Under the pieces are notes generated by a model, which made no database searches, had not been told where the DNA came from, and saw only the letters and a program-made list of their open reading frames with translations. DNA of 64,000 bases from Candidatus Schekmanbacteria bacterium. Lineage in GTDB: Bacteria > CSSED10-310 > JACPHN01. Numbering within the stretch: the first letter of the stretch is position 1; each line of letters starts with the position of its first letter. The translations under genes and the position numbers were made by a program. Location: positions 1-64,000 of the forward strand of contig JACPHN010000045.1 of NCBI GenBank assembly GCA_016188575.1, written 5' to 3'. Of this stretch, positions 1 to 64,000 are shown piece after piece.

Positions 1-1
1 C

Positions 2-217
2 GAGCCGAAGCTGCGGATGACGATGGACGTGGAGGACGACATCCTGGAGGAGCTCGAGGCGAAGGAGCGGAAGATCGCCGATCGCGACCAGACGATTCGG
101 GAGAAGGACAGGGCGCTCGAGGAGCAAGGCAGGGCGCTCGAAGAGCAAGGCAGGGCGCTCGACGAAAAGGATAGGATGATCGAGGACCTGAAGCGAAGGC
201 TGGTTCCGGGCGGTTGA
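2..217 (+). CDS. C-terminal end of a protein with a repeated coiled coil (partial)
   Basis: The frame is open from base 2, so the gene begins before the window. The visible part is almost entirely a charged heptad-like helix. It contains three near-identical seven-residue units of the form ALEEQGR (about bases 112-174), encoded by 21-bp tandem DNA repeats. Such tails are typical of Rpn-family and DUF4351-type PD-(D/E)XK proteins, in which a coiled coil follows the nuclease fold. That assignment is a guess because the catalytic part is outside the window. It ends in TGA at 215-217. Confidence 0.6.
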   Translation, partial: EPKLRMTMDVEDDILEELEAKERKIADRDQTIREKDRALEEQGRALEEQGRALDEKDRMIEDLKRRLVPGG

Positions 218-244
218 GCACCCGGCGGTCCGTCCCGTCATCCA

Positions 245-652
245 GTGGCGACAGGGAGGCGCGCCGCCTTGGCCGGCGCCGCCTTGGCCAGCGCTGCCTC
301 GGCCGGCGCCGCAGCGCCGCTCGGGCGCAGCGCAGCGGAGCTGGGGGCCCTGGCGCCGGCGGGGGAGTGCGGGGAACGGCTCCACGAGCGCGCGATCGCG
401 ACGTGCGCAGACGCCGGTGGCGAAGAGGCTCAGCGAGAGCTTTTCGAGCTTCATCTTCGACGGGGCGACATGCTTCAGACCCTTGCTGAGCTCGCGGGCG
501 CGGCGCACGACTTTGCCAGGACCAAGGTAGTCGCCGAGCGACTGGGAGACGACCGGCGCCGGGCCAGGGCGCTGATCGCGCGACAGAACCTGGCCGAAGT
601 CCTCGCGCATCTCACAATGTCGCGCGGGCCGCACCGCCCATCTCGGCAGTGA
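245..652 (+). pseudogene. Possible TPR-protein remnant
   Basis: This reading frame has no convincing ribosome binding site and a low-complexity Ala-rich start. Its second half, roughly bases 370-610, reads like two helical TPR-type repeats, with segments such as ELHLRRGD and AERLGDDRRRARALI. These are common in the C-terminal arm of large signalling ATPases and adenylate-cyclase-like proteins. The fragment is too short to be such a protein and is not flanked by the rest of one. I read it as a decayed fragment, with low confidence; it may equally be a chance open frame. Confidence 0.25.
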
Positions 653-894
653 TCGCCCACCTTCGCTCTGCAGGTAGCAGAACCGTCGATTGCTCAAGCT
701 ATTTTTGCGCGCCTCCCAAGGCACGTATCGAGTGCCCACGCTGCCAGCGGCGCAGCCGTTTCGGCATCTTGCACCAGTGCGAACGATTGCAAGTTGAGTG
801 CAGCCGCGCGGCCCGAACGGCGGCGGTCGCGGGCGGGCAAGAGCCCGTCGGCAGTGGTATCCTACAGTGGCACCCTGCACGAAAGGACAGGACG

Positions 895-1449
895 TTGAGC
901 CCGACCGCGACTCAAGAACGCCTCATCACCGCCGACGAGTTCGAGCGCATCGCCCACCGCCTCGGGCACTCCGAGCTCATCGACGGGAGGATCATCGAAA
1001 TGAGCCCTACGGGGGCAAAGCACGGAACGATCGAAGCCTGGATTGCGGCAATCTTACTCGTTTACGTGAAACCAAGGAATCTCGGCGATGTCGGCACCGG
1101 CGAGGTCGGCTGCAAGCTGCCGAACGGTCGGGTCCGCGCACCCGATGTTGCTTTCGTCCGCGCCGAACGGGTTCCGCCGGATGGACCCCCCGACGGTTTT
1201 TGGCCTTTCGCTCCCGACCTGGCAGTCGAGGTCGTCTCCCCCGACGATTGTCCGCGTGAGGTGCGCGACAAGGCCAACGAGTGGATCGCCGCCGGCTCCC
1301 AGGCCGTCTGGACCGTCGATCCCGCCTCGCGCACCGTCACCGTCTACGCGCTCGCCACAACCCCTCGCGTGCTCGGCATCGGCGAGACCCTCGAGGGCGG
1401 TTCCGTCCTGCCCGGCTTTGCCTGCCTGGTGGACCAGATCTTCGCCTAG
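895..1449 (+). CDS. Uma2 family endonuclease (DUF820)
   Basis: This encodes a 184-residue protein with the Uma2/DUF820 PD-(D/E)XK fold. The usual order is seen: ELIDGRIIEMSP near residues 25-36, an APDVAFV strand with D84, and DLAVEVVSP with D108 and E112. These are the expected metal-binding positions. I chose the TTG at 895 because AAAGGA lies about 10 bases upstream and because the family normally starts just before the ITADEF-like segment. The open frame extends further upstream to 649 without similarity. Uma2 proteins are abundant in large genomes of Myxococcota, cyanobacteria and relatives; their biological role is unsettled. It stands alone here. Confidence 0.85.
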   Translation: MSPTATQERLITADEFERIAHRLGHSELIDGRIIEMSPTGAKHGTIEAWIAAILLVYVKPRNLGDVGTGEVGCKLPNGRVRAPDVAFVRAERVPPDGPPDGFWPFAPDLAVEVVSPDDCPREVRDKANEWIAAGSQAVWTVDPASRTVTVYALATTPRVLGIGETLEGGSVLPGFACLVDQIFA

Positions 1450-1687
1450 ACCTGCTCGAGCACCTGGAGCAGCCGCAACCAGGCTTCGCCCGCAAGCTCG
1501 TCCGGCTCCTCGCCGAGGCGATCGGCAGCCAGGTCCGCCAGGCGGCGGGGGGCGGGACGCAGGGGGGCGCTGTCACCGCGACGCCGAACGAGCGGTGGAT
1601 TCAGGAAACAGTCTCTGCCTGCGGTCGTGCCCCGAGCGAAATACACTTCGGCTGTTTGCTTGCTTTCCCGCCCTGGGGGTGTTTTCC

Positions 1688-3262
1688 ATGTCCGTCATTG
1701 CGCCGCCCGTGACGTCGAGGGACCTGGCCCGGAGCGCCAGCGGCGCTGGCCGTCCCCACGCCAGGCCACCGGTGGAGAATCTCGGCACGGCGCGGGTCGC
1801 GCCGAAGCCGGCCGCGGCGGCGGTGGCGGCGCAATTCTTGCTGCCCGGGGTGCTCGCGGCGCTCTTCCTGCTGGCTGCCACCGCGCACGGCGCGAGCCTG
1901 GTGAAAACCAGCCAGAGCGACTTCCAGCAGTCGGGCTGCTCCCCGCCTGCCGACTGCCCGGCCTTCACCAACGTCACGGCGACCACAACCGAAATCACGT
2001 TCCCACTCGGGACGGCGTGCTCGTCTGGCTGCACCTCCGAACCCGGGAACAGCCCGGCCGCTCCCATCGGTGCGGGTACCCATGCGATTCGCCGGGGCGA
2101 CGGCAGGTTCCTCATCATCAACGGTGGCAACCGGTGTGACACCACGGCCTTCGATCCGGCGCAGACGAATCCGTTCTCTGCCGGGCCCCCGCTGAGCGCG
2201 CCCTGCGGCACTCCGGATCAGGCCGGCACCGGCGCTCACTCCTTCCTGCGGGACGACGGCGAGCTCGTCATCGTGCACGGTGGCGCCAGGACGCGGCTAT
2301 CGCTCTACGATCCCGCGACGGACATCGTCGCCGCCGATTCCCTGACGCTCACTGGCAACGCCGGGTCAGGCGCCCACACGATCAAGGTCACCGACAGCCA
2401 GTTCCTGATCGTCCACGGCGCCTCCACCACGGCGACGACGGTCTACAAGAAGAGCGCCGGCGTCTACGCCGCCGCTGCCGGGCCGGCAACCTGCGACGGT
2501 GCCGGCTATGTGGGCGCCGGGGCCCATTCCGTGAGACTCTCCGCGACCCGCTGGGTGCTCATTCGCGCGCACGTCGATGCTCCGGACCCGCGGGCCTGCT
2601 ACCTCGACTACAATGCCGGCCTCGACACCTTATCCTTCACGGATGGGAGCGCCGGGCCGGCGTTCCCGGGCGCGGAGGTGCTCGCGAACGGAGCCCACTC
2701 CATCCTCTACGCCGCGAACGCCTTCTTCGTCGTGCTCGGTGGCGGTGTCGCCGGGACTTTGCGCGGGACGATCGCGCCCGACGCCACCGTGACCTTCGAG
2801 GCGGCGGGAAACCTCGCGGGCAACGCCGACAACGGCACCCATTCGATTCAGCGCCCCGACCTGCGATTCCTGGTCCTGCATGGGTCGAGTAGCTCGGTGT
2901 TCGATCCGGCCGCATCCACCGCCGCCAATGCACCGGGTCCAGCGCTGCCGGTGAGTCTCGGAGTCGGCGCTCATGCGCTGCAGGTCGACGATGGTCGCTA
3001 TCTGGTGCTTTTTGGCGGTGCCGGGACCAGCGCTCGGTTCTTCGACGACGGCTTCGCGGTCGCCGGCGAGTACCTGACAGAGAAGATGGCAGCGGCCAGC
3101 GGCTTCGACGCCTGGCATGTCCTGTCCTGGAATGCCACGCCTGGCGACGGCGGTTCGATCGGCTTCCGGGTGGGATCCGCCACGTCCAGCGCGGCGCGAC
3201 CGGGTTCACGGAGCTCAGCACCGACACCGCGGCGCCATACGGCGCGAGCTGGGGTGGGGTGA
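1688..3262 (+). CDS. Giant secreted surface protein, N-terminal part (frameshifted)
   Basis: This 524-residue frame starts with a long, Arg-rich N-region followed by a hydrophobic core (FLLPGVLAALFLLAAT) and an AHGA-like cleavage site, so it is exported. The mature part is a series of blocks of about 50 residues, each containing GAH(S/A/T)I...D.RFL(V/I)(L/I)HGG, which looks like a beta-propeller of kelch/galactose-oxidase type. The frame ends in TGA at 3260-3262, but the sensible protein sequence continues in another frame from about 3181. One missing base near 3176-3182 would join this part to the next entry, giving about 1373 residues; the total 4121 bases plus one is an exact multiple of three. 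A GTGA overlap at 3259 would also allow two coupled genes. Confidence 0.7.
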   Translation: MSVIAPPVTSRDLARSASGAGRPHARPPVENLGTARVAPKPAAAAVAAQFLLPGVLAALFLLAATAHGASLVKTSQSDFQQSGCSPPADCPAFTNVTATTTEITFPLGTACSSGCTSEPGNSPAAPIGAGTHAIRRGDGRFLIINGGNRCDTTAFDPAQTNPFSAGPPLSAPCGTPDQAGTGAHSFLRDDGELVIVHGGARTRLSLYDPATDIVAADSLTLTGNAGSGAHTIKVTDSQFLIVHGASTTATTVYKKSAGVYAAAAGPATCDGAGYVGAGAHSVRLSATRWVLIRAHVDAPDPRACYLDYNAGLDTLSFTDGSAGPAFPGAEVLANGAHSILYAANAFFVVLGGGVAGTLRGTIAPDATVTFEAAGNLAGNADNGTHSIQRPDLRFLVLHGSSSSVFDPAASTAANAPGPALPVSLGVGAHALQVDDGRYLVLFGGAGTSARFFDDGFAVAGEYLTEKMAAASGFDAWHVLSWNATPGDGGSIGFRVGSATSSAARPGSRSSAPTPRRHTARAGVG

Positions 3263-5808
3263 CGCTCGGCGAGGGGGTTTATCAGCTCCGGGCGACGGCG
3301 ACCGACGGCGGCGGCGCCTGGTCCGCCGTCGCCAGCGCGATCGCCAATGCCGGGACGCACGCCTGGACCGTCCCGGCGGGGCTCAACACGGCCAGTTTCC
3401 GGCTGCGGTTGAGCGCGTCCGATCTGCTCGGCGCCACCGCCACGCAGGCGACCGGGGATCTGATCGTCGACTCGTCGGCACCGAGCTGCACGCTGGACGC
3501 CTCGGGGACCTATTCGGGAGCGACGGGTACGCGGCCGTGGCCAGGCGCGGTGGCGGGCGGCGCCGCTGACGGCGGGCCGTCCGGGCTCGCGGAGGTCGAC
3601 GCCAACATCCGGGACGCGAGTGGGCGGTCGTTCGACGGGTCGAGCTTCGTGGAAGGGACGGTGTGGCTCGCGACGGTACTGGCAGGGGCGCGGTACTCGC
3701 TGGCATTTGCGCCGCCCTCCGACCAGTCCTACGCGCTGCGCTGCCGCGCTCGAGATCGGTCGGGCAATGAGGCCGACGGGAGCGCTTCGGTCGCTGTCGA
3801 CAGCACGGCTCCGGTGGCCGCCATCGCGACAGCGGGTGACTACGACGATGACACCTGGCCGAAGGCGGTGAGCGGCACCGTGGGAGACCCCGGGAGCGGG
3901 GCGAGTGGCCCGAGTCGGGTCGATTTGACGCTGCGGCGCGACGCGGACGGCGGCTACTGGGACGGCGCGGCGTGGGTGGCGGCGGAGACCTGGTTGACCG
4001 CGGCGCTGGGCACGGGCGGGACCTGGAGCTACGCGTTCTCGCCGGAGACCGGGGCCTACGCGGTAACGGCCCGCGCCGGCGACCTGGCCGGGAACACGCA
4101 AGGCAGCCCGGCCACGGCGAGCTTCCAATTCAGCGCGGTTTTTCCCACGTCGTCCATCTCGACAGGGTCCGTCTATCGGCAGGAGACCTGGCCCGGCGCC
4201 ATCGAAGGGCGCGCCCAGAGCCCTTCTCCGGTGGAAGCGATCGCCGCGGTCCGGGTCTCGGTGCAGCGTCTTGCCGATGGTCTGTACTGGACCGGAGCCG
4301 GATGGGAGGCGGGCGAGACCTGGCTCGCCGCCGCCGGGACGACTTCGTGGCAGTTGGCCTTGTCGGGCCTGGCCGACGGCATCTACCGAGCGCAGTCGCT
4401 GGCCACCGACACCGCCGGCCGCGTGGAGCGTTCCCCGGCAGATGCGCAGTTCACCTTCGACGCCACGGCTCCCACCGCCACGCTGACCTACCCGGCGTCT
4501 GGGGGGTATTCGGCGGAGGGAGGAGACGACCTGCCGGGCGGCTCCTTCCGAGTGCTGGCCACTCTGGCCGACGCGACGAGCGGGGTGGCGGCGGCCGAGC
4601 TCGTCCTTCGCCGGGCGCGGGGGGCTCCGGATGAGAGCTCGCCCCACGCACTGGCGATTGCCCCGCCCGAGCTGGAAAGCGTGGACGCGGTTGAGAGCGG
4701 AACGGATCTCGGCCTGGTCCCCGGGAGCTATTACCAGGTCGATTTTGGCGTCACCGATGGTGCCGGCAACGCCACCCACGTCGTGGTCGGCGACTGGTTC
4801 TACGGCGGCGACGGGATGGGCGGATCGATGTTGGTGGTCGACGCGACGCGGGGCCGGGCGGGAGCAGCCGGGACGATGCGTGATCCGCTGCTGACGATTA
4901 CCGAGGCGCTGGACCGGGCGCGGCGCGGGCGGGAGTGGGGGCGAGCGCCGGCCCGAGGGCAGGCGGCGCCGCGGGCGAATGCGGTTACCGTCCATGTCGG
5001 GCGGGGCACCTACGCCGCTGCCCGCGAGCAGTTCCCGCTTCGCGTTGCCTCAGGAACCCGGCTGCTGGGCGCGGGTGCCGACCAGGTGCGCGTCGTCGGC
5101 CCACAGACCGGCAGCGTGCTCGTCGTCGATGGCGCTGTCGGCGTCGAAGTCGCCGGCTTGACGATCACGGGGAGCGGTACGGCGGCTCCTGGTATTCCCG
5201 CGGCAGGCATCGAGGTCTGTGCCAGCGGCAGCAGTGTCTTGCTCCGCAACAACGTGCTGACCGACAACCAGGTCGGCATTCTGGTCAACGAGGCCTACCC
5301 CGAGATCCTCCACAACACGGTTGCGCGAAATGAATCGCATGGCATTGTGCTGCGCTACCCGGTCACTCCAGCCGGGAGCCCGGACGCGCTCGTCAAGAAC
5401 AACCTCATAACCCATAACGGCGGCGCCGGACTGTACCTCTGGGTGCCGGCCGAGGTGCGAACGGCTCCCGAGCTCTCGAGCGCCATGATCCAGTACAACG
5501 GCTGGTGGGCGAATCTCGGGGGGGACGTCGAGGGGCCGGAGGGGGTAGTGGGCGAAGCAGGAAACGTGGCGGTCGACCCGCAGTACGACGACCTCGAGCA
5601 TGGCTCGTTCCGGCTCGACGCCGGCTCGCCCGCGCACACAGTCGGTGAGGATGGTGCGGAGGCGGGTGCGTTCGGTGGTGGCGGCGGGGTTCCGGATCCG
5701 GATGGGGCAGGGGAGATGGTGCCGGTAGGCGGGACTGCGGTTTGGGGAGGGCTGGTGGGCGCGCTCGGACTGTGGCTCGCGAGCCGTCGTGGTCGCCGGG
5801 CGCTCTGA
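3259..5808 (+). CDS. Giant secreted surface protein, C-terminal part with Ig-like repeats and beta-helix
   Basis: This 849-residue frame is best read as the continuation of the preceding one; sensible sequence already begins near 3181 in this frame. It holds three or four bacterial Ig-like modules with repeated VDSTAP and (T/E)TWL motifs (about residues 1-420). A DUF1565/NosD-like right-handed beta-helix follows (about 530-800), with phrases such as NNVLTDNQVGILVNEAYP. The C-terminus has a single hydrophobic segment (VWGGLVGALGLWLAS) followed by an Arg cluster, like a CTERM-type sorting or anchoring tail. If the beta-helix is typical, the protein could bind or process polysaccharide at the cell surface. 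The substrate cannot be told. Confidence 0.7.
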   Translation: MTLGEGVYQLRATATDGGGAWSAVASAIANAGTHAWTVPAGLNTASFRLRLSASDLLGATATQATGDLIVDSSAPSCTLDASGTYSGATGTRPWPGAVAGGAADGGPSGLAEVDANIRDASGRSFDGSSFVEGTVWLATVLAGARYSLAFAPPSDQSYALRCRARDRSGNEADGSASVAVDSTAPVAAIATAGDYDDDTWPKAVSGTVGDPGSGASGPSRVDLTLRRDADGGYWDGAAWVAAETWLTAALGTGGTWSYAFSPETGAYAVTARAGDLAGNTQGSPATASFQFSAVFPTSSISTGSVYRQETWPGAIEGRAQSPSPVEAIAAVRVSVQRLADGLYWTGAGWEAGETWLAAAGTTSWQLALSGLADGIYRAQSLATDTAGRVERSPADAQFTFDATAPTATLTYPASGGYSAEGGDDLPGGSFRVLATLADATSGVAAAELVLRRARGAPDESSPHALAIAPPELESVDAVESGTDLGLVPGSYYQVDFGVTDGAGNATHVVVGDWFYGGDGMGGSMLVVDATRGRAGAAGTMRDPLLTITEALDRARRGREWGRAPARGQAAPRANAVTVHVGRGTYAAAREQFPLRVASGTRLLGAGADQVRVVGPQTGSVLVVDGAVGVEVAGLTITGSGTAAPGIPAAGIEVCASGSSVLLRNNVLTDNQVGILVNEAYPEILHNTVARNESHGIVLRYPVTPAGSPDALVKNNLITHNGGAGLYLWVPAEVRTAPELSSAMIQYNGWWANLGGDVEGPEGVVGEAGNVAVDPQYDDLEHGSFRLDAGSPAHTVGEDGAEAGAFGGGGGVPDPDGAGEMVPVGGTAVWGGLVGALGLWLASRRGRRAL

Positions 5809-5829
5809 AGCACCAGCGTCGACGCGACG

Positions 5830-5880
5830 GCGCCTCCCTCCGTCCCTTCCCTCGCTTGCGGGGGGAGGTGAGGTGGCTGT
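5830..5880. repeat. Dispersed palindromic C/G-rich element, copy A
   Basis: The segment runs CTCCCTCCGTCC, then TTCCCTCGCTTGCGGGGGGA, then GGTGAGGTGG. The arms around CGCTTGCG can pair. The same string, with small changes, occurs at 29206-29267 and, inverted, at 33432-33508. All three lie between genes, as expected for a REP-like repeat. Confidence 0.6.
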
Positions 5881-5898
5881 TGGGGCACGTGTCAATGC

Positions 5899-6066
5899 GT
5901 GAGATGTGCCCCGGTCGCGCGGGGGGCGATTTTGGGAGGCGTGAGACGTCCCCCGGTCGCGCGGGGGGCGATCTTGGGAGGCGTGAGATGTCCCCCGGTC
6001 GAGCGGGGAGCGATTTCGGGATGCGAAAAATATCCGCCGGTCGACCGGGGTCGAATTCGGGAATCT
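5899..6066. repeat. Four tandem 42-bp repeats, each with a hairpin
   Basis: Units lie at 5899-5940, 5941-5982, 5983-6024 and 6025-6066, each exactly 42 bases. Units 1-3 are nearly identical; unit 4 has drifted. Each contains a G/C palindrome: CCCCGGTCGCGCGGGG in unit 1, CCCCCGGTCGCGCGGGGG in unit 2, CCCCGGTCGAGCGGGG in unit 3 and CCGGTCGACCGG in unit 4. The array fills the gap between two convergent genes. There are no spacers, so it is not CRISPR. It could act as a bidirectional terminator, an RNA-stability element or a protein-binding array. Confidence 0.8.
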
Positions 6067-6097
6067 GCTGAGGTCCAGTCGTGCCTACCGCGACTCG

Positions 6098-6814
6098 CTA
6101 CGGCACGGCGGGCGCCTTCGCGGCAGGCTCCGGCGACGCGGGTCTCTTGCCGCCCCGGCCTGCGCGGAGGAAGAACAGGCCGACGTATGACCGCTGGCGC
6201 GGAAAACGCTCGAGGAGGCGTTTTTCCAGTTGATAGAGCACCAGCGAGGCGTCCGCGACCGCGTGCACCAGAGTGCTCTTGAGCCCCGCCTCCGTGACGT
6301 CGCCGGCGTCGCGCTCCACGAGCGCCGCTTGTTGTCGCTCCGCGCGGTCGCGCAGGTCGGTGAGCATCTCCGCCTTGCCGGGGAAGTCCGGCACGTCCGC
6401 GAAGCGCGCGACCGCTTCGAGCACCCGCGTCGGCTCCAGCCGCAGGTCGGCGTCCACGAGGCCCTCCAGGTCGTCGCCAAAAACGCGATCGGCGCCTGCC
6501 GGCAGCGCCGTCCGCCGCAGCTCCAGCCGCATGCGGGCCTTTGCCGCGCGCACGCCGCGATCGAGAGCGTCGTCTCCGACCGTAACCCGAGCCTGGAGAC
6601 GCGCCCCCTCTACCAGGCGAAACCGCTCGAGCGCGCCCTCGGCCTGGGCGACCTTCTCCAGGTGGGCAGCCAGGGCGTCGTGGTCGGTGCCCATGGCGTC
6701 GCGTTGCTCGGCGCTCAGATCCTTGTCCATGCCGCGCGCCGCTTCCAGCGCGTGCATGGTATGTGCGAGCGCGCTGGTCATGGTGGCGGAAGAGCTGTTC
6801 GGCGGAGCAATCAT
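6098..6814 (-). CDS. Conserved hypothetical protein, mostly helical
   Basis: This 238-residue protein starts at the ATG 6814, where GAGGAGG lies six bases upstream; the open frame runs further upstream without a better site. It has no signal peptide or membrane segment. It is highly charged and appears all-alpha, with many Ala, Arg and Glu. The N-terminus is Ser/Ala-rich, and the C-terminus ends in a Lys/Pro/Ala-rich tail after an aromatic RSYVGLFFLRAG segment. I do not recognise the family. It converges with the surface-protein gene across the 42-bp repeats. Confidence 0.6.
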   Translation of the reverse strand: MIAPPNSSSATMTSALAHTMHALEAARGMDKDLSAEQRDAMGTDHDALAAHLEKVAQAEGALERFRLVEGARLQARVTVGDDALDRGVRAAKARMRLELRRTALPAGADRVFGDDLEGLVDADLRLEPTRVLEAVARFADVPDFPGKAEMLTDLRDRAERQQAALVERDAGDVTEAGLKSTLVHAVADASLVLYQLEKRLLERFPRQRSYVGLFFLRAGRGGKRPASPEPAAKAPAVP

Positions 6815-7120
6815 GGTGACCTCCTCGTGTTCTCGGAAGGTTGTTCGGAGTGGAATCGGAACGTCCCCCTTGTACACCGGAGTGATGTAAGGTGCACCGT
6901 CGGGCAATATCGTGGATCCACCGCCAGCTCGCCCCCCGTCGCGCCCGCGGTGGACTGGGCGGCAGCAGACTTCTTTCCAGAGAGCGCCCGCCTGCGCAGG
7001 GCACGGCGGGCGGGCGGCCGAGATCAGGAGGGCGGCGGGCGGGCTGCAGCCGCCGCCTGCCTCCTCAGTCCTCGGGGCAGAAACCGCGCCCGAAGTCCGT
7101 GCAGCTCTGATGAACTACTG
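6815..7120. other. Intergenic stretch with no gene seen
   Basis: About 300 bases separate the start of the unknown minus-strand gene from the end of the TnpB element. Short open frames occur here but none has a ribosome site or recognisable product. It must hold the promoter for the 6098-6814 gene. Confidence 0.5.
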
Positions 7121-8438
7121 CCATCCAAACGGCTACGCCGCTATGGATGGAGTTTCGTGCTTCGACGGGAGCGGAGCCCCCTGCACACCTGGGCCAATTC
7201 CTGACCCCTGGGATAACGCGAATTGAAGACAAACCTGCGCGCTGGCCTGATCGCGCGGCAACACGCAGCCGCATGCTGGGCAGGTCTGCGACGGCTTGAT
7301 CTTCCGCGTCGGGGCTTCCACGAGCACGCATCCAGCTTCTTCCGCTTTGGTGCGTACCATGCCGAGAAACGCCGACGGGGCGCCGTCAAGGATACTCTTA
7401 TTCAAACCGGCCTTTTGCCGGACGTTCTTGCCGGGAGTTTCGACTGTGCCGCGAGCGCTGTGGCTCATGTTGGCGACCGCGAGCTTTTCGGTGGCGAGGA
7501 GCTCGGCGCGTGCGACGAGCTTGGCGGACTGCTGATGCAAGAAGTCCGTACGCCGGTTTGCAATACGTTCATGCTCGCGGCCAAGATACGCCACGGCCTT
7601 TCGACGGTTCTTCGAGCCGCGTTTCTTGCGAGACACCGCCCGCTGGCGGGCCTTGAGCTTGCGTTCGGACTTCTTGAGGAACCGCGGGTTATCCACTCCG
7701 GTGCCGTCATCGAAGGTGAGGAACCGCTCGATGCCCCAATCGAAACCGATACGTTCGGTACCGTGCGCGCGCTCTGGTTCGCAGTTTTGCGTCACCGAGG
7801 CGAACCAGCGGCCGCGTTTGAGCTGGATTTCCACAGTTTTCGGCTCACCTGTGTCGCGAGCTTCGCCGCGAATCTTGATCTCGCCAACGCCTGAAATGCG
7901 CATGGAACCGTGCTTCGGCCTGGGCCCTTGGTTCAGCTTCCACCCGTCGCCGTGTGTTTTGTATCCCCAGCCGGTGAAGCGGCGGAGGGACTTGAAGCGC
8001 GGAAAGCCAGGCGTTTGTCCGGCCTTTACACGGCGAAATAAGGCCTGGAATGCGAGGTCCAGGCGCTTGAGTGTTACCTGGCAGGATTGGGCATTGAGCG
8101 CGGCATACTCAGGATCGTCGGCCCGCAGCTCGGTGAGCTCCTTGCACTGGTCGGCGAAGGTCAACGACACACCGTTTTGTTTCCAGGCCCAGATCCGCTG
8201 CTCAAGCGCGGCATTGTACAGACGCTGATGCAGCACGAAAACCTGCCACAGCATCGCGGCCTGAACCTTCGTGGGGTACAGGCGATAGATTACCTTGCGC
8301 TTGACGATTGCCATACGATCATTCTAGCATCACGCTCATGTCATTGCAAGAGCAATACATTGAACAGCAAAGCCAAGACGAAGAAAGAGAAACCAAGAGG
8401 CGTGCTTCACCTCCACCCAAGCGCTAACGCGCTATGGG
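7121..8438 (-). mobile_element. IS200/IS605-type (IS1341-like) element with tnpB only
   Basis: Subterminal hairpins bound the single tnpB gene. The right-end hairpin is 7121-7150 (CCATCC...GGATGG around ACGGC/GCCGC). The candidate left-end hairpin is 8416-8438 (CCCAAGCGC, loop TAAC, GCGCTATGGG). Both ends share the string CGCTATGG(G)ATGGAG. There is no tnpA, so the element cannot move alone. As is usual for this family, the right-end hairpin overlaps the last codons of tnpB, and the guide-like omega RNA would be made from that end. Exact termini are not certain. Confidence 0.6.
7133..8314 (-). CDS. tnpB: TnpB RNA-guided nuclease with a shortened zinc finger
   Basis: This 393-residue protein is of the TnpB/OrfB type. 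The N-terminal YRLYPTKVQ segment and helical half are followed by a RuvC-like nuclease. RuvC-I is IGFDWGIERFL, RuvC-II is LATEKLAVANM, and RuvC-III is the Asp of PRDQASAQVCLQFAL, so the D/E/D triad is present. The family zinc finger normally has two CxxC pairs separated by about 15-20 residues. Here only TCPACGCVLPRD remains. It looks as if the two knuckles recombined and the middle was lost, so the protein may be inactive or altered. The start at 8314 is the conserved MAIVKRKV. It is likely domesticated or dying; no tnpA lies nearby. Confidence 0.9.
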   Translation of the reverse strand: MAIVKRKVIYRLYPTKVQAAMLWQVFVLHQRLYNAALEQRIWAWKQNGVSLTFADQCKELTELRADDPEYAALNAQSCQVTLKRLDLAFQALFRRVKAGQTPGFPRFKSLRRFTGWGYKTHGDGWKLNQGPRPKHGSMRISGVGEIKIRGEARDTGEPKTVEIQLKRGRWFASVTQNCEPERAHGTERIGFDWGIERFLTFDDGTGVDNPRFLKKSERKLKARQRAVSRKKRGSKNRRKAVAYLGREHERIANRRTDFLHQQSAKLVARAELLATEKLAVANMSHSARGTVETPGKNVRQKAGLNKSILDGAPSAFLGMVRTKAEEAGCVLVEAPTRKIKPSQTCPACGCVLPRDQASAQVCLQFALSQGSGIGPGVQGAPLPSKHETPSIAA

Positions 8439-9191
8439 ATGGAGCACTGCACGCCTGTCCGGTAGAAGCCGTCGCTGGCGCAGTCGCAGAAGGCGCTGCC
8501 GGCGTCGCCGCGGACCTCGTCGCCCGGGTCGGAGCCGGCGAAGATCCAATCGAATCCGTTACCCCCCCTCGATGAGGTCGGCACCTTCGTCGCTCGGATC
8601 CGCCGGCTGAACGTCACCGAAGATCATGTCTGCGTCCGCTTCACCGAAGATCTGGTCGTTACCGGCGCCACCGAAGAGGCGGTCGAGCCCGGCGCTACCG
8701 TGGATAGAGTCCTCACCGGGGCCGCCGTAGATCGTATCCGCTCCCGACTCACCGTTCAGCTCGTCGTTGCCTCCGACGCCCCGCAGGTCGGTGGCATCCT
8801 GGTCGGTGTCGCCATGAATGGTGTCACTGTCGGCTCCGCCAAAGATGGTGTCGTCGTCGCCTCCGCCGAAGATGACGTCGCTGCCGGCGTTGCCGTAGAT
8901 TCGGTCGTGCCCCCCGGCGCTCGGGTCAAACAGAGGGCAGAGCCCCTCGTCCCGGCGGCAGGAATCGCCGAAGATGGTGTCATTGCCATTGCCACCCGCG
9001 ATGACGTCCTGGTCCGCGCTCCACTCCTCGGGCGTCCAGATTGCCGTGTCGCAGTCGCAGTGATCGGCTCCATAGAGCTCATCGTCGCCGTCTCGGCCGA
9101 GGAGCCGGTCGTGGCCACCCCCACCGTACACGGTGTCGCGGCTGGGGCCGCCCACCAGGAAGTCGTCTCCGTAGGACCCGTACAGTTTCAT
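8432..9191 (-). pseudogene. RTX (haemolysin-type calcium-binding) repeat protein, frameshifted
   Basis: From the ATG 9191 the frame runs through about 12 glycine/aspartate nonapeptides of GGxGxDxI type, such as GGGGHDRLLG and GNGNDTIFG. These form a calcium-bound parallel beta-roll, and such proteins are usually exported by type I secretion. The frame stops at 8559 inside a run of seven G (C7 on the plus strand, 8562-8568). With six G the sequence continues as EGGNGFDWIFAGSD and on to a Cys-containing tail ending at 8432; the corrected length is an exact multiple of three. The tract is therefore a real or technical slip site. The uncorrected product would be 210 residues. Confidence 0.8.
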
Positions 9192-9206
9192 CGAGCCTTG
9201 CCAGGG

Positions 9207-9347
9207 TCAAACCACCGCGGCCGCCCACGGCCTCACGTAGTAGATTCCGCCCAGGCCGGCGCCACAGCGCGTCGTTTCCTCGGCGGGAGCGATCCGGTTG
9301 TCGCGGCCATTGCCGATGATGGTGATCGCGTCGCTGCTGCTCATTGG
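9207..9347 (-). pseudogene. In-frame upstream fragment of the RTX gene
   Basis: In the same frame as the RTX gene, upstream sequence reads DAITIIGNGRDNRIAPAEE and then YYVRPWAAAVV before a TGA at 9207-9209. Five codons later the ATG 9191 of the RTX gene follows. GNGRDNRI resembles the opening repeat of RTX proteins. The gene may once have begun further upstream and been cut by this stop, or translation may now restart at 9191. No good start codon with a ribosome site was found upstream. Confidence 0.35.
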
Positions 9348-9654
9348 CGCCGGGGCGCGAGGCCCCGACCCGCTGGCAGGCTTGAAAAAATCACGCCACG
9401 TCCGTCGACAGTTGCGAGTCTTCGTGCTGGCGGGCAAGATCAGCTTCGGCAGTCGCAGCGCGGAGGGACATCGCTTCCTGGAACGTGCGTCTTGCGTTTA
9501 TCAGGCCGCGGCATGGCTGCGGCTAGGGGCAGGATCGAGAAGCGGTGCGGGCCCGGACTCGGCACCGGCCTCTTCCGCAGTGTCGGCCACTCGACCCTCG
9601 ACCGGAGCTGACCGCTTCTCGTCGCCTGCGACAACACGCGCTACCGCGCTCCGC
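9348..9654. other. Intergenic stretch with no gene seen
   Basis: About 300 bases lie between the RTX remnant and the small Cys-rich gene. Open frames here lack ribosome sites or recognisable products. Any promoter for the RTX gene should lie in it. Confidence 0.4.
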
Positions 9655-9903
9655 CTACCGCCCGTTGCCCGCCTCTTGAGCTGCTACGTTACAAAGCGCC
9701 TCCTCATCGTTACCTGCCGGCCCATTCTTGTACCCTCTGCAATAGTCGCTATGCTCGCACCCTGTAGTGCAACCGCAATCCGAGGTTACCCAAGGTCTTG
9801 AATAATCCTTTCCATCGCATTTGCAATGGCAGGCAACAGAGTTGATGGAAAGAAATATCGCCAAAAATATCAAGCAAATAGTACGTGCCATTTTCCTGTA
9901 CAA
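9655..9903 (-). CDS. Small Cys-rich secreted protein or lipoprotein
   Basis: The product is about 82 residues. I chose the TTG at 9903 because GAGGAGG lies seven bases upstream; the ATG at 9891 (MARTICLIF) is the alternative. A hydrophobic signal segment (ICLIFLAIFLSI) ends in NSVAC, where the Cys could be a lipidated N-terminus, though the lipobox is not canonical. The mature part starts C-x-C-x-C and has nine cysteines in all, suggesting disulphides or metal binding outside the cytoplasm. The function is unknown. The neighbouring gene at 10026-10358 encodes a similar kind of protein, so the two may be diverged paralogues. Confidence 0.6.
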   Translation of the reverse strand: MYRKMARTICLIFLAIFLSINSVACHCKCDGKDYSRPWVTSDCGCTTGCEHSDYCRGYKNGPAGNDEEALCNVAAQEAGNGR

Positions 9904-10025
9904 CGTCAAACCTCCTCTAACCAATGGATACCAGTGAATCAATCGGAACATTCCCGTAGCGGATCCTCTCTCGTCTCACAGTTGGACGCTTTTTCGGAAT
10001 CATGACTTGAACCCGTCAGTGACAA

Positions 10026-10358
10026 CTACAATCCGGGATTTTGCATCTCATCGAACGTCATACTCGAGATGGGCACGCATGATGCCGTGTCTACGGATTG
10101 ACGGCACTCGGATTCATCTTGTACGCAAAGTTCCACAGTCTGGATAGTGTGGTTTTCGTTGTAGCAACCCTCGTCGTCATAAGGATTCGACTTGTCACAG
10201 CGGATGACCTGGCCCCGCCCTTTGCACTGAGTGCCATCGAAGTCGCACTTATTGCAATCTTCACAGGACAGTCTCCAGGAGAACAGAAAGATACCCAATA
10301 CCATAACGGTTGACATGTGCCCGAATCCGCGCGTGGATCGTCCAAAGATCTTGATCAT
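10026..10358 (-). CDS. Small Cys-rich secreted protein
   Basis: This 110-residue product starts at ATG 10358, with AGGAG eight bases upstream. After a basic N-terminus comes a hydrophobic stretch (MSTVMVLGIFLFSW) and then a mature region with nine cysteines beginning CEDCNKC. Spacing C-x2-C-x2-C, followed by further scattered Cys, suggests a disulphide-stabilised small extracellular or periplasmic protein. I do not recognise the family. The base composition is less GC-rich than most of the window, as in its partner at 9655-9903, which may mean recent acquisition. Confidence 0.6.
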   Translation of the reverse strand: MIKIFGRSTRGFGHMSTVMVLGIFLFSWRLSCEDCNKCDFDGTQCKGRGQVIRCDKSNPYDDEGCYNENHTIQTVELCVQDESECRQSVDTASCVPISSMTFDEMQNPGL

Positions 10359-10467
10359 GACTCGCTCCTGCTCTTGCTCCATGGCGCATTGGCGGCCATT
10401 CCTGCCGCACGTGCCACAAGATAGTCGCGGCGCCTGACTCAAGCGTGACGAAAGGATGAAGCAATCG

Positions 10468-11226
10468 TCATGAAACCGTGCCGGCGCCGGGCTCCGCGAA
10501 CCGTGAAACCTCGAGGCTGACGCGCACCCCGGGCGACAGACTGGCATCGGCGGCGGCCGGGCTCCCCTGGACCGGGCTCTCGATCTGCAAACGGCTCCCG
10601 TGTGCTCGCGCGATCCGGTCACACAGCGCCAGACCCAGGCCGTGGCCTGGTTTTCCACCACCGAGAGTCGCGCGAAAGAACGGCCTACCGACATGCGGAA
10701 GATCTTCCCTGGCGATTCCGGGTCCGTTGTCCGCAACCGCGAGCAGGAGTCGCCGGTTGGACAGCGCCTCCACCGAGACGGTCACCCGGTCGCCCACGCC
10801 GGTGAGCTTGATGGCATTGTCTATCAGGTTCCACAGCAACTGGCGGAGCAACTGCCGGTCACCTTGGACGCGGAGATCGCCCACCCCTTCGACGCGTATG
10901 TCCAGTCGCCGCTGCTCCAGCAGGGGCGCAGCAAGCTCGGTGACGTCGTCGATGAGGTCCCGGAGATCGACCACGTCGAGCTGTGGTCGGCCTGCATGGG
11001 ACTCGAGCCGGGCCAGCTCGAGCACGCGGCTGACGATTTCGCTCAGGCCAATGGTCTCGTCCACGGCGCGCTCGAGCGCCTCGCGATAGGCCTCGGGCGC
11101 GCGCGGGTGAGCGAGCGTGACCTCGAGGTCGGTGCGCAGGCGAGCCAGCGGTGTTCGCAGCTCGTGGGAGGCATCGGAGGCAAAGCGGCGCAGCGCTGCA
11201 AATGCGGTGTCGACACGAGCACGCCC
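10468..11226 (-). pseudogene. Sensor histidine kinase fragment (transmitter only)
   Basis: The frame encodes a complete HisKA plus HATPase transmitter. The phospho-acceptor is in ASHELRTPLARLR, the N box in LLWNLIDNAIKLT, the G1 box in DNGPGIA, and the G2 box in GHGLGLALC. The usual membrane sensor and HAMP region are missing. Upstream of the VDTAFAALRRF segment, near 11214, the DNA instead encodes the end of a PAP2 phosphatase in another frame. No response regulator is adjacent. This looks like the 3-prime part of a kinase gene joined to a foreign 5-prime neighbour by deletion or recombination. It may still be translated by coupling to the PAP2 gene. Confidence 0.75.
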
Positions 11227-11759
11227 GAGCAAACGCCGAGCACGGCTCCCACGACAATGTCGGTTGGATAATGAACGCCACCGTAGACCCGTGACACCGC
11301 CACGGCCGAAGCCGCTACGAACGTCCATGCTGCCCGCCGACCGAGGCGTGCCGTCAGCACTGATGCGATCGCGAAGGAGTTGAGTGCATGGTTGCTCGGG
11401 AGTGAACCCGATTGCGGGCAGGGAAATAGAGCCCGCAAACTGGAATGCGAAATCGGCTCGGCCGAGCACGGTCTTGCACGGCCCCACCACGGCTTCAGAA
11501 TCTGGCCGGAGCACGTATCGGCTGCGGCTGCGACGACCAGTGCCACGGCCACGGCGGCCAGGACCGGCTTGCGCCTTCTTGACGAGACGAAGGAGAAAAT
11601 GCCCAGAGCGACGATAATCCAGGTCAGCGGCGCGGAGAGTACCGCCATGAGTAGATCCAGCAACACCCATGGCAAGCTTGGAGACTCCCCGCGCCATACG
11701 GCGATGAGCATGGCGACTCCCTGGTCGAGCTGGCCGACCCGCAACAGCAGATTCTTCAT
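11043..11759 (-). CDS. PAP2-type membrane phosphatase with a replaced C-terminus
   Basis: Starting at ATG 11759, the protein has several membrane helices and all three PAP2 motifs. They are KPWWGRARP (KX6RP), LPSNHAL (PSGH variant), and SRVYGGVHYPTD (SRX5HX3D). Enzymes of this family remove phosphate from undecaprenyl pyrophosphate, phosphatidylglycerophosphate or phosphatidic acid at the membrane. The native sequence ends around VVGAVLGVCSGVLV, near 11215. The last 57 or so residues are an out-of-frame reading of the histidine-kinase gene. The catalytic core is intact, so activity is plausible. It lies 23 bases downstream of the outer-membrane protein gene and probably shares its transcript. 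Confidence 0.8.
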   Translation of the reverse strand: MKNLLLRVGQLDQGVAMLIAVWRGESPSLPWVLLDLLMAVLSAPLTWIIVALGIFSFVSSRRRKPVLAAVAVALVVAAAADTCSGQILKPWWGRARPCSAEPISHSSLRALFPCPQSGSLPSNHALNSFAIASVLTARLGRRAAWTFVAASAVAVSRVYGGVHYPTDIVVGAVLGVCSGVLVSTPHLQRCAALPPMPPTSCEHRWLACAPTSRSRSLTRARPRPIARRSSAPWTRPLA

Positions 11760-11782
11760 CGAGGTGTCACGTTGGACGCGGC

Positions 11783-12709
11783 TTACGGCCTCCCTAGCGG
11801 TACGCGAGCGCCGGCGAAGAGCTGCCCTCCGTCCGTCCCAAACTCCTGGCTGGCCAGCGCGGTGTACCGCGTCTCGACATAGGGCGCAAGCCAGGGTGAG
11901 AGGTGCAGGTCGATGCCCAGACCTGCCTGAACGCCGACCTTGACGCTCGACTGCCCCGATGGCTCGCGGACCGCGACATGCCAAAGAACGGGCCCCCCGC
12001 CGGCGAAGAACGTGAAACGCCTGGCATGGATCATCGCGGTTGGACCAAAGCTTAGCGACGTGGCGCGGATCCGGTTGGCATGATCGACTCCAGACTCGCG
12101 CACGTGATCTTCGGTCTGCTGCAGATTGATCGCCATCGAAAGGTGGCGGGTGAAGGGAATGCGTAGCCCCAGTCCCGCGATGTGACGCCACTTTTCAGCC
12201 GCGTGACCCTCGTAGGTGACGTCGCGATGGCGGGCGAAGCGTTCCTCGAACCCGCAGTGAACGGAGATCGTGAGGCGACCGGCTGTGGCCGCCGGCTGCT
12301 GTCGCGTGCGCAAATCCTTTTCAATTTCCCATTCGTCTTCAAAGTCATCGACGCATGGACCCGGGTTGCCTTGCCCCCCTTCGCGCTCGCCAAACGCCGC
12401 CTTGCTGAGCACGCGCACCGCCTCTTGATGGACGATGTGCCCCTGGTGTCGCAGCTCGATCTCATGCAGGCCGGTGGGTAGCGTCAGGTCATCGAAGCTT
12501 TCCACGGTTCCCAGCAACTCTCCGTCGAGCAGGACCTCGACGTTTTCCGGTTCGACCTCGAGCGCGATGCGCGGGCCGATAGAGCACGCTGTCTTGTTCG
12601 CGGCCATCTGGTCAGTGATGGGGGCGCCCACGCCAGCTTCCGCCGCCAGGCACCGGAAGGCAACGGCGAGTAACAACGCAACGGGCAGGCAAGGGTTCAG
12701 AAGTCGCAT
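11783..12709 (-). CDS. Outer-membrane beta-barrel protein with a PEGA domain
   Basis: This 308-residue protein starts at ATG 12709, with GGAG eight bases upstream. A signal peptide (LPVALLLAVAFRCLAAEA) is followed by a PEGA-like beta domain at about residues 45-95 (VEPENVEVLLDGELLGTV, then LPTGLHEIELRHQGH). The remainder has alternating hydrophobic strands of an outer-membrane barrel, with turns such as FGPTAMIHARRFTFFAGGGP and a final aromatic-poor RVPLGRP. The family is like opacity or OmpW-type barrels. PEGA domains are thought to be surface or envelope binding modules. It is first in a minus-strand cluster with the PAP2 phosphatase. Confidence 0.65.
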   Translation of the reverse strand: MRLLNPCLPVALLLAVAFRCLAAEAGVGAPITDQMAANKTACSIGPRIALEVEPENVEVLLDGELLGTVESFDDLTLPTGLHEIELRHQGHIVHQEAVRVLSKAAFGEREGGQGNPGPCVDDFEDEWEIEKDLRTRQQPAATAGRLTISVHCGFEERFARHRDVTYEGHAAEKWRHIAGLGLRIPFTRHLSMAINLQQTEDHVRESGVDHANRIRATSLSFGPTAMIHARRFTFFAGGGPVLWHVAVREPSGQSSVKVGVQAGLGIDLHLSPWLAPYVETRYTALASQEFGTDGGQLFAGARVPLGRP

Positions 12710-12817
12710 CGTGGAATCTCCAGGCAGAACCGACAACAACCGCCGCATGGTGCAACCTTGTCAGCAACCGGTGCTTCCCTGCGGGCGAGCTCGATGCCAC
12801 CATGTACGCCCCGAAGA

Positions 12818-12855
12818 TAACGCTACCGTTACCACGACATGACAGAGGCGTCATG
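12818..12855. promoter_or_regulatory. Two adjacent inverted repeats in a divergent promoter region
   Basis: TAACG-CTAC-CGTTA lies at 12818-12831 and CATGAC-N6-GTCATG at 12838-12855. They sit in the 456-base gap between the minus-strand outer-membrane gene (start 12709) and the plus-strand kinase gene (start 13166). They are candidate operators; no regulator is assigned. The rest of the gap shows no gene I can support. Confidence 0.4.
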
Positions 12856-13165
12856 ATGCGCGATGGCTGGCTTGGTGAGCCGGAGCTTCTCGGAGCGGCC
12901 GAAATGATTCTGGATCCCGGCCGGAGCGATGACCCGACCGGGGTTCAGCCGCAGCCTCAGGCGCGGGGCCGGGCTGGAGCCGTTCGCGAGCGACGCGCAA
13001 AAGGCGAGGGACACCCTGGCGAAGGGCAAGCACTTCGGCTACAAGGCATCTATACCTCCGTTCCAATACTGCTCTCCGGCGCATTCTCGCGGCCGTGCGC
13101 TCCACACGAGGCGGATGCAGCGGACGGAGCGAGTGTCGCGCGCGGGACACGGGGAACTGGTGACC

Positions 13166-15136
13166 ATGACGCCCGAGAACCTCTTTGTATCCTATTCGTT
13201 CGACCTGATCCTCTCGGGCCTGCTCGCGTGCGTGGTGCTGTGGCGCACGGTCAAGCAGCAGACACTCGTCGGCACTTCGGCCTCTATCTTCCTGCTGGCA
13301 GCGCTGGCCGGATTATCCTGCGCCTTTTTTGCCTGCTCCTATTTGAGCTTCCACGCCTTCGTCAATCAGCGCCAGCTCTTCGACACCGCTCCAGAAAACG
13401 TATCGTTGCCGCTGTGGTTAGCAGCGGTGCTATTGCTCGGGGTCGCGCTCACGCGCCCGCGCAAACAGGACCGCTTCCCTGTCGTTTTCCTGATCATCGG
13501 CGTGATGGGAGGCCTTGGGGATGCCTGGCTCCACCTGTCGAGCGTTTCCTCGCACCCAGACTCCGCACACTGGTTGGCACTGGCACTGCTCGCCGCGTTG
13601 CTCATGCTCCAAGTTCAGCGGACAGCCGGTCGACTGACCATGGGACGCCTCATGCCATCGCTGGTCATGGGCGGGCTGTGCGCCAATTTCGCGCTGCTGT
13701 CTCTGTCCAGCGCAGTGCCCGAGCATTCTCTCGCCGGGATGTTGGACGTAACCCGGCACGTCGTGGCGCTGGTCGCGCTTATCGCGCTCGCTCGCATCAT
13801 TGAAATCGAAACGGAAGATTTGTTCAGCGTTTTCTTCCTCCGCCTGAACATCACCTTCATCGTCCTCGCGGGCTTCATCATCGTCGTCGTGAGTCACGTG
13901 CAGCGCCAGCAATTCGTTGCCTTCGCGGAGAATCAGGCAGCCGATCTGATGGAGTTCATACGTGGCCATGTCATGTACTACCACCAACTTGGCCGCGACG
14001 ACCTGAGCTGTGTGAGCGACGCTCGCATCGAGCGGCGCATTGTCTCCGAGTTTGGGCGAATTCCTTCGCTCAGGAGCGTAGCGGTGGTCTACAATGGGGT
14101 GCGCTCAGCCGTGATGATCGATTCCGGAGGCCTCGTTGAACGGGCTGTGGAGACCAGCTATTCGGAGCCACCACCCGCTGACTTCGCGGCGCGAGCTGAC
14201 CGCGAAGTCCTGTCCATGTCTGTGCCGATTTACGCAGGCTCTCTCCTTGCAGGGTGGGTGGAGGTGACACAGATCAACACGGACATGAATCGAGCGATTG
14301 TCTATCAAATCGTAGTGATCTTCACGGCCTTTACGGTAGTTGTCGTAGTAAGCGCCATTGTTGCCGGCATTCTCGTCAGCCGCGCGGACAGGACGATTCG
14401 GCGCCAATATCGTGAGATCAAGGAGACACACCAACAGCTCGACCAGGCCGGCAAGATGGCCGCGTTGGGTGAGCTGGCCGGGGGAGTGGCTCACGAAGTC
14501 AACAACCCCATCGGTGTCATTGTCGCTCACGTGGACTACATGAGTGCCGTTGCACGCAAGCAGGGAGCCTCACAGGAGCTCCTCAGCGACCTGGAGATGA
14601 TCCGGCGCAACGCCACGCGGGCGGCAGGGATCGTCAGGGCGCTCCTGGACTTTGCGCGGCCCCGGCCGGTAGAGCGGCAGGTGACCGACCTCAATGCACT
14701 GATATCCGCGACCTTGGGCCTTCTGGAGCCGCTTTTTCGCGCGGATGGCGTAAAGGTGATGACAGCGCTGCAGGACCTACCCGCCGTATCGGTTGACCGA
14801 GACCGTATTCAGCAGGCCTTTGTCAACCTGCTCAAGAATGCCGTGGACAGTTGCGAGCGAGGCGGACATATAACCGTGAGTAGCCGGTACGATGCGAGCC
14901 GCCGTGAGCTGACCTGCACGGTCGCGGACGACGGAGCCGGAATGCCAGCAGAGGTGCTTCCGAGGATCTATGATCCCTTTTTTACTACCAAACCGCGAGG
15001 CACCGGGCTCGGCCTGTCGCTGACGTACGGCACAGTGAGGGACCATGGGGGAATGATTACGGTAAAGAGCGAACCTGGAAAGGGGGCGGCTTTCACGGTG
15101 GTGTTGCCCGGTCCAACTGAGGGAACGACACCATGA
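13166..15136 (+). CDS. NtrB-type membrane sensor histidine kinase
   Basis: This is a 656-residue kinase. The N-terminus holds about seven membrane helices (residues 8-220), followed by helices near 243-262 and 378-400. Those two helices flank a domain of about 110 residues that probably faces the periplasm and senses the signal. The transmitter follows: phospho-His H443 in GGVAHEVNNPIG, then N box (QAFVNLLKNAVDS), G1 (DDGAGMP) and G2 (GTGLGLSL). The ATG at 13166 precedes the first membrane helix; upstream open frame is without similarity. Its stop overlaps the start of the sigma-54 regulator gene by ATGA, so the two form a two-component pair and one transcript. The ligand is unknown. Confidence 0.9.
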   Translation: MTPENLFVSYSFDLILSGLLACVVLWRTVKQQTLVGTSASIFLLAALAGLSCAFFACSYLSFHAFVNQRQLFDTAPENVSLPLWLAAVLLLGVALTRPRKQDRFPVVFLIIGVMGGLGDAWLHLSSVSSHPDSAHWLALALLAALLMLQVQRTAGRLTMGRLMPSLVMGGLCANFALLSLSSAVPEHSLAGMLDVTRHVVALVALIALARIIEIETEDLFSVFFLRLNITFIVLAGFIIVVVSHVQRQQFVAFAENQAADLMEFIRGHVMYYHQLGRDDLSCVSDARIERRIVSEFGRIPSLRSVAVVYNGVRSAVMIDSGGLVERAVETSYSEPPPADFAARADREVLSMSVPIYAGSLLAGWVEVTQINTDMNRAIVYQIVVIFTAFTVVVVVSAIVAGILVSRADRTIRRQYREIKETHQQLDQAGKMAALGELAGGVAHEVNNPIGVIVAHVDYMSAVARKQGASQELLSDLEMIRRNATRAAGIVRALLDFARPRPVERQVTDLNALISATLGLLEPLFRADGVKVMTALQDLPAVSVDRDRIQQAFVNLLKNAVDSCERGGHITVSSRYDASRRELTCTVADDGAGMPAEVLPRIYDPFFTTKPRGTGLGLSLTYGTVRDHGGMITVKSEPGKGAAFTVVLPGPTEGTTP

Positions 15137-16533
15137 CGAAATCGGAAGCCACTTCCAGGATCTTGGTCGTTGATGACGAAGCGGACATGCTGACCACGTG
15201 TCGCAAAATCTTGGTGCTGGAAAACTATGAGGTCGACACGGCCGCCAGTGCCGCCGAGGGATTCGATCTGTACAGCGCGCGCCGACATGATTTGGTCATT
15301 ACCGACCTCCGGATGCCGAATGTTGGCGGCATGGAGCTCATGGCCCGTATTCGCGAGCTCGTCCCGGATCAGTTGGTCGTCATGCTGACGGCTTACTCCA
15401 CGATTGAAAACGCCATTGCCGCAATCCGCTCGGGTGCCTTTGACTTCCTGCGCAAGCCCTTCACGATGGACGAGCTGCTTGTTGTCGTGTTGCGGGCCCT
15501 GCGCTTCAGGGCGCTCCGCGAGGAAAACGCCGAGCTCTCAAAGAGCCTTCCGCGGTCCTTCAAGGCCGATCCGATCGTAGGGCGCAGCAAGGAGATTCGG
15601 CAGGCGCTACAGGCTCTCGGCAAGGTGTGCGAGATCGACGTCCCGGTGCTGATCTCAGGAGAAACGGGTACCGGGAAAGAGCTGTTTGCCCAGGTGCTGC
15701 ACGACAACAGTGCGCGACGAGATGGCCCGTTCATTGCGGTCAACTGCGCCGCCATTCCTGAGGCGTTGCTCGAAAGCGAGCTCTTCGGCTATGAGAGGGG
15801 GGCCTTCACAGGTGCCTCTGCGAGCCGGTCGGGGCTCATTGAGAGCGCATCTGGAGGGACGCTGCTGCTCGACGAGATCGGCGACATGCCCATGGTGCTC
15901 CAGGGGAAGCTCCTGCGGACGCTGGAGACCGGACATGTTCGTCGCCTGGGTAGCGACCGCGAGCGGGCTGTCGACTTTCGTGTGGTTTCGGCAACACACC
16001 GCGACCTCGGAGCGATGGTCGGCGAGGGTACATTCCGCTCCGATCTCCACTTCCGCATAAACGTCGTTCATCTGGTGGTACCGCCTCTACGCGAGCGGGA
16101 AGGCGATGTCGCAGTCTTGGCGGAGCACTTCTTCGAGCGCTTTCGATCCCGGACCCGTAGGGCGATAGACGGCATTTCCGCCGCGGCGATGCTGATATTG
16201 GAGCAGTATGGCTGGCCCGGGAACGTGCGGGAGCTGAGAAACGCCATCGAGCGGGCCGGTGCCTTTGCCGAGTCGACACAGGTCATGCCGGAAGATTTGC
16301 CGCCGGCATTACTATCCGCCGTTGAGGGAGGGCAGATCGCAGTGGAGGGCGGCAGCTTCAGAGAAAGCAGGCATGCCGCCGTAGAGCGGTTCGAGCGCGG
16401 ATACATCTCGAAGCAGCTTCGCCTGGCGGGAGGCAACGTAACGCAGGCGGCACATCTCAGCCGGCTCACGCGGCAAGCTTTCCACCGCCTGATGAGCAAG
16501 TACGGGATTCAGGGGGACGATTTCAGGGACTAG
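15133..16533 (+). CDS. Sigma-54-dependent response regulator, NtrC family
   Basis: This 466-residue regulator has a receiver domain (residues 5-125; phospho-acceptor D58 in VITDLRMP), an AAA+ sigma-54 activation domain (about 145-375) and a Fis-type helix-turn-helix (about 415-460). Walker A is GETGTGKE at 176-183, the sigma-54 contact loop is GAFTGA near 222-227, and Walker B is GTLLLDEIGDM. It is encoded with its kinase by ATGA overlap. A near-perfect sigma-54 promoter lies about 150 bases downstream, before the cupredoxin gene, making that operon the obvious target. The regulator converts the kinase signal into transcription of the haem-protein genes. Confidence 0.95.
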   Translation: MTKSEATSRILVVDDEADMLTTCRKILVLENYEVDTAASAAEGFDLYSARRHDLVITDLRMPNVGGMELMARIRELVPDQLVVMLTAYSTIENAIAAIRSGAFDFLRKPFTMDELLVVVLRALRFRALREENAELSKSLPRSFKADPIVGRSKEIRQALQALGKVCEIDVPVLISGETGTGKELFAQVLHDNSARRDGPFIAVNCAAIPEALLESELFGYERGAFTGASASRSGLIESASGGTLLLDEIGDMPMVLQGKLLRTLETGHVRRLGSDRERAVDFRVVSATHRDLGAMVGEGTFRSDLHFRINVVHLVVPPLREREGDVAVLAEHFFERFRSRTRRAIDGISAAAMLILEQYGWPGNVRELRNAIERAGAFAESTQVMPEDLPPALLSAVEGGQIAVEGGSFRESRHAAVERFERGYISKQLRLAGGNVTQAAHLSRLTRQAFHRLMSKYGIQGDDFRD

Positions 16534-16688
16534 CGCCAGCGCCCCGGCGGTGTGTCGGCTGCCTGTCCGCTTTGCACGACACGTGAAGAGCCCAAGTGCC
16601 CGCTTAGGGTGACACTATTCCCTGGGGGACGCTGCCGCCAGAGTCCATTGACCGCGCGCCCAAGCAATTCCGGCCACGCCACTGATCC

Positions 16689-16704
16689 TGGCACGCTCCT
16701 TGCT
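16689..16704 (+). promoter_or_regulatory. Sigma-54 (-24/-12) promoter
   Basis: TGGCACG-N4-TTGCT matches the sigma-54 consensus at every conserved position and with the right spacing. Transcription would begin near 16715, just before the GTG start at 16730. It follows directly after the NtrC-type activator gene and heads the cupredoxin-cytochrome operon. Confidence 0.9.
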
Positions 16705-16729
16705 CCTCCCGCCAGGCGAGGAGACAGAG

Positions 16730-17383
16730 GTGCGCGGACATTCGAAGCTGCTGGCGACATTGGGATGCCTGGTGTCAATGGTGCCTGCCCAGGTGCCTGG
16801 CGCGGAGACCGCCGAGCTCGTAGGCACGGCGGTGTGTCTTCCCGCCGGTCCGGCCGAGGGAGTCGTTGTTGCTCTGACGGGCTCTGCCATCCCGACTCCG
16901 CCTCCCCTGCAGCACGTGGCCGAAATCGACCAGCGAGGTCTTCGCTTTGTCCCACACGTATTGGCGATTCCGCTGGGCACGACGGTTTCGTTTCCCAACA
17001 ACGACCCGATCCGACACAACGTCTTCTCCCCCTCGGAGACCCGCATGTTCAACCTTGGGACCTACCATCCGGGGGAAAGCCGGTCTGTCCGGTTCGATCA
17101 CCCGGGCATCGTAGAAATCCTGTGCAACGTGCATCCGGACATGCTCGCCTACGTCGTCGTTCTTGACACACCCTACTTCGGCGTCAGCAGCGCTACCGGT
17201 GCCTTTCGCATCACCGACATTCCGGCGGGCGGCTACTCGCTGAGCGTGTGGTGCGAGAACCACGGCTGGACCGCCTGGTCGCTTACCGTGGCGCCCGAGC
17301 AGCGGGCCACCGCTCGCGTCGAAGTCGGTGGCGTGGGCGCAATCGTCGACGGCCAACAGCTATCTCCGGCCACGTTCAACTGA
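16730..17383 (+). CDS. Secreted cupredoxin (type 1 copper) protein with a C-terminal carboxypeptidase-like fold
   Basis: I start this 217-residue protein at GTG 16730 because GAGGAG lies eight bases upstream and because the sigma-54 promoter rules out starts before about 16715. A signal peptide is followed by a plastocyanin-like domain with copper ligands H96 (IRHNVFS) and C132, H135 and M138 (LCNVHPDM). The C-terminal 60 residues (GAFRITDIPAGGYSLSVW...) resemble a carboxypeptidase regulatory-like beta domain. Copper proteins of this layout carry electrons in the periplasm. It is the first gene of a sigma-54-driven operon with a cytochrome c and two haem-porins. Confidence 0.85.
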   Translation: MRGHSKLLATLGCLVSMVPAQVPGAETAELVGTAVCLPAGPAEGVVVALTGSAIPTPPPLQHVAEIDQRGLRFVPHVLAIPLGTTVSFPNNDPIRHNVFSPSETRMFNLGTYHPGESRSVRFDHPGIVEILCNVHPDMLAYVVVLDTPYFGVSSATGAFRITDIPAGGYSLSVWCENHGWTAWSLTVAPEQRATARVEVGGVGAIVDGQQLSPATFN

Positions 17384-17400
17384 AAGAAAGGAGCAGCAGC

Positions 17401-17877
17401 GTGAGAATGGAAAGCAAGCAAGGTTCGCTCGTGTCACTCGGAGGTAGGGCGGTTACGCTCGTCGCGCTTGTAGCGCTGGTGCTCGTGCTCCGCGCCTCCG
17501 CCCGTGCGGAATCTGGTGGTATCAACCCCTGGACGGCCCCCGCGGAATCTCGCGAGCTCAGCAACGTCAGCGTCGATAGGGCGGCTTCGGTCGCTCAGGG
17601 GAAAGAGCTTTTTCAAACGCGATGCAAGCTATGCCACGGCCCCCTTGGCAGGGGCGATGGCCCGACAGGCAAGTTCCTCCAACCCAAGCCCACCGACCTC
17701 ACATCCTCTGTGGTGACATCGCAGACCGACGGCGAGATCTTTTGGAAGATCTCTGAAGGCAACCCTCCGATGCCAGCTCACAAGGAGATTCTGTCGGAAG
17801 AACAGCGTTGGTCGCTTGTCGACCTGATCCGCTCCCTTTCAACCGGCATCGCGGCCGCTGGCGAGCCCAGCCGCTAG
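17401..17877 (+). CDS. Periplasmic monohaem cytochrome c
   Basis: This 158-residue protein starts at GTG 17401, with AGGAG seven bases upstream; ATG 17407 is possible. A signal peptide (VTLVALVALVLVLRASARAE) precedes a class I cytochrome c with C75-x2-C78-H79 (CKLCH) and a methionine ligand at M124 (NPPMPAH). The ALTHOUGH-short fold (GRGDGPTG...DLT) is like the c5/cbb3-type small cytochromes. It presumably shuttles electrons between the cupredoxin or haem-porin proteins and the inner membrane. It is the second gene of the operon, 17 bases after the cupredoxin. Confidence 0.9.
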   Translation: MRMESKQGSLVSLGGRAVTLVALVALVLVLRASARAESGGINPWTAPAESRELSNVSVDRAASVAQGKELFQTRCKLCHGPLGRGDGPTGKFLQPKPTDLTSSVVTSQTDGEIFWKISEGNPPMPAHKEILSEEQRWSLVDLIRSLSTGIAAAGEPSR

Positions 17878-17958
17878 TTGCCGTCCTGCTCACTGGCACA
17901 CGCGCTTCTTGCGCGACGCGAAGTGTGGCGCCGTCGAGATCCCTGAGGAGACAGCAGA

Positions 17959-19164
17959 ATGCGGAAGTTGAAGTTGACGAAAATTGTTTTAGGTGCGGTG
18001 TTTCTCACAGTTTGTGTGGTGGCGGGACCGGTCCCGGCTGAAGCTGTCCCTGGATTCGCCAGGGCAACGTCCCAGGCATGCTCGGCCTGCCACACCAGTT
18101 GGCCTCAGCTTGGCGCAATGGGCAGAGCGTTCAAGGAGTCAGGCTATGAATCTATGGAGCTCACCGAGATCGCCTCGGGCTTGTCGCTGATCAAGGACCT
18201 TCCTCTCTCTGCCCGATACAACATGCGGATTGTCGACAAGCGAACCTCGAACAACAGAACAGGCGATCTCGGTCCCAAGGACAGGCAGCTCAAGTTGCGG
18301 GCCATGCACGAGGTGGAGGTATTTTTAGCTGGCAGAGCGGGCAAGTACCTTTCCTTCTTCGGAGAGCTCGAGGCAGAAGACGAGTGGCCGGATCCCAACG
18401 GGGACGGGCCCGGCTTTCAGGTGCAGTTCGCGATGGGGACCGCCCAGCTCAACCTTCACGAAGCGCTACGGGTCAGCCTTGGCTTCGGCCCGATCTTCTG
18501 GGCCGACGGTTACAATACGCTGCGTCATGAAAATTTCACGCGCATGGACTGGGCGGCCACCGAGCAGGGGTTTGTGCCTGGCGACGGCCAGTTCGTCGGG
18601 GTGTCGGGGCGGCCGATGGATCGACTTTTCTACAATGTGGTCTTTTCCGGCGACGATGGCGATTTGGAAGGCCACGATGCCCGCAGCTTGCACGGCCGCA
18701 TCGCCTTCGACGTCATGGCGGCCAAGTCGGCAAACCTCATGGTCGGTACTTTCTATAGCGCCAGCCGCCTGTACGACTCGAGCTCCGGTACCTCCCACGA
18801 CAAGCTCAATCGCCTGGGCGTCGACCTGCAGTTAGAAACTCACGGGCTTGGCCTGAACGCTATTTACGCGCAGAAGGAGCTTGAGCCCGCCGACGGGAAA
18901 TCGGTCAAGGACGACGATATCTCGCTTGAGCTCAGCTACTTGCTGTCCAAAAACAACCGGCCGGTTTTCGGTCCGGCGCTGATCATTGACAAGTACACCC
19001 AGAAGGATGGCGAAGACGACTGGACGAAACTGGGTCTCTTCGTAAACTACTTCGCCCTGGAAAACCTGCGGCTCGCGCTCGGGTGGGAGGGGACAGTCAG
19101 CGCTCCTGACGCATTCCAGCACAAGGAGAGCCGGCTCACCCTGGTACTGGACATGGGACTGTAG
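17959..19164 (+). CDS. Cyc2-like fused cytochrome-porin, copy 1
   Basis: This 401-residue protein starts at ATG 17959 with GAGGAG upstream. A signal peptide ending AEA is followed at once by VPGFARATSQACSACHTSWP, with haem site C41, C44 and H45, and then LGAMGRAFKESGYE. The FAR...CxxCH...P.L...GR.FK..GY pattern is the N-terminal signature of Cyc2-type outer-membrane proteins. In these, one haem sits in the mouth of a beta-barrel. The remaining roughly 330 residues alternate as barrel strands and end LTLVLDMGL. Characterised Cyc2 proteins take electrons from extracellular Fe(II). Homologues with the same motif and no tested role are common, so iron oxidation is a hypothesis. Confidence 0.75.
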   Translation: MRKLKLTKIVLGAVFLTVCVVAGPVPAEAVPGFARATSQACSACHTSWPQLGAMGRAFKESGYESMELTEIASGLSLIKDLPLSARYNMRIVDKRTSNNRTGDLGPKDRQLKLRAMHEVEVFLAGRAGKYLSFFGELEAEDEWPDPNGDGPGFQVQFAMGTAQLNLHEALRVSLGFGPIFWADGYNTLRHENFTRMDWAATEQGFVPGDGQFVGVSGRPMDRLFYNVVFSGDDGDLEGHDARSLHGRIAFDVMAAKSANLMVGTFYSASRLYDSSSGTSHDKLNRLGVDLQLETHGLGLNAIYAQKELEPADGKSVKDDDISLELSYLLSKNNRPVFGPALIIDKYTQKDGEDDWTKLGLFVNYFALENLRLALGWEGTVSAPDAFQHKESRLTLVLDMGL

Positions 19165-19186
19165 CCTGTCTGTGGTCAGGAGACCT

Positions 19187-19223
19187 CACGAAGGCCGGGC
19201 CCCTGAGGTCCCCGGCCTTCGTG
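19187..19223 (+). terminator. Strong 13-bp hairpin between the two haem-porin genes
   Basis: CACGAAGGCCGGG at 19187-19199 pairs perfectly with CCCGGCCTTCGTG at 19211-19223 around an 11-base loop. No T run follows, so it may attenuate or stabilise the upstream message rather than end transcription fully. Confidence 0.65.
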
Positions 19224-19412
19224 TTCGCTGGCAACTTATGCAGCAAACGGGCTCCAATCCATCGCCTCGGCGCGGCCGCGCGCCGCACTTGTTCGTGCAG
19301 GGCTCCTGATCTATGCTCGGACGCCACGAAACATAGTCGGACGCTGCAGCTTTCCCGAGAGCAATCAAGAGGCCGGCCGCCAGGGGAGTCTCCGAGGCGA
19401 TCGGCCTTGAAG

Positions 19413-20792
19413 ATGGGGTTTCGACTTGCCGACGCAAAGATGAGCTTGAGATTCGGTCTACTCATTGTGGCCATCTTGGTGGCCGAGTGCGGAATGCCTG
19501 TTCGCGCCCATGCGGTTCCGACGTTCGCGCGCAAGTATGAAACGAGCTGTCTCACTTGCCACCGGCAGTTTCCGCGCCTGAACGAGGTGGGCGAGACGTT
19601 TCGGCTCCGCGGCTACCGGTTCGTCGACGATGCCTCCTTGACGAAGGGGCGGGTCGTAAGCATGGGGAGGAAAGCCTTCGAAAAGCTGTTCCCGGAAGCG
19701 GTCTGGCCTTCGGATATGCCAGCGTTTCCACCGATCTCGGCCCGCTTGGTGAGCGATTTCACTGTCGACGCCACCGGCTCGCGGCCGGCGCGGACCCAGT
19801 TCGAAGCGCCGCACACGCTGGATTTCCATGTGGCAGGGACAATGGGCGAGCACATCGCTTTCTGGGGCGAAGTGGAGCTCGAGTTGGAGGACCGTAGCGT
19901 GGTAGCGCAAACCGGCGGCTGGCTTCAGTTTGGGGGCCTTCTGCACACCGGTGGCGCTGTCAACCTTCGTCTGGGTCGCGTGGGCCGATCGGGAATGGGG
20001 CTCTTCACCGCGCGGGACAGCAACCGTCTCACCTGGACACATTATCTGTATGGGCGCTGGCGGCTACCCTATCCCGAAGGCTTCGCGGCACCCAACCGCT
20101 TCCGCCTCCATGCGAGCCAGCCGGGCTTGGAGGTGTTTGGTTTCGGTCGCCGCTGGCAGTATTCGTTTGGAGTCGCAAATGGCGGCGACGGCGGCAACCG
20201 CGACGAGAGCTCTGCCAAGGACGTGTACGGCCAGCTCACCCTGAAGCTTGGCGGTCTCGGCTTCGACGGCGTGGCGCCGACCACCGATGATGCGGCCTCT
20301 CCGCGGAGCTCGTGGCTGATGGTAGACGTATTCGCGTACCGAGGGTGGGCGTCTGTACGGGATGGGGAGGAGGACCAGGCCAGAACCGACGCCTTTTGGC
20401 AAGTCGGAGCTGGTATTGCCGTGGACAGCGAGGTGCCGAGCCTGGCGGCGACAGGTGGCTGCGCTGTCGGCCGCAACAGCAACCCCTACGCGCGCGTCAC
20501 GCCCGCTCCTGCAAGCTCCCGGTCGTGCTTTCTCGAGGCGCAGTGGGGAATGTTTCCCTGGCTGCTGTCGGTGGTCCGGTACGAGACGCTGAGTATGCGA
20601 TTGCCGGAGATCGCAGGGCTAGGTAGGAGGCACGAGTGGGCGCGAGGCGTCGTGTCGCTCGGGGCGCTCGTGAGGGCAAACGTCCGTCTCGTGCTGGAGG
20701 GTCGATGGTGGCTTTCCGGGCGGAACGGCAGTGACCGGATCGACTCGCGCGAATCCGACGCAGCGCTGTTGCGGCTGGATTTCGCCGTCTAG
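19413..20792 (+). CDS. Cyc2-like fused cytochrome-porin, copy 2
   Basis: This protein is about 459 residues from ATG 19413, or 450 from ATG 19440, which sits right before the hydrophobic signal (LRFGLLIVAILVAEC). The open frame extends upstream to 19221 without similarity. After the signal come VPTFARKYETSCLTCHRQFP (C46, C49, H50 from the first start) and LNEVGETFRLRGYRF. This is the same haem-mouth signature as copy 1, and closer to the published Cyc2 motif because of the FPRLN segment. The rest is barrel-like and ends LLRLDFAV. The two copies are clearly related at the haem site but much diverged in the barrel. They could be alternative outer-membrane conduits. Confidence 0.75.
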   Translation: MGFRLADAKMSLRFGLLIVAILVAECGMPVRAHAVPTFARKYETSCLTCHRQFPRLNEVGETFRLRGYRFVDDASLTKGRVVSMGRKAFEKLFPEAVWPSDMPAFPPISARLVSDFTVDATGSRPARTQFEAPHTLDFHVAGTMGEHIAFWGEVELELEDRSVVAQTGGWLQFGGLLHTGGAVNLRLGRVGRSGMGLFTARDSNRLTWTHYLYGRWRLPYPEGFAAPNRFRLHASQPGLEVFGFGRRWQYSFGVANGGDGGNRDESSAKDVYGQLTLKLGGLGFDGVAPTTDDAASPRSSWLMVDVFAYRGWASVRDGEEDQARTDAFWQVGAGIAVDSEVPSLAATGGCAVGRNSNPYARVTPAPASSRSCFLEAQWGMFPWLLSVVRYETLSMRLPEIAGLGRRHEWARGVVSLGALVRANVRLVLEGRWWLSGRNGSDRIDSRESDAALLRLDFAV

Positions 20793-21198
20793 TAGACCGA
20801 CTCCGAAATGGCGATACACCTTTCGGTGGCCATGCCGAGCTCGCCCATCGAGCAGGTAGCGAAAGGAATCGCGGCCGCGGCCTTATGGCGGATACCCCCG
20901 CGGAGAGCGGGCAGTCGAGCCGAGTGCGGGCAGCGCGCGCCGGCGTGTTTCGCGGCTGGCGCAAGCAAATCGCTGGAGGCCTCGCTCTTCTCCTGAGGCG
21001 GCTGGCATGGCGAAAGGATTCCGTCGCCATGCGAAAGGCTTCATTTGCTTGCGTGTGCGGCTTCAAATGCTTGCATCTTGCATGGCCCTACGCGTGCGAA
21101 TACGCTGCATGACGGGGCACAAAGACGCGCTCGAAGCCGACATGCGTGGGAGCGGATGAACAGATACGCGCAATCAAATAACCTCTTGGAGTCAAGCA
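20793..21198. other. Intergenic stretch with no gene seen
   Basis: About 400 bases lie between the haem-porin and the tail-fibre-like gene. I see no product or ribosome site that I can support. It contains short direct repeats of TTGC(A/T)-rich character near 21040-21085, and must hold the promoter of the next two genes. Confidence 0.4.
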
Positions 21199-23181
21199 AT
21201 GGTAACGGTGCAGAGAATCATGCTGGTGCTCGCGCTGTTCTGGATGAGCTCTCCGCTCGTGGCGCTTGCGGCTGTTCCCCAACTGGTGCACTACCAGGGG
21301 CGATTGTCTCTGGCAAACGGCGACCCGGTTACGGACGGGTCGTACTCCTTGACGTTTCGCATTTACGGGGTGTCGGAAGGCGGCGCTCCGCTCTGGGAGG
21401 AGACCCAGGCGGTTGACGTTACTGGCGGCATGTTTGCGGCGTATCTGGGAGCGGTGACCGCGCTGGCACTGCCGTTCAACGCAGACTACTGGCTCGCCGT
21501 CGAGGTCGAAACGGACGGCGAGATGACGCCGCGGGTCCAGCTCGCCAGCGTGGGCACCGCGATTCGGGCCAGGTACGCCGAACAGGCCGATGCCGGGTTT
21601 GTGGTAGGATCGGGCGCGCTCGGGATTGGCACGGCCTTTCCGTCCGCCAATTTGCATGTGGTCGAGCCCGCCACTGCCTCGCCGGCGATCAAGCTGACGA
21701 GCGGCGGCTACACCGCAGCGATCGGCGTGGCCCATGAAAGCGGGACGCACTTCTTCTCGAGCGCGCAGGCAGGAGACCTGGCGCTGCAGGCTCATCAGGG
21801 CGCGAGAATCCGCCTGGGTGCCGACAACGGCAGCGGCAGCGGCGAGGCGGCCGTTACGATCGGCGCGGACGGCAGCGTCGGGGTCGGCACGGCGAGCCCG
21901 GGAGCCAAGCTGGAGGTCGCGGGACAGGTGAAGATCGCCGGAGGCTCGCCGGGTGCGGGAAAGGTGCTGACGAGCGACGCCGCGGGTCTCGGGTCGTGGC
22001 AGACGCCGAGCCCCGGAGCCAACCCGGCATACGGCGGCAGCGCGTCGGCGCCGGCGGACGAGATCTACGTCGATGGTAGCGGCAACGTCGGCATCGGGAG
22101 GACGCCGTCCCTGGCGAAGGTGAGCATCGCGGGATCGATTGGGATCGCGTCACCTCACCTGTTTGCCCTGATCGACGGCTATGTCGCCGGGTCGCCCCAG
22201 CTCAAGCTTTATCCCGAGGCGAACACGAACGGGGCGGCCTACGCTATTCAAGCATCACGCGCGGGCCTGGCCGCCGACGCGCCGCTGGCGCTGAATCCGT
22301 ACGGCGGGAAAATCGGCATGGGCACGTCCAGCCCCGGAGAGAAGCTCGAAATCACCGGTAATCTGAAATTCACCGCGGCGGCGAGCATCGCCACCGGAGA
22401 CGGCGACCTGACCGCCGCCCCGGCGGCTGGCCTGACTCTGAGCACCAGCGGCGCCGGCGCGATCCACAGGATTGCTCAGGAGGCCAACGCGAGCTCGGAC
22501 TTCCTGTTCTTGCAGGGGCAACGCACCGGAAAGGGAGTCGTGGCACTGCTCGCCCCCCGCGACCTGGATGGCTCGGACTGGGTCCAACTGACGTTACGCA
22601 ATCGCGGAGCTCTGAGCTCATCGACGGCCGACAGCGAAGATTTCACCCCGGCGCACTGGGACGTTGCCAGTGGCGTCTGGGGAACCACGGTGTCCCAGGG
22701 AGGCAGCGGCGTGCTGCGCCCCTGGCGCTTTTCCATGGGCGGCACAGAAGCACTGCGCGTCGCGACGAACGGCGATCTCAGCGTCGGCTCCGGCGACCTT
22801 TTCGTGGAGGTGGCCACCGGCGAGGTCGGCATCGGCACGATCACACCCGCGGGCAAGCTCGACGTCAACGGCAGCATTTACCAACGCGGGGCACAGCTTC
22901 ATGCGGATTATGTTTTCGCGGACAGCTACGAGCTGGAGTCGATCGAGGAACATGCCCGCTACATGTGGCAGAACAAGCACCTCACCGCGATGCCGCCGAG
23001 GCGACTCGGCGACGATGGCCAGGAGATCGTCGAGATCGGCGCCCACCAGAAGGGGATCGTCGAGGAGCTCGAGAAAGCGCACCTGTACATCGAGCAGCTC
23101 CACAAGACGCTCCAGGAGCAACAGGCCGAGATTGCGGCCATCAAGTCCCAACTGTCTCGGGCGGGCTGCGGGGCAAGGTGA
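21199..23181 (+). CDS. Large secreted tail-fibre-like surface protein
   Basis: This 660-residue protein has a signal peptide (MLVLALFWMSSPLVALAA) and an N-terminal beta-sandwich beginning VPQLVHYQGRLSLANG. A series of repeats then follows with the hallmark VGIGT.(S/T)P..KL.V, for example GVGTASPGAKLEV and GIGTITPAGKLDV. The C-terminus (SIEEHARYMWQNKHLTAMP) plus a coiled coil resembles the chaperone-like end of phage tail fibres and bacterial fibre proteins. Such repeats form trimeric beta-structured shafts. The protein is likely displayed or shed at the cell surface. Only three bases separate it from the next large secreted protein, so they are co-transcribed. Confidence 0.75.
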   Translation: MVTVQRIMLVLALFWMSSPLVALAAVPQLVHYQGRLSLANGDPVTDGSYSLTFRIYGVSEGGAPLWEETQAVDVTGGMFAAYLGAVTALALPFNADYWLAVEVETDGEMTPRVQLASVGTAIRARYAEQADAGFVVGSGALGIGTAFPSANLHVVEPATASPAIKLTSGGYTAAIGVAHESGTHFFSSAQAGDLALQAHQGARIRLGADNGSGSGEAAVTIGADGSVGVGTASPGAKLEVAGQVKIAGGSPGAGKVLTSDAAGLGSWQTPSPGANPAYGGSASAPADEIYVDGSGNVGIGRTPSLAKVSIAGSIGIASPHLFALIDGYVAGSPQLKLYPEANTNGAAYAIQASRAGLAADAPLALNPYGGKIGMGTSSPGEKLEITGNLKFTAAASIATGDGDLTAAPAAGLTLSTSGAGAIHRIAQEANASSDFLFLQGQRTGKGVVALLAPRDLDGSDWVQLTLRNRGALSSSTADSEDFTPAHWDVASGVWGTTVSQGGSGVLRPWRFSMGGTEALRVATNGDLSVGSGDLFVEVATGEVGIGTITPAGKLDVNGSIYQRGAQLHADYVFADSYELESIEEHARYMWQNKHLTAMPPRRLGDDGQEIVEIGAHQKGIVEELEKAHLYIEQLHKTLQEQQAEIAAIKSQLSRAGCGAR

Positions 23182-23184
23182 GCG

Positions 23185-25977
23185 ATGCGTGCCTGTCGCC
23201 GGCGGCCGGCGGATCCGCGTCGAGCGGTATGGGTGCGAGTCGGGAGAATCCTCGTAGCTCTCGCGGCATGTCTGGTTCCCGCAGGCGACCTCTTCGCAGA
23301 GCCGAGCAGCGCGACCTATCGGTTGAGCGTGATCGGTAGCGACGGCGGGGGAGGGGCGGCGAGCCTGGAGGGCTCCACAGGACAGCACCTGTCCATTGGC
23401 CAGGTCGGCGGTGGATTCGTGCTCGGCAGCGTGAGTTTCGATCTTTGCCCAGGCCTCCTGACGACGCTCGTCAGTGACCCGTCGCCGTGTCACCCCGCAA
23501 CCGCCACGCCGACCGCGACTCCAACGACAAGTCCAACGTCCGAGCCGACGGTGACCGCAACGGCGACACCCACCGCAATGGCGACGCCGACCGCCACGTT
23601 CACATCGACGCCGACGCTCATTCCGGCGCCCGCGACGGCGACGCCGACAACCACGCCCGACCCGTCCGCAACGTCGAACCCGAGCACATCCGCCACGCCG
23701 GCGAGCACCGAGTCTCCGGTGCCCACGGCGACGTCGACCCCGACTGTGACTGCCTCTCCGAGCCCGTCGCTGACCCCACGAGCTCCCACCGCCACGCCCA
23801 CGGAGACTCCGACCGCCACCGCGAGCGTGACTGCCACGACTACGCCCACGCCAACAGGCACGGTGAGCCCAACCGCTTCCCCAACTTCGACCGCCGCCGC
23901 GAGTCCCACCGCCTCGACTACTCCGACCGCCACCGTGCGCCCCGCGCTCACGGCCACCTCGACCGCCACGGGCACCGCCACGCCGAGCCCGACGCCCACG
24001 CCCACTCCGAGCGTCCCCGCGAGCTCGACCCCGACATCGACGCCGCATGACGTCGCGCCGCCGGTGATCGTCGAGGGGCCCGCAGCGATCTACGTCTCCG
24101 ACGCGGAGGCCATCATCGCCTGGAAAACCGACGAAGCGGCCGACTCGCGGATACTCTACGGGGTCGGTCAAGGCTACGGGTCCTTCCTTCCCGACCCCGC
24201 CCTCGTTACTGACCACCGCCTCACGCTCCGCGACCTGAGCGCGCTCACCACCTATCACTACCAGGTGCAATCGACGGACGCCTTCGGTAACGGCCCCATC
24301 GCTTCACAGGACGCGACGTTGACCACCCGAGACGAGATCGACGCCACTCCGCCCGTCATCATCGAGGGGCCGGTTGCTGATTCCTTCAGCGTCCTGGACA
24401 CGGGAGTCCTGATTTATTGGAGGACGGACGAGGCGGCCACGAGCAAGGTTGATTATGGTCTTTCCGACACCTACACGAACGTCGACTACGGCGACTTGCC
24501 GGTTCAAGAGCACTATCGGCTCCTCACGGGGCTGTTAGCGAACACCTGGTACCACTACCGCGCGAGCTCCACGGACCCCGCGGGAAACGGCCCGCCGGGC
24601 CAGACGAACGCCACCAACCCCGCCGCGGATCGCCACTTCACGACCGCCGGGTGGGTGAGCACCGCACCCCTGATCATTGTTGCCGGCCCCGACGTCCTGC
24701 AGGCCTCCATCACGCATCAGTCCGCGGTGATTCAGTGGCGGACGAATCGGCCGGCGACCTCGCGAGTGGACTACGGAACCACGAGCTCCTACGGAATGGC
24801 CGCGGTCCACAGCGAGCTCCGCCCTCACCACTCGATGACGATCACCGGGCTCTTGCCGGCGACGACGTACCACTTCCGCGTCCAATCCGTCGACGGTTTT
24901 TCGAATCTCGCCACCTCCACGGACTTCGTTTTCACTACCGACAGCAGGGGCGACGACAGGCGTCCCTGCTACACCTCCTGTCCGAAGATCACCTACGCAA
25001 GCGATCGCCAGGCGATTGTCCAGTGGGCGACAGACGAGTTTTCGGACAGCTACGCCGAGGCCAGTCCTGAGGTCGCGCGCGCGGCGAGCGCCGCGGTCTG
25101 GGCGAGCTCGACACTGGTCACCGATCACCGGGGGATCTTCACCAACCTCTCGCCGGGGACCCGGTACCAGATCGCGACGAAATCCCGGGATCCAGCGGGG
25201 AACGTGGGCGATGACCGTGGATGCGTGGCTACGGGGCGGGCGTTGACGCTGCTTACGGCGGCGTCTCCGGACGAAGCTGGTCCTCGCCTGCTGGCCGGGC
25301 CGACCCTGGAGTACGCCACGGCCGACTTTGCAATCCTGTCCTGGCGCGCGGATGAGGCGGCGGACGCGCTTCTCGAGCTTGGTCCTGCCGCGGACAGCTA
25401 TCCGTACACCAAGGCCGAGCCCGAGCACCTTCTCGAGAGGCGCGTCATGCTCACCGGCCTGGCCGAGCTGGGGTCGCCGATCGTCTATTATCGCCTTTCC
25501 TTGAGCGACCCATCGCGAATGCGCACCGAGGTGACCGGAGTCTTTTCACTCGGCGCCGCCGACACGGAGGCGCCCACTCTCGAGAACCCCACCGTGGCCG
25601 AGGTCACAAGCAGCACCGCGATGCTCGAGTGGGCGACTTCCGAGCCCGCGACCAGCGAGATCGAGTATGGTGCGAGCACGGCGAGCTACCCCTACGTGGT
25701 ACGCGGCGGGGCCTACGAGCGGAGCCACCGCGTACTCCTCACTGGACTCGCGCCGGCTGCGGCCTACCACTTCCGCCTCAGCGCTACCGACCCGTCCGGC
25801 AATTCCGCTGAAAAAACGGGCGATCTCGCCTTTACTACGGTGAGCGGGCCGGTGCCGCTGCGACATGCGGGGCTGGCGGTGCTTGCCGTGCTGCTTGGGG
25901 CAGTCTTCTTGGGCAGTCACCGCCGCATGCGCACGACGCTCGCCAGGCCTGGCTCAGGGGGCACGCAGACCGCGTGA
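23185..25977 (+). CDS. Giant secreted protein: Thr/Pro stalk plus fibronectin-III-like repeats
   Basis: This 930-residue protein has a signal peptide, a short beta domain (YRLSVIGSDGGGG), then a Thr/Pro/Ser/Ala stalk of about 190 residues (bases 23490-24050). At least five purple-acid-phosphatase/fibronectin-III-like modules follow, with repeated (I/A)(I/V)(I/Q)W.TDE.A.S...YG and LTGL...T.Y.Y..... motifs. The end has one membrane segment (GLAVLAVLLGAVFLG) and a basic tail, the same layout as the giant protein at 1.7-5.8 kb. No catalytic residues of phosphatases are evident. It is probably a cell-surface adhesin or scaffold. The stalk is encoded by low-complexity DNA that could vary in length. 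Confidence 0.75.
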   Translation: MRACRRRPADPRRAVWVRVGRILVALAACLVPAGDLFAEPSSATYRLSVIGSDGGGGAASLEGSTGQHLSIGQVGGGFVLGSVSFDLCPGLLTTLVSDPSPCHPATATPTATPTTSPTSEPTVTATATPTAMATPTATFTSTPTLIPAPATATPTTTPDPSATSNPSTSATPASTESPVPTATSTPTVTASPSPSLTPRAPTATPTETPTATASVTATTTPTPTGTVSPTASPTSTAAASPTASTTPTATVRPALTATSTATGTATPSPTPTPTPSVPASSTPTSTPHDVAPPVIVEGPAAIYVSDAEAIIAWKTDEAADSRILYGVGQGYGSFLPDPALVTDHRLTLRDLSALTTYHYQVQSTDAFGNGPIASQDATLTTRDEIDATPPVIIEGPVADSFSVLDTGVLIYWRTDEAATSKVDYGLSDTYTNVDYGDLPVQEHYRLLTGLLANTWYHYRASSTDPAGNGPPGQTNATNPAADRHFTTAGWVSTAPLIIVAGPDVLQASITHQSAVIQWRTNRPATSRVDYGTTSSYGMAAVHSELRPHHSMTITGLLPATTYHFRVQSVDGFSNLATSTDFVFTTDSRGDDRRPCYTSCPKITYASDRQAIVQWATDEFSDSYAEASPEVARAASAAVWASSTLVTDHRGIFTNLSPGTRYQIATKSRDPAGNVGDDRGCVATGRALTLLTAASPDEAGPRLLAGPTLEYATADFAILSWRADEAADALLELGPAADSYPYTKAEPEHLLERRVMLTGLAELGSPIVYYRLSLSDPSRMRTEVTGVFSLGAADTEAPTLENPTVAEVTSSTAMLEWATSEPATSEIEYGASTASYPYVVRGGAYERSHRVLLTGLAPAAAYHFRLSATDPSGNSAEKTGDLAFTTVSGPVPLRHAGLAVLAVLLGAVFLGSHRRMRTTLARPGSGGTQTA
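23490..24050 (+). repeat. Low-complexity Thr/Pro-coding DNA
   Basis: The stretch encodes repeated T-(A/P/S)-T-P units and is made of short imperfect repeats of ACC/ACG/CCG/CCC codons. It is the stalk of the adjacent surface protein. Opposite-strand open frames here (Gly/Val-rich) are artefacts of this composition. Confidence 0.8.
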
Positions 25978-26010
25978 AGCCAGGTCTTGGGCGGCGCCGC
26001 TTCGCGTTTC

Positions 26011-26055
26011 CGCCTCCCCCCCGCGCGCGGTGGGGGAGGGTTCGGGTGGGGGGGA
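26011..26055. repeat. C/G-rich palindromic element, copy D
   Basis: CCTCCCCCC-CGCGCGCGG-TGGGGGAGGG is followed by TTCGGGTGGG. It lies between two convergent genes and may terminate both. The closest relative is at 45882-45925, where the following bases read TTTGGGTGAG. Confidence 0.5.
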
Positions 26056-26063
26056 GAGACAGA

Positions 26064-28682
26064 CTACCTGGTCACCTTGAACGCGTCGACCCAGATCCAT
26101 GCGCCGCCGGACTTCTTGTTCCTTCGCCCGCTGGCTTCTACGGTGAACGTGTGCGTTCCGGCTGGAAGCCCGGACACGCTGTAGATGGTCGCCTGCGCCG
26201 CAGTGGTGCTCGCGTAGAGGTCGACGCGATCGAGAGCGACGCCGTCGACGTACACCTTTGCAATCCCCGACCACGCATCGCGGTAGCCGATCCAGTCGAT
26301 GGCGGTACCGGTGAAGGTGATCGTCGCCGCGGCGCCGCGATCCATGGCCAGGAAGGCGTCGCCGCCGCTGAGCGCGGCGCTGGTGCTCGCGAACCACTGG
26401 CCGGCGACGGCGACTGCCGCGTCACTCTGCTCGACGACGACGGGGCCGCTCGTCTCGCCGCCGGTGCCACCACCGCCGCCGCCGCTGCCGCCGTCCGAGG
26501 ACTGGACCACCTCGAGCGCATCGATCCACACCCAGGAGCCGCCGGAGGACGCGTTGTTATCGCCGCGCACGACGATTTCCACGGTATGCGTTGCGGCGGG
26601 CGCGACCGCGAGCGAATACGCGGTAGCCTGGGCCTGTGAGGGCGTGGCGTAGGTATCGACAGTCTGCACCATCTGGCCATCGAGATAGACGTCGGCCCGG
26701 CCGCTCCATTCGTCGCGATAGGCGATCCAGCGGATCTCCGCACCGACGAAGCTCAGCGACACGGACGCGCCTGCCTCCATGGACAGCAGTGCGCCGCCGG
26801 CGCTGTGCATCGACGAGCCGTGGAAGCTCCAGGAACCGACCACCGAGACCGCGGGGTCGTCTTCTTCGAGGCGCACCAGGCTGCCGCTCGTCGCGCCCGA
26901 GGTCACATCGATGACCCTGGCGGTGTTGTCCGAGGCGCCATCGTTGTCCGTCACGGTGAGCTCGACGTTATACGTGCCAGCATTGCTGTAGGTATGCGCC
27001 GGCGCGGACCCCGTTGCCGAGCTTCCGTCGCCGAAGCTCCACGAGAATCCCTGGATCGTGCCATCGGTATCGCTGCTGGCCGTGCCATTGAAGGTGCAGC
27101 TCAGGTTCGTGCACGTGACGCTGAATGCTGCTGTCGGTGCGACATTACTGGTGCCCGCGGAAACCGCCACGAGCTTTGACGCGGAACCTGTCGCACTGGC
27201 GTTGTCGCTGACGGTGAGCAGCACCGTGTAGTCTCCGGCCGCCGCGAAGGTGTGCTGGGTAGTGGCGCCGCTGCCGCTGCCGCCATCCCCAAAGCTCCAG
27301 GAGTAGCTTTGGATGGTGCCGTCCGAGTCCGCGCTGCCGGTGCCGTTAAACGCGCACACCAGGTCGCTGCAGCTCACGGTGAAGGACGCGGTCGGGGCCG
27401 CGTTTGACCCGCCTGAGGACCCGGAGAGGCTCACGAGGTAGACGTCGGAGTAGTTCGTTGGATAGCCCAGCGTGTCCTGCAGGCCGAAGTTGCTGCTGTA
27501 TGCGACTTTCGTCCCATCGGGGCTGACCGAGGGCTTCGGCTGATAAAGGTAGTCATTGAGTGGCCGGCTGCGATGGTGCGCGAGCCTGGACGTCCCTGAC
27601 CCATCCAGCTTGACTTGCAGCAACTCGTTCGTGTACGCCGGCCAGGTGATTCGCGGGTCGGGATCGCTCGGCGCGTAGGTATCGACGATGGCGAAGCCGC
27701 CGTTGTCAGGAGCCGAAACGTGAATCGCCAGGCTCCAGTCCAGCGACAGCAGACAGGTCTGCAGGCCGTCGGAGAGACGAATCTTGACGACGCCGTTATT
27801 GCACAAGGGCTGAGGATCCGCGGAGCTCGCCCAGATCAGCACATCGGCGCCGGTGGTGTCGCGGCCGATGTCCATGTGGCCCAGGGCGCGGGCGAGGTTG
27901 CGGACGAAGGCCATGTTCTGCGTGTACAGCTCGACGCCGTGATAGCGCGTGGTGCCGGTGGCATACCAGCCCACGACCACGTAGTTGCTTGCGGAAAGGT
28001 AGAGTTGGTCGAATCCGCCCTGGCCAGCGGTGTCCAGGACCGCACCCTTGGTATCTGTGCTGATCTGGTAGACGAAGATGTAGCGGTTATCTCCGGCGAA
28101 TACGAAGTGGTCACCGTCGGCGGAAATGTCCGATTCGCCCTTCCCCGAGATCTGTGCGTATTCGGTAAAAGCGTGGACGAGGGTGTTGACGGTGGAGCTC
28201 ACGTTGTAGCTGCGGAGCTGGTTGCCGCTGATGAAGTACAGGACGTCCGGGTTCAGCCTAGACCAGCGGGGTTCGCTGCCGGAGTTGATAGAAAACGGCA
28301 GGTCCCGCACGTAGTTGCCATTGCCGTCATACAGGGCGCAATAGCTATCGTGTTGCAGGAGCAGCCGTGAGCTGTCGGAGTTGAAGGCCGACATCGATGA
28401 GTACTCATTCACGACGTAGGTCAGCGAGCCGGAGCTCAGGCTGCTGGTGGTGGCAAGGGCATCGGACAGTCGCTTGACCGAGGTGCCGAAGGCGGGATCA
28501 ACGTAGCTCGCGCCGCGGCTCGGTGGCGTCATGGTGTAGTAATCTGATGGCGGGTGCGACTGGCCGTCGGAGACGGAGGCCCGGGCGGGCTGCGCCATGA
28601 TCACGAGGGGGATGAGAGCGAACAGAACGCGAACGACGGGCCGGCTGAACACGCCAGGCTGGATGGAAGGACGTTTGGACAT
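26064..28682 (-). CDS. Secreted beta-propeller protein with two PKD and two carbohydrate-binding-like domains
   Basis: This 872-residue protein starts at ATG 28682. A signal peptide (VVRVLFALIPLVIMAQPARAS) precedes a TolB-like or WD-type propeller (about 60-430). Two PKD domains follow (about 435-600, with SFGDG motifs SWSFGDGG and SWSFGDGS). Two galactose-binding-like modules complete it (about 615-730 and 755-872), each carrying SGG(S/A)W(V/I)W(I/V)DA. A Gly-rich linker joins the last two. PKD and such beta-sandwich modules usually attach extracellular enzymes or adhesins to polysaccharides. I see no catalytic site, so a binding role is likely. It converges with the large surface protein upstream. 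Confidence 0.8.
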   Translation of the reverse strand: MSKRPSIQPGVFSRPVVRVLFALIPLVIMAQPARASVSDGQSHPPSDYYTMTPPSRGASYVDPAFGTSVKRLSDALATTSSLSSGSLTYVVNEYSSMSAFNSDSSRLLLQHDSYCALYDGNGNYVRDLPFSINSGSEPRWSRLNPDVLYFISGNQLRSYNVSSTVNTLVHAFTEYAQISGKGESDISADGDHFVFAGDNRYIFVYQISTDTKGAVLDTAGQGGFDQLYLSASNYVVVGWYATGTTRYHGVELYTQNMAFVRNLARALGHMDIGRDTTGADVLIWASSADPQPLCNNGVVKIRLSDGLQTCLLSLDWSLAIHVSAPDNGGFAIVDTYAPSDPDPRITWPAYTNELLQVKLDGSGTSRLAHHRSRPLNDYLYQPKPSVSPDGTKVAYSSNFGLQDTLGYPTNYSDVYLVSLSGSSGGSNAAPTASFTVSCSDLVCAFNGTGSADSDGTIQSYSWSFGDGGSGSGATTQHTFAAAGDYTVLLTVSDNASATGSASKLVAVSAGTSNVAPTAAFSVTCTNLSCTFNGTASSDTDGTIQGFSWSFGDGSSATGSAPAHTYSNAGTYNVELTVTDNDGASDNTARVIDVTSGATSGSLVRLEEDDPAVSVVGSWSFHGSSMHSAGGALLSMEAGASVSLSFVGAEIRWIAYRDEWSGRADVYLDGQMVQTVDTYATPSQAQATAYSLAVAPAATHTVEIVVRGDNNASSGGSWVWIDALEVVQSSDGGSGGGGGGTGGETSGPVVVEQSDAAVAVAGQWFASTSAALSGGDAFLAMDRGAAATITFTGTAIDWIGYRDAWSGIAKVYVDGVALDRVDLYASTTAAQATIYSVSGLPAGTHTFTVEASGRRNKKSGGAWIWVDAFKVTR

Positions 28683-29344
28683 GAGATTCCCGAGCTCCTA
28701 GAAAACGCTGACCGGCACGATTCCCGGCGGCCGCTTGGGTGGTTGAATCCAGAGCCTTTCCGGTAGGCTGCTACGCGACCTTCAGTGATCCGCGCTGTGC
28801 GGATCTCGCATGGGGTACGCCGCTCGTCCCGGTGCTGGACACGGGAAACGTATGGGCAAGAACTGTGCCAGGCGCGCCGGCGCTTGAGTCGATCGCGAAA
28901 AAAAGCGACGGCGCTGCGGCTTGGCGGGTGGGAGGGCGGAGGCTGACGAGCACCTTGGAGCGCAACAGGGCAAGCAGGAATTGTCTCATCTCGGCGACAC
29001 CCAATCGGCGGGCCGGGGCGGAGCCGGGGAAAAAATCGCCGGAGCGGCGGGGGTGTTGGCGAGGTCATTGGCGGGGGCTCAGACCTGTCTCATTAGTGTT
29101 GCACTGGCCTGGAGCTTCGACCTGCGAGGCGGGCGGGGCAGTGCGCGGGTCGAGGGCGCGGCCCGAAATCCTTGAATCCACCGCCTGTTCGACGTCGTGA
29201 GGCAGCGCCCCCTCCGTCCCTCCCCCCGCTTGCGGGGGGAGGTGAGGTGGGGGGTCTTCGTGATGCGCTTTCCGGTCGGCTTGCAGGCGCACCGGCGGCG
29301 GATTCGCGAATCTCAGGCGACTGGCGGGCGCCGGGGGCGCGGGA
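28683..29344. other. Intergenic stretch of 660 bases; one REP-like copy and no gene seen
   Basis: I found no supportable gene here. Several short frames are open on both strands, but none has a ribosome site or recognisable sequence. The promoter of the 26064-28682 gene should lie near its left end. Copy B of the dispersed palindromic repeat lies inside. Confidence 0.45.
29206..29267. repeat. Dispersed palindromic C/G-rich element, copy B
   Basis: It reads CCCCCTCCGTCC, then CTCCCCCCGCTTGCGGGGGG, then AGGTGAGGTGGGGGGTCTTC, then GTGATGCGC. It matches the inverted copy at 33432-33508 over almost its whole length, including the GTCTTCGTGATGCGC end, and copy A at 5830 over the first two thirds. 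Confidence 0.65.
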
Positions 29345-30178
29345 CTACGGGCGGGGTGTGGAGTCGGCGGCGCCGGGTTGGGTGCGAAGCGGGTGTGGAG
29401 CTGCCGGGAGCGCGCTACGGGGGTTGTTCGGAGTGAATGGAGCACCGTGGGCCGCGGCGCGTCGAGCGGCGGCGGCACCGACCATGGCATCCATGGCGCG
29501 GCCGGCGCGGCTGGTTTGCATCACGTTGTCTGGGTCGCCGGTTGCCGCGGCGGCGACCATCGGCAAGGTACCCATGGGGCCGGTGGTGCGAATGGCGTTG
29601 AGCGCTTCGCGTTCGCGTTCGGCCCGGGGGTCGACCGGCATGCCGGCGGCCTGCCGGCGGAGCTGGTCGGGGGTGTAGGTGTAGGAGCGCCGATCGTCCG
29701 CACTGATGGTGGGCGGATTGGGATCCACGTGGAAGCCGTCGCGGCCGAGTCGCGCGATCTGGTCGTCGCTTAGCCTGTCCGCGCGCCTGCCGAGCTCACG
29801 CTGGACGCTGGTGCGCAGTCGAGTCATCTGCGGATCGCGGTCCGCGGCGGCCCGCTCGTGGTCGCGGACGAGATCTTCGGTTTCGCGGCCGCGGGCCCGC
29901 GCCCGGAGCTGCTCGTCGCTCATGCCGCTGATCTCGCGGATGAGATCGCCGCGGCGGTTGCTGCACACCGACGGAGCTTGGGCATTGGCGGCACCGATGG
30001 CGCCGGGGTCGGTGGCGCCGGCGGGCTCGTAGTGATCGCTACCGGGCGCGGTAGGCTGTGGACCGGGGCGACCGCTTGCGGGCTCCGGGTTCGGAGTCAC
30101 GACGGTCGTGGCCGGGTTCTGGGGAAAGGAGGCGTGGGTAGTCGGGCTCGGGCAGGAAGTGTTGATGGGGTTGCACAT
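29345..30178 (-). CDS. Hypothetical protein, disordered and basic
   Basis: This 277-residue protein starts at ATG 30178 with GAGG nine bases upstream. It has no signal peptide. The N-terminus (about 70 residues) is Pro/Thr/Ser/Asn-rich and probably disordered. The middle is a charged helical region with two motifs, SDEQLRARARG and SDDQIARLGRDGF, that look like a repeated short helical unit. The C-terminus is Ala/Pro-rich. I do not recognise it. The disordered N-terminus and helical repeats resemble those of the unknown gene at 46057-47865, and both might be substrates of a secretion system, but nothing here shows that. Confidence 0.55.
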   Translation of the reverse strand: MCNPINTSCPSPTTHASFPQNPATTVVTPNPEPASGRPGPQPTAPGSDHYEPAGATDPGAIGAANAQAPSVCSNRRGDLIREISGMSDEQLRARARGRETEDLVRDHERAAADRDPQMTRLRTSVQRELGRRADRLSDDQIARLGRDGFHVDPNPPTISADDRRSYTYTPDQLRRQAAGMPVDPRAEREREALNAIRTTGPMGTLPMVAAAATGDPDNVMQTSRAGRAMDAMVGAAAARRAAAHGAPFTPNNPRSALPAAPHPLRTQPGAADSTPRP

Positions 30179-30516
30179 GGTTTTGGTCCTCGATCTGGAA
30201 GGATATCGTTTGGTGATGCCAACCTGATAGCACGAACTGGGCCACGGCTGATCCTCACCATCGATGGCGTCGCAATGCTAGTTTCATGGGGGATATCCGA
30301 GTCGGACGGCCGCTTGCGCAGATTCATGCGCGCGTTTCGGCGCGCGTTCGGCGGGGTGCGGCGTGGGCGCACCATGACTGGATGCCGGAGCTCGCCGGCA
30401 GCAAGCGGTGATTCAGGCGCAGCGCCCGACTTGACGGTCCGGGGCGATCGGGTACACCCTGCGTCGTGCACGGCGCGGTCGGCGTTGCGCAATACTCTCA
30501 AGGAGCGCTGTTCGGG

Positions 30517-31074
30517 ATGGCACGGAGAATGGACACCAGTCGCCTGCGGTGGCTGTGGGTAGGGCTGTGGCTGACCACGATCTACGCGGTGTCACCGGTC
30601 ACACCCGAGCTCGTAAAGCTCATCGACGGCGCGATCGGCAGGCGCGGCTTTCAACTGACGGTCTATGGCGGGCTCGTCGGGGCGGTGGTTGGGGTTGGTG
30701 GTTATCTCGGACGGCGCGGCGTGGGCTTCGGCAGCCGCCGGCTCTATTCTCACTTCGCCTTGCCGTTGCTCCCGGTGTTGGCCGCGAGCTGGCATATCGC
30801 GCAACCTCAGCAGCTCTGGCACATTCCGGAGTACGCTGTGCTGGCGATGCTCTTCGCCTGGGCGCTGTCGCGACACCTTACGGCTGGCCCGTTGCGCAGC
30901 CTGGCGGCGATGAGCCTGTGCGTGCATGCCGGCTGCCTCGACGAGATCATCCAGTTTTACCTCCCCAATCGCGTGTTCGATCCGGCCGACATCCTGCTGG
31001 ATGGCGTCGGGGCGCTTGTGGGGGTGGGTCTGGCGGCGCTCTTGGGGGCGCGTGGGGCGGCGGAAGGCGTGTAG
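30517..31074 (+). CDS. VanZ-like membrane protein
   Basis: This protein of about 185 residues has four or five membrane helices and the VanZ signature of a charged DEIIQFYLPNRVFDPADILLD-like segment near residues 150-170. Start ATG 30517 has AAGGAG eleven bases upstream; ATG 30529 is an alternative. VanZ-family proteins are widespread integral membrane proteins; the founder gives mild teicoplanin resistance, but most have no known role. It lies just before the groESL promoter and does not share its transcript control. The gap of about 340 bases upstream (30179-30516) shows no gene. Confidence 0.75.
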   Translation: MARRMDTSRLRWLWVGLWLTTIYAVSPVTPELVKLIDGAIGRRGFQLTVYGGLVGAVVGVGGYLGRRGVGFGSRRLYSHFALPLLPVLAASWHIAQPQQLWHIPEYAVLAMLFAWALSRHLTAGPLRSLAAMSLCVHAGCLDEIIQFYLPNRVFDPADILLDGVGALVGVGLAALLGARGAAEGV

Positions 31075-31094
31075 CCGCGGCGCGCTGTGGGTGC

Positions 31095-31123
31095 TTGACA
31101 TGGGGCGTGCGCGAGGTTATGTT
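31095..31123 (+). promoter_or_regulatory. Sigma-70 type promoter of groESL
   Basis: TTGACA at 31095-31100 and TATGTT at 31118-31123 are separated by exactly 17 bases. The CIRCE operator begins inside the -10 box, as expected for a repressible heat-shock promoter. Confidence 0.85.
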
Positions 31124-31148
31124 AGCACTCACTCACTATGAGTGCTAC
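31122..31148 (+). promoter_or_regulatory. CIRCE operator (HrcA binding site)
   Basis: TTAGCACTC at 31122-31130 and GAGTGCTAC at 31140-31148 are separated by nine bases. This matches the CIRCE inverted repeat except for the final base. It indicates that groESL is repressed by HrcA and induced by heat. hrcA is not in the window. Confidence 0.95.
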
Positions 31149-31225
31149 CAAAGCCGCGCCGCCGATGGCCGCGACTTGGTGCCCCTGTAGTCATTTGGTC
31201 GTTGCACCCCAAGGAGGAACCGCCC

Positions 31226-31513
31226 ATGAACCTCAAGCCTCTCCACGATCGCGTGCTTATCAAGCGTGTCGAGGAAGAAGAGCAGCGAGTCGGCAGCATC
31301 GTCATCCCCGATACCGCCCGCGAGAAGCCCCAGCAGGGCCAGGTCATCGCTGTCGGTAGCGGCCGCATCAAGGATGACGGCTCGGTGCGACCCGTCGCCG
31401 TGAAGGAAGGCGATCGCGTCCTGTTCGGGAAGTATTCCGGTACCGAGGTCAAGCTCGACGGCGGGGATTATCTCATCCTGCGCGAAGACGACATCCTCGG
31501 CGTCATCAACTAG
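31226..31513 (+). CDS. groES: Co-chaperonin GroES
   Basis: This 95-residue protein is the standard Cpn10 ([20 protein letters not shown] start, mobile loop around residues 17-35 with [16 protein letters not shown], and the LREDDILGV end). AAGGAGGA lies seven bases upstream of ATG 31226. It caps the GroEL ring and is co-transcribed with groEL 42 bases downstream from the CIRCE-controlled promoter. Confidence 0.98.
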
Positions 31514-31552
31514 CTCATATTCAAGACCTCCGTTTCAGCGACAGGAGTATAG

Positions 31553-33202
<1,650 letters not shown>

Positions 33203-33336
33203 CCGCAGGAGAATCGGGGCAGGTGTGCTCCCAAGCTCCTCCTGACGCGAAGCGGGGGAGAAGAGGGAGCACGGCCGCTCGGTTGCCGGCGGTGTTCCGC
33301 CTCCGGCCGCGCGCTCGCCTGGCCGGACTCCTCCCT

Positions 33337-33375
33337 GAGCCCCGCGGCGTTTTCGCCTCGGGGCTCTACTTTTTT
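33337..33375 (+). terminator. Intrinsic terminator after groEL
   Basis: The hairpin GAGCCCCG-C-GGCG, loop TTTT, CGCC-T-CGGGGCTC is followed by TACTTTTTT. It ends the groESL transcript about 140 bases after the groEL stop. Confidence 0.9.
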
Positions 33376-33431
33376 CTGCTGGCCGCGGAGTCCTGAATCC
33401 ACCGTCCACTCGACTGCAGGCGGCGCGGAAT

Positions 33432-33508
33432 GCGCATCACGAAGACCCCTACTCACCTCCCCCCGCTTCCAGGGGGAGGGACGGAGGGGAGCCCTGTCGC
33501 GTCGACAT
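33432..33508. repeat. Dispersed palindromic C/G-rich element, copy C (inverted)
   Basis: Read on the minus strand this segment matches copy B (29206-29267) almost end to end, and shares GTCGACGCGAC with the left flank of copy A. It lies between the groEL terminator and the radical-SAM gene. Confidence 0.65.
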
Positions 33509-33635
33509 CGAACAGCAGCAGTGGACTCGGGGAGCCGGAGCTTTTGACAAGCACGATCGGCGCTGGTAGAATACCTCTCCGTCTTCGAGGTTACGCCGCT
33601 TGCTTCCGGTTTCCCTCCGCGATCCACTCCGAGAC

Positions 33636-35066
33636 ATGAGAATCCTCCTCATCAGCGCTAACCGCGAACGCCTCCCGGATCCCGTATATCCCATCGGCCT
33701 CGCTTCCGTGGCGGCCCCCGTCGTGGCCGACGGACATCAGGTTACGGGCATCGACCTTTGCTTCGAGAGCGATCCCGTCGCCTCCCTTCGCGCCGCCGTG
33801 CGTGCCTGCGCGCCGGACATCGTCGGCATCGGGATTCGCAACATCGACAACGTCAACATGCTCGACCCCGTCTGGTACCTGCCGGAAATTCGCACCGCGG
33901 TCGAATGTGTCCAGCAGGAGTTTTCCGGACCCATCATCGCGGGCGGTTCCGGGTTCACGCTGATGCCGCGGGAGATCCTGGAGTACCTCGGTCTGGACAT
34001 CGGCGTCAGTGGCGAAGGGGAGGCGACCTTTCGGGAAATCGTCCGACAGGTTTCCGCCGGCGGCGAGCTCGGCGCGATTCCCGGCGTCGTCACGCGGCGC
34101 CGTCGCGAAGCGGAAGCGCCCGAGCTCGACCCGGCGCCCGTAGCGCGCATCCCCAGTCTGGACGAGCTGCCGGCGCCGTTTCGCCCGCTCTTTGACCTCG
34201 GCAGCTACTATGAGCGTGGCGGCATGGCCAATCTGCAGACTCGGCGGGGCTGCCCCTTCCGGTGCATCTACTGCACCTACCCGCTGGTGGAAGGCCGCAG
34301 GATGCGCCTCCGTTCCCCCGCGCTGGTCGCCGACGAGATGGAGCGACTCGGCACCGATTTTGGCGTCCGGCACTTCTATTTCGTCGACAATGTCTTCACG
34401 TACCCGCCAAAACACGCCGTAGCGATCTGCGAAGAGATCGTGGGCCGCAACCTCCAGGTGAGCTGGGGCTGTTTCGGTCAGCCGCACTATGGTGGACTCG
34501 AGCTGTTCCGATTGATGAAACGCGCGGGGTGCTCGGGAATCGACTTCGGAATCGACACCGCGGTCGACGATGGACTTGCAAACATGGGCAAGAACTTCGA
34601 CGCCGCCCGGGTTGCCGAGATCACCGAGGCCTGCCGCGAGGCCGACCTTCCGTGCTGCCACAGCTTGCTCCTCGGCGGTCCCACCGAGACCGCAGCGAGC
34701 CTCGCCGAAACGCTTCGCGCCATGGAAGGTGCCAGGCCGACGGCCGTGATCGTGGGCCTTGGGATTCGCGTCTACCCCCGTACCCGCATCCAGCAGATCG
34801 CCGTCTCGGAAGGCATCGTCACCGCCGACTCCTCCTACCTGGCGCCGGTCTTCTATCTATCTCCGCATCTTGACGCAGGCTGCTTGGACATCGTGCGCGA
34901 GGCTGCCGCGCGAAACCGCTCCTGGATCGTCCCCGGCATGGGGATCAACTTCAGCGAGCGGATTCAACAGCGATTGCGCGGTTTCGGAGTGAAGGGGCCG
35001 CTCTGGGAATACTTCAACAGAATCGCCGGAAACCGCCGCCGCTCCGGGAGAACTGCCTATGCCTGA
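33636..35066 (+). CDS. B12-binding radical SAM protein
   Basis: This 476-residue protein has a Rossmann-like B12-binding domain (residues 1-150) and a radical SAM core (about 195-390) with the cluster motif C206-x3-C210-x2-C213 in RGCPFRCIYC. Enzymes of this group cleave SAM with a 4Fe-4S cluster and often carry out methylation, rearrangement or lipid modifications; the exact substrate is unknown. ATG 33636 is preferred over the open frame start at 33600 because it opens the classical MRILLIS strand. The gene overlaps the following response regulator by eight bases and probably shares its transcript. Confidence 0.85.
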   Translation: MRILLISANRERLPDPVYPIGLASVAAPVVADGHQVTGIDLCFESDPVASLRAAVRACAPDIVGIGIRNIDNVNMLDPVWYLPEIRTAVECVQQEFSGPIIAGGSGFTLMPREILEYLGLDIGVSGEGEATFREIVRQVSAGGELGAIPGVVTRRRREAEAPELDPAPVARIPSLDELPAPFRPLFDLGSYYERGGMANLQTRRGCPFRCIYCTYPLVEGRRMRLRSPALVADEMERLGTDFGVRHFYFVDNVFTYPPKHAVAICEEIVGRNLQVSWGCFGQPHYGGLELFRLMKRAGCSGIDFGIDTAVDDGLANMGKNFDAARVAEITEACREADLPCCHSLLLGGPTETAASLAETLRAMEGARPTAVIVGLGIRVYPRTRIQQIAVSEGIVTADSSYLAPVFYLSPHLDAGCLDIVREAAARNRSWIVPGMGINFSERIQQRLRGFGVKGPLWEYFNRIAGNRRRSGRTAYA

Positions 35067-35907
35067 CAACACGATTCTTATCGTCGACGATGAGGAGAGC
35101 ATCAGGTCACTGCTCGTCGAGTTCCTGTCCGGAGAAGGCTACAAGACGTTGCAGGCCTGCGACGGTGAGGAGGCGATCCGCATGGTCGAGCAGCATCGCC
35201 CGGACCTGGTCATTCTCGACTACATGATGCCGCGCGTCAATGGTCTGGAGGCCTTGCGCCACATTCGCCTGCGCTTTCGCGACACCTACGTGATCATGCT
35301 GACTGGCCGCGGAAGCCAGAGCACGGCAGTCGAGGTTTTGCGAACGGGGGCGGCGGACTACATCACCAAGCCGTTCAAGATGGCCGAGCTTCTGGACAGC
35401 GTCGCCTATGTGTTGCAGATCCGGGATCGCGAGCTCGAGAACAACCGGCTTCGAGATCGCGTCAAGGACCACGTCCGCAAGGCCCGAGAAAAGCGCGGCC
35501 TTGAGCAACCCGACGATCGCCGGCGCGACGAGGCAGAGGCGAAGGTCTCGCGCGTGGTCGAGCTCGAGCGCCGCAACCAGGAGCTATCGCACGCGCTGGA
35601 AGAGCTGCTGTCCGCCGAGCAGGCGGTCAGCCGCCAGGATGCGGTGATCGACGGTCTCGCCGGGACCATATCGAACCGCTTCTTGCCCGCAATCAACGAT
35701 ATCGTGGATGCGCTGGAGGAGCTCGGCACGGTGCTCGGCGCCCGTGCCGTCGAGCCGCGGGCGATGCAAATTGTCGCCACCGCGGAGCAACGCTGCCGCG
35801 GTCTCGCCGCAGACCTTCTCGATCTGCTCAAGTCCAGCGCCGCCGACCTGGAATCGGCCAGGCTCCTGCAGGACTTTCGCAAGCGGGCGCGTGATCTGAT
35901 CGCCTGA
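35059..35907 (+). CDS. Response regulator with a long coiled-coil output
   Basis: This 282-residue protein has a CheY-like receiver (residues 1-120; D54 in LVILDYMMP). No DNA-binding or enzyme domain follows. Residues 125-190 form a charged coiled coil and residues 195-282 a helical region (TISNRFLPAINDIVDALEEL) that resembles a dimerisation or histidine-phosphotransfer-like bundle, but without an evident active His. It overlaps the radical-SAM gene by eight bases. The output is probably protein-protein. Confidence 0.8.
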   Translation: MPDNTILIVDDEESIRSLLVEFLSGEGYKTLQACDGEEAIRMVEQHRPDLVILDYMMPRVNGLEALRHIRLRFRDTYVIMLTGRGSQSTAVEVLRTGAADYITKPFKMAELLDSVAYVLQIRDRELENNRLRDRVKDHVRKAREKRGLEQPDDRRRDEAEAKVSRVVELERRNQELSHALEELLSAEQAVSRQDAVIDGLAGTISNRFLPAINDIVDALEELGTVLGARAVEPRAMQIVATAEQRCRGLAADLLDLLKSSAADLESARLLQDFRKRARDLIA

Positions 35908-35951
35908 GGGTTCGACGCGCTGCACGGCTCCGCACCCTGGCAGATGCCGCC

Positions 35952-37931
35952 ATGATTCCGCAGGAAGACATCGACCGAATTCGCGATCGCCTCGATATCG
36001 TCGACGTGGTCCGCTCATACCTCGGCGCGGAGCTCAAGCGCGCGGGCCGCTCCTATGTCGCTCTGTGCCCCTTTCACAAGGAGCGCACGCCGTCCTTCAA
36101 CGTCTTCCCGGAGCGACAGATGTTCAAGTGCTTTGGGTGCGGCGAATATGGCGACGTCTTCGCGTTCGTAATGAAGCGGTCGGGGCTGAGCTTTGGAGAG
36201 GTCCTGAAGGAGCTGGCGCGGCAAGCGGGCGTCGAGCTGCGGATCGCGGCAACCTCCCCCGCCGAGCGGGCGCAACAGGACGCCAAGCAACGCCTCTACA
36301 GTGCCATGAGCACGGCGGCGGAACATTATCACCGCCTCCTGCGGGAGAGCCCGGCGGCGGCCGAGGCGCGGCGCTACCTGCGCGAGCGCGGGATCACCGC
36401 CGCGACGGTAGCGGCCTACCGGCTGGGGTACGCGCCGGAACGAGGAGACCTTGGCCGCGCCTTGCGCGACTTCGGCATCACCCCTGAAGCACTCAATCAG
36501 GTCGGGTTGCTGCGCGCGGGGCAGCAGCAAGACCGCTGGTACGACTTTTTCCGCGGCCGCCTGCTCATTCCGATTGCGGACGCCGCCGGGCGCATTGTGA
36601 GCTTCGGTGGGCGGCTGCTGGCGGGCGGCGAGGGGCCGAAATACATCAACACCGCCGAAAGCCCGATCTACCAGAAGTCGCGGCTCTTGTTCGGCCTGGA
36701 TCGCGCCGCCAAGGCAATTCGCCAGGACGGCACCGCGGTTGTGGTCGAGGGGTATTTCGACGTGTTGCTGCCGGCGCAGTCGGGCCTTCCAGGATTCGTC
36801 GCCCCCTGCGGAACGTCGCTGACCGCAGAGCATGCAGCGCTGTTGCGGCGCCACGCCCGCCGCGTTGTGGTGCTCATGGACGCGGATGCCGCCGGTGAGC
36901 GCGGTGCCGGCCGCGCCGCCGAGCTGCTGCTGCGAACGGGTGTGCAGGTGGCGCTGGCAACGCTCGACGCCGGCGCCGACCCCGCGGACATGATTCAGCA
37001 AGATCGCTCCGACGTGCTCGTCGCCAAGATCGCCGGAGCGATGCCCGCAATGTCGGCGCTTATCGACATGGCGGTCCGGCGCTTCGACCTCCGACTGCCG
37101 GATCAGAAGGTTGCGGCGCTCGAATCGCTCCTTCCCGTCCTGGCGGTCATACCCGATGAGGTTGAACGGTACCATTTCTGCCCGATCGTCGCTCACCGGC
37201 TCGGAATTCCCGACGAGGTCGTGCTGAACCGGCTGCGGCGCCGGCGCGAGCGCGATGGCGCGGGCAGCTCGGGCGCCACCGCCGATACCGCCGGCAACGA
37301 CCAGCCGGGCACAGCCCCGGCGGCTGAGCGGGCAGCTCCGGCGGTCTCGGCCACCGAGCGGAATCGCGCGGGCTACCGCGGCGGCCGTGGTGGCTGGGAC
37401 GGACGACGGCGTGAACCGACTCCGCCTCCGGTCTTTGCGATCCCGTTCAGTCCTCCTGCGCTCACGCTCTCGCCCGAGGAGATCCTGGAGGGCGCGATGG
37501 TCGCCGCCATGGCACGGCACCCGACGCTGGCCGCGGATACCCTGGCCGAGTACCCGGTCGACTCGTTTCGGCATGGAGGGTTTCGCAAGGCGGCGGCGCT
37601 GCTGGCAGTACACCCCGTCCCGGCAACCGCCGGCCGCTTGCTTTCCGAGCTCGGCGGCGCCATGCCCGCGACAGACCTCGGAGAGCTCGCCAAGGAGCTC
37701 ACCAGGGACACCTCAGTCGATCAGGACAACGACCTGCTGCGACATTGCCTGGTGCGGCTCCGGCAGCTCGCTATTCGCCAGGAGCTGCGCATGATCACCG
37801 GCTCCATCCAGCAGCTCGAGTCCGAGGGCGCGAGGGAGGCAGACTCAGGCGAGCGGCTGCAGCGGCTGGTGCGGCGAAAATCAGAGCTCAGACAACATCT
37901 GCGCAACCTCGAGGCCGCCGGCGCCGAGTAG
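35952..37931 (+). CDS. dnaG: DNA primase
   Basis: This 659-residue protein has the CHC2 zinc finger (CPFHKERTPSFNVF, FKCFGCG), the catalytic core with TOPRIM motifs (EGYFDVL near residue 265, DADAAGERG) and a C-terminal helicase-interaction domain. It lays RNA primers at the replication fork. Between core and C-terminal domain lies a long Gly/Arg/Pro/Ala-rich linker (about 430-500), longer than in most DnaG. The usual downstream neighbour rpoD is absent; a metalloprotease follows in the opposite direction. Confidence 0.97.
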   Translation: MIPQEDIDRIRDRLDIVDVVRSYLGAELKRAGRSYVALCPFHKERTPSFNVFPERQMFKCFGCGEYGDVFAFVMKRSGLSFGEVLKELARQAGVELRIAATSPAERAQQDAKQRLYSAMSTAAEHYHRLLRESPAAAEARRYLRERGITAATVAAYRLGYAPERGDLGRALRDFGITPEALNQVGLLRAGQQQDRWYDFFRGRLLIPIADAAGRIVSFGGRLLAGGEGPKYINTAESPIYQKSRLLFGLDRAAKAIRQDGTAVVVEGYFDVLLPAQSGLPGFVAPCGTSLTAEHAALLRRHARRVVVLMDADAAGERGAGRAAELLLRTGVQVALATLDAGADPADMIQQDRSDVLVAKIAGAMPAMSALIDMAVRRFDLRLPDQKVAALESLLPVLAVIPDEVERYHFCPIVAHRLGIPDEVVLNRLRRRRERDGAGSSGATADTAGNDQPGTAPAAERAAPAVSATERNRAGYRGGRGGWDGRRREPTPPPVFAIPFSPPALTLSPEEILEGAMVAAMARHPTLAADTLAEYPVDSFRHGGFRKAAALLAVHPVPATAGRLLSELGGAMPATDLGELAKELTRDTSVDQDNDLLRHCLVRLRQLAIRQELRMITGSIQQLESEGAREADSGERLQRLVRRKSELRQHLRNLEAAGAE

Positions 37932-37973
37932 CGCCCGGGCGACGGCGCGGCGGCGGGCCAGTCGGCCGACGCC

Positions 37974-38010
37974 AAAAAAAAGCGGAGGCGGCGCCGCGCG
38001 CCACCTCCGC
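37974..38010 (-). terminator. Intrinsic terminator of the metalloprotease gene
   Basis: Read on the minus strand the hairpin GCGGAGG...CCTCCGC (plus-strand arms 37982-37988 and 38004-38010) is followed by eight T (the A run 37974-37981). It ends the minus-strand transcript about 45 bases after its stop. Confidence 0.85.
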
Positions 38011-38052
38011 CGGGAAGACTATCCAGGGCCGCTGCCGGCCTGGGCTCAGGCG

Positions 38053-38922
38053 TTACATGCCAGCGCGGTAAGCCGCCCACTGCGCATCCATGCGGACGCC
38101 CTGGCCGCTGGAGAACATGAACATGCAGGCATCGTCGGTGTAGTCCATGAAGTTCTCCACGGGGTCCAGACCCTTCTGCCGGAGGCAGGTGTCGCGATTC
38201 GTCGGGCAGCCATAGGCGGGGCTTTTCTCGGCCGGCGTGTCGGAGACATAGTCGCCGCCGCGAGTGCCGTCCTTGCAGCCGCCCTGGAAGGTGTGATAGA
38301 GGCCCATCCAGTGGCCGACCTCATGAGTCGCGGTGTTGCCGAGGTTGTAGGGAGCGGCGGAGCCACCCGGAAGCGAAGCGTTCAGAACGACCACACCATC
38401 GCTCGCGGGGGCGTTCTTGTAGCTCGAAGGGAAGGTCGCCCAGCCGAGCAGCCCGCCACCGATGTTTGCGGTGTAGACATTGAGGTCCTCTGCGGTGCCC
38501 TTGCGCAGCGCGGCCTTGGCTGCCTTCTCGGCCGTCGAACCGTAGCCCATGGTATACCAGGAGTCGTTGGCCGTTCGCTCCACACCGGCCAGATTGAACG
38601 TCCAGCCGAAAGGCCCGTAGGCGTCATTGAGAACGGCCATCTGGTCGGAGATCCTGCCGTCACTGACATTGCCGGCGCCGGAGCTGGAGGTGATCACATG
38701 GAAGTAGACATCCACGATTCCGCCACTTGCCAGATCCGCCTCGGCACCGCGCCTGGAGAGCAGCGTCATGGCCTCGTCCTCGAGCTTCGCTCCCAGGTCG
38801 GCGCTCGGATGAACCGTGCCGCACTTGAGGGCATGCGCAGCGCCATTATCTCTCGGCCCCGCGACAGCCAGCGACGTTCCCATCAGCATCACTCCGACCA
38901 AGGCTACTGCCATCTTCTTCAT
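38053..38922 (-). CDS. Secreted M43-type (pappalysin-like) zinc metalloprotease
   Basis: This 289-residue protein starts at ATG 38922, with GGAGG nine bases upstream. It has a signal peptide ([22 protein letters not shown]), a short propeptide and a metzincin catalytic domain. H200-E201-V-G-H204 and H210 form the HExxHxxGxxH site ([11 protein letters not shown]), and a methionine turn is seen in NFMDYTDD. Such enzymes digest proteins outside the cell; several Cys suggest disulphides. It is monocistronic, with its own terminator. Confidence 0.9.
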
Positions 38923-39280
38923 TGCTATCCTCCAGCATCGCCGTAAATAATCGTGGACAATCCCGGCGAGGGGCCTCTCCATCTCCCAGCGACCATTTCC
39001 CGCCACGCTTACCATACGTGCAAGTTGAATGCCACCTGAGTGACGGCCGGAAAACAGCACAAACTGGCCATCGGCATTGCAGTCGTCCCCGCCCGTGGCA
39101 AGAAAAGTCACACCATGCATCCGCGGAGCGCCGCCGCGCCGTGCAGAAGATGCGTAGATCAAGCGATCTGGCGCCATGTATGCCGGACCGCTCCACACTG
39201 TGACGGATTCGTCCCGCCCTACCAGGCCAGGTTCGGTCCGCCCGGTGGCCGGCCGCAGGCAGGGAAGGAGCGGGGCGCCC
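38923..39280. other. Intergenic stretch with no gene seen
   Basis: About 360 bases lie between the metalloprotease start and the end of the kdpD-like gene. No supportable gene was found. It must contain the metalloprotease promoter near its left end. Confidence 0.45.
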
Positions 39281-40960
39281 TCAGGCGATGTCCTGCGGAC
39301 TCGAGCCCTCGTGCTCTGCCAGCACCGCGAGCACCTGGGCGGGCGAGTGCGCCCGCGCCGCGCACCCCTGGAAATCCAGTCCGCGCAGCATGCGGGCCGC
39401 CGCCGCCAGCACTTGCAGGTGCGCGGGTGCATTCGCGGCAGGGGACAAGAGGAGCAGGACGAAGCGAATTGGCGTTTCGGCCGGCGTATCCAGGACACCG
39501 GCCTTCGTTACCCCCAGCGCTAGCAGCGGCTCCACGAGGTTCTCCAGGCGGGCATGGGGCAGCGCGACACCCTCGTTGAGGAAGGTCGAGCCTTCCGCTT
39601 CGCGCGCCTGCACTGCTACCAGTGCAGCCTCCTCATCGATGCGCGGGCTTGCGGCGGCGAGGCTCGCGACGAGTCGCCGCAAGATCTCGTCGCGGGTGGC
39701 AGGGTTTTCCCAGATGATGATGTGCTCCGGCCCAAGGCGGTTCGCCAGCAGCCCGGGTCGCGATGATCGCAGGCGAATCGCCGACCCTGCCGGCCACTCT
39801 GGGCGCTCCGGCGGCGCGTCGTTCCCGGGCGGAGCCTCCTGAACGTCGACCACCACCACCGTCACCCCCGGAGTCCGCTCGACGAGCTCCTCGGCGAAGC
39901 TGCGCCGGCCTCGCGCGCGCTGCCACCAGGACAGCGGTGGCGAGCGCCCGATGACGATGTGGCCGATGCGGTACTCACGCGCGAATCGCCGAATGGTGTC
40001 GACAACGTTCTCTCCCTTGAACGTGAAAACGACCGCACCGAGCTGGTTTGCCAGCGTCAGTGTGTCGGCCAATAGCCGCTGGGTGACCGGGTCGATTGCT
40101 GTGGGCTCCTCGGCCGGCGTTTGTACATAGAGCGCGTACCAGTTGCGGTTGAGCCTGCCCGCCAACCGCGAGGCGGCGCGCAGCAACCGGGCGCTGTTGG
40201 GTCCCCGCGAGGACAGGCAAACCATGACCTGGTCCGGGAGAAACCTGTCCTCCGGATCGAGGATCTCGCGCCGCTTCAGATCGATCTGGGCGGCGAGCTC
40301 CCGCAGGGTCAGCTCGCGCAGGTGCTGCAAGTTCGCGGTGGTGAAGAAGTGCTCGAGCGCCTGCGTTGCCCGGTCCGCGGGGTAGACGCGGCCCTCGCGA
40401 AGGCGGCGCTGCAGGTCTTCCGTGGTCAGGTCGACGTTGACGATCTGATCGGCGTCTGCGATGACCGCATCCGGCAGGCGCTCCCGGACCTTGACGCCGA
40501 CCAGCTTCTCCACGGTGTCGTACAAGCTTTCCAGGTGCTGGAGGTTGAGCGTCGTGATCACGTGAATTCCCGCCGCCAGGAGCTCCTGGACGTCCTGGTA
40601 CCGCTTTGCGTTCCGGCTATCCGGCGCATTGGTGTGGGCGAGCTCATCCACCAGCGCCACTTCGGGCCGGCGCGCGAGCACTCCGTCGAGGTCCATCTCC
40701 TCGACGATGATGCCGTGGTATTCCATGAGGTGACGCGGCACTACTTCCAGGCCGGAAACGAGCGCCTCCGTCTCCTGGCGGCCGTGCGCCTCCACGTAGC
40801 CGACCACCGCGTCGATCTCGTCCGCCACCAGCCGATGTCCTTCCAGCAACATCTGGTACGTCTTGCCCACGCCCGCCGCGTAGCCCAGGTAGACTTTCAG
40901 CCGCCCGCGCCGCGAACGGCGAATCATCTGCAGGAACGTGGCGGCGCGATCTTCCCGCAT
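39281..40960 (-). CDS. Kinase-less KdpD-like sensor fused to a PTS EIIA domain
   Basis: This 559-residue protein has the KdpD N-terminal domain (residues 15-225) with Walker A GVGKT (K33) and Walker [17 protein letters not shown]-like domain follows (about 240-365). The membrane sensor and histidine kinase of ordinary KdpD are missing. In their place residues 400-559 match a PTS EIIA type-2 domain with active-site H469 in [12 protein letters not shown]. Free EIIA-Ntr binds and stimulates KdpD in Escherichia coli, so the fusion may hard-wire that contact. No kdpE or transmitter lies in the window. It is the last gene of the kdp operon. Confidence 0.9.
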
Positions 40961-40978
40961 GGGGCAATCTCGTGCCGC

Positions 40979-41662
40979 CTAGCGGTGCCGTTCGCGCGCG
41001 TCGAGCGCCAGATTCAAGGTCAGCACGTTCACCCTCGGTTCCCCGAGAAAACCCAGGTCGCGTCCCTGTGTGTGCGCCGCGACCAACCGCTCCAGCTCAA
41101 TGCGGTCCATGCCGCGCGCCCGCGCTACCCGGGGCGCCTGGAGCCGCGCGTTACGCACGCTAATGTGGGGATCGACGCCGCTTGCCGACCGCGTCACCGC
41201 GTCGGCCGGCACCGCTATGCTCGCGGCCAACTCGTTTTCCCGACGATACCGGACGACGAGCGCGGCGACTCCCGCGAAGGACTCGCCGCGCCCCGGACCC
41301 GCCGCATCGCCGGTCAACCCGCTGATGAGCCGCGCCGAGGTCGGTCCCAGGTTCGTCCCCCCTGAGCTCGCCGGGTCGTGACCAAAGTCTCCAGCTCCGG
41401 AAGGCCGCGGATGAAAATATCGCGGTTCTACAAAGCCCTGGCCGAGGAGCTCCGAGCCGACGATGGCCATCGCCTCGCCGCCGGCAGCGCGCATTAGCGA
41501 TCCATTGGCTCGCCACGGGAAGAGGAGCTGGGCAAGACCCCAGACCGCCAGCGGATAGGCCCCACAGACGATCCCGGCAAGAAGTACCGTCACGACTGCG
41601 GCGACCCGTACGTTCCCGACCCAGCTCGCCGGTTGAGCAGGTGACAGCGCAGTGGAAAGCAT
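40979..41662 (-). CDS. kdpC: KdpC subunit of the potassium P-type ATPase
   Basis: This 227-residue protein has one N-terminal membrane helix (VRVAAVVTVLLAGIVCGAYPL) and the soluble KdpC domain (FVEPRYFHPRPSGAG, GGTNLGPTS, VPADAVTRSASGVDPHIS). The ATG at 41662 fits with GGAG about 11 bases upstream; a TTG at 41680 also lies in frame. KdpC holds the complex together and tunes ATP affinity. It sits between kdpB (18 bases) and the kdpD-like gene (18 bases). Confidence 0.95.
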   Translation of the reverse strand: MLSTALSPAQPASWVGNVRVAAVVTVLLAGIVCGAYPLAVWGLAQLLFPWRANGSLMRAAGGEAMAIVGSELLGQGFVEPRYFHPRPSGAGDFGHDPASSGGTNLGPTSARLISGLTGDAAGPGRGESFAGVAALVVRYRRENELAASIAVPADAVTRSASGVDPHISVRNARLQAPRVARARGMDRIELERLVAAHTQGRDLGFLGEPRVNVLTLNLALDARERHR

Positions 41663-41680
41663 CACGACGGGTATCTCCAA

Positions 41681-43708
41681 TCAGACCAGTCCGAGCAGAT
41701 CATGAATGAGCAGATCGACGAGCTTGATGCCGGCAAACGGGACGAGCAGCCCGCCGACTCCGTAGACAAGCAGATTTCGGCGCAGAATCGCGGCGGCTCC
41801 GAGGGGCCGGAAACGGACCCCGCGCAGCGCCAGCGGAATCAGCGCCACGATGATAACGGCGTTGAAGATCACGGCGCTGAGAATGGCGCTCGCGGAGGAA
41901 CCGAGCCGCATGACGTTCAGCGGCGCGATCTCGGGAATGGCGCCCACCAGAATGGCCGGCAGGATCGCGAAATACTTGGCGACGTCGTTGGCGATACTGA
42001 ATGTCGTCAACGCTCCGCGGGTGATGAGGAGCTGCTTGCCGATCTCGACGATCTCGATCAGCTTGGTGGGGTTGGAGTCGAGGTCGACCATGTTTCCGGC
42101 TTCCTTGGCGGCCTGTGTCCCGGTGTTCATCGCCACCCCGACGTCCGCCTGGGCGAGTGCCGGAGCGTCGTTGGTGCCGTCGCCCGTCATCGCCACCAGG
42201 TGCCCGGCGGCCTGTTCGCGCCGGATGAGCGCCAGCTTGTCCTCAGGTCGGGCCTCCGACAGAAAGTCGTCGACACCCGCCTCGTCGGCAATGGCGCGAG
42301 CGGTCAGCGCATTGTCGCCGGTGATCATGATGGTGCGAATGCCCATGGCCCGGAAGCGCGCGAAGCGATCGGGCAGACCGCCCTTGACGATATCCTTGAG
42401 GTGGACGACACCGAGCACGCGGTGCTCTTCGGCCACCACCAGCGGCGTCCCGCCGCTCGCCGCGATGTCGTCCACGGCCGCCTGCACCGGCGCCGGGAAG
42501 TCGGCACCGACGAAGGTGCGCACCGCGTCGGCGGCGCCCTTGCGGATGGCTCGCCCCACCAGGTCGACGCCGCTCATCCGCGTCCGCGCGCTGAAGGGCA
42601 CGAACCGCGCGCCTGGAAGCTGGCGGATGTCGCGCCCGCGAATCCCGAATTGTTTGGCCAACACGACGATGCTGCGTCCTTCCGGCGTCTCGTCCGCAAG
42701 CGAGGCGAGCTGCGCCGCATCCGCGAGCTCGCGCATCTCCACTCCCGGCGCCGGCACGAGCGCCGTCGCCTGCCGATTGCCGAGGGTGATCGTGCCCGTC
42801 TTGTCCAGCAGCAGGACATCGACGTCGCCGGCTGCTTCTACCGCGCGCCCGCTCATCGCCAGAACATTGCGCTGCACCATGCGATCGATGCCGGCAATGC
42901 CGATCGCGCTCAGCAGGCCGCCGATGGTCGTCGGGATCAGGCACACCAGCAGTGCCACCAGCACTGTGACCGACAGCGCGACCCCCGAGTACATCGCCAG
43001 AGGCCGCAATGTGATCACGGCCATCAGGAAGATCAGCGTCATTCCGGACAGCAGAATGCCGAGCGCAATCTCGTTGGGGGTCTTCTGCCGCCGCGCACCC
43101 TCGATCAGACCGATCATTCGATCCATGAAGCTCTCGCCCGGATCGGCCGTGACGCGCACCTCGATCCGATCGGACAGCACGGTGGTGCCGCCGGTGACGG
43201 CGCTGCGGTCGCCGCCCGCCTCGCGAATGACGGGCGCGGATTCTCCCGTGATGGCTGCTTCGTTGACCGTTGCCGCCCCCACCGTGACCTCACCGTCGGC
43301 AGGAATGATCTCGCCGGCCGCGACCACCACGACGTCGCCCTTGCGCAGCGACTCCGCCGGCACCCGCTCGCTCCCGCCATCCGCCGTCACGCGGTTGGCG
43401 AAAGCCTTCGTCCGCGCCTTCCGGAGCGCATCGGCCTGGGCCTTGCCACGGCCCTCGGCCAGTGCTTCGGCGAAGTTCGAGAACAGTACGGTAAAGGCGA
43501 GCCACAGTGCCACCTGCGCTCCAAACCCCACCGCCCCGCCGGCGAGCGACTCGCGGGCGACGTCGGCGATGGCGACGCAGGCTCCGACCTCGGTCACGAA
43601 CATGACCGGGCTCCGCACGAGGTGTCTCGGATTCAGCTTGCGCAGGCTTTCCCGGAGCGCCGGCACGACCAGCCGGCGATCGAAGAGGCTTTGCGAACGA
43701 GCTCTCAT
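41681..43708 (-). CDS. kdpB: KdpB, ATPase subunit of the potassium pump
   Basis: This 675-residue P-type ATPase has the phosphorylated D302 in DKTGTITLG, the TGES loop in [10 protein letters not shown] and the [13 protein letters not shown] hinge. It hydrolyses ATP to power high-affinity potassium uptake with KdpA, KdpC and KdpF. It starts at ATG 43708 and lies 22 bases after kdpA. The length and motifs are normal. Confidence 0.98.
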
Positions 43709-43730
43709 GTTCAGGATCTCCGGAAAGCGT

Positions 43731-45461
43731 TCAAAACTGGCGGCCCGCGTGCATGAGGAAGTGCTCCTCCGCCGGACCTAGCACCAGGGCGGGAACAAAC
43801 GTGAGCGCCCCAACGATGATGATAACGCCTGCGAGCAAGATGCCGAACGTCAGCCCCGCGGTGGGGAAGGTCCCCGCTCCGCTCGGCACCCGCTTCTTGC
43901 CGGCCAGGCTGCCCGCGAGCGCAAGCACCGGTACGATTACGAAGAAGCGGCCGAAGAGCATTGCCAGGCCCAGCGTCAGATTCCACCACGGGGTGCTCGT
44001 GCGCAGCCCCGCGAACGCACTGCCGTTGTTGCCGACCGCCGAGCTGAACGCGTAGAGAATCTCGGTGAGGCCGTGGGGACCGGCGTTGCCGAGCTGCGAC
44101 GTGCCCCAGGTCGACGCCGCCGCCCAGCCGGAAAAGCCCAGGATGCCAAACGCCGTAACGAGGATCGCAAGCGTGGCCATCTTGACGTCGAACGCCTCGA
44201 TTTTCTTGCCGAGATATTCCGGCGTGCGACCGACCATCAATCCGGCGATGAAGATCGCAAGGATCACGAAGAGCAGCAGCCCATACAACCCGACCCCGAC
44301 GCCGCCAAAGATCACCCCGCCTGCCTGGATATTGAACAGCGCTACCAGCCCGCCCAGCGGCGTGAGGGAGTCGTGCATCGCATTGACGGCGCCGCACGAG
44401 GCGTCCGTGGTGAGTGTGGCGAACAACGCGGAAGAAAACACGCCGAAGCGCACCTCTTTGCCCTCGAGATTGCCGTCCGCCGGGTCGACGCCGAGCGCGT
44501 GAAACTGGGGGTTGCCGGCCGCTTCGGCCCACCACAGCGCCGTCGCACCCGCGAGGAAGAGCACCAGGCAGACGGCCCATAGTGTCCAGGCGTGCGCGCG
44601 AGCGCGCGCCGTGCACCCAAAGTAATGAATCAAGCCGCTCGAAATCGCGAAGATCGAGAGCATTTGGACAAAGTTGGTCAGCGGGCTCGGATTCTCGAAG
44701 GGAAAAGCGGCGTTGGCGCCGGTGAAGCCGCCGCCATTGGTGCCGAGCATCTTGATGGCCACCTGGGACGCCATCGGCCCGCGAGGGATGAGCTGCGTTG
44801 CTGCGGCGCCGTGGCCCTCTAGCGGCGCCGCCGTCACGTACTCGCCAAAGCTCTGGATGGTCCCCTGCGACACCAGAAACAGGGCGTACGGCAGTGACAG
44901 CGGCAGCAGCAGATACAGGGTGATGCGGACCACGTCCACCCAGAAGTTGCCGATTCCGCGGCTACGGTCGCGGGTGATGCCGCGGACGAGCGCGGCGGCG
45001 ACGGCGATGCCCGCGGCTGCGGAGAGGAAGTTATGGAGCGACAGCGCGACCATCTGCGAGAGGTAGCTCATGGTGTCCTCGCCGCTATAGCTTTGCCAGT
45101 TCGTGTTCGTCGTGAAGCTCGCTGCCGTGTTGAAGGCGAGGTCGGGGGTGAGCGGGGTGCCGAGCGCATCGGGGGAGGGATTGAGGGGCAAGACGTCCTG
45201 CAGTCGCAGCAGCGCGTAGGTGAACAGCAAGGTGACGAGGCTGAGGGCAAGCAGCGCGGACGCGTACTCCGGCCAGCTTTGCTCGCGGGCGGGGTCGATC
45301 GCTGCGGATCGGTAGATCAGGCGCTCGAGGGGGCGGAGGAGGCGGTCGAGCGGCGTGGCGCCACCGTCGAGCACCCGGCCGAGGTAGGCACCAAGGGGCC
45401 TGGTGAGCGCGGTCAGGAGTGCGACGAAAAGCGCGAGCTGTAGAAAGCCAATGAAGGTCAT
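43731..45461 (-). CDS. kdpA: KdpA, potassium-translocating subunit
   Basis: This 576-residue membrane protein has ten or so helices and the selectivity loops [32 protein letters not shown] and [11 protein letters not shown]. It binds and passes potassium in the high-affinity Kdp complex. ATG 45461 begins the usual first helix ([13 protein letters not shown]). The gene follows kdpF after 44 bases. Confidence 0.98.
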
Positions 45462-45505
45462 GGCCAGTCGTGCTCCTTCCGAGGATGCAGCGCGGCGCGC
45501 TGGCG

Positions 45506-45589
45506 CTAGAACTTCTCCGGACGCACGAGGGTGGCGAGGAGATATCCGACGAGGGCGACTGCAACGATTCCGACGATCAGGTCGAACAT
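45506..45589 (-). CDS. kdpF: KdpF stabilising peptide
   Basis: This 27-residue single-helix peptide (MFDLIVGIVAVALVGYLLAT, then LVRPEKF) is the usual KdpF. It stabilises the Kdp complex in the membrane. It lies directly upstream of kdpA. Confidence 0.9.
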   Translation of the reverse strand: MFDLIVGIVAVALVGYLLATLVRPEKF

Positions 45590-45591
45590 GG

Positions 45592-45675
45592 TCAGATTCG
45601 CTGGCAAGCGCGCACGTAGAGCGAGCACAGGGCGAAGAATGCGACGGTAACGAGGATGAAGGCGAGGTCGGTCAG
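45592..45675 (-). CDS. Second small membrane peptide before kdpF, probably with a CTG start
   Basis: The frame ends two bases before the ATG of kdpF and reads LTDLAFILVTVAFFALCSLY, then VRACQRI. Small peptides of this form, normally starting MTDL, precede kdpF or kdpA in many genomes. Here a CTG stands in the ATG position, and GGAGG lies five bases upstream, so CTG is the likely start. It would add one more helix to the pump or its regulation. Confidence 0.5.
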   Translation of the reverse strand: MTDLAFILVTVAFFALCSLYVRACQRI

Positions 45676-45731
45676 GGTGGCCTCCGGAGCTCGGGTGATA
45701 TCGGCGCGGCGCTGGGGCGGCCGGCGGCGAT

Positions 45732-45750
45732 GTCGTTTGTTGCAAACGAC
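45732..45750 (-). promoter_or_regulatory. Inverted repeat upstream of the kdp operon
   Basis: GTCGTTTG at 45732-45739 and CAAACGAC at 45743-45750 are perfect 8-base arms around TTG. The site is about 60-75 bases upstream of the first kdp reading frame, where a regulator of potassium uptake should bind. No regulator is encoded nearby. Confidence 0.45.
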
Positions 45751-45881
45751 GCGCCAACCCGTAGCTCGGCGCTTCAGAGGCCGTACGATCTCGCCATGGC
45801 CACCTGTAATCACAGCCCGCTTGCCATGACGGGACAGGCGCGGTGGCGTTGCCGCAGTGATCAAGACCAGGCATACATGAA

Positions 45882-45925
45882 TTCCCTCCCCCCCGCTCAC
45901 GGGGGGGGGAGGGTTTGGGTGAGGA
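45882..45925. repeat. C/G-rich palindromic element, copy E
   Basis: CCCTCCCCCCCCGCTCACGG, then GGGGGGGGAGGG and TTTGGGTGAG. It lies between the kdp operon and the unknown 602-residue gene and resembles copy D. The remaining bases of the 45676-46056 gap hold no gene I can support. Confidence 0.5.
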
Positions 45926-46056
45926 GCCTCGATGACGCCCCTCAGAGCTGCCTGCAGGCGCGCAGAGCGGGAGGCATTCATTGCGAAATGCAAGATGCCT
46001 CGTCAGCCAGCTTGCATAGTGCACGGCTGGCGCGCCGCGCTCACCGCGGCGCCCGG

Positions 46057-47865
46057 CTATGAGACCTGGCGCCAGAAAGCCGGTGCCGGTGCCGGCGCTT
46101 GCCTTCCGGGGTTGCGGCCGACCGTCGTCTTGCTCTTGCGTTCGTGCTCCGTGTCGTAGTCCTGGCGCTGTGAGCTGAAGCCCGTACCGATCTTGACGTC
46201 CAGACCGCCGACGCTCCCCTTGAACCGTGCCCCGTACGTCTTGTAGTCAGTCTCGGTGACCTCGACTTCGGTGCCCTTGGGCAGCCCCTTGTAGAACTCA
46301 TCGGGCCCTCCCGTGGCGACGCGCCTGGCGATTTCGGCTGCATCGACGCTCTTGCCCTTGGTCTCGAACTCGTACTTGGTCTCGGTTCCTTTCTCGTCAC
46401 CTCCTTCAAAACGCTTGGTGTCGGTAGTGACCGTGACCTTCGATGTCTCCATCTTTTCGGCGGCGGCTCTCGCCTGCTCGATAGTCATGCCTTTTTGCCA
46501 GTTTACCTTTTTCTCGACCTCGACCGTGGCAGAACCCTGGACACCTTCGCGGCTGTCGACATCGACCTCCACTCCTTTCACGTCCGCCTTGCCGCCACCC
46601 ATGCCAGCCTTGCCTTCCGCCTTGGCCTTCGTCTTGAAGGTCACGCTCGTGGGTTCACCATTCTTGTATTCGATCCGCTCGGTCCGTTCATATTCGCCGC
46701 TGACCTCACCTCGGGCACCGCCCGAAGCTGACGAACCTTCGACCTTCCCTCCGGCCGCCCAGCGAGTCTCCGTCGCGGTTCGGTGCTTGTCGAGCCATTC
46801 CCGATCCTCTTTCTCCTTCTGGGTCTCCGTCTCTGCGGCGCGCAGGACGTGTTGTGAGCTCTTGGCCATCTGGGCCGTGATGATGCCTTCCGCCCTCTTG
46901 GCTTCGGCGGCCGAATTGAAGGTATACTCGGTCTTGGCGCCAAGCTTGCCGCCGCCCTCGGCTTCGACGCTCCCACCGCCGCCTATAGCGCCGCTCCCCT
47001 CCGTGTCCACCGAGACGACGTACTTGTCATCGTTGGTGCGCTGCGTCTCGACGGTGAGCTTGCCGCCGAGCTTGACGGGCCCTATTCCATACTCCGGTTC
47101 AATCGTCTTGGTGCACTTGTCGCCGCGGCCGAGCTTGTCGATCTTCGACCCTTCCAACACGCCGCTCTTGTCCAGCGCCTCCTCAACGGCCTTGCCGGCG
47201 TCCTCAGCCCCCTTCTCGATGGCCTTGCCAGCTTCCTTCGCTCCTTCCTCCAGGGCCTTGCCGGTCTCCTCAATCCCCTTTTCGATGGCCTTGCCGGCTT
47301 CTCGCACGCCCTCCTCAACGGCCTTGCCGGCGTCCTCAACCCCCTTCTGGATGGCCTTGCCGGCTTCTCGCACGCCCTCCTCAACCGCCTTTCCCGCCTT
47401 CTCGACCCCGTCCCCGATGGCCTTCCCAGCTTCCGCGGCAGCTTCACCCACGCGCTCGGCCGCTCTGCGGACTTGCTCGTCCACGCCGGAGTCCCCGGCG
47501 TCGATTCCGCCGACAGCGTTGCCGGTGTCGCCGCTGCTCAGCGCGCCCTTGAACCGGGTTCCGACCTCGGCGCACGCCCGGCCAACCGAGTCTACCAGGT
47601 CCGGCCGCGCTGCCGAATCACCGCCGTTGGAGTTGCCGTTGGCGCTCGCTCCCTGCATTGTCGTGCTGGAAATCCCCAGGCGGTCTGGAGCGGCAGCTTC
47701 CTCGTAGCTGTCCCCCGTGGCGGCAGCGGGGGTGGCCGCGCCGCTTTGCTCGGGCGCCTCTGCTGACTGGGTCGAAGTGGATTGCGCTTCGGTGGAAGCT
47801 TGGGTCTCGCTGGTGTCTTGCCACGCAACCGATGAGGACTGGGCAGCCTGGACGTCCATGGACAT
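46057..47865 (-). CDS. Unknown protein with 11-residue amphipathic helix repeats
   Basis: This 602-residue protein starts at ATG 47865 (GGAGGAG seven bases upstream). There is no signal peptide. Residues 1-110 are Ser/Thr/Ala/Gln-rich and disordered. Residues about 140-228 are eight or nine 11-residue repeats, such as VREAGKAIQKG and VEDAGKAVEEG, a period seen in lipid-binding helices and LEA-like proteins. The remainder is Gly/Lys/Glu-rich and appears beta-rich (for example GKLTVETQR and KVTVTTDTKRF) and ends Pro/Ala-rich. I do not recognise the family. The length, disorder and helical repeats would fit a membrane-surface or secreted structural protein. Confidence 0.6.
   Translation of the reverse strand: MSMDVQAAQSSSVAWQDTSETQASTEAQSTSTQSAEAPEQSGAATPAAATGDSYEEAAAPDRLGISSTTMQGASANGNSNGGDSAARPDLVDSVGRACAEVGTRFKGALSSGDTGNAVGGIDAGDSGVDEQVRRAAERVGEAAAEAGKAIGDGVEKAGKAVEEGVREAGKAIQKGVEDAGKAVEEGVREAGKAIEKGIEETGKALEEGAKEAGKAIEKGAEDAGKAVEEALDKSGVLEGSKIDKLGRGDKCTKTIEPEYGIGPVKLGGKLTVETQRTNDDKYVVSVDTEGSGAIGGGGSVEAEGGGKLGAKTEYTFNSAAEAKRAEGIITAQMAKSSQHVLRAAETETQKEKEDREWLDKHRTATETRWAAGGKVEGSSASGGARGEVSGEYERTERIEYKNGEPTSVTFKTKAKAEGKAGMGGGKADVKGVEVDVDSREGVQGSATVEVEKKVNWQKGMTIEQARAAAEKMETSKVTVTTDTKRFEGGDEKGTETKYEFETKGKSVDAAEIARRVATGGPDEFYKGLPKGTEVEVTETDYKTYGARFKGSVGGLDVKIGTGFSSQRQDYDTEHERKSKTTVGRNPGRQAPAPAPAFWRQVS
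47183..47447 (-). repeat. 33-bp tandem repeats coding the 11-residue helix units
   Basis: About eight units of 33 bases can be followed, with the repeated core GCCTTGCCGGC on the plus strand. The coding strand gives (V/A/I)(R/E/K)(E/D)(A/T)GKA(I/V/L)(E/Q)(K/E)G. Alternating copies are most alike, so the array probably grew by 66-base duplications. Confidence 0.8.
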
Positions 47866-48035
47866 GGGAATTCTCCTCCATTGGCGATGTCGCGGTAGGG
47901 CTTGTGGCCCGATGTTTCAGTCGTCACGGCACGATGGTGCAAGTCCCGAGCCAGTTTCGGCGCCGCTATCTTCGCGGACGAAGTGGCACGATGATCGCAT
48001 CCGCTGGCGGACGGAAAGCTCCGAATTAGTAAAAC

Positions 48036-48066
48036 TTGTACAAATTGATCTTGAGTTGTACAAATT
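48036..48066 (-). promoter_or_regulatory. Paired operator-like direct repeat in AT-rich DNA
   Basis: TTGTACAAATT occurs at 48036-48046 and again at 48056-48066. Each contains the palindrome TTGTACAA, and the two are 20 bases apart centre to centre, or two helical turns. It lies about 170-200 bases upstream of the 47865 start, in a local AT-rich spot. A dimeric repressor or activator could bind here. Confidence 0.45.
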
Positions 48067-48818
48067 CACAAGACGGTTGTGGGCTCTGGAGCGCCAGGCA
48101 GAACCGATGACCGCCTTCGGCGGCCGTGAGCCGCAGCCGGGCGACAGGGCTGTGCGCCACGACCAGCGCCGGAGCCGACCGCCAGGGGGCCCCCGCTCGA
48201 CGCTCACGAAAAATGGTCACTCCTGCTCTCTTGGAGCAGGCCAGTGCCATTGGCCCGGGCCGAGCGCGCCAGTCGCATCGGGACATACTTTTTTCTATCT
48301 ACCTGTCGACTTCCCGGCGTCGGCCGAATCTGCTTGACACCTGAGGCCGCGACGATAGGGGCGCAATTTATCGCGCCCGGTCATCGCGGCCGGTAATCGG
48401 CGCGGATCATTCTCGGGCCGAGGATCCCCGGCCCGGCATTGGGGGCGCGGTGAATTGCACCCTGCTCACCGAAACCTGCGGCGGGAAGAAGTGTAGAAGA
48501 CGAAACCGGACATTCGCCCGACGCCGATTTCCCGAACAAGCTGGGTGGTACAGTTTCGGCGAGCAAACCCCCGTCATTTTTCGTGAGCGTCGAAGCCGCT
48601 AGCACCCAGCCTTCGACCGGCAGGGTCACGAGCACGAAGTCGCGCGCGTCGGCATCCACAGGTTCTTGCGGCCGAAGCCGATGGGATTGTCCGGCTCGGC
48701 GCTGTTGGCGATGGACGCCGGCGCGCGGCGCGAAGGGGGTGTTGCGAGGGGCACCTTCGGCTGGTCGGGCGGCCATTGCGGACAGACGCCGAGGTCCCAT
48801 CGCCCGAAACCGATGGCC
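48067..48818. other. Intergenic stretch of about 750 bases with no gene seen
   Basis: I found no supportable gene. Open frames on both strands have no ribosome site or family. It may hold decayed sequence linked to the pseudogene that follows. Confidence 0.4.
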
Positions 48819-49663
48819 TCAGCTTTTTGGGCCCTCCAGGGCGTCCTCGACCGACCGCGCGGAGATCGCCCGTCGAAGCCAGCAATCGAGCCGGCCGGGA
48901 TCGCGGCACGATACAATCAGCTCGCGCTGCTGGTCCGTGACGGCCAGGCCGCGGACTTCGAACACGGCGAGCACGTCTTCGGCCTTGCCTGCGGCCCTGC
49001 CCTCCGCCACGCCTTCCGTCACACCTTCGGCCTTGCCCTCTTCGAGCCAGCGGCGGATGTACTTGTGGTAGAGCTCACTCTGGGGTTGGTATTCTTTCAG
49101 GTCGAGCATGTTCTCGAGCACCTTCCTCGCGGCTTCTCCCAAGTGCTGCCAGATGAGATCAGTATAGGCCAGGGCGCGATCGGGCTCAAGCTCGGCGGCG
49201 GCCTGAAGCGCCGGCAGCGCCACGGCCAGGCCGTTGTCCTCGCCGCCATGGGCAATTGCCGAGATCATGGCGAGCTCGGGGTTCTGGCGGGCCTGCTTGG
49301 GGTCGACGAGCCATGGGACTGCCGCGCGGGCGAGCACCATGGGGACGAGGTCAAAGCCGGGGTGGCCGGTGCGGATCGGCCGGGACGCCCAGCGGGCGAC
49401 CGCGTCGTCGGGCGCGAGCACCATGAGCCAGACGTCTGGACCTCGACGATCACGGCGAGAGTAGCCGAGCCAGCCTGTTCGAAGATGACGAGGAGGTCGG
49501 CGCGCCAGGGAACGGGGAGGATCGCGACCGCATCGGGATCGTCGGTGCGGGCGCGGTCGTGGGCGGGAACCGGGTCCTGGTGCACGCGCCGCAGCAGCTC
49601 GAGCAGCAGCTCGGGGCGGCGGCGAAAGACATCGACGAGGACTTCGTGGAGCTTGGACAGCAT
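48819..49663 (-). pseudogene. Decayed Rpn/DUF4351-like PD-(D/E)XK protein
   Basis: The N-terminal part from ATG 49663 reads MLSKLHEVLVDVFRRRPELL and then ADLLVIFEQAGSATLAVIVE, with the E of VEVQ as a likely catalytic residue. Near 49440 the frame breaks. The rest, in another frame, reads DVWLMVLAPDDAVARWASRP, then ELAMISAIAHG, and ends with the Glu/Gly-rich and GLAVTDQQRELI repeats of the same family. About 20-25 residues that normally follow VEVQ (an aromatic strand) are missing. The gene has lost a segment and its frame, so it should be non-functional. The family is known from Myxococcota and Actinobacteria; its role is unclear. Confidence 0.7.
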
Positions 49664-50139
49664 GGCGGGACAACCTACCATCCGGGACCGTGACGTGCAA
49701 TCGCCGAAGGTGGCATTCGCAGCGGCGGGTGCGAACGACGGCGCCCGCATGGGGCTATCCGGTAGGCGCGAGATCCCTACTTCTCGGCAGCATCGGGCTG
49801 ACATGGGATGGCACGCCAGGGACGCCGCCGTGTCGCAGGAGCAGGCCCTCGCGCCCGAGTACCCGGGGCGGGCCGGGAGCCGATCCACACCGAGCGCACG
49901 CTGCGCCGGCTGCGCGAGTGCCTGGCCTGGGAGGACCAGCGGGCGCTGTGGGCGGAGCTGCGGGCTGCGACGGGGTAGCCGCCGCTAGATCCGACCAGCT
50001 CAAACCCGGACCAGGCCGAGCAAGCGGATCGATGTTGGCCGAGGTGCATCTTGAGCGCCGGGTTCTGATCGTGATAAGCTCCGCCCGCCGACGATGGAGG
50101 CAGTGCGTCTTCGAGGGGCGCCTCCGTACCGGCGGGAGC
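49664..50139. other. Intergenic stretch before the defence operon
   Basis: No gene is supported in this gap of about 480 bases. It separates the pseudogene from the operon and should contain the operon promoter, but no clear -35/-10 pair was found. Confidence 0.4.
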
Positions 50140-50367
50140 ATGCCGATGGCCGAACGGGACCCTTGGGCGTCCGTCGAAGACGTCGCCAAACATCTCGGGA
50201 TCGCGAAGGACACGGTCTACCGCTGGCTCGAGTCCAAGGTGCTGCCTGCGCACAAGATCGGTCGGCTCTGGAAGCTCAAGCTCACCGAGGTCGACGAGTG
50301 GGGGCGCAGCAGAGGAGCGACGGAAGGCGAACCGACGAGCACACGGGTTGAGGAGACGAGCGAGTAG
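50140..50367 (+). CDS. Excisionase-like helix-turn-helix protein
   Basis: This 75-residue protein matches the small winged-HTH (excisionase, MerR-like) form: PWASVEDVAKHLGIAKDTVY followed by RWLESKVLPAHKIGRLWKLK. Start ATG 50140 has GGGAG just upstream. Its stop touches the RadC start (TAG then ATG), so they are translated together. Such proteins bind DNA as autoregulators of defence or mobile operons. It is the first gene of the operon. Confidence 0.8.
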   Translation: MPMAERDPWASVEDVAKHLGIAKDTVYRWLESKVLPAHKIGRLWKLKLTEVDEWGRSRGATEGEPTSTRVEETSE

Positions 50368-51075
50368 ATGTCCTACGTGGAAGGCCATCGTCAGCGACTG
50401 CGAGACCGCTTCAATGGAAGTGGGCTCGGAGCGTTCGAGGATCACGAGGTCCTCGAGTTGCTGCTGACGTACGCCGTGCCGCGGAAGGATGTGAAACCCA
50501 TCGCGCGTGCCCTGCTCGATCGCTTCGGCTCCGTGTCGAACGTCCTCGACGCCCCAACGGCCGAGCTCACCAGTGTCGATGGCGTCGGCGACACGGGCGC
50601 CACGCTGCTCCACCTGATGCCGTCGTTGACGCGCCGCTACCTGCGCAACCGGTGGGGCCACAAGCCGCAGCTTACCACCCGCGAGGACCTCGCCCGCTTC
50701 GCCGTGGACGAGCTGGCGACGGCCAACAACGAGGTCTTCCTGCTCATCCTGCTCACCCACGAGAACCACGTCCTTCGTGCGCTGCCGCTCCACGAAGGCA
50801 GCCTAGCCAGCGCTCCGGTGTACCCCCGACTCGTGGTGGAGGCGGCGCTTCGTCATCACGCGGCCAAGGTCGTGTTCGCGCACAACCACCCCGGAGGCGT
50901 CGCGGAGCCCTCCGGCGAGGACGCCGCGATCACCCGCACGCTAGTCTCAGTGTTCGACTCCCTCGCGATCCCGGTCGTCGACCACCTCATCGTCGCCGGC
51001 CCCCGAACCTTCAGCATGGCCGAAGCTGGTCTCCTCCGAGCCACACAGGCACAGCCGCTCGGAGGTGCCGCATGA
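50368..51075 (+). CDS. radC: RadC-family JAMM (MPN+) protein
   Basis: This 235-residue protein has the helix-hairpin-helix segment (SVDGVGDTGATLLHL) and the zinc-dependent MPN+ motif with H172-N-H174 in AHNHPGGVAEPSGED. The RadC family is linked to mobile elements and defence islands; a role in DNA repair is disputed. It overlaps the helicase gene by ATGA, making coupled translation likely. Length and motifs are normal. Confidence 0.85.
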   Translation: MSYVEGHRQRLRDRFNGSGLGAFEDHEVLELLLTYAVPRKDVKPIARALLDRFGSVSNVLDAPTAELTSVDGVGDTGATLLHLMPSLTRRYLRNRWGHKPQLTTREDLARFAVDELATANNEVFLLILLTHENHVLRALPLHEGSLASAPVYPRLVVEAALRHHAAKVVFAHNHPGGVAEPSGEDAAITRTLVSVFDSLAIPVVDHLIVAGPRTFSMAEAGLLRATQAQPLGGAA

Positions 51076-54000
51076 GCCCCGCCATCGAGAAGGACATGGT
51101 GCTCGAGGGCCCGCTTTGGCCCGAGCCGGTCCGCGTCCTCTGCGTCGACTGCTTCGGCACGATGCTCCAAGTCGACGCCGTCGGCACCCGCACGCGGCAG
51201 TTCTACCCGGGCATCATCGTGACCGCCGCGCAGGCGGATGGCCTCAAGGTTGTGTCGAGCGCGAAGGGAATGGACTTCTCGGGCGACCCGGAAGCCTTCC
51301 ACCTCGCCATCGAGGCGATGCGCATCCGGCTCGCCTACGAGTATGACCCGTACTTCGCGGTCAACGCCTCGACGATCACGCCGCTGCCTCATCAGCTCGA
51401 CGCGGTCTACCGCTACATGCTGAAGTCGCCGCTCGTTCGCCTCCTGCTCGCGGACGATCCTGGCGCCGGCAAGACCATCATGGCTGGCCTGCTCCTGAAG
51501 GAGCTGCGCTTCCGGGGGCTCGCCGACCGGGTGCTGGTCGTCGTGCCGCCGCTCATCGCCCGCCAGTGGCAAGAGGAGCTCTCGGGTAAGTTCTCCGAGG
51601 AGCTCTCGATCATCGATAACGGCGTGTTGAAGGCCAACGTTGGTCGCAACCCCTGGATCGAAAACGACCGCTGCATCACCTCGCTCTACTGGGCTGCGCG
51701 GGACAACGTGCTCGAGACGCTCAAGGAGGCGGACTGGGATCTGGTGATCGTGGACGAGGCCCACAAGATGGCGGCCTACCGCCAGGGCGTCCGCTCGCAG
51801 AAGACCCGAAAGACCCGACTCTACCGGCTGGGCGAAGACCTCTCGGCCCGCACCAAGCATCTGCTGCTCTTGACGGCGACGCCCCACAAGGGCGATCCCG
51901 AAAACTTCCGCCTGCTGCTCGAGCTGCTCGACAAGGACCTCTTCGCCGACCGGCACATCCTGGAGGAGGCGATGTCCTCCTCGGACAACCCGATCATCCT
52001 CCGTCGCCTGAAGGAGGAGATGTGCCACTTCGACGGGAGGCCGCTCTTTCCGCAACGAACCGTGAAGACCGTCGCCTTTGACCTCAGCCGGGCCGAACGT
52101 GACCTCTACGACGAAGTCACCGAGTATGTCTCCGAGCACTTCAACAGGGCGATGCAGAAGGAGAAGCGCAACGTCGGCTTCGCCATGACCATCCTGCAGC
52201 GGCGCCTGACCTCGAGCCTGGCTGCCATCACCGCATCGCTCACGCGCCGGCACGAGCGCCTGCAGACCCTTCTCGACCAGGTCCGCGCTCTCGCCGCCAC
52301 CAAAGCGGGCGGCGCGCTTCGCGGCAGCGATGGCGACGCGACTCTCGAAGAGCTGCTCGGAGGCGCCGAGGTCGACGATCTCGATGACCTGTCCGAGGCC
52401 GAGCGGTGGGATGTCGAGGACTCCCTCCTCGAGCGCCACACCAACGCCGAGTCTATCGAGGAGCTGGAGGCTGAGGTCCTCGCCCTCGAGCGACTCGCGC
52501 GGCGGGCCCGTGGCGCGCTCGGCAGCGGCATCGAGGCCAAGCTGGTCCAACTGACGGACGCCATCCTGCGCGATGAAGGCCTGGCAGCGCGCGGCGAGAA
52601 GCTCCTCATCTTCACCGAGGCGAAGGATACGCTCACCTTCCTCGTGAGCCAGCTTCGTGCGCAGGGTTTCAAGGTCGCCGTCATCAATGGCTCGCTCTCG
52701 ATGGACCAGCGACGCCAGCAGCAGGTGCTGTTCCGGGGCGAGGCGCAGATCATGGTCGCGACGGAGGCGGGTGGCGAGTCCATCAACCTCCAGTTCTGCA
52801 ACCAGATGGTCAACTACGACATTCCGTGGAACCCCAACCGCCTCGAGCAGCGGATGGGCCGCATCCACCGCATCGGCCAGAAGAACGAGGTCTTCATCTT
52901 CAACCTCGTGGCCACCGACACCCGCGAGGGCGCCGTGCTGGCGGCGCTCCTGCGCAAGATGGAGGAGATGCGGCAAGGGCTCGGCGCCGACCGCGTGTTC
53001 GACCTCGTCGGCGACCTCCTCGATGACCACGAGATCTCCCTCGCCGACCTGATCATCGACTGCATCACGAACCGCCGGCGGCTCGCCGACGCCGTGGCCA
53101 GCATCGAGCAGGCCGTCAGCCCCGATCACGAGGCGTCGCTCAATGCAGCCCGAGAGGAGGGGCTCGCCCGCCGCTTCGTGAACCTGCCCGAGCTTCGTCA
53201 CGAGGCGGCTCGCTCGGCAAGTCAGGCGTTGCTCCCGTCGCACCTCGAGAGCTTTTTCACGCGCACCCTGGAGCGGAACCGCGGGCGCTGGGAGCGGCGG
53301 GCGGACGGGAAGCTCCGCGTCGAGCGTGTGCCGGTGAATCTGCGGCACGAGCAGGAGCTCGACTTCCGGCGCCGTTACGGCACCGTGGAGCGTGCCTACC
53401 TCTCCCTGACCTTCGACAAGGCCGCGGTCGGCGAGGACGGACGCACCGAGCTGCTCGGCCCGGGGCATCCACTCTTCGAGTCGGTGCTCCAGGCAGCCGA
53501 GGTCGGCTTTACCGACGCCCTCGCGCGCGGTGCCGTGTTCTTCGACGTCGATGCACGCGCGCCCGAGCGCCTCTGGTTCTTCCGCGGAGTCGTCGGCGAC
53601 GGCACTGGACGAGTCCTCTCGCAGCGCCTCTTCGCTGTCCGCGAGGTCGTTGCCGGCGGCGGCACCGCCCTCGCGCCGGCGCACCCGATCCACCTCCACG
53701 ACCTTCGTCCGCGCTGCGATCGGGCTCCGCCACCGCCCATGATGGACTTCGCCGCGTGCAAGCACGCGGCTACGCGTTACTGCCTCGAGCAGATGGTGCC
53801 GCGCCTTGTCGACGAGGTTGCGAGCGGACGCCTGAAGGAGCTCGGGCTCAAGGAGCGCTACCTTGAACGATCCTTCCGCGTGGTGATCAGCCGGCACGCC
53901 GACAGGCTCCTCGATCTCGAAGCGAAGTCGGGGGCGGGGCAGGACATAAGCCTGGCCGTGGGTCGCGAGCAACGGCTGATGAATGAAGCCAGGCGGCGGC

Positions 54001-54491
54001 AGCAGGAGCGCCTCGCCGAGGTGCGGCTCGAGCAGCAGCTCGTCCCGCGCGCCCCCGAGCTGCTCGGCGTGGTCACCGTGTTGCCCGCCGAGGCAAAAGT
54101 AGGCGACGCGAAGGCAGACGACAAGCTGCTCGCCCGCGTGCGCGAGGTCGAGGCGGCGCACGGGCGGGCTCTCGAGGACACCCGCGGCGAGGGGCTCGGC
54201 TTCGACGCCATTGCGCGCGATGCCGACGGCCAGGACGTGCGCTTCGTTCTGGCCCGCACTCTCGATGCCGATTCGCGCCTGTGGCTCCGCGCGACCGAGT
54301 GGGCGCAGGTGCAGCACCTGGGTGATCGCGTTCAGATGTACGCCGCCCGCGATGGTCAGCTCCTGACGCTGGCCGCGAAGGACGCGGCGCGCGCCGCCGA
54401 CATCGACGAGACGAACCGAAGGGTCTCCATCCGCCTCGCCGGGCTTCTGCTCCCGCTGGCGGCAGCGCGTGATGTGAGGAGCGAAGCATGA
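51072..54491 (+). CDS. SNF2-type helicase of a helicase-methylase-ATPase defence system
   Basis: This 1139-residue protein starts at ATG 51072, overlapping radC. It has the SNF2 two-lobed motor: Walker A DDPGAGKT (K134), DEAH at residues 228-231 (VIVDEAHKMAA), a second-lobe helicase C region near 500-690 with QRMGRIHRIGQ, and a long C-terminal region. Enzymes of this class translocate along DNA without strand separation. Together with the DUF1156 methylase and DUF499 ATPase directly downstream, it forms a recognised phage-defence architecture. Its stop overlaps the methylase start by ATGA. Confidence 0.9.
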   Translation: MSPAIEKDMVLEGPLWPEPVRVLCVDCFGTMLQVDAVGTRTRQFYPGIIVTAAQADGLKVVSSAKGMDFSGDPEAFHLAIEAMRIRLAYEYDPYFAVNASTITPLPHQLDAVYRYMLKSPLVRLLLADDPGAGKTIMAGLLLKELRFRGLADRVLVVVPPLIARQWQEELSGKFSEELSIIDNGVLKANVGRNPWIENDRCITSLYWAARDNVLETLKEADWDLVIVDEAHKMAAYRQGVRSQKTRKTRLYRLGEDLSARTKHLLLLTATPHKGDPENFRLLLELLDKDLFADRHILEEAMSSSDNPIILRRLKEEMCHFDGRPLFPQRTVKTVAFDLSRAERDLYDEVTEYVSEHFNRAMQKEKRNVGFAMTILQRRLTSSLAAITASLTRRHERLQTLLDQVRALAATKAGGALRGSDGDATLEELLGGAEVDDLDDLSEAERWDVEDSLLERHTNAESIEELEAEVLALERLARRARGALGSGIEAKLVQLTDAILRDEGLAARGEKLLIFTEAKDTLTFLVSQLRAQGFKVAVINGSLSMDQRRQQQVLFRGEAQIMVATEAGGESINLQFCNQMVNYDIPWNPNRLEQRMGRIHRIGQKNEVFIFNLVATDTREGAVLAALLRKMEEMRQGLGADRVFDLVGDLLDDHEISLADLIIDCITNRRRLADAVASIEQAVSPDHEASLNAAREEGLARRFVNLPELRHEAARSASQALLPSHLESFFTRTLERNRGRWERRADGKLRVERVPVNLRHEQELDFRRRYGTVERAYLSLTFDKAAVGEDGRTELLGPGHPLFESVLQAAEVGFTDALARGAVFFDVDARAPERLWFFRGVVGDGTGRVLSQRLFAVREVVAGGGTALAPAHPIHLHDLRPRCDRAPPPPMMDFAACKHAATRYCLEQMVPRLVDEVASGRLKELGLKERYLERSFRVVISRHADRLLDLEAKSGAGQDISLAVGREQRLMNEARRRQQERLAEVRLEQQLVPRAPELLGVVTVLPAEAKVGDAKADDKLLARVREVEAAHGRALEDTRGEGLGFDAIARDADGQDVRFVLARTLDADSRLWLRATEWAQVQHLGDRVQMYAARDGQLLTLAAKDAARAADIDETNRRVSIRLAGLLLPLAAARDVRSEA

Positions 54492-57201
54492 CCGACAGGC
54501 GCCTCATCGAGGACAGCCTCCCCCTCGCGGAGATCAGCGAAGAGAGTGCAAGGGAGAAGACCCTGCGCGTCGGCAATCCGTCTGTCCTTCACCCTTGGTG
54601 GGCTCGGAGGCCACTCGCTGCATGTCGAGCTGCGGCGTACGCTGCCCTGCGACCAGCTCCTCGCGACGAGGCAGCACGAACCGATGAGCTCAAGCAGACC
54701 GCGGCAGTGGCGCAATTCGATGGTTCGGGTGTCGAAGTGGCCGCGGCGAAGTTCCGTACCGGTTCCTTCCGTGTCCTGGATCCGTTTTCCGGGGGGGGCA
54801 CATTCCCGCTGGCCGCGCAGCAGCTCGGGTGCGAGGCCTACTCCACAGACCTGAACCCTGTCGCATCGATCGTGCAGGTTGCGACACTAGCTCTAAACCA
54901 AGAGTGGGGAGCGCTCGACTCCTCGCCCGTGGAGGCTTCAGCGGGCACGCTATTCCCCCAGGACGAGCGGAAGAAATCCATGCTGTTCGAGGCAGTCAAG
55001 AACTGGACTTATCGAATCGAAGAGAATGCTCGCGAGGTGCTCGAGCCACTATATCCGGCCGTCGTCGCCAACGAGCGGATTACCGCGTATCTATGGGCAC
55101 ATACCATCCCGTGCCAGACCCAGCATGCAGGGCTACGGTTCCACTCATTCGCCAGACCTGGCTGTCGCAAAAGCGGAAGGGGGGAAGCACGGCTCTGAAG
55201 TTGTTGGCGGACCGGGCCGCTAGAACGATTGAGTTCGAGGTAGTCACGGCAGAGGAGCTTGGCTTCGATCCGTCGGTCGGAACGATTGTTCGGGGCAACG
55301 CGCGTTGTCCGCTCTGTGACGAGGTCACTTCGGCCAAAGATGTTCGACGTCTCGGTCAAGAGGGCAAGCTTGGAGAACGTCTACTCTGCGTCGTTACGGA
55401 CCGTACTGGAGAGTCTGGAAAGATGTTCCGGCTGCCGCGATCTTCTGACCTAGACGCGGTAGCTCATGCCCGCCGACTCCGCAGAGACCTCGATTCTGCC
55501 GAGCTTGCTCCAGGACTGAGCGCGCTGCCGAACGAACCGCTCCCGCCGCACGGAACCCTCGGATTCCGGATTCAGAACTATGGCTACAAGACGTGGTCTG
55601 ACCTGTTTACTGATCGGCAGCTTGTGGCGTTGTCAACTCTCTCTCGACTGGTCCATGACTCTCACGGCGAACGCGTACGCGAGTTTGCGAGACTGGGCCA
55701 TGACGAGTCTGCGCGTTTCGCGGCAGCCGTCACCACGTACCTCGCCCTCATGGTTAGCCGCCTCGCGAACTATTGCTCTCGGCAGTGTTGGTGGCTCTCC
55801 ATTGACGGCGAACGTATCGCCAACACCTTTGGCCGACAGGCCGTGTCGATGACGTGGGATTATGCCGAAACGTTCCCTTTGAATCCGCTCTCTGCGAATT
55901 GGGACAACGCCCGGTCTGCCGTGCTCTCGGTGCTGGAGTTCCTGCCACGAAACAACCCCGCTACTGTCCAGAGTGCTAGTGCCGACCGGCTGCCCTTTCC
56001 AGACGGCATGTTCGATGCGGTCTTGACGGATCCGCCGTACTACGACGCGGTGCCGTACTCGGATCTCAGTGATTTCTTCTACGTGTGGCAACGACGGATT
56101 CTGCACGACGTACATCCCGCGCTCTTCCGAACCGACCTGACACCGAAGCGCGCTGAGATCGTGCAAAACCCAGTTCGAGGGAAGGATGCAGAGAGCTTCG
56201 AGCGCGGGATGCGCGACGCCTTTTCGGAGATTCGACGGGTGCTGAGAGACGACGGGTTGGCCGTGGTCGTGTTCGCGCACAAGACTACCCACGCATGGGA
56301 AACCATGCTCGCCGGTCTGCTCGCCTCTGGGCTTGTGGTGACGGCGTCGTGGCCCATCGAAACCGAGCAGCGCGGACGACTGCGTGCCCAAGCATCGGCA
56401 AGCCTCGCATCCTCGGTCTTCATCGTCTGCCGCAAGCGATCCGCTCACGATGATGGCTTTCTCGATGACGTGGAGCCCGCCCTGAAGACCCGTCTCCACG
56501 AGCGCCTCGACTACTTCTGGTCGCAGGGTATCCGCGGCGCCGACTTCTTCATGTCGGCCATCGGCCCCGCCGTCGAGGTTTTCGGGCGGCACAAGCGGGT
56601 CCTCAAGCTCAGCGGCGAGGAGGTCACGATCGCCGAGCTGCTCGACAAGGTCCGCGGCATCGTCGCCGACTACGCCCTGCAGCGCATCGTTCACGGCGAG
56701 GCCGCCGGCAACGTTGACCAGGCCAGCCGCTTCTACGTCATCTGGCGCTGGGCGTTCGGTACGTCGGAGGTCGAGGCGGGCGAGGCCATTCACATGGCGC
56801 AGTCGATGGGCTGCGAGCTCGACGAGCTCGTGGCCGACAGGGGCGTGCTCAACAAGAAGGGCGACAAGGTCAACCTCAGGGGCCCGCTCGACCGCAAGAG
56901 GGTGAAGGGGCTCGGCGAGCCGGCTGCCACCGGCGCCCTGGCCCCGCTCATCGACGTGCTCCACCGGGCCGTGAACCTCTGGGCTGCCGGCGAGCGGCAG
57001 GACCTCGCCGACTTCCTCGCTGCAGCCCTGCCCCCAGGAGGTGTCGACCGCATGCAGCGCCTCGCGCAGAGCGTCGTCGACGTGCTGCCTCCGGGTGACA
57101 AGGAACGCGCGCTCTACGAGAGCTTCCTGGTCGGGGCGCGCTCGCTGCCCGGACCGACGAAGAAAAACGAAGTCGTCAGCAGGCAGCTCAAGCTGTTTTA
57201 G
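54488..57201 (+). CDS. DUF1156 adenine-specific DNA methylase (frameshifted, mosaic)
   Basis: The gene is one unit of 904 residues if one base is restored near 55118. The first frame (54488-55198) begins LIEDSLPLAEISEESAREKT and holds motif I (VLDPFSGGGTFPLAAQQLG). The continuation to 57201 begins PACRATVPLIRQTWLSQ and holds motif IV DPPYYDAVPYSDLSDFFYVW. The 2714 bases plus one give 905 codons. A run of eight G (54791-54798) lies inside motif I. GC at third positions is clearly lower between about 54560 and 56460 than at either end, so the middle has a different origin. It should methylate DNA for self-recognition; as written it is broken. Confidence 0.85.
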
Positions 57202-57212
57202 GAGACGAAGCC

Positions 57213-60101
57213 ATGCCCATCACAACTCCTTGGCGGCAGATCGTTACGCCCCACGACAACATCCGGCAGGGCCGGGTGAAGCAGAACGACTTCGCCGCGA
57301 GCCTGGCAGACGTGTTGCACCACCGGGGCAACGCCGACTACTACGACCCCGTGCGCTTCCTCAACCGCACGTTCCTCACGGCGGGGCTGCGACAGCTCGC
57401 GGGGGAGGTGGTCGGTCGACTCACGGGTCAGGGCGACGGCGATGCGGTGATGCAGATCCAGACGCCCTTCGGTGGCGGCAAGACGCACACGCTCATCACG
57501 CTCTACCATCTCGTGAGGAACGGCCGAGCGTGCTTCGATCACCCGGCCCTGAGCGCGTACTGGCTCGGTCGGGGCTGGAAGGTGCCACCGAGCGTCGCCG
57601 TCGCGGCCTTCGACGGGAATCAGGTGGGCGTCGGCGCTGTGGAGGTGGAGCCGGGCCTGTCGGTCCAGACCATGTGGGGCCACCTGGCGTGGCAGCTCGC
57701 CGGGCGGGCTGGCTACGAGCTGATGCGCAACTTCGACGCCAACCGCGTCTCGCCGAGCGGCGAGGATATCGACCGGGTCCTCGAGGCCGCGGGCGGGGGG
57801 CTGATCATCCTCGACGAGGTGGCGAGCTACGTCGAGACCGCTGCCGCCGTGGCTGTCCACGACTCGACTTTGGCGGCGCAGACGCGTACCTTCCTACAAC
57901 GGCTCGCCACGCGCGCCGGTCATCACGAGCGCGTGATCCTCGTCGCCACGCTGCCGCGCAGCGATGGCACGCAGACGCACGGCATGGCCTCGTTGCAGGT
58001 GCTGCAAGCGCTTCAGGAGCTATTCGGTCGCGTCCAGAAGGTCCGCGAGCCCGTCGCCGGAGACGAGGTCCACGAGATCATTCGCCGCCGCCTGTTCGTG
58101 CCCTTCGGGCAAGACACCGAGGACAAGGGGACCCGCACCAGGAAGGGAAAGAACCGCGACGCGACCATCCATGCGTACGTGGCCGACCTCAAGACGCGTC
58201 CGCAGGTCCCGGACTTCGCCAAGGAGCACACGTACGCCGAGCGCTTCAGGCAGAGCTATCCCTTCCACCCGTACCTGCTGGACGTGATCAACCGCTACGT
58301 CGGCGCCAACCCCAAGTTCCAGCGTACGCGGGGCGTGCTCCGCATTCTCGCACTGGTTGTCGCCGATCTGCTCAAGAACAACCACAACGGCGGACTTATC
58401 CAGGCGAGCGACATCGACCTGACCAACGAGGAGATCCGGTCCGAGGTGCTCGAGCTCGTCGATCGTGAGTTCCGATCGGCGCTCGAGGCCGACATCATCG
58501 GCGGCGGGGCGAACGCGATCGACCTCGACCGCCAGAGCCCACAGATGACGCAGTGGCACATCGCGGCTGGCCTGGCGGCGACGACCTTCCTGTTCACCTG
58601 CGAGGCTGGGAACGGCTCGCGAGGAGCGACGCTCGCGGAGCTGCATCTCGCGTCCGCCCGGCCCGAGATCGACTTCGGCACGATCCCCGGCGTCGTGCTG
58701 CAGATGAAGGAGCGCTTCCACTTCATCAACACCGAGGGCGAGCGCTTCCGCTTCTCGACGACGCCGAATCTCAACCGCATCCTCCTCGACGCCAAGAACG
58801 GTGTCGATGACGAGCAGGCACGCGAGCGTCTCGAAGCCGAGATCCGCAAGCTGCTCTCTCAGGCTCCGCTCTCCCCCTACATCTGGCCCGAGGGTCCAGG
58901 GGACATCGCCGACAGCGCGAGCAACAAGCTCGTCGTCATGCCGCCGGAGCGAGCCTTTGGGCCTGCGAGCCGAGCCGAGACGCAGGCGGCCGTCCTCGAC
59001 ATCCTCAACAAGAGTGGGTCCACACACCGCACGCGGCGAAACACCCTCGTGTTCCTCATCGCGGACGAGGGCGAGGTCGCGCTGCTCAAGGAGCGCGTGC
59101 GCAGCCTGCTGGCTGCCGAGAACGTCGACACCAACCGCGAGCGTCACAACCTGTCGAAGACCCAGGTCACGCAGCTTCAGACGGAGAAGACCAACGCGGC
59201 CAAGGGCGTACGCCAGCAGATCCTCCGCGCGTACCGCCACACTGCGTGGGGCGGCAGCAACGGCGACCCGCTCAAGGCGATGGACATGGGGCAGCCGCCG
59301 GCCACCACTGATCAGAACCTCACGGACCTCGTCGTGGCGTTCCTGAGGGAGAAGCAGAAGTACCTCGAGCAGATCGCGTCGATCCTCCTCGTGCACCCGA
59401 CCAAGCTCCAGGTCTGGCCCGAGGACGAGCCTGCGCTCAGGCTCAAGGCGCTCCCCGGCTACTTCCGCAGCTTCACGCACCTGCCGATTCTCAAGGATGA
59501 CGAGGTCCTCAAGCAGTCGATCGCCGACGGCGTGCGCGCTGGTCACTTCGCGCTCTGTGAGGGAACGAGCGCCGCGGACGCGAAGGTCCTCCACTACAAG
59601 ACCAGTCTCACGACCACCGGCGTCGCACTCGACGATGGCTACCTCCTGGTGCGACCGGCGTTGGCCGAGCAGAAGCTGCAGGAGGAGAAGGCCAGGGTCG
59701 TGGGTGGAACCTCGGTCGTGACCGTCACCCCGACCCCGCCGACCGGCGTCGCGCAGCCGCCCTCGGGGACGGGCCCGGCTCCCGTCGCGCCCGCAGGGGG
59801 AATGGGAGCGGGCGGCGCAACGATCACGACGACACCGACCGGGACGAAGCCGTCAACGGGCAAGGACGGCAGGCCGCGTCGCGTCCGGCTCGACGTCGAA
59901 GTTCCGTTCACCGACTTCCACACGTTCTACACGGGCATCATCAACGCGCTCGGGCGCAATGCGGACAAGATCGAGATCAGGGTCCAGGTCGAGGCGTCGG
60001 CGGCGGCCGGCTTCAGCCCGACGCTCATCGAGGACACGGTCAAGGAGACGCTGTTCAACCTGTTCCACACCGACGACCTCCTCACCGTAGCCGAAGACTA
60101 G
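57213..60101 (+). CDS. DUF499 ATPase of the defence system
   Basis: This 962-residue protein starts at ATG 57213, 11 bases after the methylase. The DUF499 family has an N-terminal AAA-type ATPase with Walker A TPFGGGKTHTL (K90) and Walker B GLIILDEVASYVE near 190-202. A long helical and beta middle follows. A Pro/Thr/Gly-rich linker (about 840-890) precedes a small C-terminal domain (VRLDVEVPFTDFHTFYTGI). DUF499 proteins nearly always accompany DUF1156 methylases and helicases in defence islands. The exact step it drives is not known. Confidence 0.9.
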   Translation: MPITTPWRQIVTPHDNIRQGRVKQNDFAASLADVLHHRGNADYYDPVRFLNRTFLTAGLRQLAGEVVGRLTGQGDGDAVMQIQTPFGGGKTHTLITLYHLVRNGRACFDHPALSAYWLGRGWKVPPSVAVAAFDGNQVGVGAVEVEPGLSVQTMWGHLAWQLAGRAGYELMRNFDANRVSPSGEDIDRVLEAAGGGLIILDEVASYVETAAAVAVHDSTLAAQTRTFLQRLATRAGHHERVILVATLPRSDGTQTHGMASLQVLQALQELFGRVQKVREPVAGDEVHEIIRRRLFVPFGQDTEDKGTRTRKGKNRDATIHAYVADLKTRPQVPDFAKEHTYAERFRQSYPFHPYLLDVINRYVGANPKFQRTRGVLRILALVVADLLKNNHNGGLIQASDIDLTNEEIRSEVLELVDREFRSALEADIIGGGANAIDLDRQSPQMTQWHIAAGLAATTFLFTCEAGNGSRGATLAELHLASARPEIDFGTIPGVVLQMKERFHFINTEGERFRFSTTPNLNRILLDAKNGVDDEQARERLEAEIRKLLSQAPLSPYIWPEGPGDIADSASNKLVVMPPERAFGPASRAETQAAVLDILNKSGSTHRTRRNTLVFLIADEGEVALLKERVRSLLAAENVDTNRERHNLSKTQVTQLQTEKTNAAKGVRQQILRAYRHTAWGGSNGDPLKAMDMGQPPATTDQNLTDLVVAFLREKQKYLEQIASILLVHPTKLQVWPEDEPALRLKALPGYFRSFTHLPILKDDEVLKQSIADGVRAGHFALCEGTSAADAKVLHYKTSLTTTGVALDDGYLLVRPALAEQKLQEEKARVVGGTSVVTVTPTPPTGVAQPPSGTGPAPVAPAGGMGAGGATITTTPTGTKPSTGKDGRPRRVRLDVEVPFTDFHTFYTGIINALGRNADKIEIRVQVEASAAAGFSPTLIEDTVKETLFNLFHTDDLLTVAED

Positions 60102-60102
60102 C

Positions 60103-61287
60103 ATGCTGGCACGCATCGAAATCAAGGCCTTCAAGTCGATACGCGAAGCTGCGATCGACCTCGGCGAGGTGAACGTATTCATCGGCGCCAATGGCAGCGG
60201 GAAGTCCAACATTCTCGAGGCCATAGGCGTCCTGGGAGCAGCCGCGGCGGGTCGCGTCGATGATGAGGCGTTGCTTCGACGCGGCGTTCGGCCCGGGGTG
60301 CCCGCGCTCTACAAGACGTCTTTTCGTGGCGAGCGCGTACGCGACGCGATCCGGTTCGGCGCCTTCGCCGGGAGCTCGAGCTACGAGGTGGAGCTCAACA
60401 ATCCCATCGACCAGCCACGCCCCGCATGGACCTTCAAAACCGAGAAACTCGTCGTCGAGGGCAAGAAGGTCTTGGGCCGCTCGCGAGCGTCGGTGAGCTA
60501 CCAATCACTCGACCCTGAGCAGGGGCTTGCGGCCCTGAAAGCGGTCAGTCTGGCTCCGGGCTCGGCTGGTTCGAGCCTGCTCAAGGAGCTCAGAGAGTTC
60601 GCGATCTACGCCCCCAACACAGCTTCCCTGCGGGGCCTCGTCAGCGACTCGCAGTCCCGGGCGCCTGTTGGCCTCGCTGGCGGCAGACTCGCGGAGGCCG
60701 TCGAAGAGCTGCGGCACCTGGCTCGCGGAGACGAAAGAACCGAAGAAGTGGTCGAGGACGTCCTCGGACTCGTGGACTGGGTGGAGACGTTCGGAGCGAA
60801 GGCGGGGGCAAGCGTTCCCCTGTCACCCACGATCCCACGCCAGCAACGCGTGCTCTTCTTCCGTGATCGCTTCATGGCTGAGGGTCGGAATGAGGTCAGC
60901 GCCTACGACACCAGCGAGGGCGCCCTCTACGTGCTCTTCGCCGCGGTCGTGGCAATTCATCCGGAAAGCCCGAAGTTCCTTGCGGTCGACAACTTCGACG
61001 CTACCTTGAACCCGCGCCTGGTGCGCGCCTTGATGGCCGCGGTCGGCCAATGGGTGCTGGGCAGCGGCCGTCAGCTCCTCCTGACCTGTCACAATCCCCT
61101 CGTACTCGATGGTCTCGCGCTGCAGGACGACCGCGTGCGGCTGTTCGCCGTGGACCGTTCGGCAAGGGGCTTTACCGCGGTCCGTCCCGTCATCGTCGAC
61201 GACGCACTGCTGGCCAAGGCCCGCGAGGGTTGGCCGCTCTCTCGCCTTTGGGTCAGCGGAAACCTTGGGGGAGTCCCCAATGTATAG
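60103..61287 (+). CDS. ABC/SMC-type AAA ATPase (OLD-like)
   Basis: This 394-residue ATPase starts at ATG 60103, one base after the DUF499 stop. MLARIEIKAFKSIREAAI and Walker A GANGSGKSN (K34) place it in the AAA_21/RecF-like group. LAVDNFDATLNPRLV carries the expected Walker B region but with Asn-Phe where these ATPases normally have Glu (D-E-x-x), so hydrolysis may be altered. HNPLVLDG is the H loop. Such ATPases are typically partnered by a TOPRIM or other nuclease and act as phage sensors. It overlaps the TOPRIM gene by eight bases. Codon use is a little less GC-rich than for its neighbours. Confidence 0.85.
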   Translation: MLARIEIKAFKSIREAAIDLGEVNVFIGANGSGKSNILEAIGVLGAAAAGRVDDEALLRRGVRPGVPALYKTSFRGERVRDAIRFGAFAGSSSYEVELNNPIDQPRPAWTFKTEKLVVEGKKVLGRSRASVSYQSLDPEQGLAALKAVSLAPGSAGSSLLKELREFAIYAPNTASLRGLVSDSQSRAPVGLAGGRLAEAVEELRHLARGDERTEEVVEDVLGLVDWVETFGAKAGASVPLSPTIPRQQRVLFFRDRFMAEGRNEVSAYDTSEGALYVLFAAVVAIHPESPKFLAVDNFDATLNPRLVRALMAAVGQWVLGSGRQLLLTCHNPLVLDGLALQDDRVRLFAVDRSARGFTAVRPVIVDDALLAKAREGWPLSRLWVSGNLGGVPNV

Positions 61288-61981
61288 CGTGCGGCTGGTC
61301 TGTGAGGGGCCCACGGATCTCGAGGTGTTCCGGGCCGTGTTGGATGCCCACCTGGACGGAGCGGACTACGGCCTGAGCATGCTGCAGCCGAATGGAGCCC
61401 TGTACGGCGGTAGCGCAGGGCCGCATGGCGGCGGATGGAAAGGCGTACGCGGCTGGTGTCAGGAAGTGGCCGCGCAGGGGGGGGTTCAGGCGATCGGCGC
61501 GCTGAGTTTCGACACCGACCTCCTGGTCATCCATGTGGATGGCGACATCGCCGGGGAGAAAGAGCACCAGGTGACTCAGCCATGTCCGCCACCAGCAGCG
61601 ACTGTCCTGGCCGTTGAGCGGCTCGTTTGCGACTGGCTTGGGGTTGCCAGCCTACCGGATCGCGTTGTGCTGTGGGTGCCGAGCATGGCAACGGAGGCCT
61701 GGGTGCTGCGTTCACTCTTTCACGGCCTCCCCGAGTCCCAGTCGTGCCTGGCACCGCAGGCTCCCCCCGACTGCGTGGAGTGTCTTGCTGACCCTGCCAC
61801 GGTACTGCTCGGCCGCTTGCCCAAGCTGGTGAAGCGAAAGCAGGGTGAGCTCAAGAAGATTCGAATCGCGTACGTCGCCGCGCGCGCGAAGCTGGCGGCA
61901 TCATGGTCCGACCTGACTGGCCAGCTTTGGTCGGCGCAGCGGCTTCAGCAGGGACTGAATCGGTGGGTGCCGACACCATGA
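61280..61981 (+). CDS. TOPRIM-like partner of the AAA ATPase
   Basis: This 233-residue protein starts at ATG 61280 (GGGGGAG six bases upstream). TOPRIM acidic residues are E9 in [10 protein letters not shown] and D87/D89 in [10 protein letters not shown], with an exposed C-terminal helical region. In OLD-like and PARIS-like pairs the ATPase binds or restrains a TOPRIM nuclease that attacks nucleic acid or tRNA when phage proteins are detected. I do not assign it to a named type. It overlaps the following McrB gene by ATGA. Confidence 0.75.
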
Positions 61982-64000
61982 ACGAGCAGGCGCACAACAT
62001 TCTCAACCGGTACGTGGCCACGGAGCTCGGGCGGTCCTTCGTCCTTCCCGACGTCACCGAAATCTCGCGGCAGCGCGCGGCCTTCCTCGCGCACTTCGGT
62101 CCGGAGCAGCTCGCCAGGATGAGCGGGCCGGAGTTGTTGCGCCAGCTCCCGCACAACGCGTCGAACGAGCAGCCCATGGACTACTGGCTGGAGTTCAAGA
62201 ACGACGACGAGCTCAACTACTGGCTCTTCGGCAGCATTTCGGGTGGATCCGCAGCCAAGTTTGGGCCGTGGCAGGACAAGAAGACCGGCGCGTGGCGGGC
62301 GAGGCGGCCAGGCTCACGCTCCATCCACAACATCAGCGAGGACGAAGCCCTCAAGGCCCTCGAGGAGCGCCGCAGCGAGATGCTCGATGCCGTGGAGGCG
62401 GTGCGCATGTTCCACCGCAAGCCGGTGGAGGCCATTGACCCGCAGGCCTTCCAGAGTGCCATCGAAGCCGCTGCGCCGCGCTGGAGCTCGAGCGCGTGGC
62501 AGCACAAGTACCTGCACCTGAGCTTCCCCGACCTCGTCACGTGGAGCGCCACGCCGGCATGGTCCGAGGCCGAGCTCTACTGCGTTGGCGTGGTTCCGAC
62601 TGGCACGGGGCTCTACGCCCAAGACATCCAGATCATCCGGTTCTGGAACAGCCTGCCGGCGTTGAGCGAGTTGCCCGTCCAGCTTCGCTATCGGGTGGGC
62701 AAGGGGCTGGCCCCACGCGACCACTGGTGCCTTGGCCTCGCCGGCGAAGTGTCTGCGTGGAAGGAGATGCTCGCCCACGAGTACCTCGCGCTCGGGCCCG
62801 CGAGGGTGGGCAACCTCGCCGAGGCTATCGCGCTCAACAAGAAGCGCGACATCCGGCTCGCGGTCGAAACCGCCTTCCAGGACGCGGGCCTGAGCGTCCT
62901 CTCAACCGAGGCGCGCAACCTCACGGAGCTCGCCTACCGGCTGAAAGAGGGCAGCGTCGTGGCCTTGTTCGCCGACGCGTCGACGGTGGTGGTGGTCGGA
63001 GAAGTGACGGGCAGCTATCGCTTCGCCCACGGCGCGGAGCGTCCCCACCAGGTGCCGGTGCGCTGGCACCACAACCGCAGCTTCGAAACCTCGGTGCCCG
63101 TCGAGGTGGGGACGAACCTGATGATGCTCGAGCCGACGCACGCGGCCGTGGCCGATGTGGAGGCCTCGCTCCTGGTCAATGGGGTGGGACCGTGGCCAGG
63201 CTTCAGCAACATGGTTGACACCCCGTCGGTCCTGCCGTCGAAGCCGTCGGTCGTCTCCGGCAACGTGCTCTCAGGCGCCAAGATGGACCCGCCGCCGCCC
63301 CTCGAAGGCGTGGCGCGTCAGGTCGTGGACATGCTCGACCGCAAACGCCAGGTCATCCTGTACGGGCCGCCGGGTACCGGGAAGACGTATCACGCGGAGC
63401 GCATCGCCCTCGAGGTCGTCGCCCGACAGAACTTCGACTGCCTGCCGTCGCAGCTCTCCGACCGGCAGCGCGATGCGGTCTACGGACGGGGTGGCGCCGA
63501 CCCCTACATCGCGACCTGCACCTTTCACCCGATGTACTGCTACGAGGACTTCATCGAGGGGTACCGGCCGGCCAGTGACGGCTTCAGGCTCGAGCCTGGT
63601 ATCTTTATGCGGATGGTGACCGCGGCACAGGCGCAGCCGGCCAAGCGCTTCGTCCTCATCATCGACGAGATCAACCGCGGGAATATCCCCAAGATCTTCG
63701 GCGAGCTCATCACCCTCATCGAGACGTCGAAACGCGGCACGGCGAGCGCGCTTCTTCCGCTTTCGAAGAAGGCGTTCACGGTTCCCGACAACCTCCTGGT
63801 CATCGGCACGATGAACACGGCGGATCGATCGATTCTGCTCTTGGACACCGCGCTTCGCCGACGCTTCGCCTTCAAGGAGCTGCTCCCGGAGCCGCACTTG
63901 CTTCGGACAGGTGCCATTGCCGACATTGCCCTGAGCACGTGGCTGCGCGCGCTGAACCGCCGCATCGTGGAGCAACTCGGACGCGATGGCCGCAACCTGC
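61978..64000 (+). CDS. mcrB: McrB-like GTPase (partial)
   Basis: Translation from ATG 61978 gives at least 674 residues and runs off the window. The N-terminal 450 residues are a DNA- or signal-recognition region with DUF-like character ([28 protein letters not shown]). An AAA+ GTPase follows with Walker [12 protein letters not shown] (K469), Walker [13 protein letters not shown] and the McrB signature MNTADRSI. McrB moves along methylated or modified DNA with the nuclease McrC, which should lie just downstream. It belongs to the same overlapping transcription unit as the helicase-methylase-ATPase genes. Confidence 0.9.

Follow-up and report, generated by a model that had tools for sequence, protein, structure and literature searches.

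A nine-gene run in Candidatus Schekmanbacteria strings together an Hma core, a candidate PDC-M31 pair, and McrBC

A nine-gene run on the + strand (50140–65699) of a Candidatus Schekmanbacteria contig strings together three known kinds of anti-virus system: a helicase–methylase–ATPase (Hma) core, an ATPase–nuclease pair (PDC-M31A/B), and a complete McrBC. The window analyzed here spans bases 1–64000 of this 70,260-base contig, which belongs to a 9.2 Mb draft genome; eight of the nine genes start within the window, and the ninth and last, mcrC, lies just beyond its end. On balance, we favor a reading of the operon as a stack of defense modules that would share a transcript and are each mobile in their own right, a view that we hold with reasonable but far from complete confidence. 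Set against the known kinds, one feature of the operon is unusual, namely, the lost catalytic site in HmaA. Judging from the profile scores, chance cannot account for the family matches (HmaA, 673 bits; HmaC, 482 bits; PDC-M31A, 523 bits over its full length; McrB AAA+, 3e-44).

Table 1. Features of the nine-gene run, in contig coordinates
Feature	Position	Strand	Evidence
Small excisionase-type HTH protein, HTH_17	50140–50367	+	Pfam HTH_17 5.7e-14
RadC-family protein, HhH + JAB metallo-domain, HNHPGG motif	50368–51075	+	Pfam RadC 2.8e-33
HmaA, Swi2/Snf2 helicase	51072–54491	+	PADLOC HmaA 2e-202, residues 50–1058, 673 bits
Degenerate C-terminal PD-(D/E)XK (NOV_C-type) nuclease domain of HmaA	53979–54488	+	Motif loss, fold model
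HmaB, DUF1156 N6-adenine methylase	54488–57201	+	Pfam DUF1156 2.5e-19; PADLOC HmaB 1.9e-31 (first part), 4.4e-84 (second part)
HmaC, DUF499 ATPase, BrxC-like	57213–60101	+	Pfam DUF499 1.8e-40; PADLOC HmaC 8.8e-145, residues 5–946, 482 bits
PDC-M31A, OLD/AAA_21-type ATPase, partner of PDC-M31B	60103–61287	+	PADLOC PDC-M31A 1.2e-157, residues 1–394, 523 bits
PDC-M31B, TOPRIM-fold putative nuclease, EGPTD + HVDGD motifs	61280–61981	+	PADLOC PDC-M31B 1.4e-35, 121 bits
McrB, AAA+ motor, type IV restriction	61978–64347 (window ends at 64000)	+	E. coli McrB 6hz4, phmmer 3.2e-44; Pfam AAA_5
McrC	64344–65699 (outside window)	+	Pfam McrBC 7.6e-33; intact PD...DAKYK motif

The genes follow in the order HTH, RadC, HmaA, HmaB, HmaC, PDC-M31A, PDC-M31B, McrB, and McrC, with junctions of 0, −4, −4, +11, +1, −8, −4, and −4 bases, the last being that between McrB and McrC. 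An earlier note on this DNA had described eight same-strand genes that overlap or lie no more than 11 bases apart, and we found every gene that it named on the + strand. Following the contig further, as the note had proposed for locating mcrC and the operon end, revealed mcrC and completed McrBC; we place the end of the run there because the next same-strand gene does not start until 398 bases further on. Ordinary genes (the kdp genes and dnaG) lie upstream, and a beta-helix protein and a kinase follow the 398-base gap; the run therefore looks like a single compact defense insert. We infer that the nine genes are likely to form one transcript. Promoter and terminator scans within the operon gave nothing convincing above shuffled sequences, using a sigma-70 consensus that may be a poor fit for this organism. 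Of the eight junctions, seven are overlaps of 4–8 bases or gaps of 0–1 base, which counts against the stack, as such tight spacing could point to a longer period of selection as a unit than a chance stack would entail. Third-position GC content (GC3) differs from module to module (0.88–0.89 in HmaA/HmaC, 0.70–0.76 in HmaB, 0.75–0.78 in M31AB, and 0.87–0.88 in McrBC), a pattern consistent with the methylase and the M31 pair having had histories of their own.

Hma (PADLOC 2021, PMC8565338) corresponds to the DUF499-centered, BREX-related (BR) Type-1 system (PMC12839542), with which the run shares a SNF2 helicase, a DUF1156 N6-methylase, and a DUF499 ATPase in the same order. The Hma-like character that had been suggested for these genes was borne out, as the PADLOC HmaA, HmaB, and HmaC profiles are matched in order; all three families are present, HmaB being the one whose frame is not intact. 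HmaA also matches a DrmD-like profile (680 bits), and its helicase motifs GAGKT, DEAH, and QRMGRIHRIGQ are intact. A search of HmaC against PDB sequences gave no match. DUF3780 (Type-2), PglZ, and iSTAND (Type-3) are missing from the run, all nine genes of which were assigned to other families. The run departs from Type-1 BR systems in that the nuclease fused to the helicase has no catalytic E or K, the methylase is split between frames as sequenced, two further modules are appended 3′, and HTH–RadC stands 5′.

The C-terminal nuclease domain of HmaA carries VLAR in place of IEVK at residues 1059–1062, so that the catalytic E and K are gone while the preceding GFD is kept. The earlier note does not mention this degeneration. 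The IEVK/LEVK motif is intact in 65 of 65 comparable relatives and is lost only in the window protein among the 66 alignable helicases; two other loci without the motif (L186 and L189) hold broken or fused copies from the same genome in which the domain is unalignable, and they fall outside the 65. Pfam NOV_C finds no match in the window HmaA and scores 76–91 bits in four relatives. Loss of the motif through an indel was ruled out: the residues on either side align in the same frame, and the codons differ by simple substitution. A model of the domain (pLDDT 87) adopts a PD-(D/E)XK fold, with Z scores of 10.7 to Hjc and near 10 to restriction enzymes. With the nuclease fold kept but IEVK gone, catalysis has very probably been lost. 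An active C-terminal PD-(D/E)XK domain is found on the Type-1 BR helicase in 79% of taxa and is thus usual, not obligatory; where a Type-1 BR locus has no fused nuclease, other nucleases are reported to lie close by (PMC12839542).

The presence of other nucleases at such loci lends some weight to a reading in which the Hma core first took on the downstream nucleases and then gave up its own, so that cutting would now be done by McrC and/or M31B within one integrated system. Consistent with such an effector replacement are the confinement of the motif loss to the window helicase with its fold kept, the intact catalytic residues of McrC and M31B, and the tight coupling of all the genes. However, just one locus speaks for such a dependence; M31AB and McrBC each bring ATPase/sensor parts of their own and are found elsewhere by themselves; and additional modules are also frequent among relatives that have kept the nuclease, so that the presence of extra nucleases does not predict nuclease loss. 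We therefore regard the replacement as quite improbable. If true, it would mean that methylation-based self-recognition licenses the nuclease of another system (McrBC and/or the OLD–TOPRIM pair). The dead helicase nuclease raises the question of whether Hma defense proceeds without cutting or with a nuclease borrowed from another system. In the stack that we favor, HmaB would label the cell's own DNA through N6-adenine methylation, and an HmaC–HmaA motor complex would scan for unmarked DNA and act on it; because the helicase-fused nuclease is predicted to be dead, this first layer would act by translocation alone or via another nuclease.

As sequenced, HmaB consists of two ORFs, one at 54488–55198 and a second frame ending at 57201, with the break near 55,100–55,130. 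The methylase had been presented earlier as one gene, albeit with a reference to a "corrected operon" that hints at the break; its assignment to the DUF1156 family stands, but its continuity does not. The methylase motifs DPFSGGGT and DPPY are intact, lying on either side of the break, and homologues with unbroken frames occur elsewhere. In the same genome, rpoB is free of frame breaks, yet further DUF499/HmaA copies are also split or truncated, so that the hmaB break may be either a sequencing error or a sign of decay. Together with the dead nuclease, it could mean that the first layer is decaying, which counts against the stack.

Taken further, these defects would make the Hma core a pseudogene remnant, with only M31AB and McrBC still working. 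Such decay would account for the hmaB frame break, the substituted HmaA active site, and the split or truncated state of the other DUF499/HmaA loci of the genome. It fits less well with the long intact frames of HmaA and HmaC, the intact HmaA helicase motifs, the survival of the methylase motifs on both sides of a break that may itself be a sequencing error, and a GC3 in HmaA/HmaC as high as in housekeeping genes. We consider decay of the core unlikely, although credible enough to be kept in view.

PDC-M31A and PDC-M31B are adjacent, overlap by 8 bases, and match both profiles over nearly their full length. The earlier identification of an ATPase–TOPRIM pair is supported. PDC-M31B matches no Pfam family, and its profile retrieved nothing meaningful among PDB sequences; its assignment as a TOPRIM protein comes from motif conservation and structure. 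In an alignment of 42 sequences, E9, G10, T12, D13, and D87 are invariant and D89 is near-invariant. An AlphaFold2 model built on this alignment (pLDDT 90.5) was compared by VIA-align with the OLD TOPRIM 6nk8 (Z 7.3), PARIS AriB 8ux9_A (Z 7.0, rmsd 4.5, 173 aligned) and 8v46_D (Z 6.3), and retron Eco2 (Z 4.9); the OLD and AriB scores lie above those of the other structures compared, and all are under 8. Foldseek alone found nothing with an E value of 0.001 or below, with PARIS and retron Eco2 further down the list. Z scores under 8 are weak by themselves, and it is the conserved motifs, the model, and the OLD-type partner together that make a TOPRIM fold likely for PDC-M31B.

We collected near full-length relatives of PDC-M31A (38–59% identical) at 80 loci from many phyla, to which three plasmid loci were added. 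M31B directly follows M31A in 74 of these 83 loci, mostly with an overlap. Type I restriction genes are the commonest neighbors, and about a dozen loci lie inside or beside them; M31AB sits between hsdM+hsdS and hsdR at L039, L045, L057, L064, and L070 and between hsdM and hsdR at L060. Modules embedded between hsdS and hsdR have been described (PMC12255303). On the Enterobacter plasmid pE5_001, an M31 pair without Hma lies beside genes annotated as SAVED-domain, ThiF, and Mov34. Two weak SNF2-helicase matches were seen among the 80 loci, as was one RadC gene, 8 kb away on the opposite strand. We found no relative of PDC-M31A in viral_contigs, and a literature search found no paper on the candidate PDC-M31.

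The pair resembles PARIS (AriA–AriB) in combining the genes of an OLD-type ATPase and a putative TOPRIM nuclease, in a possible structural likeness of M31B to AriB, and in adjoining restriction systems; unlike in PARIS, its ATPase is not AriA by profile (best AriA score 69 bits versus 523 bits for PDC-M31A). PARIS and PrrC are restriction guards (PMC12707154). PARIS responds to Ocr-type DNA mimics and cuts tRNA. As a second layer, PDC-M31AB would use its OLD-type ATPase as the sensor and its TOPRIM protein as the nuclease, most likely in the manner of PARIS: the pair would stand guard over the adjoining restriction machinery and respond, probably abortively, to its inactivation by a phage. The tie of PDC-M31AB to restriction operons at the six loci listed above makes this restriction-guard idea directly testable.

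The assignment of McrB made previously was supported by its match to E. coli McrB 6hz4 (3e-44) and by its sequence motifs, MNTADRS among them. Like known McrBC systems, the run encodes an AAA+ McrB motor with MNTADRS and a McrC PD-(D/E)XK nuclease in overlapping genes. It differs in the N-terminal sensor region of McrB (residues 1–440), the part that in McrBC recognizes modified cytosine; here it has no Pfam match and is rare, a search of 388 Pseudomonadota genomes having turned up a relative in one. A full-length McrBC relative in Azospirillum occurs without Hma or M31. The sole plasmid McrB relative covering at least 80% of the query adjoins its own McrC, with neither Hma nor M31 alongside. 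McrBC would form the third layer, cutting foreign DNA with modified bases.

We surveyed Hma loci by tblastn with distant queries and fetched 119 loci, those at contig ends being cut; with such queries, very divergent RadC or McrB proteins could be missed. The nearest HmaC relative is only ~36% identical, so the survey compares distant cousins. At the cutoffs used, an HmaC relative was present in 15% of the sampled genomes of Acidobacteriota (the phylum of G010), 19% of those of Chloroflexota (G021), and 3.5% of those of Pseudomonadota (G009). The A–B–C gene order is the rule, being seen in most Hma relatives.

Neither PDC-M31 nor canonical McrBC was found 3′ of HmaC in any of the 86 Hma loci whose 3′ flank was long enough to test, and none of the 80 PDC-M31A loci had HmaB, HmaC, McrB, or McrC in the available flanking sequence, which reached up to 10 kb on either side. 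A same-strand RadC gene upstream of Hma was seen at 1 of 48 testable loci, ~2 kb off and not adjacent. Since Hma, M31AB, and McrBC do not co-occur elsewhere, they appear to be separable modules. Taken over distant relatives, these counts largely refute the reading of the operon as one co-evolved multienzyme system with RadC, M31AB, and McrBC as dedicated subunits of Hma; the single strand and gaps of at most 11 bases would agree with it, but we judge it hardly tenable. The single-system view thus fails the co-occurrence test that the earlier note had itself set for it. What the note had said of the mixed content of the operon stands, since the run holds a type IV system and a probable abortive pair next to a modification system, but its view that they form one system is not supported. 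The occurrence of stand-alone M31AB and McrBC elsewhere, the other modules at other Hma loci, and the module-wise GC3 instead support a stack, in which each layer would act independently.

We examined what other Hma loci carry. An extra stretch of at least 500 bases lies between hma genes in 40 of the 65 loci with all three genes placed, and the embedded proteins (n = 83) include 17 AAA_21 (OLD-like ATPase) and 4 DUF4276 proteins. One locus (L206) has HEC-01A and HEC-01B (DUF4276 TOPRIM) between hma A and B; another (L252) has HEC-02, a McrB-like AAA_5 protein (PDC-M26A), and a DUF2357/PDDEXK_7 nuclease between hma B and C, making it a second Hma locus with an OLD-type ATPase plus a McrBC-like pair, from different families. 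With different modules of the same classes at other Hma loci, the theme is known, and the present combination is new. The run resembles HEC-01/HEC-02 (PADLOC-DB; guilt by embedding) in having an OLD-type ATPase + TOPRIM pair in an Hma locus; at L206, the TOPRIM partner is a DUF4276 protein. It differs in that its ATPase belongs to another family (84 bits to the HEC-01A profile versus 523 bits to PDC-M31A) and in that its hma A–B–C genes are contiguous, with the modules after hmaC. The description of these modules as embedded is thus not literal, none of them lying between hma genes. OLD–TOPRIM pairs and other nucleases that lie next to BREX and BR systems have been described as their backup effectors (PMC12839542).

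The operon offers a clean natural case of stacked defense layers on one probable transcript, with a restriction core, a possible guard, and a modified-DNA nuclease, and the order of the layers mirrors the steps of the phage counter-defense race. The two genes at its front would add a regulator and a hitchhiker. RadC scores 157 bits to TIGR00608, above the NCBIfam subfamily cutoff, and a literature search for RadC with DUF1156/Hma found no association; it is likely to be the hitchhiker. The small HTH protein, a possible operon regulator, matches MAD1 of MADS at 60 bits in NCBIfam, below the cutoff of 80, and PADLOC mad1 at 8e-10.

The window's stack of Hma (SNF2 helicase HmaA, DUF1156 methylase HmaB, DUF499 ATPase HmaC), PDC-M31AB and McrBC genes has a convergent counterpart in the Hma locus L252. 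The Hma locus L146 likewise carries embedded modules (table).

Modules in two Hma loci and the unit at the contig end
Locus	Position	Content
L252 (Pseudomonadota)	2544-9128, operon orientation	HEC-02, McrB-like AAA_5 protein (PDC-M26A) and DUF2357/PDDEXK_7 nuclease, all between HmaB and HmaC
L146 (Acidobacteriota)	about 6278-9028, operon orientation	DarT-macro (DarTG-like) fusion and HEC-01-like ATPase, between HmaB and HmaC
Contig end, just beyond the window	69631-70260 (L004:9632-10259)	HEARO RNA (Rfam RF02033) and RRXRR protein with IscB-type start

Third-position GC in the window's HmaB (54488-57201) is 0.70-0.76, well under the 0.88-0.89 of HmaA and HmaC, a difference of the kind that independent replacement of the methylase would leave. 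The same genome holds at least four more DUF499/Hma-like loci (L185-L189, on contigs C197, C242, C226, C75 and C135), several of which are frame-split or truncated at contig ends; in L186, the helicase ORF continues into the C-terminal part of a methylase.

The uncharacterised ATPase-TOPRIM pair PDC-M31AB is flanked by type I restriction genes, hsdM/hsdS and hsdR, in L039, L045, L057, L060, L064 and L070. This placement between hsdM/hsdS and hsdR, found in several lineages, suggests a restriction-guard role for the pair.

At the contig end lies an IscB-omegaRNA unit, in which the HEARO RNA (90 bits) immediately precedes the RRXRR protein, whose frame is cut by the contig end.
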